Shown one piece after another: positions 1 through 33,459 of a DNA stretch of 33,459 nt. The translations under genes were made by a program, and so were the position numbers. The DNA comes from Rubrivivax sp. GTDB lineage: Bacteria; Pseudomonadota; Gammaproteobacteria; Burkholderiales; Burkholderiaceae_C. The first letter of the stretch is position 1. Every line of letters starts with the position of its first letter. The stretch is taken from the NCBI GenBank assembly GCA_016790395.1, contig JAEUPH010000045.1:1-33459 (forward strand), written 5' to 3'. The notes beneath the pieces are model-generated. The model was not told the DNA's origin and made no database searches. It saw only the letters and a program-made list of their open reading frames with translations.

Positions 1-1
1 G

Positions 2-442
2 AGCCACATCGTGATGATCTGCACCGGCACCGGTTCGGCGCCGATGCGGGCGATGACCGAGTGGCGACGCAGGCTGCGCAGCAGTGGCAAGTTCGAGAGC
101 GGCAAGCTGATGCTGTTCTTCGGCGCCCGCACGCGCGAGGAACTGCCCTACTTCGGCCCGCTGCAGAACCTGCCCAAGGACTTCATCGACTGCAACTTCG
201 CCTTCAGCCGCACGCCGAACGCGCCCAAGCGCTACGTGCAGGACGCGATGCGCGAGCGCGCCGCCGACCTGGCTGCGCTGCTGGCCGACCCCAACGCCTA
301 CTTCTACGTCTGCGGCCTGAAGGCCATGGAAGAAGGCGTGGTGATGGCCTTGCGCGACATCGCGCAGGGCGCCGGGCTGGCGTGGGACACTGTGGGTGCG
401 GCGCTCAAGCGTGAAGGCCGCCTGCACCTCGAGACCTACTGA
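2..442 (+). CDS. boxA: BoxA, reductase subunit of benzoyl-CoA 2,3-epoxidase (3' part)
   Basis: This is the C-terminal part of BoxA; the 5' end lies outside the window. BoxA is a flavoprotein that passes electrons from NADPH to the BoxB epoxidase, which forms 2,3-epoxybenzoyl-CoA in aerobic benzoate breakdown. The visible 146 residues are the NAD(P)-binding lobe of a ferredoxin-NADP reductase fold: an [13 protein letters not shown] nucleotide-binding loop near the left edge, the FFGAR segment, and [14 protein letters not shown], the typical C-terminal Cys-Gly signature of this family. The end RLHLETY is also typical of BoxA. The next gene starts 7 bases later on the same strand. The N-terminal ferredoxin part of BoxA cannot be checked here. 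The family call rests on recognition of the whole segment and is quite secure. Confidence 0.9.
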
Positions 443-449
443 CCCCGCC

Positions 450-1237
450 ATGCACACGCTCACGATCACGACGCGTCGCCCCGGCGTGGCGCAGGTGACG
501 ATGAACCGGCCGGAGGTCTTCAACGCCTTCGACGAAGCGATGATCGGCGAGCTGGACGCCGCCTTCACGCAGCTGATCGCCGACGACACCGTGCGCGTCA
601 TCGTGCTGGCCGGCGCCGGCAAGCACTTCAGCGCCGGCGCCGACCTGCAGTGGATGCAGCGTGCCAGCACCGCCAGCTTCGAATGGAACGTGGCCGACGC
701 GCGCCGCTTCGCCGGCATGCTGGCGCGCATCGAAAGCTGCGCCAAACCCACCGTGGCCCGCGTTCAAGGCGCGGCCCTGGGCGGCGGCGTGGGCCTGGCC
801 TGTGCCTGCGACATCGCCATCGCGGCCGAAAATGCCAGCTTTTCGGTCAGTGAAGCGAAGTTCGGCATCCTGCCCAGCGTCATCGGCCCCTACGTCACCA
901 ATGCGGTGGGCAAGCGGCAGGCGAAGCGGCTGGCGCTGACCACCGAGCGCATCGACGCCGCCGAGGCGCTGGCCCTCGGCCTGGTGCAGAAGCGCGTGGC
1001 GGCCGACGCGCTGGACGCGGTGGTGGACACCACCGTCGAACAGCTGCTGGCCGGCGGTCCGAATGCTCAGCGCGAGATCAAGACGCTCTTCGCGCAGCTG
1101 CACGTCGGCCCCGTGAGCCCCGAGGTCGTGGAACTCACGGCCCAGACCATCGCCCGCGTGCGCGGCACCGACGAAGCGCGCGAAGGCTTCGCCGCCTTCC
1201 TGGCCAAGCGGCCCGCAGGCTGGATCCCTTCCTCATC

Positions 1238-1241
<4 letters not shown>
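450..1241 (+). CDS. Enoyl-CoA hydratase/isomerase family protein
   Basis: This is a 263-residue crotonase-fold protein. The oxyanion-hole segments are SAGADLQ (about 61-67) and GAALGGG (about 107-113). The position matching the first catalytic Glu of classical hydratases (GGGxE) is Gly115, while the second catalytic Glu is present as Glu135 in SEAKFG. The sequence resembles the LiuC/methylglutaconyl-CoA hydratase branch. Its place between boxA and a 3-hydroxyacyl-CoA dehydrogenase suggests it isomerises or hydrates dehydroadipyl-CoA formed after benzoyl-CoA ring cleavage. That substrate is inferred from context, not seen in the sequence. The ATG at 450 was chosen because the crotonase domain begins right after it and it follows the boxA stop by 7 bases. 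The stop overlaps the next start (ATGA). Confidence 0.85.
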
Positions 1242-2767
<1,526 letters not shown>

Positions 2768-2778
2768 GCCCGATCGCC

Positions 2779-3981
2779 ATGACCCACGCCTTCATCTGCG
2801 ACGCCGTGCGCACCCCCTTTGGCCGCTACGGCGGTGCGCTGTCTTCCGTGCGCACCGACGACCTGGGCGCCATTCCGTTGCGCGCGCTGATGCAGCGCAA
2901 CGCCGGGGTCGACTGGGAGGCCGTCACCGACGTGCTCTTCGGCTGCGCCAACCAGGCTGGCGAAGACAACCGCAACGTGGCGCGCATGTCGGCGCTGCTG
3001 GCCGGGCTGCCGCTGGGCGTGCCCGGCGCCACCATCAACCGCCTGTGTGGCAGCGGGCTGGACGCCGTGGGCAGCGCGGCGCGTGCCATCAAGGCCGGCG
3101 AGGCGGGCCTGATGATCGCCGGCGGCGTGGAGAGCATGAGCCGCGCGCCCTTCGTCATGCCCAAGGCCGAGAGCGCCTTCAGCCGCAGCAACGCGGTCTA
3201 CGACACCACCATCGGCTGGCGCTTCGTGAACAAGCTGATGAAGGAACGCTACGGCGTCGATTCGATGCCCGAGACGGCCGAGAACGTGGCCACGGACTTC
3301 AGGATCGAGCGCGAGGCGCAGGACCGCATGGCGCTGGCCAGCCAGCTGAAGGCCGTGGCCGCGCAGAAGGCCGGCTTCTTCGACGCCGAGATCGCGCCGG
3401 TGACGCTGCCGCAGAAGAAGGGTGACCCCGTCGTCGTGAAGCAGGACGAGCACCCGCGCGAGACCAGCCTGGAAGCGCTGGCCAAGCTGAAGGGCGTGGT
3501 GCGGCCCGACGGCACCGTGACCGCCGGCAACGCCAGCGGCGTGAACGACGGCGCCTGCGCGCTGCTGCTGGCCAGCGAGGCCGCGGCCACGCGCCACGGC
3601 CTCACGCCGCGCGCGCGCGTGGTGGGCATGGCCACGGCGGGCGTGCCGCCGCGCATCATGGGCATCGGCCCGGCGCCAGCCACGCGCCGGGTGCTGGAAC
3701 TCACCGGCCTGAGCCTGGCGCAGATGGACGTCATCGAACTCAACGAGGCCTTCGCCGCGCAAGGCCTGGCCGTGCTGCGCGACCTGGGCCTGCAAGACGA
3801 CGACCCGCGCGTGAACCCCAACGGCGGCGCCATCGCGCTGGGCCACCCGCTGGGCGCCAGCGGCGCGCGGCTGGCCACCACGGCGGTGAACCAGCTGCAC
3901 CGCGGCGGCGGCCGCTACGCGCTGTGCACCATGTGCATCGGCGTCGGCCAGGGCATCGCCCTGGTGCTCGAACGGGTCTGA
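2779..3981 (+). CDS. pcaF: 3-oxoadipyl-CoA thiolase
   Basis: This 400-residue thiolase cleaves 3-oxoadipyl-CoA with CoA to succinyl-CoA and acetyl-CoA, the last step of the benzoyl-CoA, phenylacetyl-CoA and beta-ketoadipate routes. The nucleophilic Cys90 sits in NRLCGSGLDA, His356 in GHPLGASGAR, and the second catalytic Cys386 in CTMCIGVGQG. The segment GCANQAGEDNRNVARM (about 55-70) is characteristic of PcaF/PaaJ-type enzymes rather than general acetyl-CoA acetyltransferases. The ATG at 2779 lies 11 bases after the dehydrogenase stop and opens directly into the domain; a longer open frame upstream is out-of-frame shadow. It is the last gene of the + operon and faces the psiF-like gene. Confidence 0.92.
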   Translation: MTHAFICDAVRTPFGRYGGALSSVRTDDLGAIPLRALMQRNAGVDWEAVTDVLFGCANQAGEDNRNVARMSALLAGLPLGVPGATINRLCGSGLDAVGSAARAIKAGEAGLMIAGGVESMSRAPFVMPKAESAFSRSNAVYDTTIGWRFVNKLMKERYGVDSMPETAENVATDFRIEREAQDRMALASQLKAVAAQKAGFFDAEIAPVTLPQKKGDPVVVKQDEHPRETSLEALAKLKGVVRPDGTVTAGNASGVNDGACALLLASEAAATRHGLTPRARVVGMATAGVPPRIMGIGPAPATRRVLELTGLSLAQMDVIELNEAFAAQGLAVLRDLGLQDDDPRVNPNGGAIALGHPLGASGARLATTAVNQLHRGGGRYALCTMCIGVGQGIALVLERV

Positions 3982-3984
3982 ACG

Positions 3985-4000
3985 CGCGCCGCCCGGCGCG
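3985..4000. terminator. GC-rich hairpin between convergent genes
   Basis: CGCGCC (3985-3990) and GGCGCG (3995-4000) form a perfect 6-bp stem with a GCCC loop, in the 22-base gap between the thiolase and the convergent psiF-like gene. It could end transcription from both sides. There is no T-run on either side, so it is not a textbook intrinsic terminator. Confidence 0.45.
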
Positions 4001-4003
4001 GCT

Positions 4004-4294
4004 TCACTTCCCGTTGACGCAGGCGGCGATGAACTGCTTGCGCTCGACGTCCATCAGGTTCTGGTCGGCGGCCTTCTTGCTGCAGGCGCCCATGGCGGCA
4101 CCCCGCGACTGGTTGCGCTGCAGCGCGGCGGCGGAAACCATGCGGTTCTGGGGCGCGGCGGCCGAGGCCGGCGCCGCGGGCGCGGAAGCGGCCGCCGCCG
4201 GCTTCTTGCCGGCCTTGGGCGCCGGCTTCTGGCCCTCGGCGAGTGCCAGCATCGGCAGGCTCAGGATGAGGGCGGCAATCAGGGACTTGGACAT
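4004..4294 (-). CDS. Small exported protein with a PsiF-type repeat
   Basis: This is a 96-residue protein. Residues 1-19 form a clear signal peptide (MSKSLIAALILSLPMLALA), followed by an Ala/Pro/Lys-rich linker to about residue 50. The C-terminal segment has the pattern of a PsiF repeat: paired Cys about 25 residues apart (CSKKA...FIAACVNG) with a central ERKQF. PsiF proteins are small periplasmic proteins of unknown biochemical role, first noted as phosphate-starvation-induced in E. coli. The ATG at 4294 was chosen because it opens the signal peptide and has an AAGGTG ribosome site about 7 bases upstream; a longer in-frame extension has no such features. It is the last gene of the mof cluster, separated from the SCO gene by a hairpin, so co-transcription is possible but not certain. 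Confidence 0.75.
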   Translation of the reverse strand: MSKSLIAALILSLPMLALAEGQKPAPKAGKKPAAAASAPAAPASAAAPQNRMVSAAALQRNQSRGAAMGACSKKAADQNLMDVERKQFIAACVNGK

Positions 4295-4313
4295 CGTGGG
4301 CACCTTCTGTGGA

Positions 4314-4332
4314 GGCCGCAGCGGGTGCGGCC
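4314..4332 (-). terminator. Hairpin downstream of the SCO gene
   Basis: GGCCGCA (4314-4320) and TGCGGCC (4326-4332) form a perfect 7-bp stem with a GCGGG loop. It begins 5 bases beyond the SCO stop codon and lies before the psiF-like start. It lacks a T-run, so it may be a weak terminator or a processing/stability element within the operon. Confidence 0.45.
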
Positions 4333-4337
4333 CGGGT

Positions 4338-4964
4338 TCAACGGATTGAGGACTTGCGCGCTGGCGCCGCGGCCACCAGCATCGGGCGGAGCGTGTCGAC
4401 CAGCACCTTGGGACTTGCGAAGCCGTCCAGCCGGATCCAGGGCTGGCCGGGCGCGGCACGGACGAAGGTCACGGGCACGTGGTTCATCTTGTCGCCCTGG
4501 TAGGCGCCGAAGGAACGCTGGATGGCCACGGAGTCGGCCAGCGTGCCGGTGAAGAAGCTCCAGGAGCCGCCGCCGCCGAAGCGGCGCGCGTACTCGGCCA
4601 TGCGCTGCGGCGTGTCGTACTCGGGGTCGATGGACACCGTCACCGCATGCACGGCATCGCGGTCCTTGCCCAGGCGCTCGCGCACCTCGGCGAACACCTG
4701 CGCCGTCACCGGGCAGATGGCCGTGCACGAGGTGTAGACGAAATTCAGCATCACGGGGCGGCCGTCGTCCAGCGCCTGCTCGAAGCCCAGGCGGCGGCCG
4801 TCCTGCCGCAGCACGGACACGGCGGCCAGCCGCAGCGGCTTCTCGCTGCGCTTGAGGCCGCCGGCTGCAGAAGCGATGTGGGCCGAGTGGTCTTCGGCGA
4901 AAGCCGGTGCCTCGGCCGTCAGCAGCGCGCCGACGGTCAGGCAGGTGGTGAGGAACAGCTTCAT
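4338..4964 (-). CDS. SCO1/SenC-family copper chaperone/thioredoxin-like protein
   Basis: This 208-residue exported protein has a thioredoxin fold. A signal peptide covers about residues 1-23 (cleavage after AFA). The copper/redox motif is TSCTAICP with Cys80 and Cys84 (CxxxC), and the third copper ligand His162 sits in NHVPVTF. These are the three metal ligands of SCO proteins, which deliver copper to the CuA site of cytochrome oxidases or, in bacteria, to other copper enzymes. Residues 105-120 carry the usual VSIDPEYDTP segment. It lies 11 bases after mofC and in the same orientation. With no cytochrome oxidase genes in the window and a multicopper oxidase at the head of the operon, a role in metallating that oxidase is a reasonable inference. 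Confidence 0.88.
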   Translation of the reverse strand: MKLFLTTCLTVGALLTAEAPAFAEDHSAHIASAAGGLKRSEKPLRLAAVSVLRQDGRRLGFEQALDDGRPVMLNFVYTSCTAICPVTAQVFAEVRERLGKDRDAVHAVTVSIDPEYDTPQRMAEYARRFGGGGSWSFFTGTLADSVAIQRSFGAYQGDKMNHVPVTFVRAAPGQPWIRLDGFASPKVLVDTLRPMLVAAAPARKSSIR

Positions 4965-4975
4965 GGGGTTGGCTT

Positions 4976-6904
4976 TCAAGGCACGATCCAATCCGACGCC
5001 GCCTGCACTTCGCTGGCGGCCGCGTCGGCGAAACGCACCAGGTACGCGCCCTTGGACGCAAAGCGCTGGCCCTGGGCCAGGCTGAGGCGCGGGTAGACGC
5101 TGGTCCCTTCGCGCTTGACGCCGGTGTGGGCCTGCAGCCCGGGCATCGGGCGCACGGACTTGCGGAACTGCGACTGGCCGGCGGCGAGCCGGGCCACCGC
5201 GCCCTGGGTGCCGCCCTCCGCCTTGTGGTGGCGGGCCGTGGCCAGGCCGCGGGCCTCGTCCTCGGCCTTCTGGCCCTCGCGCAGGCTGAGCATGTTCTCG
5301 GCGCGCTCGACCAGGTAATCGCGGTGGACGTTGTCGATCATGTCGGTCAGCGTCTCGGCCAGGTAGCTGGTCGCGAAGTAGACCTCCGACTGCAGCGCCA
5401 GGTCGCGCAGCGCGATGCGGCGGATCTTCAACCAGGCTTCGAAGTGGAACAGCGTGGCATGGCGCTGCTCGGGCACCTGGTAGGGCGAGACGATCTGCAA
5501 CGCGGTCTTCCAGGTGGCTGGCAGCTGCTCGGGCTGGGCACCCAGCAGGCGTGCCGAGGCGTACACGGCCGAGACCCCAGGCGGCTCCACCGGCTGCAGG
5601 GCCGCCATCTGTTCGCCGGGCCACCACATCACCACCACGTCGCGGCGGTCCAGGCCCTGCAGCGCACGGCGCAGCTCGGCCGGCGCATCGCCCTTCACTT
5701 CCCGCGTCAGCAGCTGCGGCGGCGTCTTCAGCCGCGACAGGGCGGCGCGCAGGCGCTCGGTCGCGGCGCGGCCCGCCGCATCGCCGCGGTGCAGCTGCAC
5801 CACGCGCGCCGGCCGCGGCCCGGCCGACAGGTGCCGGGCCAGCACGTCGGCCTCGAGCAGCACGCCCGCCGAGAAGTACAGCGAATAGAAGTCCTTCTGC
5901 GCCTCGGGCGGCGGCGCATCGACGCTCGGGAACCAGCAGGGCGTCTGCTCGCGTTCGCAGAAGGCGTGCACGGGGCCCCACTCGCCGGCGCCCAGGCCCG
6001 AGACCAGCGCGAACACCGGCTGGCGGCGCATGTGCGCGTCCAGCTGCTCGCCCCAGGTGGACGGCGGGCCGCTGAGCGTCCACACGTCCAGGTCCCAGAA
6101 GCGGTCGCTGCGGAACAGCATCTCGGCGGCCGTGCTCATGGTGCGCTGGCCGGGCGTGAAGTTGCCGTTCTTCTGGCTCACGGCGGCGCGCAGCGTTTCC
6201 AGGAAGATCTCGCGCCGTTCCGGCGTGGTGTCGGGCGTGATCACGGTGGCCAGGCGCAGGCGCGTCGCGCTGACGCCCGGCGACCACTGCGCCGACAGCG
6301 TGCGCAGGTAGGCCTGCAGGGCCTGCAGTTCGGCCGGCCGCAGGTCGAAGCGCGGCATCATGGGGCTCAGCTCGCGGCCGTCGACATGCGCGCCCCCGTT
6401 CACGGCGGCGGCGAAGCTGCCGTCGTCGAAGGGCGCGTGGCGCTGGTTGAAGCTCTTGATGTTGCGGTAGTTCATCGACACCACCGCGCGCGGGTCGTCG
6501 GTGAAGATGATGCGGCCGGCCACCGGGGCCACCTGGTCGACGCCCTCCACGGCGCCCAGGCCGCTGCGGCGGTGGCAGGTCGCGCAGGCCACGGCCGCAC
6601 CCTGAGCTTCGACGCCGCCGAAGCGCAGGCCCATGACCTCGCGCCCGCCCTCGCCACGCCCTTCGCGGTAGATGCGGGCGCCCAGCGCCAGCTGGTGCTC
6701 GTCGGCGGGGGCCACGCGGGCCATCGCCTCATGGCCGGCCGGCCCCGTCCGCTGCGGCTGGTTGCGCAGGGCCACGGCCCCCGGGCCGCGCAGCGGCGCC
6801 GCGCCGTCGGCTGCCTGCGCGGCCGCCAGGCCGGGCACCAGCGCGGCGCCCAGGTGCAGGCTCACGAGCAGCGTGCGCAGCAGGGTGGGAAGCCAGGTCT
6901 TCAT
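4976..6904 (-). CDS. mofC: MofC-like protein: cytochrome c domain fused to a substrate-binding-protein-like domain
   Basis: This is a 642-residue exported protein. A signal peptide spans about residues 1-30. Residues 65-210 form a class I-like cytochrome c module with one haem site CATCH (107-111) and a probable axial Met in SPMMPRF. From about residue 215 to 530 the sequence (LRLATVITPDTTPERREIFLETL onward, later RDVVVMWWPGEQMAALQP and GVSAVYASARLLG) looks like a type I periplasmic binding protein fold of the kind that binds amino acids or amides. This second assignment is from pattern only. The gene follows the FKBP gene by 19 bases. In Leptothrix discophora the third mof gene encodes a haem-binding protein, which matches this position. 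It could accept electrons from the multicopper oxidase or sense a ligand; neither is shown by the sequence. Confidence 0.72.
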   Translation of the reverse strand: MKTWLPTLLRTLLVSLHLGAALVPGLAAAQAADGAAPLRGPGAVALRNQPQRTGPAGHEAMARVAPADEHQLALGARIYREGRGEGGREVMGLRFGGVEAQGAAVACATCHRRSGLGAVEGVDQVAPVAGRIIFTDDPRAVVSMNYRNIKSFNQRHAPFDDGSFAAAVNGGAHVDGRELSPMMPRFDLRPAELQALQAYLRTLSAQWSPGVSATRLRLATVITPDTTPERREIFLETLRAAVSQKNGNFTPGQRTMSTAAEMLFRSDRFWDLDVWTLSGPPSTWGEQLDAHMRRQPVFALVSGLGAGEWGPVHAFCEREQTPCWFPSVDAPPPEAQKDFYSLYFSAGVLLEADVLARHLSAGPRPARVVQLHRGDAAGRAATERLRAALSRLKTPPQLLTREVKGDAPAELRRALQGLDRRDVVVMWWPGEQMAALQPVEPPGVSAVYASARLLGAQPEQLPATWKTALQIVSPYQVPEQRHATLFHFEAWLKIRRIALRDLALQSEVYFATSYLAETLTDMIDNVHRDYLVERAENMLSLREGQKAEDEARGLATARHHKAEGGTQGAVARLAAGQSQFRKSVRPMPGLQAHTGVKREGTSVYPRLSLAQGQRFASKGAYLVRFADAAASEVQAASDWIVP

Positions 6905-6923
6905 GGTCGGGGCCTGCTGCTGA

Positions 6924-7691
6924 TCAGGACTTCACGCCCACCAGTTCGACCTCGAACACCAGCGTCTCGTTGGGGCCGATCACGGCACCGACCCCCCGCT
7001 CGCCGTAGGCCAGCGTCGGCGGGATCACGATCTCCCACTTGGCGCCCGTGGGCATCTGCTTGAGGGCCTCGCGCCAGCCCATGATCACCTGGTTGACGCG
7101 CAGCGGGGCGACCTTGCCATCCTCGGTGGCGTCGAACTCGACGCCATCGATGTTGGCGCCGCGGTACTTCACGATGACGGTCTGGCCCTCGGAAGGCTTG
7201 GCGCCGCTGCCCTGCTGCAGCACCCGGTAGGCCACGCCGTTGGCCAGCATCTGCACGCCGGGCTTGGCCTTGTAGGCCGCCAGGAACTCGGCACCGCGCT
7301 TGCGGTTCTTCTCGGCCAGGTCCTTCTGGTTCGCCGCCATGGCGCGGCGCAGGTCCGTCTGCAGGGCGTTGAGCACCAGGCGGATCTCCTTCTCGCTCAT
7401 GGCGAGGTCCTTGCCCGCGGCGGCGTCACGCATGCCACGCACGATCTCGTCGAGATCGAAAGGCACGTCGTTCTTCATGAAGTTGCGGATGGCCTGCACG
7501 CCGGTGGCGTAGCTGACCTTCTGCTTGTTGGCGGCCACCGTCGGCGTGGCGGCGGCGGGCGACGAAGCGGCGGCCGGCGCTGCCGCGGGGGTGGCCGGCT
7601 GCGTCTGCGCGGCCGCGGCGGTGGTCAGTGCGGCCAGGAAGCCGGCCCGCGCGAAGACGCGCAGGGGGTGGGTGGGGGCGGTGAGTCTCAT
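6924..7691 (-). CDS. mofB: MofB-like FKBP-type peptidyl-prolyl cis-trans isomerase
   Basis: This is a 255-residue exported isomerase with Mip/FkpA layout. Residues 1-28 are a signal peptide, followed by an Ala/Pro-rich linker to about 55. A helical dimerisation-type region follows at about 58-140 (KVSYATGVQAIRNF and charged helices), then a FKBP domain at about 145-255 with VIVKYRG, GWREALKQMPTGAKWEIVIPP and LAYGERG, the usual active-site segments. It should catalyse proline isomerisation in the periplasm. Position directly after the giant multicopper oxidase copies the mofA-mofB order of Leptothrix discophora, so a folding role for MofA is a sound inference. The ATG at 7691 lies 75 bases beyond the mofA stop, with a strong hairpin between them and no strong ribosome site visible. 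Confidence 0.85.
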   Translation of the reverse strand: MRLTAPTHPLRVFARAGFLAALTTAAAAQTQPATPAAAPAAASSPAAATPTVAANKQKVSYATGVQAIRNFMKNDVPFDLDEIVRGMRDAAAGKDLAMSEKEIRLVLNALQTDLRRAMAANQKDLAEKNRKRGAEFLAAYKAKPGVQMLANGVAYRVLQQGSGAKPSEGQTVIVKYRGANIDGVEFDATEDGKVAPLRVNQVIMGWREALKQMPTGAKWEIVIPPTLAYGERGVGAVIGPNETLVFEVELVGVKS

Positions 7692-7724
7692 GGCGATAAG
7701 TCCGGATGGAAGGGTCTGCGGGTC

Positions 7725-7758
7725 GCGGCGTGCCGGTGCTCGCCCACCGGCACGCCGC
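7725..7758 (-). promoter_or_regulatory. Strong hairpin between mofA and mofB
   Basis: GCGGCGTGCCGGTG (7725-7738) is exactly complementary to CACCGGCACGCCGC (7745-7758), giving a 14-bp perfect stem and a 6-base loop. It starts 8 bases after the mofA stop. No T-run follows on the transcribed strand, so it may act as a partial terminator or as an RNA 3'-end stabiliser that sets mofA expression above mofB-mofC. Confidence 0.7.
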
Positions 7759-7766
7759 TCACCCCA

Positions 7767-10700
7767 TCAGCGGGCGCGAACGATCACGCCGTTGGCGCCG
7801 GGGCCCCAGGCGGTGGCCGCGCCGGTGGCGTTGTTGACGGCGCGCACTTGCATGTACACGTCACGTGCCGCACCGCCCACCGCGAGCTGCTGGCTCGGGA
7901 GGGTCACGATCGGACCCACCCAGACCACCGGGCCGGTGGTGTTGCGGAAGCGAACTTCGTAGCGGGCCGCGGCGCTGTTGTTGCCGGTGAAGTTCAAGCC
8001 CGCGGTGACGACACCGCCGCTGGTGCCGTTGGCCGCCGTGACCGCCGAGGGCGCCGCCAGCGGCGTGCTCACGGCACGCACCGGGGAAGCCGCGGCGGCC
8101 ACGTTGGCGCCGTTGCGGGCCACCACGCGGACCTGGTAGTCCGTCAGGCCCAGCAGGCCGTTCACCGTGACGGTCGTGCCGTTGGTGGTGGCGGCCGTGG
8201 TCCAGGTGGCGCCACCGTTGGCCGAACCCTGGATCACGTAGCTGGAAGCCCCGCCCACCGGCGCCGTCCACGACAGGCCCACCGAGGTGCCCGTCGTGTT
8301 GGCGCTGACCAGCGGTGCGAGGGCCACGGCGTTGGCCAGCGTCCAGCTGTTGGACGTGGTCGAGTTGCCGCTGGCACCCAGCGCGTTGACCGCCCGCACA
8401 CGGAAGTAGTAGCGCGTGTTGGGCGCCAGGCCGTTGGCCGTGTAGCTGTTGGTCGTCACGCCGGGCACCGTCACCAGGCCGGCGGTGAAGTTCGCGTTGG
8501 TGGCGTACTCCACGGTGTAGCTGGTGGCGTTGGCCCGCACGTTCCAGCCCAGGGTCAGGCTGTTCGTGGTGGGCGCGCTCAGCGCCAGGCCGTTCGGCAC
8601 CTGCGGCGTGGCCATCTGCACCGAGCCGGAAGACAGCGTCGCCGACAGCACCTGGGCCGGGCTGGCCGCCTGCACTTCGAAGGTGACCCAGTTGTTGCGC
8701 GGCACGCTGATCGTGAGGCTGGTCGTGGCCTGCGGCGTCCAGGCGCTGAAGGCGCCGTTGTTGGCCCCGGTCCCGATGCGGGTGCGCACCAGGTAGTTGG
8801 CGGCATTGGCCACCGGCGTCCAGGCGAAGGTCGCGGAGACCGGGCTCGCGTTGGTCGCACCCGGCACCAGGGTCAGGCCGGCGGAGGTGGGCGCCACCAT
8901 CGGCGTGATGGCGGTGGCCGACGGCGCCGAGGTCGCCGAGCTGGCGGCCTGGCCGAGTTGCACGGTCGTCACCGGCGAGGCGGTCTCACCCACCACGTTG
9001 ACGGCCACCACGCGGTAGTCGACGGCCACATTGCCCGTGCCCAGGGCCACCACGCGGTAGGCGTAGCGGCTGCCGGCCACGGCCGTGGCGTCGGTGTAGC
9101 TGCTGGCGGTGGCGTCCAGCGGTTGCGCCGTCAGCTTGACGGGGGCCGCTGCCGGGTTGCTCACGTCGCTGCGCAGCACGTCGAAGCCCACCACGGTGCC
9201 GTTGGTCGGCTGGGGCGCCGGCAGCGTCCAGCTGATCTGCACCGAGGTGAAGCTCACCGCACCGGGCACCGGCGCGTTCGGCGTCACCGGCGCGTTGCCG
9301 CCGCCGGAGAGGGTGCTGACGTCGTCCACGTACTCGGTGGCGTTGGCCAGCGTGTTCACCTGGCCGTTGAGGCCGACGATGGAGTGCAGGTCGGTGCTCA
9401 GGTTCTCGAACACGCCCTGGCCGGCCGGGCCACGCTGCACGCGGAAGCCCACTTCGCTGGCGGCCGACGCGGCGACGTTGCCGCTGCCATCCACCGGCGG
9501 CGTGGGGTCGTTCCAGCTCAGCGTGACCAGGCTGCCGTTCACCACGGCCGTCGGGGCCGCCGAGGCCATCGGCACCGACTCACGGGCGTTGAACGACACC
9601 GGCCGCATGAAGTCGTTCTCTTCGTGGCCGAGGATGTGGCAGTGCCACACGTATTCCCAGCCGTAGTTCATCATGTCGTTGACCACGGTCTTGGGCGTGC
9701 CGGTGGTCGGGTCGATCTGCGTGAAGCCGAAGGGCGAACCGAGCGGCTGCGCGGGGTCCATCGGGCGCACGCTCAGCGGCACGCCGAAACCGGCGAGCTT
9801 GGGCGTCTTGGCCCGCACGGCGACGATGATGTCCTCCAGCGGGTTCATCTTCACCGTTTCCTTCCAGCCCAGCTCGTTGGGCAGGGGCGGCATGATGACG
9901 CCGGCCCAGTCCACGCGGTTGATGAGCTGCACGTTCAGCAGGTGGAAGTGCACCGGGTGCGTGTCCACGCCGTTGTGCGTGATCTTCCAAAGCTGGGTCT
10001 CGCCGTCGGCGAAGAGCTCGGTCGGCTCGTCCACGTAGCCCAGCGGAATGGTCGTCTGCGTCATCGCGCTGGTGAAGGGCAGTTCCACGCCCAGGGTCGC
10101 GTTCAGGCGGCCGTAGGTGGCGTCGAACAGTTCCTGGATGGCTTTCGGCTTCACCAGGATGCTGCCCGAGGGCGTGCCGGTGGCGAGGTCCGACTGCGCC
10201 GTGGCCGTCACGCCGGCGGCCGGAGCCGCCACAGTGACCGTGGCCACCTCGGCCGCACCGTAGCCGCGGCCGGCGTAGTCCAGGGTGATGTCGAACACCT
10301 TGCCGGTGGCCGTGGCCGCGGCACCCGTGCCGCCGCCACCCGTGAAGGTGACCTCGAAGGGGTTGACGGCCGCGTTCGGATCGAGCGACGTGAAACCGCC
10401 GCCGCCGGCCGTGTTGGGATTCTGCGGGTCGGCCGGGGTGAGGGTCACCTCGGTGACCTTGCCACGGCTGGTGGCGCGGGCGCCGGTGCCGCCGGTGAAG
10501 CTGACCAGGGGCGCGGCAACGTAGCCGGTACCCGCGTCGGTGATGGTGACACCGGTGATGGCACCGTTGCTCACGATGGGCGTCCCCGTGGCACGGCGGC
10601 CGCCGGCTGGCGGCGCCGTGAAGAGCACCGTGGCCGCGGCGGTGTAGCCAGTGCCGCCGGCGGTGATGGTCACGGCCTGCACGCCGAGCTTGGCGTCCGC

Positions 10701-13400
10701 AGTCGCGCCGTTGCCGCCGCCACCGACGATGGCCACCGTCGGCGCGGTGAGGTAACCCGTGCCGGCGGCGCTGAGGTGGATGGCCTCCAGCTGCAGCGTC
10801 GCCTTGGCCGTGGCCGCGCGGCCGTCGGCGGCGCCGCCGTTGGCCGGATTCGGCGCGCTGATCGTGACCGCGGGCGCATCGACATAGCCCGAGCCCTGCG
10901 TCAGCAGTTGCACGCTGTTGATGCCGCCGGTGGCGGGCTCACCCGGGGTGTACTTGAACACCGGCTCCTTCAGCGAACCGGTCTGGATGCGGGCGTAGCT
11001 CTGGTGCTCGGTCAGCGTGGCCCAGCTGGCGTCGAAGGCATCGGCATAGGCCGGTTGCGCGACGACGGGCTTCTCCTGCGAGCTGGCATAGGCCGCGCCG
11101 AGGGCCGTGTTGAGGGCCGCCACGTCCAGCGGCGCCGACACCGGGCCTGCGGGCAGCGCGCGGACCTTGATCTGCATCATCGTGCGGATGTTCGGGCCGA
11201 AGCCGGGACGCGTGTCCTCGGCACCACCGGCACCCGACTGGTCACCGACACCGGTGAAGGTGTCGTTGCGCGGGTCGCCCGCGGGGATGGGGGCACTGCT
11301 GTCGTTGTAGATGATCAGCGTCTGGCCCGCGTACTGCGAGAAGTCGATCACCACGTCGGCCCGCTCAGCCGGCGCCAGGAAGAGCGACGGCGTGTCCACG
11401 TTGAACACGTTGATGCGGCCCTTGTCCTGGATGTAGGTGATGGGGTTGGGCTCGATGCTGTGCACCTTGGGCAGCCAGCCGCCTTCGCTGGCGATCTGGT
11501 GGATGGCCGGGCCCACGCTGTTGGGGTCGGGCATGCCGCCCAGGCGGGCGTCCGTGGGCCACAGCTCGGGCTGGCAGAACATCTGCTTGCCCTGGGCGTT
11601 CAGCTTGGGCGAACCGTCGGCGTTGAAGATGGGGGAAGGACGCAGCTGTCCCGGGGTGCAGGCGTTCTCGGGCAGGGGCTGCGCCGCCGGCACCATGTCC
11701 ACTTCGGTGAAGTTGCCGTCATTGCCGGTCAGCACCGTGCCGTCGGCGAGCGTGGGGTTGTCCACCGCCTTCAGGATGTTGACCGTCAGCATGCGGTCGT
11801 TGGACGCGTTCAGCATGCGGAAGCGGTAGGTCGTGGGGTCCACCTCCAGCGTCGGGTAGGCCACGCCGTTGACGATGGGCGTGTCCATCCAGGCTTCCGG
11901 CGTGGTGGTCACGTCACCGTAGGCACCGCTGGGCAGCGGGTACAGGGCCGGGAACACGGGCCAGAAGTAGGGGCCGTAGTGCCAGCGGCCGACGGCGTTG
12001 GTGTTGTTGATCTGGGCTGGGTCCTGCACGGTCTCGTAGACGTGCGGGAACCAGCTGTCGCCGGGCGAACCCCAGTGGCCGGTGCTCCAGTGCGCGTCCT
12101 GCAGCGCGATGTCGTCGGGCACGAAGGTGCGGTCCTGCAGCACCAGCGGAATGGTGCGCTCGGCCGGCGGCAGCGCGCCGCTGCTCACCATCTGCTGCTC
12201 GGTCGCATCCGTGAGCAGGTAGCCCGAGGCCACGCCGGCGTACACGTTCAGGCGCGTCGCGCCGAAGGCGTGGTCGTGGTACCAGAGCATGCGGGCCGAC
12301 TGGCCGTTCGGGAAGTACAGCGTCCAGGCGCCGGCGCCCGGGTCGTTCATGTCGGGCACGTTCTGGACGCTGGCGCCACGCAGGAACTCGGGCAGCAGCG
12401 CCGGGTCGCGCGTCGGGTCGGCGGCGAACTCCTTGGCCAGGCTGCCGGTGGGCGACAGCGGGTCGGCCTCCTCGGCCGGCGTGATCCACTGGTGCGGCGT
12501 GCCGTCGCTGATCCAGGGCGTGTCGCCGCCGTGCAGGTGGACGTTCACGCGGTTCTGCGTGTACATCGTGATGCCGTCGGGGCCGAAGCCGGCACCCATG
12601 ATGGACGGGTCGGTGGGCAGGAACAGGTCACCGTTGCGCGCCTTCACCGAGCCGTCGGCGTTGTACTCGACGCGGCCGGCGGGCAGCAGGTTCATGAACT
12701 TGACGCGGGTGGGCACGTCCTTCGTGGCGGCGATGACCGGGCCCAGGAAGCGCGGCTTGTCGACCGCCAGCGCCGGCACCTTGAGCACCTGGCCGGCACC
12801 GCCCTTGAGGACCTTGCCGTTGGCGTCGGTGGCGGCGATGAGGATCGGCGCGCCGCTCGGGTACGTGAGCGGGTAGGCGGCACTGCCGGGCAGCGGCGCA
12901 CGGCCGTTGCTGGCCTCGTGGTCGATTTGCACGTAGCCGCGCAGCACCGTGGCCTTCTTGAGGTCGGTGTGGAAGCGGTCGGTGTACTCGACGACGGCAA
13001 TCTCGTAGTAGTCGTCATTGGTCACCGTGCCTTGCGGATTGCGCCACTTCGACGCCACGGCCACCGGGATGTACTTGGACGTGACGCCGTCGGCCATCAG
13101 CCGGGCGCTGGCGGCGCCGGGCAGCGGCAGCGGATCGATGAACTTGCGCAGCGCCTTGCCGGTGTAGCCGGGCACGCGGCCTTCGGCGGCGGCGATGGCC
13201 GCATCCTCGGGCACCGGGGTGATGCGCTGGCCGGAGGGGCTGTAGGCGAAGTAGGTCTGCAGGCGGAAGTTGGTGACGCCGTCCGGTCCCGTGGCGTCCA
13301 CGTAGCCCGGGCCTGCAAAGGCGGGGTGCAAGGCGGTGACGCCCGCCAGCGTGGCGAGGACCGCGGTGGCCATCTTGTTGAGACCGAAGTGCTTTTTCAT
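7767..13400 (-). CDS. mofA: MofA-like giant multicopper oxidase with internal GTGY repeats and fibronectin-III tail
   Basis: This is an exported copper oxidase of about 1877 residues; ordinary three-domain laccases have 500-600. The signal peptide is residues 1-29 (cleavage after AFA). Copper ligands: HLH at 288-290, HDH at 375-377 (LWYHDHAFG), HPVHFH at 1148-1153 and HCHILGH at 1253-1259, so all four trinuclear/type-1 motifs are present. In the last motif the place of the axial Met of CotA-type oxidases is Phe1264, with Met1265 one step later. Residues about 825-1065 hold five GTGY-type repeats between the cupredoxin parts, and 1270-1877 hold about six fibronectin-III-like modules. The order with an FKBP and a cytochrome c gene matches mofABC of Leptothrix discophora, linked to Mn(II) oxidation; substrate here is inferred. 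The ATG at 13400 opens the signal peptide and has a GGCAGG site upstream; an ATG at 13475 is possible but would bury it. Confidence 0.85.
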   Translation of the reverse strand: MKKHFGLNKMATAVLATLAGVTALHPAFAGPGYVDATGPDGVTNFRLQTYFAYSPSGQRITPVPEDAAIAAAEGRVPGYTGKALRKFIDPLPLPGAASARLMADGVTSKYIPVAVASKWRNPQGTVTNDDYYEIAVVEYTDRFHTDLKKATVLRGYVQIDHEASNGRAPLPGSAAYPLTYPSGAPILIAATDANGKVLKGGAGQVLKVPALAVDKPRFLGPVIAATKDVPTRVKFMNLLPAGRVEYNADGSVKARNGDLFLPTDPSIMGAGFGPDGITMYTQNRVNVHLHGGDTPWISDGTPHQWITPAEEADPLSPTGSLAKEFAADPTRDPALLPEFLRGASVQNVPDMNDPGAGAWTLYFPNGQSARMLWYHDHAFGATRLNVYAGVASGYLLTDATEQQMVSSGALPPAERTIPLVLQDRTFVPDDIALQDAHWSTGHWGSPGDSWFPHVYETVQDPAQINNTNAVGRWHYGPYFWPVFPALYPLPSGAYGDVTTTPEAWMDTPIVNGVAYPTLEVDPTTYRFRMLNASNDRMLTVNILKAVDNPTLADGTVLTGNDGNFTEVDMVPAAQPLPENACTPGQLRPSPIFNADGSPKLNAQGKQMFCQPELWPTDARLGGMPDPNSVGPAIHQIASEGGWLPKVHSIEPNPITYIQDKGRINVFNVDTPSLFLAPAERADVVIDFSQYAGQTLIIYNDSSAPIPAGDPRNDTFTGVGDQSGAGGAEDTRPGFGPNIRTMMQIKVRALPAGPVSAPLDVAALNTALGAAYASSQEKPVVAQPAYADAFDASWATLTEHQSYARIQTGSLKEPVFKYTPGEPATGGINSVQLLTQGSGYVDAPAVTISAPNPANGGAADGRAATAKATLQLEAIHLSAAGTGYLTAPTVAIVGGGGNGATADAKLGVQAVTITAGGTGYTAAATVLFTAPPAGGRRATGTPIVSNGAITGVTITDAGTGYVAAPLVSFTGGTGARATSRGKVTEVTLTPADPQNPNTAGGGGFTSLDPNAAVNPFEVTFTGGGGTGAAATATGKVFDITLDYAGRGYGAAEVATVTVAAPAAGVTATAQSDLATGTPSGSILVKPKAIQELFDATYGRLNATLGVELPFTSAMTQTTIPLGYVDEPTELFADGETQLWKITHNGVDTHPVHFHLLNVQLINRVDWAGVIMPPLPNELGWKETVKMNPLEDIIVAVRAKTPKLAGFGVPLSVRPMDPAQPLGSPFGFTQIDPTTGTPKTVVNDMMNYGWEYVWHCHILGHEENDFMRPVSFNARESVPMASAAPTAVVNGSLVTLSWNDPTPPVDGSGNVAASAASEVGFRVQRGPAGQGVFENLSTDLHSIVGLNGQVNTLANATEYVDDVSTLSGGGNAPVTPNAPVPGAVSFTSVQISWTLPAPQPTNGTVVGFDVLRSDVSNPAAAPVKLTAQPLDATASSYTDATAVAGSRYAYRVVALGTGNVAVDYRVVAVNVVGETASPVTTVQLGQAASSATSAPSATAITPMVAPTSAGLTLVPGATNASPVSATFAWTPVANAANYLVRTRIGTGANNGAFSAWTPQATTSLTISVPRNNWVTFEVQAASPAQVLSATLSSGSVQMATPQVPNGLALSAPTTNSLTLGWNVRANATSYTVEYATNANFTAGLVTVPGVTTNSYTANGLAPNTRYYFRVRAVNALGASGNSTTSNSWTLANAVALAPLVSANTTGTSVGLSWTAPVGGASSYVIQGSANGGATWTTAATTNGTTVTVNGLLGLTDYQVRVVARNGANVAAAASPVRAVSTPLAAPSAVTAANGTSGGVVTAGLNFTGNNSAAARYEVRFRNTTGPVVWVGPIVTLPSQQLAVGGAARDVYMQVRAVNNATGAATAWGPGANGVIVRAR
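10190..10935 (-). repeat. Five degenerate GTGY repeats coded within mofA
   Basis: This stretch of mofA codes for about five copies of a module of roughly 40-65 residues built around GxGYxxAPxVxxxGG followed by an Ala/Thr/Gly-rich run. The cores read GSGY, GTGY, GTGY, GTGY and GRGY in order of translation, at about 10890, 10760, 10640, 10520 and 10260. The repeats are protein-level; the DNA copies are diverged. They sit between the copper-site domains, not at the protein end. Confidence 0.75.
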
Positions 13401-13596
13401 GTGCCTGCCTGTCGAAGTGATCGAGGTTGAGAGTCCGTCTTGGCTGTTCGGGCCGGTATCGGGGGCATTGCCCACACGGCAGAATGAGTTCCGAGAACGC
13501 CGGAATTACGACTTTCCGGGTCACGGCCATTTCCATGGCGGGCTTGTCGCAATTACATGCAGATGACCTCGCGAGGGGTATGGGTTGTCAGTGCCC

Positions 13597-13632
13597 ACTG
13601 GGGGGCCGCACCCCCGGGGAGTCACCCCCAGT
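13597..13632 (-). promoter_or_regulatory. GC-rich inverted repeat containing a 13-mer shared with the gsp promoter
   Basis: ACTGGGGG (13597-13604) is complementary to CCCCCAGT (13625-13632), with a second C5G4 self-complementary tract inside. Positions 13630-13618 read TGGGGGTGACTCC on the transcribed strand. The identical 13-mer occurs upstream of gspG at 23951-23939 in the same orientation to its gene. It may be a regulator site or part of a folded leader. Confidence 0.55.
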
Positions 13633-13813
13633 CGTCAAGGTCCGGTTACAGCCGATTCATTCGCCACCGCCTGTGATGTCGCTGCGTTTCCCAGCAGAGA
13701 TCAGCCTCAGAGACACCGACGCCGACCACGTCAATACCTGAATTGAATGGGTAACTCTCCTACCGTCGATTAGGTTGGTCTCAAGCTTCGACCCCCCGGG
13801 TGCGTGGGGCAAA

Positions 13814-13828
13814 ATTAATGGTGATTAA
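13814..13828. promoter_or_regulatory. Candidate OmpR/PmrA-type site: paired ATTAA
   Basis: ATTAA (13814-13818) is repeated at 13824-13828 with a 5-base spacer, one helical turn apart (TTAA-N6-TTAA). This is the general form of sites bound by OmpR/PhoB regulators of the PmrA/QseB group. It lies in the AT-rich part of the mofA upstream region, about 415 bases before the start codon. Identification is by pattern only. Confidence 0.4.
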
Positions 13829-13841
13829 GGCCCTGTTGGCC

Positions 13842-13853
13842 AATTCGCGAATT
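13842..13853. promoter_or_regulatory. 12-bp perfect palindrome
   Basis: AATTCGCGAATT is a perfect palindrome in the AT-rich part of the mofA upstream region, 13 bases from the paired ATTAA element. It could be a dimeric operator. No regulator can be named. Confidence 0.35.
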
Positions 13854-13932
13854 ACGTCACTCGGCCTGTTGAGCGCGCGGACGTCCAGGGCGGCCGTGGC
13901 CCCGGGAAGCAGCGCCGCAGCGGCAGGGTCTT

Positions 13933-13965
13933 GGGCCCTCCCGGGCCCTGCGGGGCCTCGCCCCG
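13933..13965 (-). terminator. Tandem hairpins after the secretion operon
   Basis: Two stems lie just past the response-regulator stop: CGGGG/CCCCG (13951-13955 with 13961-13965, 5-base loop) and GGGCCC/GGGCCC (13933-13938 with 13943-13948, TCCC loop). They are well placed to end the long gsp operon ahead of mofA. No T-run follows. Confidence 0.5.
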
Positions 13966-13974
13966 GCGTCGGAA

Positions 13975-14646
13975 TCAGGCCGGATCAGAAGTGCCCGGCG
14001 CGGCCGCGACGCCCAGTTCGCGGGCCATCAGGCGCAGATCGATGGCGCTGCGCAGCCGCAGCTTCTGCATGACCGCGGCGCGGTGCTTCTCGACAGTCTT
14101 GTGGCTGAGCCGGATGCGCTCGGCCGCGGCGCGGTTGGTGTAGCCCGCGCCGATGAGCCGGAACACGGTGAGCTCGCGTTCGGTCAGGCAGGTCAGCGGG
14201 CCTGCAGCGTCGCGCATGCCCTGGGCATGGTCGGCCAGCACGAGCTGGCGCGAGTAGTCGGCGTCGAGGTACATCTCGCCACTGAGGACCGCGCTCACCG
14301 CCAGGCGCAGCTCGGGCGATGGCGCGTTCTTGCGCATGTAGCCGTTGCAGCCCGAACGCAGTGCGTCGCGCACCGAGGTCTCGTTGCCCTTGTCGCCCAT
14401 CAGCAGCGCGCGCTGCTGAGGCAGGCCGGCCTTGATCTGGCGCAGCGCCCACACGCCGCCTTCGGCCGGCAGGTGCAGGTCCAGCACGGTGAGGTCCGGC
14501 GACAGCGCCAGGGTCTGGTTCACGGCCTCCTTGGCGTCCTGCGCCACGGCCACGATCTCGAGCCGGTCGAGGTCCTGGAGCACGGCACACAGACCCAGGC
14601 GGACGAGGTTGTGGCCGTCGGCGATGACGGCTCTGCGTTTCTTCAT
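13975..14646 (-). CDS. LuxR/NarL-type response regulator with degenerate receiver
   Basis: This is a 223-residue two-domain regulator. The receiver covers about 5-120 with the phospho-acceptor Asp56 (VLDLHLP) and the conserved Lys106 (GYMRKNAP). The acidic pair is broken to Asp10-Gly11 (IADGHNLVR), and the switch Ser/Thr position is Gly84. The LuxR-type helix-turn-helix is at about 155-215 (LTERELTVFRLIGAGYTNRAAAERIRLS, then KTVEKHRAAVMQKL). The DNA-binding half looks intact, while the phosphorylation switch is unusual and may work without normal phosphotransfer. The gene is the last of the gsp operon, starting inside the pseudopilin stop (ATGA), and lies directly upstream of the mofA promoter region. 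No partner kinase is adjacent. Control of the gsp and/or mof operon is inferred from position only. Confidence 0.88.
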   Translation of the reverse strand: MKKRRAVIADGHNLVRLGLCAVLQDLDRLEIVAVAQDAKEAVNQTLALSPDLTVLDLHLPAEGGVWALRQIKAGLPQQRALLMGDKGNETSVRDALRSGCNGYMRKNAPSPELRLAVSAVLSGEMYLDADYSRQLVLADHAQGMRDAAGPLTCLTERELTVFRLIGAGYTNRAAAERIRLSHKTVEKHRAAVMQKLRLRSAIDLRLMARELGVAAAPGTSDPA

Positions 14647-15164
14647 GGCGACGAACTCGGCTTGCCAGGGGCGTGAGGGGCTGATGGAAGCCGGGCGAGG
14701 AAGCGCCAGTCGGCGTACGCGACGGCGTTCTCGAACCCGGTCTGGGTCTCGCGGAAGCCGGCCTTGCGGAAGGGCTCGCCCGGGGCCTGGCTGTAGACGC
14801 CGACGATCGCACCGCCCTGGCGCACCAGCCCCCATTCGAGGCTCGGGGCCAGCGGGTCGGCGTAGAGCCGCCGCAGGTGGCGGCGCGGCTGCGGGAAGCG
14901 CGGGTCGAGCAGCAGGTCGTCCAGGCTGCGCGGCAGCGCGCGCGCGCGCACCGGCGAGTCGCGCCAGTACGACTCGATGGCGGCGCGGAACTGCTCGCCG
15001 ACGAAGAGCAGTTCCTCTTCGGCCTCACGCTGGCGCTGATCGGCCCGACGCTGCCCGACCTGCGCCGCGGCCAGAGCCGCCAGCGTCAGCAGCACCAGCA
15101 CGCCGATGAGCACGAAGCCGCGCGCGGGGCGCCGGCCCAGCGACGGCGCGGCGGTGCGCCTCAT
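14643..15164 (-). CDS. Minor pseudopilin lacking Glu5
   Basis: This 173-residue protein has a prepilin-type start: a basic leader ending ARG, then FVLIGVLVLLTLAALAAAQ as the hydrophobic helix. Position +5 after the cleavage site is Gly, where almost all pilins have Glu. In type II secretion systems the tip protein GspK is the known exception, so this may be a tip-like minor pseudopilin, although it is much shorter than GspK. The remainder (EEELLFVGEQFRAAIESYW and a DPRFPQPRRHLRRLYADP segment) resembles pseudopilins of GspG-like build. Both ends overlap neighbours by 4 bases, so it is part of a coupled operon. The family name beyond pseudopilin is uncertain. Confidence 0.75.
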   Translation of the reverse strand: MRRTAAPSLGRRPARGFVLIGVLVLLTLAALAAAQVGQRRADQRQREAEEELLFVGEQFRAAIESYWRDSPVRARALPRSLDDLLLDPRFPQPRRHLRRLYADPLAPSLEWGLVRQGGAIVGVYSQAPGEPFRKAGFRETQTGFENAVAYADWRFLARLPSAPHAPGKPSSSP

Positions 15165-15607
15165 GATGGTGACCCCGCGGAAGCTGGCGCTGCGCCGCCC
15201 TCGGCCGCGGCGGGGTCGTCGATCCCCGGCGTGGCTGGCGAGGGCTTCACGTCGTAGACCATGCCGCGCTGGCCGCCTGGTGGCATCACCGTCACCCAGT
15301 CGGCCCGGTCGGTGAAGGGGTTCAGCGGCACGGCGCGGAGGTAGCGGCGCTCCACCAGTTCTTCCAGCCGGTCCGGGAACACGCCGCGGTCACCGTGGAA
15401 CTTGTCGATCGCCTCGCGCATCTGCGCCAGGTCGTGCGCCAGCACCTGGTGCTTGCCCCGCTCCAGCGTCGCCATGTAGCGCGGCAGCGCGATGGACAGC
15501 AGGAGCCCGAGCACGGCCATCACGACCACCAGTTCGATCATGGTGAAGCCGCGCCGGACAGGCGTCCGCCTGCGGCGGATGGAAGGAGTGCGCATGCCGT
15601 TCACCAT
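15161..15607 (-). CDS. GspG-like pseudopilin
   Basis: This 148-residue pseudopilin has a leader ending RRG, followed by FTMIELVVVMAVLGLLLSIALPRY with the conserved Glu5. The soluble part (HDLAQMREAIDKFHGDRGVFP, LEELVERRYLRAVPLNPFT, DWVTV) has the usual GspG-type pattern in which a short helix is followed by a conserved loop before the strands. The C-terminus is extended by an Ala/Pro-rich tail from about residue 122. It should be cleaved and N-methylated by a prepilin peptidase, which is not in this window. The ATG at 15607 overlaps the upstream stop by 7 bases; an in-frame ATG at 15595 is an equally possible start, and neither has a clear ribosome site. Confidence 0.82.
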   Translation of the reverse strand: MVNGMRTPSIRRRRTPVRRGFTMIELVVVMAVLGLLLSIALPRYMATLERGKHQVLAHDLAQMREAIDKFHGDRGVFPDRLEELVERRYLRAVPLNPFTDRADWVTVMPPGGQRGMVYDVKPSPATPGIDDPAAAEGGAAPASAGSPS

Positions 15608-16071
15608 TCGCGGTAGGGCAGGCCGTTGAGGCCCACACCCTCGGCCCGGCTGTAGATGTCGAAGACGTCGCTGCCTGCGGAGGGCGAGTCGGGTGCGCTG
15701 GCATAGCTGCGCAGGCCCCAGGTGGCCGCTGCAGGCAGCTCGGCGGGCGCGAAGGGATCGCGCGGCACGCGGCGAAGGAAGTACAAGCGCTCGCGCTTGG
15801 GCGAACGCACGTTCGGCACCCCCTCGACCAGGAGATTGAGGTCGCTCGGGTAGCCGCTGTCGCCCACGCGGCGCTCGATCTGGCCCTGGTCCGCCGCACT
15901 GCGGTAGCGGTCGAGCGCGACGCGGATCTCCCGCAGGGCCTCGCGCAGCTGCGCTTCGCGGCTGCGCTGCAGCGTCAGTTCGGCCAGCGGCAGGGCCATG
16001 GCGGCCATCAGGCCCAGCAGGGCCAGGGTGACCACCAGCTCGATGAGCGTGACGCCGCGGCGCAGTGTCAC
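15601..16071 (-). CDS. GspG/GspH-like pseudopilin
   Basis: This 156-residue pseudopilin has a very short leader (MTLRRG) and then VTLIELVVTLALLGLMAAMALPL with Glu5 in place. The following part has EAQLREALREIRVALDRYRSAAD and a loop ending RVPRDPFAP, similar to GspG-like proteins of type II secretion-related systems. The start overlaps the secretin stop by 4 bases (ATGA). It would be an inner-membrane-anchored subunit of the pseudopilus. The exact class (major or minor) cannot be set from sequence alone. Confidence 0.82.
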   Translation of the reverse strand: MTLRRGVTLIELVVTLALLGLMAAMALPLAELTLQRSREAQLREALREIRVALDRYRSAADQGQIERRVGDSGYPSDLNLLVEGVPNVRSPKRERLYFLRRVPRDPFAPAELPAAATWGLRSYASAPDSPSAGSDVFDIYSRAEGVGLNGLPYREW

Positions 16072-18239
16072 CGGCGCGCTCCCGAAGCCGCCGAGGCCGT
16101 GGCCGCCGGGCGCGAGGGGAACGGCCGCGGCAGGATCACGGGCAGGCCGGGCATGGCGTTCGTGACGCCCGGGGCCGTGGCGCCGGGCACGGCCGTGGTT
16201 CCGGCCGCAGGCAGCGGGGCGCGTGCTGGGGGCGCAGCCGGGGGCGTCGCCACGGCCGGTGCCGGAGCGGCGGGTGCGGGTGCCCGGGCCACCGGGGCCG
16301 ACGCAGCGGGCGCGGGCGCAGACACTGGCGCTGGCGCGGGCACGGCAGGCGCGGCTGCAGCGGGCTGCGGGGCCGGCGCGGCTGTGGCCGGGGCGGCGGC
16401 GGCGGCGGGCGTGGCGGCTTCCGGCGCCGCCGGACGCGCCTGCGGCGCCTTCACCACGGCCACCGGGTCCAGGCGCAGCTGCCGGTCACGCACGCTGGCT
16501 TCGGTGCCCGACCAGGCCTCGGCATGGCGCAGTTCCGGCACCGCCTGCGGGCGGATGATGCGCGGGGTGATCGACAGCACGATCTCCGTCTTGCGGTTGT
16601 TGTCGCTGCTGTTGCTGAACAGGCGCCCCAGCACCGGCAACTGGCCCAGCCCGGGCAACTTCAGCGAGGAGTTGCGGTCGGAGTCGTTGATGAGGCCGGC
16701 CATCACCTGCGTTTCGCCGTCCCGCAGCCGCAGCGCGCTCTGCGCACTGCGCGTGCCGATCTGGTAGGCGCGGCCGCTGTCGGTCTGGATGACGTCGGTG
16801 ACGTTGCTCACCTCCAGGTTCATCTTGATGCCGACGTCGCCGTCGGCGTAGACCTGCGGCTCCACCTCCAGCTTGATGCCGACCTCGACGTACTGGATCG
16901 AACCGGTGACGACGTTGGACTGGCCCGACTGCTGCGGCGAGATGAGGTTGGTGATGATCGGCAGCTTGTCGCCGACGAGGATCTTGGCCTTCTCCTTGTT
17001 GCGCGAGCGGATGCGCGGGCTGGCCAGCACCGTGGCGTCGCCGTCCTGCAGCATCAGGTTCAGCGTCGCCGACAGCGGCGACACCAGAAGGTCGTTGCGC
17101 GACAGGTCGCGCAGGCTGCCCACCGTCAGTGCGCCGGCCGACGGCGTGGGCACGCTCAGCGTCAGGCTGGTGGGCAGCTTCAGGCCGATCTCGCTGGCGC
17201 GGCTGCTGGACACTTCCAGCACTTCCACCTCCAGCATCACCTCGGGGTCGGGCAGGTCGGTGGCGGCGATGATGCGTTCGGCCAGCGCGATGGCTTCCGG
17301 GGTGTCGCGGATCACGAGCGTGCTGGTCTTCGGGTCGGCCACCACGTCGCGCGTCTTGACCATGGTCTTCACCAGGTTGGCGATCCAGGCGACGTCGACA
17401 TTGCTGATCTGGAAGGTGCGCACCTTCAGTTCGGTGAGGTCCTTCTGGCGCGCCGCCGTGGCCGGGTAGATCAGCAGGGTGTTGCTGCTGAGCACGCGCT
17501 TGTCCAGCTGGTGCTGCATCAGCACGACGTCGAGCGCGTCCTCCACCGCGGCGTCCTTGACGAAGATGGTGGCGCGCTGGTCGGCCTTCACGTCGCGGTC
17601 GACGATGACGTTGACGCCGGCGATCTTGCTGATGGCTTCGAACACCTGGCGCAGCGGCGCGTCGCGGAACTGCAGCGTCACGGGGCGACGCAGCGCGGCG
17701 CGCGCCGCCAGCTGTTCCTCACGCGCCGAACGCTCCTGCGCCTGGCGCTCCTCGAGCGCACGCTGAAGGGTCAGGGCCTGGGCCTGCCGCGGGCTGTCCT
17801 TGAGGACCCGACGCACCTGCTCGGCGGCGGCCTCCAGCTGTCCGGCCTGCACGAGACGCTCGGCGCTGGCCAGCGCCTGCTGGTCGCGGCGGTCCTGCTC
17901 CAGCCCCTGCAGCGCCAGGCGCACCCGTTCGTTGCCGGAGTCGGCACGCATCGCGTCGCGCAGGCGCTGCGCCGCGACCTCGGGCCGGCCGGCTTCGCGC
18001 TCGCGCTCGGCAGCGGCCAGGAGTTGCTGCACGGCGCGGTCGCGCTGCGTCAGGTAGTCCATGCGGTAGCTGACGTTGTCCGGCGCCAGCGCCGAGGCGC
18101 GTCGCAGGTTCTCCAGGCCTTCCGCCGGCTTGCCCTGTTCCACCAGGCTCATGCCGTTGCGGTGCTCCATCTGCGCTGCGCAGCCGCCCAACAGGAGGGC
18201 CAGCAGCAGGCCCGTGCGGGGCCAGAGTCGCGAAGTCAC
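16068..18239 (-). CDS. gspD: GspD-like outer-membrane secretin lipoprotein
   Basis: This is a 723-residue secretin. The N-terminus is a lipoprotein signal with lipobox LLGGC (Cys20). Residues 25-185 form a helical, TPR-like region (repeated Ala/Leu/Arg-rich helices), unusual for plain GspD. Secretin N-type domains follow (PVTLQFRDAPLRQVFEAISKIAGVN at about 190-215, later VRTFQISNVDVAWIANLV). The C-terminal secretin barrel domain is about 340-585, with VLASPRIRSRNKEKAKILVGDKLPI and a GLINDSDRNSSLKLPGLGQLPVLGRLF block. The last 120 residues are an Ala/Pro-rich low-complexity tail. It should form the outer-membrane channel of the neighbouring secretion machine. The TPR-plus-secretin build resembles MshL/PilQ relatives as much as GspD, so the symbol is approximate. 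Confidence 0.85.
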   Translation of the reverse strand: MTSRLWPRTGLLLALLLGGCAAQMEHRNGMSLVEQGKPAEGLENLRRASALAPDNVSYRMDYLTQRDRAVQQLLAAAEREREAGRPEVAAQRLRDAMRADSGNERVRLALQGLEQDRRDQQALASAERLVQAGQLEAAAEQVRRVLKDSPRQAQALTLQRALEERQAQERSAREEQLAARAALRRPVTLQFRDAPLRQVFEAISKIAGVNVIVDRDVKADQRATIFVKDAAVEDALDVVLMQHQLDKRVLSSNTLLIYPATAARQKDLTELKVRTFQISNVDVAWIANLVKTMVKTRDVVADPKTSTLVIRDTPEAIALAERIIAATDLPDPEVMLEVEVLEVSSSRASEIGLKLPTSLTLSVPTPSAGALTVGSLRDLSRNDLLVSPLSATLNLMLQDGDATVLASPRIRSRNKEKAKILVGDKLPIITNLISPQQSGQSNVVTGSIQYVEVGIKLEVEPQVYADGDVGIKMNLEVSNVTDVIQTDSGRAYQIGTRSAQSALRLRDGETQVMAGLINDSDRNSSLKLPGLGQLPVLGRLFSNSSDNNRKTEIVLSITPRIIRPQAVPELRHAEAWSGTEASVRDRQLRLDPVAVVKAPQARPAAPEAATPAAAAAPATAAPAPQPAAAAPAVPAPAPVSAPAPAASAPVARAPAPAAPAPAVATPPAAPPARAPLPAAGTTAVPGATAPGVTNAMPGLPVILPRPFPSRPAATASAASGARR

Positions 18240-18781
18240 GGGGTCTCTCCTTCGATCGCCATGCGCACGGTCTTCTGCGTGGCCAGATGGGTGAATGTCA
18301 GTTCGCGCGTCGTGAGGGCGTCGAGGCGGAAGCCGCCGTCCAGCGTGTCGCCGGGGCGCGCCGTGATGAGCGCGGGGCCGAGGGCGAGAAACACGCTCGA
18401 GGCCGTGCCCTTCTCCTGCAGCAGGCCCACGAAGCGGTAGGGCACGCGCGGCAGCGGTGCAGTCGGCGGTGGTGGCGGCGGCGGGGGCGGCGCAGCCACC
18501 ACGGCCGCGACCGGGGCCGGCGCCGCGGCGCGCGTGCGCGCAGCCGGCGCCGCCGCGACCAGGCTCTGGCCCGTGAACGGGTCGCGCTTGCCGCGGGCCA
18601 CGAGCTCGGTGCGTTCAGGCACCTGCGCTGGCGTGGTGCACAGCTCGGCAGGCGGTGCCGCCACGGCGCGGGCGCGCGGGCCGCGGGGGCCGGCCACGAG
18701 CTCGTCGGTACCGGGCTCGCGCACCCACCAGAGAGCGACCAGGGCGGCCACCAGCAGCAACAGGCGCAGGCGCGTCGTCAT
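18236..18781 (-). CDS. PilP/GspC-like inner-membrane protein
   Basis: This is a 181-residue protein with one N-terminal membrane helix (LLLLVAALVALWWV), a middle region holding RGKRDPFTGQSL and a run of nine Pro, and a C-terminal beta domain (about 120-181: YRFVGLLQEKGTASSVFLAL, then ITARPGDTLDGGFRL). The last domain has the form of the homology region of GspC and PilP, which contacts the secretin. The order after PilM-, PilN- and PilO-like genes and before the secretin supports the PilP-like role. The ATG at 18781 overlaps the preceding stop by 4 bases. Confidence 0.72.
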   Translation of the reverse strand: MTTRLRLLLLVAALVALWWVREPGTDELVAGPRGPRARAVAAPPAELCTTPAQVPERTELVARGKRDPFTGQSLVAAAPAARTRAAAPAPVAAVVAAPPPPPPPPPTAPLPRVPYRFVGLLQEKGTASSVFLALGPALITARPGDTLDGGFRLDALTTRELTFTHLATQKTVRMAIEGETP

Positions 18782-19332
18782 CGCGGGTCCCGACGGAAGA
18801 AGAGGCTCAGGCGCAGCTGGCCGCTGAGGGTGCCGCCTTCGGCCTCGTGCTCGAGGTCCATGCCGTCGAGCGAGGCGTTCGGCAAGGTGTTCATCAGCTC
18901 GGCCACCAGGCTGCGCACGCTGGCGTAGCTGCCGCGCACCGGCAGGGTGACGCGCAGGCGCCGCAGGCCGGGCTCGGTGTCCTCCAGCCGGTACTGCGCA
19001 CCATGGGCTTCGGCACGGCTGCGCTTGAGCAGCGACAGCAACGTCGACAGCTGGGCACCGCGCTGGCCTTCGGCGGGAATGGCCAGCCAGGCGGCGTCCC
19101 GGGCGTCCGGCCCGGGGGGGGTGCTGGCGAGCTTGACGGAAGCATCCAGGCGCGCCACATGCTGACGCAGCAGCGTCTCGCGCTGCGCCTGCAGGGCTTG
19201 CCCGGCGGCTGCGGCCGCCACCGCAGCCAGGAGCAGCGCCACGCCCGCGGCACCGGGCCAGCCCATGCGCTGCTGCCAGACCCAGCGCCAGCGCAGCAGG
19301 GCCGCGACGAGCCGTTCCGAGCGCGGCATCAT
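18778..19332 (-). CDS. PilO-like inner-membrane assembly protein
   Basis: This 184-residue protein has a single membrane helix at about 26-46 (PGAAGVALLLAAVAAAAAG), then a coiled-coil-like stretch (QALQAQRETLLRQHVARL) and a small alpha/beta domain at about 95-180. That domain contains LSTLLSLLKRSRAEAH and RVTLPVRGSYASVRSLVAEL, the pattern of PilO/GspM-type proteins. It should pair with the PilN-like protein to link the cytoplasmic ATPase platform to the secretin. There are two adjacent ATG codons at the start; either may be used. It overlaps both neighbours by 4 bases. Confidence 0.72.
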   Translation of the reverse strand: MMPRSERLVAALLRWRWVWQQRMGWPGAAGVALLLAAVAAAAAGQALQAQRETLLRQHVARLDASVKLASTPPGPDARDAAWLAIPAEGQRGAQLSTLLSLLKRSRAEAHGAQYRLEDTEPGLRRLRVTLPVRGSYASVRSLVAELMNTLPNASLDGMDLEHEAEGGTLSGQLRLSLFFRRDPR

Positions 19333-19877
19333 CGCGGCGCTCCGGCGCGCGGCGCGGCGCGCGGGGCCATGGCGGCCCAGCTTGCCTCGAGATCGAACTC
19401 GACGCCGCCCTGCCCTTCGGCGCGTTCATGGCGCAGCAGCTGCACATCCTTCAGGGCCGGCGCCTTCTCCAGCACCATCACGTAACGCGCCAGCGCTTCG
19501 GGCGTGCCGGCGCTGCCGGACAAGGCGATGCGGCCGGTCTCGGCATCCGGCGTCAGCCGCAGCAGCACCACACCACTGCCCGACCAGCTTTCCACCTGGT
19601 CCAGCAGCTGCTGCCAGGGCGCTGCCAGATGGCGAGCCACCGGCTCGAACTGCGCATGACGTTGCGCGTCGGCGGCGCTCATGGCAGGTGCTCCCTGGCG
19701 AGAAGCGGCGCGCTCCAGGCGCGCCAGACCGTCGCGCTGCGAGGCCAGCCCCTCGCGGTCCTGCCACAGCGCCACGCCTTGCCACAGCGCGAGCAGAGCG
19801 CCGAGGGCCAGCATCACGAGGCCGGGCACGGGCAGGCGCGCACGGCCCAGGAGATCGATGCGGGGCTCCCAGCTCAT
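19329..19877 (-). CDS. PilN-like inner-membrane assembly protein
   Basis: This is a 182-residue protein. The N-terminus RIDLLGRARLP matches the INLLP-type start that in PilN binds PilM. One membrane helix follows at about 20-40 (GLVMLALGALLALWQGVAL), then a coiled coil (REGLASQRDGLARLERA) and a C-terminal alpha/beta domain with LLDQVESWSGSGVVLLRL, ISG-like strands and a YVMVLEKAPALKDVQLL segment. The ATG at 19877 was chosen because it overlaps the preceding stop by 4 bases and places the IDLL motif at residue 7; a longer form is possible but less likely. Confidence 0.75.
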   Translation of the reverse strand: MSWEPRIDLLGRARLPVPGLVMLALGALLALWQGVALWQDREGLASQRDGLARLERAASRQGAPAMSAADAQRHAQFEPVARHLAAPWQQLLDQVESWSGSGVVLLRLTPDAETGRIALSGSAGTPEALARYVMVLEKAPALKDVQLLRHERAEGQGGVEFDLEASWAAMAPRAAPRAGAPR

Positions 19878-20665
19878 ACCAGCCGCTCCCGCCGCGCGCG
19901 GGCCTGTCGACGCGTGCGCAGGCGGCACAGCGTCCAGCCGTGCAGCGCCGCCGCCGGCGCCAGCCGCGAAGCCTGCTCGCCGCGCTGCGCCACCACCAGC
20001 ACCGGCACGCGCTGGCCCGGCGGCGTGGCAGCCTCCAGGGTGTGGCGGTACATCGCCGCGTCCACCTGCGCGCTCACCACCTCGGGCTGCCAGCTGTCGC
20101 AGCGGTCCCAGTGCATCTCCACCCAGCCCCCGCCATGCCTTCGCATGGCCATCAGGCCCTGATCGCGGACCCAGACCACCACGCCGTCGTCCGGCAGGCG
20201 CTGCTTCAGGGCGTGCAGGTCCTCGAAGAGGGCCGGCCCCACGCGCTTCAGCGCCACGCCGTGGCGCGCCAGGTGTTCGGTCACGTCACCCAGCACGGCG
20301 GTCTCCACGGCCACCGCCATCCAGCGCCGGCCGCAGGGCGACAGCGACGCCGACACGCGCAGTTCCCGCTCGCCCAGAACGTCGGCGAAGTAGTGGCGCG
20401 CGGGGTCGCTCGCCGCCCCCCACAGGTGCACGGCAGGCAGCAACGCGTAGTACAGCAGTTCGTCCTCCAGCACCACCGTGGCCTGCGAAGGCAGCTTCGC
20501 GCCGCGCCCGGCGAGCAGGCTCAGCGCCTCGGCGACGATGTCGCCTTCGCCTTCGGCCACCGCCGAAGCGCTGGCGCGCGTGCGCAGCCCAGGCCGCCAG
20601 AGATCGGCCTGGCAGCGCCGGGCGCCCACGCGCAGGCGCAGTTCACTCCTCAGCAGCAGTGACAC
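19874..20665 (-). CDS. PilM/GspL-like cytoplasmic platform protein
   Basis: This 263-residue soluble protein has no signal or membrane segment. It contains short segments like the actin-like fold of PilM/GspL (ATVVLEDELLYYALLP, VETAVLGDVTEHLARHGVALKRVGP), but the canonical ATP-binding loops are not obvious, so the fold is inferred mainly from its place between the ATPase and the PilN-like gene. It would link the GspE motor to the membrane ring. The start is GTG at 20665, giving a 23-base overlap with gspE; no nearer in-frame start fits. Confidence 0.62.
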   Translation of the reverse strand: MSLLLRSELRLRVGARRCQADLWRPGLRTRASASAVAEGEGDIVAEALSLLAGRGAKLPSQATVVLEDELLYYALLPAVHLWGAASDPARHYFADVLGERELRVSASLSPCGRRWMAVAVETAVLGDVTEHLARHGVALKRVGPALFEDLHALKQRLPDDGVVVWVRDQGLMAMRRHGGGWVEMHWDRCDSWQPEVVSAQVDAAMYRHTLEAATPPGQRVPVLVVAQRGEQASRLAPAAALHGWTLCRLRTRRQARARRERLV

Positions 20666-22271
20666 GGTTCGCTTCCTCGAGAGTGGTGTGGCCCGACGCC
20701 ACCAGCGTCAGGGCCGCGTCGCGCAGCGTCTTGAGGCCGCGCTCGTGCGCGGCCGCGCGCAGCCGGGCCGGCGACGCGCGCTCGGCGATCAGGCTGCGCA
20801 GTTCGACGTCCAGCGCCAGCGTCTGCGCCACCGCGCGGCGCCCCTTGTAGCCGGTACCGCGGCACTGCGTGCAGCCGATGCCGCGCACGAAGCGCCAGCC
20901 CGATGCTTCGGACGGCAGATTCGAATCGGCGCGCAGTTCGGCATCGGGCTCGTGCGGCTGCGCGCAGTGGCGGCAGACCTGGCGGATGAGCCGTTGCGCC
21001 AGCACGCCGTTGAGCGCCGCCACCAGGTTGTAGGGGTCCACGGCCATGGTGGACAGGCGGCCGATGACGTCGAAGACGTTGTTGGCGTGCACGGTGGCGA
21101 AGACCTGGTGGCCCGTCAGCGCGGCCTGGATGGCGATCTGCGCCGTCTCGGCGTCGCGCATCTCGCCGACCATGATCTTGTCCGGGTCGTGGCGCAGGAT
21201 GGAACGCAGGCCGCGGGCGAAGGTCAGGCCCTTGGCCTCGTTGACGGGGATCTGCAGGATGCCCGGCACCTGGTACTCGACCGGGTCCTCGATGGTGATG
21301 ATCTTGTCCAGCCCGGTGTTCACCTCGGACAGCACGCCGTACAGCGTCGTCGTCTTGCCGCTGCCGGTGGGGCCGGTGACGAGGAACAGTCCGTAGGGCA
21401 GACGTGCCATGCGGCGGATGAACTCCGCCTCCTCGGCCGAGAAGCTCAGGTGCTGCAGCTTCAGCTGGTCGTCGGAAGCGAGCTGGTAGCGGTCCAGGAT
21501 GCGCAGCACGGCGTCCTCGCCATGGAGGCTGGGCATGATGGACACGCGCACGTCGATGACCCGCGCGCCCAGCCGCAGCTTCATGCGGCCGTCCTGCGGC
21601 AGGCGGCGCTCGGAGATGTCCAGTTCGGCCAGCACCTTCAGGCGCGACAGCACGCGCTCGCCGAAGTCGCGCCCCTCGTGGCGCGTGATCGACTGCAGCA
21701 CGCCATCGAGCCGGTACTTGACGGCCAGGCCCGCGGCGTCGCTTTCCAGGTGGATGTCGCTGGCGCCGGCGCGCAGCGCGTCGTACAGCGTGCTGTCGAC
21801 GAAGCGCACCACCGGGCTCTCGTGGCTGCTGATGTCGGCCAGCGAGAGCTCGACGACATCGTCGGCCGCCACCACGCCGGCCTCCACGGCGGCGCGCGCG
21901 CCCTGCACGTCGAGCGCGCGCAGTTCGCGCTCCAGGCGCGTGAAGAAGGCCTGCAACTCGTCGCCGCCGACCACGCTCCAGCGCGTGGGCGGGTTGGCCG
22001 CCGAGCGCAGGCGCATCTCCAGCCACAGGCGCAGTGCGGTGTCGAAGGGATCGGCCAGCGCGATGTCCACGCCGCCATCGGCCCGGCGGCAGGCCACGCA
22101 ATGCCGTCGCCGCGCTTCGGCGAACGGCACCAGGGAGAGGTCCACGTCGCCGGGGTTCCAGGTGTGCACCGGCGCCAGTGGCAGGCCGGAGCGGCGCGCC
22201 AGGTCCAGCGTCGTGCGCACGGCGCTGATGGCCTCGGCGGTCGAACCGGTGTCGGCGGCGGTGGTGTTCAC
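20643..22271 (-). CDS. gspE: GspE-type secretion ATPase
   Basis: This 542-residue hexameric motor ATPase drives pseudopilus assembly. The Walker A motif is GPTGSGKTT (300-308), the Asp box IITIEDPVEYQ (about 325-335), the Walker B region KIMVGEMRD (365-373) and the His box TGHQVFATVHANN (386-398). A tetracysteine zinc site is seen as CRHC (433-436) and CTQC (467-470). The N-terminal 140 residues form a reduced N1E-type domain. The GTG at 22271 was chosen because it overlaps the gspF stop by 4 bases (GTGA); a long frame extension upstream runs antisense-like across gspF. Function is certain at the family level; the secreted substrate is unknown. Confidence 0.92.
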   Translation of the reverse strand: MNTTAADTGSTAEAISAVRTTLDLARRSGLPLAPVHTWNPGDVDLSLVPFAEARRRHCVACRRADGGVDIALADPFDTALRLWLEMRLRSAANPPTRWSVVGGDELQAFFTRLERELRALDVQGARAAVEAGVVAADDVVELSLADISSHESPVVRFVDSTLYDALRAGASDIHLESDAAGLAVKYRLDGVLQSITRHEGRDFGERVLSRLKVLAELDISERRLPQDGRMKLRLGARVIDVRVSIMPSLHGEDAVLRILDRYQLASDDQLKLQHLSFSAEEAEFIRRMARLPYGLFLVTGPTGSGKTTTLYGVLSEVNTGLDKIITIEDPVEYQVPGILQIPVNEAKGLTFARGLRSILRHDPDKIMVGEMRDAETAQIAIQAALTGHQVFATVHANNVFDVIGRLSTMAVDPYNLVAALNGVLAQRLIRQVCRHCAQPHEPDAELRADSNLPSEASGWRFVRGIGCTQCRGTGYKGRRAVAQTLALDVELRSLIAERASPARLRAAAHERGLKTLRDAALTLVASGHTTLEEANRVTAAEE

Positions 22272-23362
22272 AATGAAGCCGCCAGCTGGAAGATCGGCAG
22301 GTACATCAGCACCACGATGCCGCCGATCACCAGGCCGATCAGCAGCATCAGCAGGGGTTCGACGAGGCGGCCCACGCGCTCCAGCGTGCGCTCCAGCGCC
22401 TGGTCCTGCACTTCGGCCAGCCGCTCCAGCGCGTTGGCCAGTTCGCCCGTGCGTTCGGCCACGCGGAGCACGCGGAAGCCCAGGCCGTCGAGCAGGCCCT
22501 GCTCGTGCAGCGTGGAGGCCAGCGGGGCGCCGGCGGCGGCCAGCGTCAGCGCACGCTCGAGCTTGCGCCGGTCGACATGCACCAGCAGTTCGGCGCACAG
22601 CCCCATGGCGCGCAGCACTGGCGTGCCCGAGCGCACCAGCATGCCCGTGCTGCGCACGAACTGCGCATGGCCGAAGGCCGCCAGCAGTTCTCGCAGCAGC
22701 GGCACGCGGGCGCCGAGTTCCACCAGCCGGCGCGTCAGCTGGCCGGCGCGCCAGGCGCCGATCAGCTCGAACACGCCCCACACCAGCAGCAGCAGCAGCC
22801 CCAGCCACACTTCGGCCGGCAAGCCGCGCACCCCGCGGCCGACGGCGATCATCCAGCGCGTCATCAGCGGCAGGTCGCCGCCGCCGCTTTCCAGCACGCC
22901 CGCGAAGCGCGGCACCACGAAACCCAGCAGGAAGACGACGACCCCCAGCGACACCGTCATCAGCAGCGCCGGGTACAGCAGCGCCGACTGCAGCCGCGAG
23001 CGCAGTTCGCGCACGCGCGCCGCGTGGCGGGCGTAGCGCGCCAATGCATCGGGCAGGTCACCGCTGGTCTCGCTGGAGCGCACGGCCGCCAACAGCGCAG
23101 GACGCACCGCCGCACTGGCCTCCAGCGCCGCGGACAAGCTCTCGCCCTGGCGCAGATGCCGGACCACCTCGTCGAGCACTGCGGCCAGGCCGCGTTGCGA
23201 ACGCTCGCGCAAGGTGCCCAGGGCCTCGATGAGCGGCAGGCCGGAGGCCAGCATCAGCCCGAGATCACGGGCGAAGGCCTCGTCATCCAGCGCAAAGCCG
23301 GTCGGCCGCGCCACCACCGTGGCGCGCTTCAACGGGCCCTGCGCCTTACCAGGAAGTGACAT
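22268..23362 (-). CDS. gspF: GspF-type inner-membrane platform protein
   Basis: This protein of about 364 residues has two T2SSF domains. The first (about 20-140) contains FARDLGLMLASGLPLIEAL and ends before the helix LYPALLMTVSLGVVVFLLGFVVP. A second hydrophobic helix follows (about 175-200, LPAEVWLGLLLLLVWGVFEL). The second domain repeats the theme with FVRSTGMLVRSGTPVLRAM, and a final helix ends the protein (LLIGLVIGGIVVLMYLPIFQL). This three-helix plan is standard. The usual N-terminal segment (MPxFxYKAxDxxG) is missing, so the protein is shorter than typical GspF. The start is uncertain between ATG 23362 and ATG 23371; both overlap gspG. Confidence 0.88.
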   Translation of the reverse strand: MSLPGKAQGPLKRATVVARPTGFALDDEAFARDLGLMLASGLPLIEALGTLRERSQRGLAAVLDEVVRHLRQGESLSAALEASAAVRPALLAAVRSSETSGDLPDALARYARHAARVRELRSRLQSALLYPALLMTVSLGVVVFLLGFVVPRFAGVLESGGGDLPLMTRWMIAVGRGVRGLPAEVWLGLLLLLVWGVFELIGAWRAGQLTRRLVELGARVPLLRELLAAFGHAQFVRSTGMLVRSGTPVLRAMGLCAELLVHVDRRKLERALTLAAAGAPLASTLHEQGLLDGLGFRVLRVAERTGELANALERLAEVQDQALERTLERVGRLVEPLLMLLIGLVIGGIVVLMYLPIFQLAASL

Positions 23363-23786
23363 CAGCGGCATCGCCGTCGCCCCCGGGCTGACCGTCGCTG
23401 CCCAGGCTGAGGAGGTCGTACTCGCCGTGCTGGCCCGGCTGCTGATACACGTAGGCGTGACCCCAGGGATCGGCGGGCACGGCACGCTTGAGGTAGGGTC
23501 CACGCCACTGCGGCACGTTGGCCGGCGCGTCGCGCAGGGCGTTCAGGCCCTGGTCCTGCGTGGGGTAGCGGCCGACGTCGAGGCGGTACTGGTCCAGTGC
23601 CTGTCCCAGCGACTCGATCTGCGCGCGCGCCACCTTCGTGCTGCTCTTGCCGATCTGCGAGAAGTACTGCGGCGCCACGATGCCCGCCAGCAGACCGATG
23701 ATCACCATCACGACCAGCAGCTCCAGCAGCGTGAAGCCTCGCTTGGCAGTTCGCGGGCCACGCCCAGGGTGTGCTGTCCAGTTCAA
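23346..23786 (-). CDS. gspG: GspG-type major pseudopilin
   Basis: This 146-residue protein is a close match to GspG, the main pilus-like subunit of type II secretion. The leader ends KRG; the mature helix FTLLELLVVMVIIGLLAGIVAP carries Glu5, and the rest has IESLGQALDQYRLDVGRYPT, GLNALRDAP, WRGPYLKRAVPADPWGHAYVY and the calcium-loop-like end YDLLSLGSDGQPGGDGDAADVTSW. There is no in-frame ATG or GTG before the prepilin cleavage site. The best start is TTG at 23786, with GAGG about 6 bases upstream. It is the first gene of the - operon, with the regulatory region at 23787-24083 before it. Confidence 0.93.
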   Translation of the reverse strand: MNWTAHPGRGPRTAKRGFTLLELLVVMVIIGLLAGIVAPQYFSQIGKSSTKVARAQIESLGQALDQYRLDVGRYPTQDQGLNALRDAPANVPQWRGPYLKRAVPADPWGHAYVYQQPGQHGEYDLLSLGSDGQPGGDGDAADVTSW

Positions 23787-23878
23787 AATCGCCTCACGTC
23801 GGTGTCGGGTCCACGAACCGATTGCGCTGTGCGGGAAGCCCCGCCGCTCAATCCGATACGAACGGTAAGCGGGGGGTG

Positions 23879-23895
23879 GTTAAGCTGGGGTTAAG
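23879..23895. promoter_or_regulatory. Candidate response-regulator site: GTTAAG direct repeat
   Basis: GTTAAG (23879-23884) is repeated exactly at 23890-23895, 11 bases apart, one helical turn. This is the form of PmrA/QseB-type binding sites (TTAA pairs). It lies between gspG (93 bases away) and the divergent OmpR-type regulator gene (start 24084). Autoregulation and control of the gsp operon are both plausible. Confidence 0.6.
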
Positions 23896-23938
23896 AGCCC
23901 GCGGGCCGCTCCCCCGCCTGAGTGGGCATCGATCCCCA

Positions 23939-23951
23939 GGAGTCACCCCCA
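23939..23951 (-). promoter_or_regulatory. 13-mer TGGGGGTGACTCC shared with the mofA upstream region
   Basis: Read on the transcribed strand of gspG, this sequence is identical to 13630-13618 upstream of mofA, and in both places a GGGG run follows within two bases. It lies about 155 bases before the gspG start. It is a candidate common operator. No known regulator motif was matched. Confidence 0.5.
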
Positions 23952-24083
23952 AGCCGAGACATCTGCACGTTCGACAAGCGCTTGCGAAGCGTCCGGCAAA
24001 CCCGGATGCGGTCAATGCCATGGCGCGGCAGCCACGTTTCGTGGCAATCTCGCGCCCTTCAGGAAGTACGTGGTGGGTGTGCC

Positions 24084-24794
24084 TTGAGACTGCTGCTGGT
24101 CGAAGACGATGATCTGCTGGGCCACGCGACCTCGCAGGTGCTGTCGAGATCCGGTTTCCAGGTCGACTGGATGCGCACCTGCGGCGATGCCCGCGCGGCC
24201 GTGCGCTCGGCCGAGTACGACGCCATCCTTCTGGACCTGGGCCTGCCCGACATTCCCGGCGAGCAGTTCGTGCGCGAACTGCGCTCCGCGCGCTCCGTGA
24301 CGCCCGTGATCGTGATCACCGCGCGCGGACAGCTCGATGACCGCGTGCGGCTGCTCGACATGGGCGCCGACGACTACCTCGTCAAGCCCTTCGACATCTC
24401 GGAGATGCTGGCCCGTCTGCGCGCCGTGCGGCGCCGCATGATGGCCGGCGGCGACCTCACCGACGTGCAGACCGTGGGCCCGCTGCAGTTGCACCAGGCA
24501 TCGCGTTCGGTGCAATGGGACGGCAAGCATGTCGCGCTGACGGCCAAGGAGTTCGACGTGCTGCAGACCCTGGTGATGCGGCGTCCGCGCGTCGTCAGCC
24601 GCGCCCAGCTGGTGGACGCGCTCTACGGCTGGGACGACGAGATCGAGAGCAACTCGATCGAGGTCTACATCCACTTCCTGCGCCGCAAGCTGTGCAAGGA
24701 GGTCATCGTCACGGTTCGGGGCCGCGGCTACCAGATCGGCAACGAGGAAGCCCTCAATGCCCACGTGCGCAACGCCAAGCCGGGGCCGGCATGA
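24084..24794 (+). CDS. OmpR/PhoB-family response regulator (QseB/PmrA-like)
   Basis: This 236-residue regulator has all key receiver residues: acidic Glu7/Asp8/Asp9, phospho-acceptor Asp51 (LLDLGLPD), switch Thr79 and Lys101 (YLVKPFD). The winged helix is at about 125-230 (VALTAKEFDVLQTLVMRRPRV, SNSIEVYIHFLRRKL, VRGRGYQI). It should bind tandem half-sites after phosphorylation by the kinase in the next gene, whose start overlaps its stop by 4 bases. The start is taken as TTG at 24084, preceded by GGTGGG, because the receiver begins there (RLLLVEDD) and the upstream in-frame extension is not protein-like. A paired GTTAAG site lies about 190 bases upstream. Confidence 0.9.
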   Translation: MRLLLVEDDDLLGHATSQVLSRSGFQVDWMRTCGDARAAVRSAEYDAILLDLGLPDIPGEQFVRELRSARSVTPVIVITARGQLDDRVRLLDMGADDYLVKPFDISEMLARLRAVRRRMMAGGDLTDVQTVGPLQLHQASRSVQWDGKHVALTAKEFDVLQTLVMRRPRVVSRAQLVDALYGWDDEIESNSIEVYIHFLRRKLCKEVIVTVRGRGYQIGNEEALNAHVRNAKPGPA

Positions 24795-26290
24795 ACGTCA
24801 AGGCGATCGCGATGCCGCAGACCTGGTCGCTGCGGCAGATGCTGATGGTGGCAATGGCCGGCTTCACGCTCATGGGCTGGCTGGCCGGCGGCCTGATCAC
24901 CACGCACCTGGCCGAGCGCACGGAAGCACAGCTGCACGAAGCGGAACTGCGGCAGATCGGGCACCTGCTGCTGTCGCTCACCGAGCACGAGCTGGACGAA
25001 CTCGGCCCCAACGCCGACATGAAGACCCGCGTGCAGATGGCCATCGCCGACAGCGTGGCGCTCGGCGACACCTACCGCTACCAGATCTGGGCGGAGAGCG
25101 GTGAGCTGCTGCTGGCCAACTTCGGCGTCGGCCAGCATGCCATGCTGGCCCGCTTCGGCCAGACCGGCTTCACCACCACGACGATGGACGGCGAGTCCTG
25201 GCGCGTCTACAACGAGTTCGACAGCGAGCACCGGCGCCAGATCCAGATCGCAGAACGCGACGAGTCCGCCTTCAACATCTGGAGCGCGGTGGACTGGAAG
25301 ATCGCACTCATCATGCTGTCTTCGCCGGTGATCGTGCTGTGGCCGGCCTCATGGGTGCTCAACCGGCTGCTCAGGCCGATCGACGCGGTGGCGCGCGCGC
25401 TGGAGCGGCGCAGCCCGGACAGCCTGGAGCCGGTGCCCACACGTGCCGTGCCGCGCGAGGTGGCGCCGATGGTGTACGCGCTGAACCGCCTGTTCGAGAG
25501 GCTCGACAGTGCCCTGCTGCGGGAGCGCACCTTCACCGGCGTAGCAGCGCACGAGATGCGCACGCCACTGGCGGCCGTGCGCGTGCTGGCGCAGGTGGTA
25601 CGTTCGGCCGACAGCGTGGTGGAACGCGATGACGCGCTGGACCGCCTGATCGTCGGCACGGACCGCTGCGCCCACCTGCTGGACCAGCTGCTCACGCTGC
25701 AGCGGCTGGACGCCGCCGCGGAGCACGATCTCAACGAAACCGTCGACCTGACGGACGTCGTGATGGAGATCGTCGATGCCACGCGCGCCGAGGCCCAGCG
25801 CCGCGAGGTGCAGATCTCGGTGCGGCTGGACGGCTCGTCGCTGCGAGGCCACCGCTTCGGCATTCTCACGCTGCTGCGCAACCTCATCTCGAACGCCATT
25901 GCCTACACCCCGCGGGGCGGCCGCGTCGAGATCTCGACGGCCCAGGAGGGCGACCGGGTCTGTGTGACCGTCGACGACTCCGGCATCGGCATTCCGCAGC
26001 AGGACCGCGAGCGCGCCTTCAGCCGCTTCGAGCGCCTGGGGGCCCGCACCGGCACGGGCGTCGGTCTCGGCCTGTCGATCGTGCAGACCGTGGCCGCCGC
26101 GCACAACGGCACGATCAGCCTGGACGAATCGCCGCTGGGCGGGTTGCGGGTCGTGGTGTGCTTCGTGGGCCGATCGATCGGCGACCCCGACGACATGCTC
26201 TCGGTGTTCCCCGACGGCAGCAGCATCATGCCCGACACCCTGCCGCTGGACACCCAACCCGCCACCATCGGTGGCGACAGCCGGCCCTGA
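24791..26290 (+). CDS. Sensor histidine kinase (QseC/PmrB-like)
   Basis: This is a 499-residue membrane kinase. Membrane helix 1 is at about 16-37, the periplasmic sensor at about 38-168 and helix 2 at about 169-190, followed by a short HAMP-like linker (RLLRPIDAVARALERRSPDSLEPVPT). The phospho-accepting His254 lies in VAAHEMRTPLAAVRVLAQ. The ATP-binding domain has the N box (LLRNLISNAIAYTP), G1 box (VDDSGIGIP) and G2 box (GVGLGLSIV). A tail of about 40 residues after the catalytic domain is unusual and has no clear domain. It should act on the response regulator encoded just before it. The signal is unknown; members of the QseC/PmrB group sense metals or other signals in the periplasm, so a metal stimulus would fit the location but is not shown. 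Confidence 0.9.
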   Translation: MNVKAIAMPQTWSLRQMLMVAMAGFTLMGWLAGGLITTHLAERTEAQLHEAELRQIGHLLLSLTEHELDELGPNADMKTRVQMAIADSVALGDTYRYQIWAESGELLLANFGVGQHAMLARFGQTGFTTTTMDGESWRVYNEFDSEHRRQIQIAERDESAFNIWSAVDWKIALIMLSSPVIVLWPASWVLNRLLRPIDAVARALERRSPDSLEPVPTRAVPREVAPMVYALNRLFERLDSALLRERTFTGVAAHEMRTPLAAVRVLAQVVRSADSVVERDDALDRLIVGTDRCAHLLDQLLTLQRLDAAAEHDLNETVDLTDVVMEIVDATRAEAQRREVQISVRLDGSSLRGHRFGILTLLRNLISNAIAYTPRGGRVEISTAQEGDRVCVTVDDSGIGIPQQDRERAFSRFERLGARTGTGVGLGLSIVQTVAAAHNGTISLDESPLGGLRVVVCFVGRSIGDPDDMLSVFPDGSSIMPDTLPLDTQPATIGGDSRP

Positions 26291-26395
26291 ATCGCGCTTC
26301 GCCGATGCCGCGGCGGTACGCGCCGCAGCCCGGGCGAGCCGCGCACGGACTTCAAGCGGTGGGCAGCGCGCTCGAAGACCGCTGCGCCTTGGGGC

Positions 26396-26812
26396 TCAGG
26401 GCTTCTGCGTGAGCAGCCAGGCCAGGATGTCGGCCTTCTCGGCCGGCGTGCAGACGCGGCCCACCACGTCCTTGCAGTTCAGGTCGAAGTGGAAGTCGGT
26501 CTTCTTCGCGTCGGTGAAGCGCGCCGGGTTGGCGGCCGGCGCCAAGGGCTTGATCGACTTCTCGGTGACCTGGTCGCGGCCGAGCTTGGTGGGGTTGGTG
26601 GTGTGGCAGGAAGCGCAGCTGAAACCCATCTCGCGGCCGAAGTTCTTGTTGAAGAACGCCTGGCCGCGCTCGGGTTGTGCCGGCGCGCCGGCCTTGGCGG
26701 TGTAGCCGGCCAGCAGTTCGGCAGGCGTGGCGGCCAGGGCGCTGGCACCGGCGAGCACCATGGCCACGACGGCGATCGCGGTCGGCAGGAATCGGAACAG
26801 GCGGGCATCCAT
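26396..26812 (-). CDS. DUF1924-family cytochrome c
   Basis: This 138-residue exported monohaem cytochrome has a signal peptide at about 1-28 and haem site CASCH (66-70). The segments GQAFFNKNFG, KSIKPLAPAANPARFTD and CKDVVGRVCTPAEKADILAWL are typical of DUF1924 proteins, which are related to sphaeroides haem protein (SHP). A pair of extra Cys lies in the last segment and may form a disulfide. The usual partners of such cytochromes (a cytochrome b561 and a diheme cytochrome) are not adjacent here. The ATG at 26812 follows an AGGAGA ribosome site. It converges with the kinase gene across a 105-base gap in which nothing was recognised. Confidence 0.88.
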   Translation of the reverse strand: MDARLFRFLPTAIAVVAMVLAGASALAATPAELLAGYTAKAGAPAQPERGQAFFNKNFGREMGFSCASCHTTNPTKLGRDQVTEKSIKPLAPAANPARFTDAKKTDFHFDLNCKDVVGRVCTPAEKADILAWLLTQKP

Positions 26813-26875
26813 GGCGGGTCTCCTCTTGGGTTCTGGCAACACAGCCACAGTGATACGCCCCGTGCCAGGGCCCCG

Positions 26876-26893
26876 CCTTGCGCAAACGCAAGG
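26876..26893. promoter_or_regulatory. Hairpin upstream of the DUF1924 gene
   Basis: CCTTGCG (26876-26882) and CGCAAGG (26887-26893) form a perfect 7-bp stem with a CAAA loop, about 65-80 bases before the cytochrome start and 70 bases beyond copA. It may be an operator or a second transcript-end structure. Confidence 0.35.
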
Positions 26894-26912
26894 TCCTGCC
26901 GGCGCCCGGCGT

Positions 26913-26938
26913 GGCCTGTCCGCCTGGCGGACATGGCC
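26913..26938 (-). terminator. Hairpin downstream of copA
   Basis: TGTCCG (26917-26922) pairs with CGGACA (26928-26933), and flanking GGCC/GGCC extends the stem with one bulged base. It lies about 25 bases past the copA stop. No clear T-run follows. Confidence 0.45.
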
Positions 26939-26963
26939 CGCGGCGGCCCGCCGGGCGCCAGCC

Positions 26964-29345
26964 TCAGCGCGCCCGCCAGCGGGACAGCAGCAGCGCGTTG
27001 CTCACCACCGTGACGCTGGACAGCGCCATGGCGGCGCCGGCGATGACGGGGCTCAGCGCGCCGAAGGCCGCCATCGGAATGCCGACGGAGTTGAAGGCAA
27101 ACGCCCAGAACAGGTTCTGGCGGATCTTGGTCACGGTGCGGCGCGAGATGTCGATGGCCTGCGCCACGCCGCGCACGTCCCCGCGCAGCAGCGTCACGGC
27201 GGCGGCGTGCATGGCCACGTCGGTGCCCTGCCCCATGGCGATGCCGAGGTCGGCCGCGGCCAGCGCGGGAGCGTCGTTGAGTCCGTCGCCCACCATCGCC
27301 ACGCGACGGGACCGGCCCCCGTCAGCCTTCTGCAGCCGGGCCACCAGCGCCGCCTTGTCGGCGGGCAGCACCTCCGCGTGCACCTCGTCGATGCCCACCT
27401 CACGCGCCAGGGCTTCGGCGCTGGCGCGCGTGTCGCCCGAGACCAGCACCGTGCGCAGGCCCATCGCGCGCAATTGCGACACGGCTTCGGCAGCGTGCGG
27501 TTTGGCGGTGTCGGCGAAGGCCAGCCAGCCCAGCAGCTGCGGTGCGGGCTGCGTCGCCATCAGCCAGGCCACGGTGCGACCACCGGCCTGCGCGTCGGAC
27601 ACGGCCGCACCGGGGTCGGCCCCCGACTCCGCCATCCATCGCGCGCTGCCCAGGCGCAAGCCCATGCCGTTCACTTCACCGACCATGCCGCGCCCCGGCA
27701 CGGCACGCAGCCGCTGCGCCGGCGGCACGGCCACGCCGGCCTCGGCAGCGGCCGCCAGCACGGCGCGCGCCAGCGGGTGTTCGCTGCCGGCCTGCAGTGC
27801 GGCGGCAGCGGCCAGCAGGGCATGCCGGTCGCCTTCCAGTGCCTCGGCCTGCACCAGGCGCGGCCGGCCTTCGGTGAGCGTGCCGGTCTTGTCGAAGGCG
27901 ACGATGTCGAGACCCTGCGCCACCTCCAGCGCCAGCGCGTCCTGGATGACGATGCCCTGGCGCGCGGCCACACCGGTCCCGGCGATCAGTGCCGCTGGCG
28001 TGGCCAGGCCCAGCGCGCAGGGGCAGGCGATCACGAGCACGGCCACGGCGTTGAGCGTGGCGGTGGTCCAGTCGCCCGTGGCCAGGCCCCAGCCCAGCAG
28101 CGTGATGAGCGCGATGGCGCCCACCACCGGCACGAACACGGCACTCACGCGATCGGCCAGACGCTGGATCGGCGGCTTGCCGGCCTGCGCCGAAGCCACC
28201 AGCCGCACGATGCGCGCGAGCGCGGTCTCGGCACCCACGGCCGTGACGCGCACCTTCAGCAGGCTGGCGCCATTGACGGCGCCGCCGGTCACCCGGTCGC
28301 CCACGCCGCGCGGCACGGGCAGGCTCTCGCCGGTGATCAGCGATTCGTCGACCTCGCCTTCGCCTTCGGCCACCGTGCCGTCGGCCGCGAAGCGTTCGCC
28401 GGGGCGCACGATGAGCAGGTCGCCCACGGCGAGTTCCTCGCTGGCCACGTCCAGCGCCGCGCCGGCGCGCTCCACCGTGGCACGCGCCGGCCGCAGGGCC
28501 TGCAGCGCGCGCAGCGCGGCCGAGGCCTCGCGGCGGGCCCTGGCTTCCAGCCACTTGCCCAGCAGCACCAGCGTGATGACCACGGCCGCGCTCTCGAAAT
28601 ACAGAGCGTGGCCCTGGCCGGCCCACAGCTGCCACAGGCTGAGCCCGAAGGCCGCGCTGGTGCCGGTGGCGACGAGCAGGTCCATGTTGCCGGCGCCGTT
28701 GCGCAGGGCGCCCCATCCGGCACGGTAGAAGCGCGCGCCCAGCCAGAACTGCACGGGCGTGGCCAAGGCCAGCTGCCAGGCGCCCGGCAGCATGGCATGC
28801 ACGCCGAAAGGCATGGCCAGCATCGGCAGCACCAGCGGCGCCGACAGCAGCGCCGCCAACGCCACGCGCGCACCTTCGCCCAGGGCCCGGCGCCGGGCCG
28901 GCGCCGCCGCGGCGTCCGCCCTCAGCGTGTAGCCCGCACGCTGCAGCGCCGCGGCCAGCGGCGCGATGTCGGGCGCGTGGCCGGCGAGCACCACGGCGGC
29001 GGTTTCGCTGGCGAGGTTGACACGCGCCTGCAGCACGCCGGGCACGGCCTGCAGAGCCTTCTCCACGCGGGCGACGCAGGACGCGCAGCTCATGCCCTCG
29101 ATGGCCAGCGTCTGCGGCGTCGTCGCCAGGGCGTAGCCGGCCTTGTTCAGCACCGGCGAGAGGCTCAGCGGCTGGAACGCGGGCGCGGCCGTCACCGTCA
29201 GCGTCTCGTTGGCCAGGTTCACCGTCGCCGACAGCACGCCCGGTGCCGCGGCTGCCGCCTTCTCGACACGGGCCACGCAGGAAGCGCAGCTCATGCCATC
29301 CACCGGCAGGGAGAACGACGTGGGCGGGGGGGTATTGACGGTCAT
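26964..29345 (-). CDS. copA: CopA-type copper-translocating P-type ATPase
   Basis: This 793-residue copper exporter of the P1B type has two N-terminal heavy-metal-associated domains with GMSCASC motifs (Cys20/Cys23 and Cys87/Cys90). The membrane part starts at about 158. The actuator motif TGES is at about 338-341, the transmembrane metal site CPC at 441-443, the phosphorylated Asp485 in DKTGT, the nucleotide-domain SEHPLARA motif about 80 residues later, and the hinge GDGLND near the end. The CPC site and a final helix with MAALSS-like residues indicate Cu(I). It would move excess Cu(I) from cytoplasm to periplasm, where SCO and the multicopper oxidase work. The ATG at 29345 was chosen because the first HMA domain begins shortly after; the ribosome site is weak. 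Confidence 0.93.
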
Positions 29346-29423
29346 CAAGGGTGGAGGGTGCCGCGATCGCACGGCACAAGGCCCCCATGATAGAAACTCG
29401 CACGAAACGCCGACGAGCCCGCC
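29346..29423. promoter_or_regulatory. Divergent copA/copZ promoter region with a dyad
   Basis: The 78 bases between copA and the copZ-like gene hold the inverted repeat GTGCCG (29358-29363) and CGGCAC (29372-29377) separated by 8 bases, and a TATCAT box on the copA strand (29392-29387). It may be a shared copper-responsive control region. No CueR or CopY gene is in the window, and no CueR-type spacing could be confirmed. Confidence 0.4.
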
Positions 29424-29615
29424 ATGCAGACATTCCAGATCCCCAACATGAACTGCGGCCACTGCCTGCGCACCATCACCGAGGCCGTGCAGGCGCTGGA
29501 CCCCGCCGCGGACGTGCAGGCCGACCTGCCGGCGCACCGCGTGGAGATCGACACCACCGTGCCTCGCGAGCAGCTGGCCGCCAAGCTGGCCGAAGCCGGC
29601 TTCGCGCCCGCCTGA
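29424..29615 (+). CDS. copZ: CopZ-like metallochaperone (heavy-metal-associated domain)
   Basis: This 63-residue protein is a single heavy-metal-associated domain. The metal site is MNCGHC (Cys11 and Cys14), followed by the expected helix ([11 protein letters not shown]), strands and second helix ([13 protein letters not shown]). Such proteins carry Cu(I) in the cytoplasm to CopA or to a copper sensor. The His between the Cys residues (GHC rather than ASC) is common in small bacterial chaperones. It is divergent from copA and shares its upstream region, which supports the copper role. The next gene starts 73 bases later. Confidence 0.85.
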
Positions 29616-29688
29616 AACCCGCAGCCGGCGCGGGCGGCGGGGCCGCGGGTACACTCCCGCCCCCCTCGCGAGACACTCGCGCAAACCC

Positions 29689-30147
29689 ATGGCCGGCATC
29701 CACATCACCGACATCGAGGCCGCCATCAACTGGTGGCGCCAGCGCTCGCCGTCGCCCGACGGCATCACGGCCTGCGCCGAGGTGCGCGCGCTGGCCGAGG
29801 TGTATGCGCTGATGGTGTACTACCGCGAGCCGCTGGCCGACGAGGCCACGATGCCGAAGCGGGCGAAGGACGCCTGGCTCGCCTGGTACGCCAGCACGCC
29901 CGACGCGCCCTGCATCGCCATCTGCTCCACCAGTCAGGGCGACCCGGTGTGCAAGGGCTGCGGCCGCAGCTTCGAGGAAGTGCAGCACTGGACCGCCCTG
30001 AGCCCGGCCGCCAAGCGCGAGGTGTGGCGCCGCATCACCCTGGAGAGCACGGCCTGGCGCTTCAACCGCTATGCCGAGCGCGGACTGCGCGCCACCGGCG
30101 CGGACCACCCGCCACCGGAGACCTTCGCATCGCTGCCGGAGCGTTGA
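29689..30147 (+). CDS. DUF3717 and DUF1289 fusion protein
   Basis: This 152-residue cytoplasmic protein has two small domains. Residues 5-70 match DUF3717 ([32 protein letters not shown]). Residues 73-115 match DUF1289, a likely zinc-binding module with Cys at [21 protein letters not shown] and the following [20 protein letters not shown] helix. Neither domain has an established function. The gene is probably co-expressed with the MATE transporter, whose TTG start overlaps its stop (TTGA). The region before it contains GCGGG-TACACT-CCCGC, in which TACACT could be a -10 box. Confidence 0.82.
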
Positions 30148-31541
30148 GCGCCGCGGATCCTCCGCCCGGCGCGGGCTGGACCGACAGCGTGCGGCGCATC
30201 GTGCCGCTGGCCTGGCCGGTGGTGGTGGGGCAGATCTCGCTGCTGGCCTTCTCCATCATGGACACCGTGCTGGTGGGCCGCGCCGGCACGGCCGACCTGG
30301 CGGCCCTGGCGGTGGGTGGCGCCGCCTTCATCAGCATCTTCGTCGGCTTCATGGGCGTGCTGATGGCGCTGGCGCCGGTGATCGGCCAGCTCTACGGCGC
30401 CGGCCGCCACGCCGAGATCGGCCACCAGGTTCACCAGGGCCTGTGGCTGGCGCTGGCACTGTCGGCGCTGGGCAGCACGCTGCTGCTGTTCCCGGCGCCC
30501 TTCCTCGCCATGGCGGGCGCCACGCCGGACGTGGAAGGCAAGGTGCGCGGCTACATGGCGGCACTGGCCTTGTCCTTGCCCGCCTCACTGTTGTTCATGG
30601 TGTTCCGGGCACTGAACACCGCCGTATCGCGGCCCAAGGCCGTCATGGTGCTGCAGATGGCGGCGCTGGGGGTGAAGCTGCCGCTGACGGTGGCGCTGGT
30701 CTTCGGCGCGCCCGCCCTCGGACTGCCGGCGCTGGGCGTGCTGGGCTGTGGCATCGCCACCGCAGTGGCCATGTGGTGCCAGCTGCTGGCCGCGCTCTGG
30801 CTGGTGCGGCGCGACCCCTTCTACCGGCCCTTCGGCATCGTGGGCCGTGGGCTGGATCGCCCTGACCGCGCCGCACTCGCCGCCCTGGTGAAGCTGGGCC
30901 TGCCGATGGGCGGCTCGATCCTCGTGGAAGTGACCGGCTTCTCGTTCATGGCCATCTTCATCTCGCGCCTGGGTGCCACGCCGGTGGCGGGGCACCAGGT
31001 GGCGGTGAACCTGGTCTCGGTGATGTTCATGGTGCCGCTGGGCCTGGCGCAGGCCACCAGCACGCTGGTGGCGCAGAGCGTGGGCGCACTGCGGCCGCAC
31101 GACGCCCGGCGCCTGGGCTGGCATGGCCTGGCCCTGGGCACCGGCCTCGCGGCGCTGCTGGCTGGCGGCGTGCTGCTGCTGCGCGAACCGCTGCTGGGCC
31201 TGTACACGCGTGACCCGCTGGTGGTGGCCGCGGCGCTGCCGCTGATGGCCTGGCTGGTGCCCTTCCACATCGCCGACGCCGCGCAGACCCTGGCCGCCTA
31301 CGTGCTGCGCGCCTACAAGACCGCCACGGTGCCGATGGTGATCTATGTCGCCGCGCTGTGGGGCGTGGGGCTGGGCGGCGGCTGGGTGCTGGCCTTCAAC
31401 GTCCCGGGCAACGTGCCGGCGGCGCTGCAGGGTGCGCCGGGCTTCTGGGTCGCCGCCACGGCCGGGCTGGTGCTGGCCGGCTCCGCGCTCACCGCCTTCA
31501 TGGCCTGGGTCTTCGGGCGTCAACGCCAGGCCTGTATCTGA
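30144..31541 (+). CDS. MATE-family efflux transporter
   Basis: This is a 465-residue transporter with about 12 membrane helices arranged as two similar halves. The first half begins RRIVPLAWPVVVGQISLLAFSIMDTVLVGRAG, a typical MATE/NorM start with the conserved Asp. The second half begins LVKLGLPMGGSILVEVTGFSFMAIFISRLGATPVAGHQVAVN. Such proteins use a Na+ or H+ gradient to export cationic drugs, metabolites or dyes from the cytoplasm. The start is taken as TTG at 30144, which overlaps the preceding stop and places the N-terminus 12 residues before the first helix region; there is no in-frame ATG before that helix. The substrate is unknown. Confidence 0.88.
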   Translation: MSAADPPPGAGWTDSVRRIVPLAWPVVVGQISLLAFSIMDTVLVGRAGTADLAALAVGGAAFISIFVGFMGVLMALAPVIGQLYGAGRHAEIGHQVHQGLWLALALSALGSTLLLFPAPFLAMAGATPDVEGKVRGYMAALALSLPASLLFMVFRALNTAVSRPKAVMVLQMAALGVKLPLTVALVFGAPALGLPALGVLGCGIATAVAMWCQLLAALWLVRRDPFYRPFGIVGRGLDRPDRAALAALVKLGLPMGGSILVEVTGFSFMAIFISRLGATPVAGHQVAVNLVSVMFMVPLGLAQATSTLVAQSVGALRPHDARRLGWHGLALGTGLAALLAGGVLLLREPLLGLYTRDPLVVAAALPLMAWLVPFHIADAAQTLAAYVLRAYKTATVPMVIYVAALWGVGLGGGWVLAFNVPGNVPAALQGAPGFWVAATAGLVLAGSALTAFMAWVFGRQRQACI

Positions 31542-31610
31542 GGCGGGCCTGCCCGCTCTGTGGGGGCGCGGCGCCGGCGTTCGGCGTGCGCACGTCACAG
31601 GAGAACGCCC

Positions 31611-32582
31611 ATGAACCGCCCCCATTCCCCACGTACCGCCCTCACGGGCCTGGCCCTGGCCGCGCTGCTGGCCGCCTGCGGAGGGGGTGACGGACCCGCG
31701 GACACGAACTCGAGCGCCGACGGCAACCGCGCCCAGATCCAGAAGAACGGCGGCGACTGCGTGGGCTCCTGCACCGGCGGCGGCGGCACACCGGTGGACG
31801 GCACGAACCCCTTGCCCACCAGTGCGCCGGCGCCCGACATCTTGGTGCGCGAGTCCTTCGGTCCCGGCCCGGCCGGCATCCGGCCGAAGGGCGGCAAGGG
31901 CGACCTGCGCTCCACCTTCATCGCCACCACGCTGGGGGGCTTCTGGGTGGAGTGGCCCGGCAACAAGAACAACGCCTGGATCACGAACAGCGGCGAAGCC
32001 ACCTGGAAGTTCACTTCCAGCTCCAACGGCGGCCCCAACCCCAACCCCAACGAGCTGCCGTCGCCGCTGGAAGTGGACCAGGGCTACGGGGTGGTGGCTG
32101 GCCAGGTCTTTGCGGATGTCAGCGACGGCACCACGGGCGGTCTGCCCACGGCGCTGCTCCCGGTGGCCTGGCCCACCACCGCCTGGTCGGTGTCCATCGA
32201 AGGCACGCTGTGGCAGCACGGCCCCGGCAGCTACATCGCCCTGGGCGTGACGGACAGCAGCCTGACGCTGAACAACCTCGCCACCGCCTCCAAGGTCACG
32301 GTGCTCATGCGCTCGCTGGACAACGGCGCCTCCGTGGACTGGGAGCTCTGGAAGGCCGGCACGCCCCGCGTGCTGCTGGGCAGCGGCAAGATGGAGGACC
32401 TGGGCCTGAACCAGCTCAAGCTGAGCTACGACCCGGTGGCCAGGCAGTTGTCGGTGCACCTGAACGGCGCGCTGGGCGGCACCTTCCCGATCGACCTCGG
32501 CCGCCCGCGCTACGCGGCCTTCGAAGGCATCGGCCTCGTCGACAACTTCGTGGTGCGCAAGCTGAACACCGGCGCGCTGTAG
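31611..32582 (+). CDS. Predicted lipoprotein of unknown function
   Basis: I do not recognise this 323-residue protein. It has a lipoprotein signal with lipobox LLAAC (Cys23), then a Gly-rich, low-complexity stretch with two further Cys (GDCVGSCTGGGG) to about residue 65. From about 70 to 323 the sequence is rich in beta-strand patterns, Trp and aromatic residues (GGFWVEWPG, YIALGVTDSSLTL, VDWELWKAG, LKLSYDPVARQLSVHLNG), which suggests a jelly-roll or LamG-like fold; this is only a visual impression. It is anchored to the outer membrane or cell surface by inference. A CAGGAG ribosome site lies before ATG 31611. The stop codon is only 3 bases from the stop of the convergent kinase gene. Confidence 0.78.
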   Translation: MNRPHSPRTALTGLALAALLAACGGGDGPADTNSSADGNRAQIQKNGGDCVGSCTGGGGTPVDGTNPLPTSAPAPDILVRESFGPGPAGIRPKGGKGDLRSTFIATTLGGFWVEWPGNKNNAWITNSGEATWKFTSSSNGGPNPNPNELPSPLEVDQGYGVVAGQVFADVSDGTTGGLPTALLPVAWPTTAWSVSIEGTLWQHGPGSYIALGVTDSSLTLNNLATASKVTVLMRSLDNGASVDWELWKAGTPRVLLGSGKMEDLGLNQLKLSYDPVARQLSVHLNGALGGTFPIDLGRPRYAAFEGIGLVDNFVVRKLNTGAL

Positions 32583-32585
32583 CGC

Positions 32586-33459
32586 TCAGGCGGCCGGCAG
32601 TTCCAGCACGAAGCTGCTGCCGCCACCTTCGCGCGCCTCGCAGCGCACGCGGCCGCCGTGGCGTTCGGCGATCTGGCGCACCAGCGACAGGCCCAGGCCG
32701 ACGCCGCCGGCCCGCTCGGCATGGCCGGGCAGGCGGAAGAAGGCCTCGAAGATGCGTTCGCGGTAGGCCTCGGGCACGCCGGGGCCGCGGTCGCAGACGC
32801 TAAGTTCGGCGCTGCCGTCAGGCCCGCGCTGCACCTGCACCACCAGGTCGCCGCCGCCATAGCGCTGGGCGTTCTCCAGCAAGTTGCGCAGCGCGCGGCG
32901 CAGCAGCTTCTCGTCGCCGCTGACCACCAGGTCCTCGCCGTCGGCCGCGGCCTGCACGCGCGCTGCCTCTTCGGCGGCCAGCGCCAGCAGCGGAATCGGC
33001 TCGCGGCGCTGCAGGCCCTGGGCGGCATCCAGCCGGCTGGCGGTGAGCACCTCTTCGACCAGCGCGTCCAGCTCGGCGATGTTGGCGTTGATCTCGGCGC
33101 GCAGCGCCGGGCGCTGCGCCGGCGCAGCGTCGTCCAGCATCGAAGCCGCCATCTTCAGCCGCGCCAGAGGCGAGCGCAGCTCGTGGCTGGCATTGGCCAG
33201 CAGGCTCTGGTGCGAGCGCAGCAGCGCCTCGATGCGCGCCGCGGCGCGGTTGAAGCTGGCGCCCAGCGCGGCCACCTCGTCGTGCCCGTCCTCGGCCACG
33301 CGCTGGTGCAGCGCGCCAGCGCCGAAGGCCTCGACGCCCTGCTTCAGCGCCTCGAGCCGGCGCGTCAGCCGGCGCACCACCGGCCAGGCGCCGGCCGCCA
33401 CCGCCACGAACAGCAGCACCATCAGCAGCACCAAGCCCCAGCCGCCGGTGGGCAGCCCA
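32586..33459 (-). CDS. Sensor histidine kinase (CpxA/RstB-like), 3' part
   Basis: This gene runs off the right edge, so the N-terminal sensor is not seen. The visible 290 residues start in a membrane helix (LVLLMVLLFVAVAAGAWPVV), then a HAMP domain (RRLTRRLEALKQGVEAFGAG to about SFNRAAARIEAL). The phospho-acceptor His follows in ANASHELRSPLARLKMA. The ATP-binding domain has the N box (LRNLLENAQRYGGG), G1 (CDRGPGVP) and G2 (GVGLGLSLV). The pattern LANASHELRSPLARL and the RYGGG end of the N box are typical of the CpxA/RstB group. Its response regulator should lie further upstream, outside the window. Confidence 0.88.
   Translation of the reverse strand, partial: GLPTGGWGLVLLMVLLFVAVAAGAWPVVRRLTRRLEALKQGVEAFGAGALHQRVAEDGHDEVAALGASFNRAAARIEALLRSHQSLLANASHELRSPLARLKMAASMLDDAAPAQRPALRAEINANIAELDALVEEVLTASRLDAAQGLQRREPIPLLALAAEEAARVQAAADGEDLVVSGDEKLLRRALRNLLENAQRYGGGDLVVQVQRGPDGSAELSVCDRGPGVPEAYRERIFEAFFRLPGHAERAGGVGLGLSLVRQIAERHGGRVRCEAREGGGSSFVLELPAA

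Follow-up and report, generated by a model that had tools for sequence, protein, structure and literature searches.

MofA has been a candidate manganese oxidase for longer than most, yet proof is lacking for its activity, for its maturation and for the way it reaches the cell surface. How such an oxidase might be matured and exported is the question raised by a locus in a draft genome (75% complete) of Rubrivivax sp., analysed here as a stretch of 33,459 nucleotides hereafter called the window (assembly GCA_016790395.1, contig JAEUPH010000045.1).

A preliminary description of this DNA had proposed a complete operon with the genes in the order mofA-mofB-mofC. Pfam domains, the four copper motifs and the gene order of Rubrivivax sp. 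A210 confirm that the window carries a complete mofABC-type operon, together with an SCO gene and a PsiF-like gene, all on the minus strand. The mofA gene (7767..13400) starts with ATG and encodes a giant exported multicopper oxidase of 1877 aa with fn3 domains and, as judged by eye, a Sec-like leader with AFA at its end. All four copper motifs are intact (HLHGG at 288, WYHDH at 373, HPVHFH at 1148 and HCHILGHEENDFM at 1253) and stand in the A-B-C-D order of a mof-type oxidase. As in a mof operon, mofA is followed by mofB (6924..7691), encoding an FKBP-type peptidyl-prolyl isomerase (Pfam FKBP_C 83.7 bits, FKBP_N 75.9 bits), and by mofC (4976..6904), encoding a monoheme cytochrome c (Pfam Cytochrom_C 26.1 bits, CxxCH) that also has a periplasmic-binding-protein (PBP) type I fold; its AlphaFold2 model has a pLDDT of 81 and its top Foldseek matches are PBP type I proteins. 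From the gene coordinates, mofA and mofB are 75 bases apart and mofB and mofC 19 bases. Exactly 11 bases separate the mofC stop from the ATG of the SCO gene (4338..4964), the same spacing as first noted, and this gene encodes a 208-aa SCO1/SenC copper chaperone (Pfam SCO1-SenC 72.2 bits, cut-off 22.8). Scans of positions 3900-14700 returned 0 sigma-70 promoters and one terminator-like site, against 4.7 expected.

The operon ends with a gene for a small exported protein of 96 aa (4004..4294), at the place where the preliminary description had put a PsiF-repeat protein; that name has been weakened. The PsiF_repeat match spans 25 residues and scores 16.8 bits, below the Pfam gathering cut-off of 21; the confident name was therefore dropped and the protein is called PsiF-like only. 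Homologues lie 3' of mofC/SCO in 9 of 79 related loci.

The five-gene arrangement is not due to chance, because the same genes occur in the same order in strain A210 (taken as G432 in our genome set), which belongs to the same GTDB genus. There, mofA, mofB and mofC are followed by genes for a copper metallochaperone and an exported protein of unknown function (PMC8218464). The two MofA proteins are 70.5% identical over 1850 aligned residues, and A210 MofA is given as 59% to that of Leptothrix discophora (PMC8218464). SCO genes in mof/ompB clusters were likewise published in 2017 (PMC5566968). The SCO and PsiF genes, first presented as a new extension of the operon, were thus already known, and the five-gene operon alone adds little.

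The SCO protein matches the SCO1/SenC family profile and has both the CxxxC motif (CTAICP) and the distal His (DKMNH); in an alignment CxxxCP is invariant (14/14) and the His is retained in 13 of 14 sequences. Comparison of operon ends covered 79 loci from the best 80 of 239 relatives, many of which end at contig edges. In 43 of these an SCO gene shares the strand of mofC and is no more than 3 kb away, and it sits on either side of mofC. The pairing extends to loci where other large proteins replace MofA, four of these having a Cu-oxidase_3 match. Among the 41 loci having mofB and 1.5 kb downstream, 17 contain no SCO gene within 3 kb. As the commoner partner of mofC, SCO looks ancestral rather than added; a local addition was rejected, and the earlier view of an added chaperone is not supported.

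A longer set of genes extends the locus on the other side of mofA, and the preliminary description stopped short of these type II secretion system (T2SS) genes immediately upstream. Between them and mofA is a LuxR/NarL-type response regulator gene (13975..14646; Response_reg and GerE), with 574 bases separating it from mofA. Read from the mofA side, the T2SS set, on the minus strand like the regulator, begins with psp1 (14643..15164), whose pseudopilin-like product belongs to a conserved family (alignment A3) with no Pfam or NCBIfam match, and continues with two pseudopilin genes, psp2 (15161..15607; N_methyl 32.2 bits) and psp3 (15601..16071; N_methyl 24.5 bits). Next are genes for an atypical, TPR-bearing GspD-like secretin (16068..18239; Secretin 139 bits) and a GspM-like protein (18778..19332; T2SSM_b 18.8 bits, below the cut-off of 21.7), with a small ORF in T2SS position between them (18236..18781; no Pfam match). 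A PilN/GspL-like protein (19329..19928; PilN 26.3 bits, cut-off 22.8) is followed by one assigned to the PilM/GspL role by position (19874..20665), which has no Pfam match and whose homologues occupy the corresponding position in relatives. The set is completed by a GspE-like secretion ATPase (20643..22280, start approximate; T2SSE 407 bits), a GspF-like platform protein (22268..23323, start approximate; T2SSF 146 bits) and a GspG-like major pseudopilin (23346..23786; T2SSG 146 bits). Divergent from these, on the plus strand, are an OmpR-type response regulator gene (23922..24794, start approximate; Response_reg 89.3 bits, Trans_reg_C 76.9 bits) and that of its partner sensor histidine kinase (24515..26290, start approximate; HATPase_c and HisKA). 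Scores fall short of the canonical Gsp equivalog cut-offs (GspD 179 against 351 bits, GspE 470 against 630, GspF 195 against 424) and reach the Pfam cut-offs for Secretin, T2SSE, T2SSF, T2SSG and PilN; the system is therefore an atypical member of the T2SS/type IV pilus superfamily.

In both the window and A210, the mof operon, T2SS and regulators make up a single block of roughly 23 kb. Its approximate limits in the window (3990..26971) were set by blastn against the corresponding locus (L197) of a congener, G195, where window positions 172-3989 match L197 1-3801 and 26972-29305 match L197 3821-6220. The block is thus present in two congeners and missing in a third from the position that it occupies in the window. 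A wrongly binned contig is ruled out by the beta-oxidation genes at 1238-3981, which match same-genus genomes; in four of these the best matches are at 79-82% along almost all of that region. A search with MofA at 1e-20 gave no match in a plasmid collection, and a plasmid-borne MofA was set aside. A conserved link with the CopA-like ATPase gene (26964-29768) was also rejected: this gene is flank, retained in G195 without the mof block, and no such ATPase is among the matches listed in loci L037-L135.

A single T2SS lineage is found repeatedly next to MofC-SCO modules, whose layouts vary. At least two kinds of T2SS gene occur in 23 of the 79 related loci, and in 12 of the 30 with at least 8 kb on both flanks. 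A psp1 profile, built from module-linked rows, hit 15 of 20 MofC genomes, being missing in five, vs 79 of 379 others (Fisher p 8e-7, in a test that ignores relatedness); these counts apparently refer to the same 399 family genomes, 94 of them psp1-positive, and G011 was scored MofC-negative, although its T2SS adjoins genes for SCO and for a MofC-like protein (128 bits). The MofC model comprised 29 loci and the window. In 10 of the 15 double-positive family genomes psp1 and MofC lie within 12 kb of each other, vs 0.18 expected. Of 20 mof-linked loci, 16 have a response regulator gene 3' of psp1 at a distance of at most 1.5 kb. No regulator adjoins psp1 in the 17 T2SS loci from MofC-negative genomes, one of which ends just after psp1. 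MofA, MofB, MofC and SCO were also sought in these 17 loci and were absent, so the T2SS family is broader than the mof module.

The secretin tree places all 21 module-linked rows in one 24-row clade (support 98/97), the three others within it coming from T2SS loci of genomes without a MofC match. Label changes numbered 3 against a shuffled mean of 12.7, with 0 of 500 shuffles as low. This tree covers secretin matches of at least 300 bits in rows longer than 350 residues, a limit that removes the truncated A210 row of L061, and it omits the five duplicate loci L037 and L039-L042. Secretin and MofC distances are correlated (Mantel r 0.46, a value reached in none of 9999 permutations).

From gene identity, order and conservation, the linkage with one T2SS lineage and the presence or absence of the block, we infer a probable division of labour in which the mof operon is the substrate-and-maturation half, and the T2SS the export half, of a self-contained line for folding, metallating and exporting MofA. 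MofA would leave the cytoplasm by Sec, and MofB would aid its folding in the periplasm. SCO may help to load or reduce its copper, together with MofC as an electron-carrying partner; copper delivery to MofA by the operon's SCO is plausible. Folded and metallated MofA would then cross the outer membrane through the atypical T2SS encoded directly upstream, under presumed control of the LuxR-type regulator, and at the surface would oxidize a metal, most likely Mn(II).

Were this an ordinary five-gene mof operon, its T2SS neighbours would be a general housekeeping system, nearby by chance. Such a reading draws on the presence of the same T2SS family in MofC-negative family genomes (79 of 379) and in loci with other neighbours, and on the 18 of 30 long-flank mofC loci with fewer than two T2SS gene kinds within about 10 kb. 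It is made unlikely by the co-location of MofC and psp1, by a nearly exclusive module secretin clade despite differing layouts, and by the regulator that adjoins psp1 in the linked loci; the host genome, moreover, has five further GspE-like matches, of which the best is 49% identical. SCO proteins classically act on CuA, and the operon's SCO is the sole PF02630 match found in the 75% complete genome, so that it might serve cytochrome c oxidase, or general copper/thiol homeostasis, and be merely parked in the operon. We regard this as quite improbable, since pairing with MofC in more than half of the related loci, on either side of mofC, is not expected of a parked gene.

A third alternative concerns the substrate. 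MofA has been described as a putative manganese oxidase of unverified role, and its Geobacter homologue OmpB is reported to be needed for Fe(III) oxide reduction (PMC5566968). Some of the related loci come from genomes of iron oxidizers, Ferriphaselus and Ca. Ferrigenium among them. MofA could accordingly act in vivo on Fe(II) or organic compounds, or in OmpB-like electron transfer to solid metal oxides, a possibility of some weight that we nevertheless hold short of probable, as A210 is itself a Mn oxidizer whose MofA homologue clusters, in a published tree, with Mn-oxidizing multicopper oxidases (PMC8218464).

More broadly, we lean slightly towards a discrete, transferable cassette for the biogenesis and export of giant cuproenzymes of the cell surface in several proteobacterial orders. 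In it, a phylogenetically distinct, atypical T2SS with its own LuxR-type regulator, paired with SCO and MofC, would serve interchangeable oxidases (MofA with mofB in one branch, Ig/cadherin-type multicopper proteins in another). If so, the linked T2SS would be the route of Mof-type oxidases to the sheath or surface, and the mof operon would so far have been described without its export half. A dedicated T2SS would explain, testably, how MofA leaves the cell and would connect the mof literature with work on Geobacter OmpB secretion; the secretin/psp1 subfamily and regulator would serve as a marker for working mof copies.

By description, mofABC of L. discophora SS-1 resembles the window in its order of oxidase, FKBP isomerase and cytochrome c and in its copper motif order, the link being made via A210; it differs in that mofABC alone is described. 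The Geobacteraceae ompB cluster shares a MofA-homologous oxidase, MofC-like and SCO genes (PMC5566968), and OmpB reportedly needs an atypical T2SS for secretion, Pul/Oxp, which by description has several pseudopilins like that of the window (PMC3543383). Unlike the window, the ompB cluster is without mofB. To our knowledge, the Geobacteraceae T2SS genes are not beside ompB. Loci L045, L046 and L132 have SCO and MofC homologues, and the first two share the T2SS family and regulator of the window as well. All three differ in having SCO 5' of mofC and oxidase-like proteins with Ig, cadherin or DUF11 domains rather than the MofA architecture, and profile searches detected no MofA or MofB in them. 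A mof operon directly downstream of an atypical T2SS set and a LuxR-type regulator seems not to have been reported in the literature, and the words secretion and pseudopilin are absent from the A210 paper (PMC8218464). Strain A210 shares the same T2SS, regulator and OmpR-type regulator/kinase pair upstream of its mof operon, at another genomic site: 8.9 kb past psiF and 14 kb past the kinase are without the window's flanking genes.

The region 4004-13400 is occupied by five genes, all on the minus strand, for the giant multicopper oxidase (mofA), an FKBP isomerase (mofB), a cytochrome c protein (mofC), an SCO1/SenC copper chaperone (SCO) and a PsiF-like protein. The content and order in the preliminary description are thereby borne out, and the 11-base spacing it gave between mofC and SCO is exact. 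The gene it called PsiF is present, but the family name is weak (25 residues, 16.8 bits against a cut-off of 21). The copper ligands of all four MofA motifs are retained; in the PDB, CotA-type laccases and bilirubin oxidases are the matches to its oxidase portions, and fn3 domains those to its C-terminal portion. Mn(II) is a putative substrate following the literature's assignment. Between copper motifs B and C lies a run of six GxGY repeats, which may form a surface insertion rich in beta structure; relatives have 0 to 19 of them. SCO carries CxxxCP and the distal His. MofC is a monoheme cytochrome c joined to a fold matching type I periplasmic binding proteins (model pLDDT 81.1, pTM 0.79; best Foldseek match 4kv7, E 3.7e-11), a likeness already stated in words for MofC-like proteins in PMC5566968.

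A putative mof operon has been described in Rubrivivax sp. A210 (PMC8218464), and this locus was recovered among the MofC relatives in our search. Identities between window and A210 proteins are 70.5% for MofA (1850 residues), 71.5% for MofB (246), 70.6% for MofC (622) and 61.2% for SCO (206). PMC5566968 also notes SCO genes, both in the ompB cluster of Geobacter and in two clusters from iron oxidizers that resemble mofABC. Because the SCO/PsiF extension was already in print in these sources, it amounts to a correct re-finding in a congener. The operon is confirmed, and the secretion link described below is the part worth following.

Among 79 loci with a MofC relative, drawn from the best 80 of 239 found and many of them cut by contig ends, MofA and MofB were both present in 40, MofA only in 9, MofB only in 9 and neither in 21. 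SCO lay within 3 kb of the MofC relative on the same strand in 43 (29 downstream, 14 upstream), and a PsiF-like match occurred in 9. The 41 loci that hold mofB and extend 1.5 kb or more downstream divide into 24 with SCO downstream and 17 without it there. MofC is patchily distributed, in 20 of 399 family genomes and 5 of 60 genomes of the genus.

MofA-like giants with copper ligands missing at each of the four motifs were seen in 6 of 40 aligned relatives (L102, L078, L069, L074, L075, L038), with degenerate motifs such as HLVGG, FYQDR, NSIHFD and GSAILGH; a seventh, L072, has partly lost its ligands. In L102 (551-4714 and 4718-9784) such a giant directly follows an intact mofA, by sequence a putative active plus non-copper pair. 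The place of MofA beside SCO-MofC is taken in L045, L046 and L132 by large multicopper-like proteins that bear Ig, cadherin or DUF11 domains.

Directly upstream of mofA, on the same strand, is a gene set with gspG, gspF and gspE, some small genes for inner-membrane proteins, a secretin that carries TPRs, three genes for pseudopilins and one for a response regulator of LuxR type. These type II secretion (T2SS) genes exceed the Pfam cut-offs for Secretin, T2SSE, T2SSF, T2SSG and PilN yet fall below those of the GspD, GspE and GspF equivalogs in NCBIfam, which marks the system as atypical. On gene maps the set runs in the direction of the mof genes in A210, L064 and Sphaerotilus L092, where it is upstream, and in, for example, L062, L069, L095, Rhodoferax lacus L098 and L113, where it is downstream; in, for example, L063, L090, L091, L104, L108 and L122 it is downstream and convergent. 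Two or more kinds of T2SS gene occur in 23 of the 79 loci and one kind in 3 more; where at least 8 kb was available on both sides (n=30), at least two kinds were found in 12 and not in 18. In a Rhizobacter locus (L099) the two-component pair (1441-2088 and 29-1663; 68% and 47% identical) directly adjoins mofA with no T2SS genes between, and the T2SS of that genome lies on another contig, adjoining a second SCO-MofC pair (L128).

A profile of the pseudopilin-like protein psp1, built from rows in which the T2SS lies beside MofC-SCO genes, matched 94 of 399 family genomes: 15 of 20 with MofC versus 79 of 379 without (Fisher p 8e-7, relatedness ignored). MofC and psp1 lie at most 12 kb apart on one contig in 10 of the 15 (G000, G019, G074, G091, G133, G163, G281, G330, G375 and G394), against 0.18 expected. 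Twenty T2SS stretches were fetched as controls. No MofA, MofB, MofC, SCO or adjacent regulator was found in the 17 from genomes without a MofC match; in the other three (G011, G133, G274) SCO lies near T2SS genes, with a MofC relative in two. In a secretin tree of 38 rows, all 21 module-linked rows and 3 others form one clade (support 98/97), with 3 label changes versus 12.7 in shuffles; one of those 3 others, whose stretch ends just after psp1, counts as unlinked provisionally. Distances among the secretins track those among the MofC proteins (Mantel r 0.46), a correlation of which shared ancestry alone could explain part. In 16 of 20 linked loci the regulator is found 3' of psp1, at a distance of at most 1.5 kb.

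The window's flanks, with the thiolase on the left (to 3989) and the CopA-like ATPase on the right (from 26972), are only 19 bases apart in the congener G195, at 80.8% and 73.5% identity to the window. About 23 kb is missing there, including the mof operon with the T2SS, the two regulators and the kinase, and a DUF1924 cytochrome, which fits gain and loss alike. Three other congeners share the left flank, and the 4 to 14 kb retrieved past it contained no mof gene. A210 carries operon, T2SS genes and two-component pair in the window's order, and the window's flanking genes were not found in the A210 stretches fetched. G+C is similar on both sides of the block's limits, 71.3% inside and 71.5% and 73.5% outside. 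At the inner block edge is a DUF1924 haem protein (26396-26848), none of which was found in the loci searched. The adjoining CopA-like copper P-type ATPase (26964-29768; CPC, two HMA domains) is assigned to the flank because it directly follows the thiolase in G195.

T2SS carry folded proteins out of the periplasm. An oxidase exported by Sec whose folding and copper loading must be completed in the periplasm, ahead of its passage through the outer membrane, would require an isomerase, a copper chaperone and a T2SS-type exporter, and the window carries genes for each. Our literature search found no paper that ties mof operons to a cluster of T2SS genes, which is weak evidence of absence as subscription literature was mostly outside its scope; in the one paper with mofA, manganese and type II secretion, the last term stands only in the reference list. 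Mehta et al. 2006 is reportedly the source study for OmpB secretion by a Pul-type T2SS. Such a system is required for OmpB secretion in Geobacteraceae (PMC3543383) and OmpB is homologous to MofA (PMC5566968), as both sources report; together with the linkage, this analogy suggests that MofA may be secreted by the linked T2SS.
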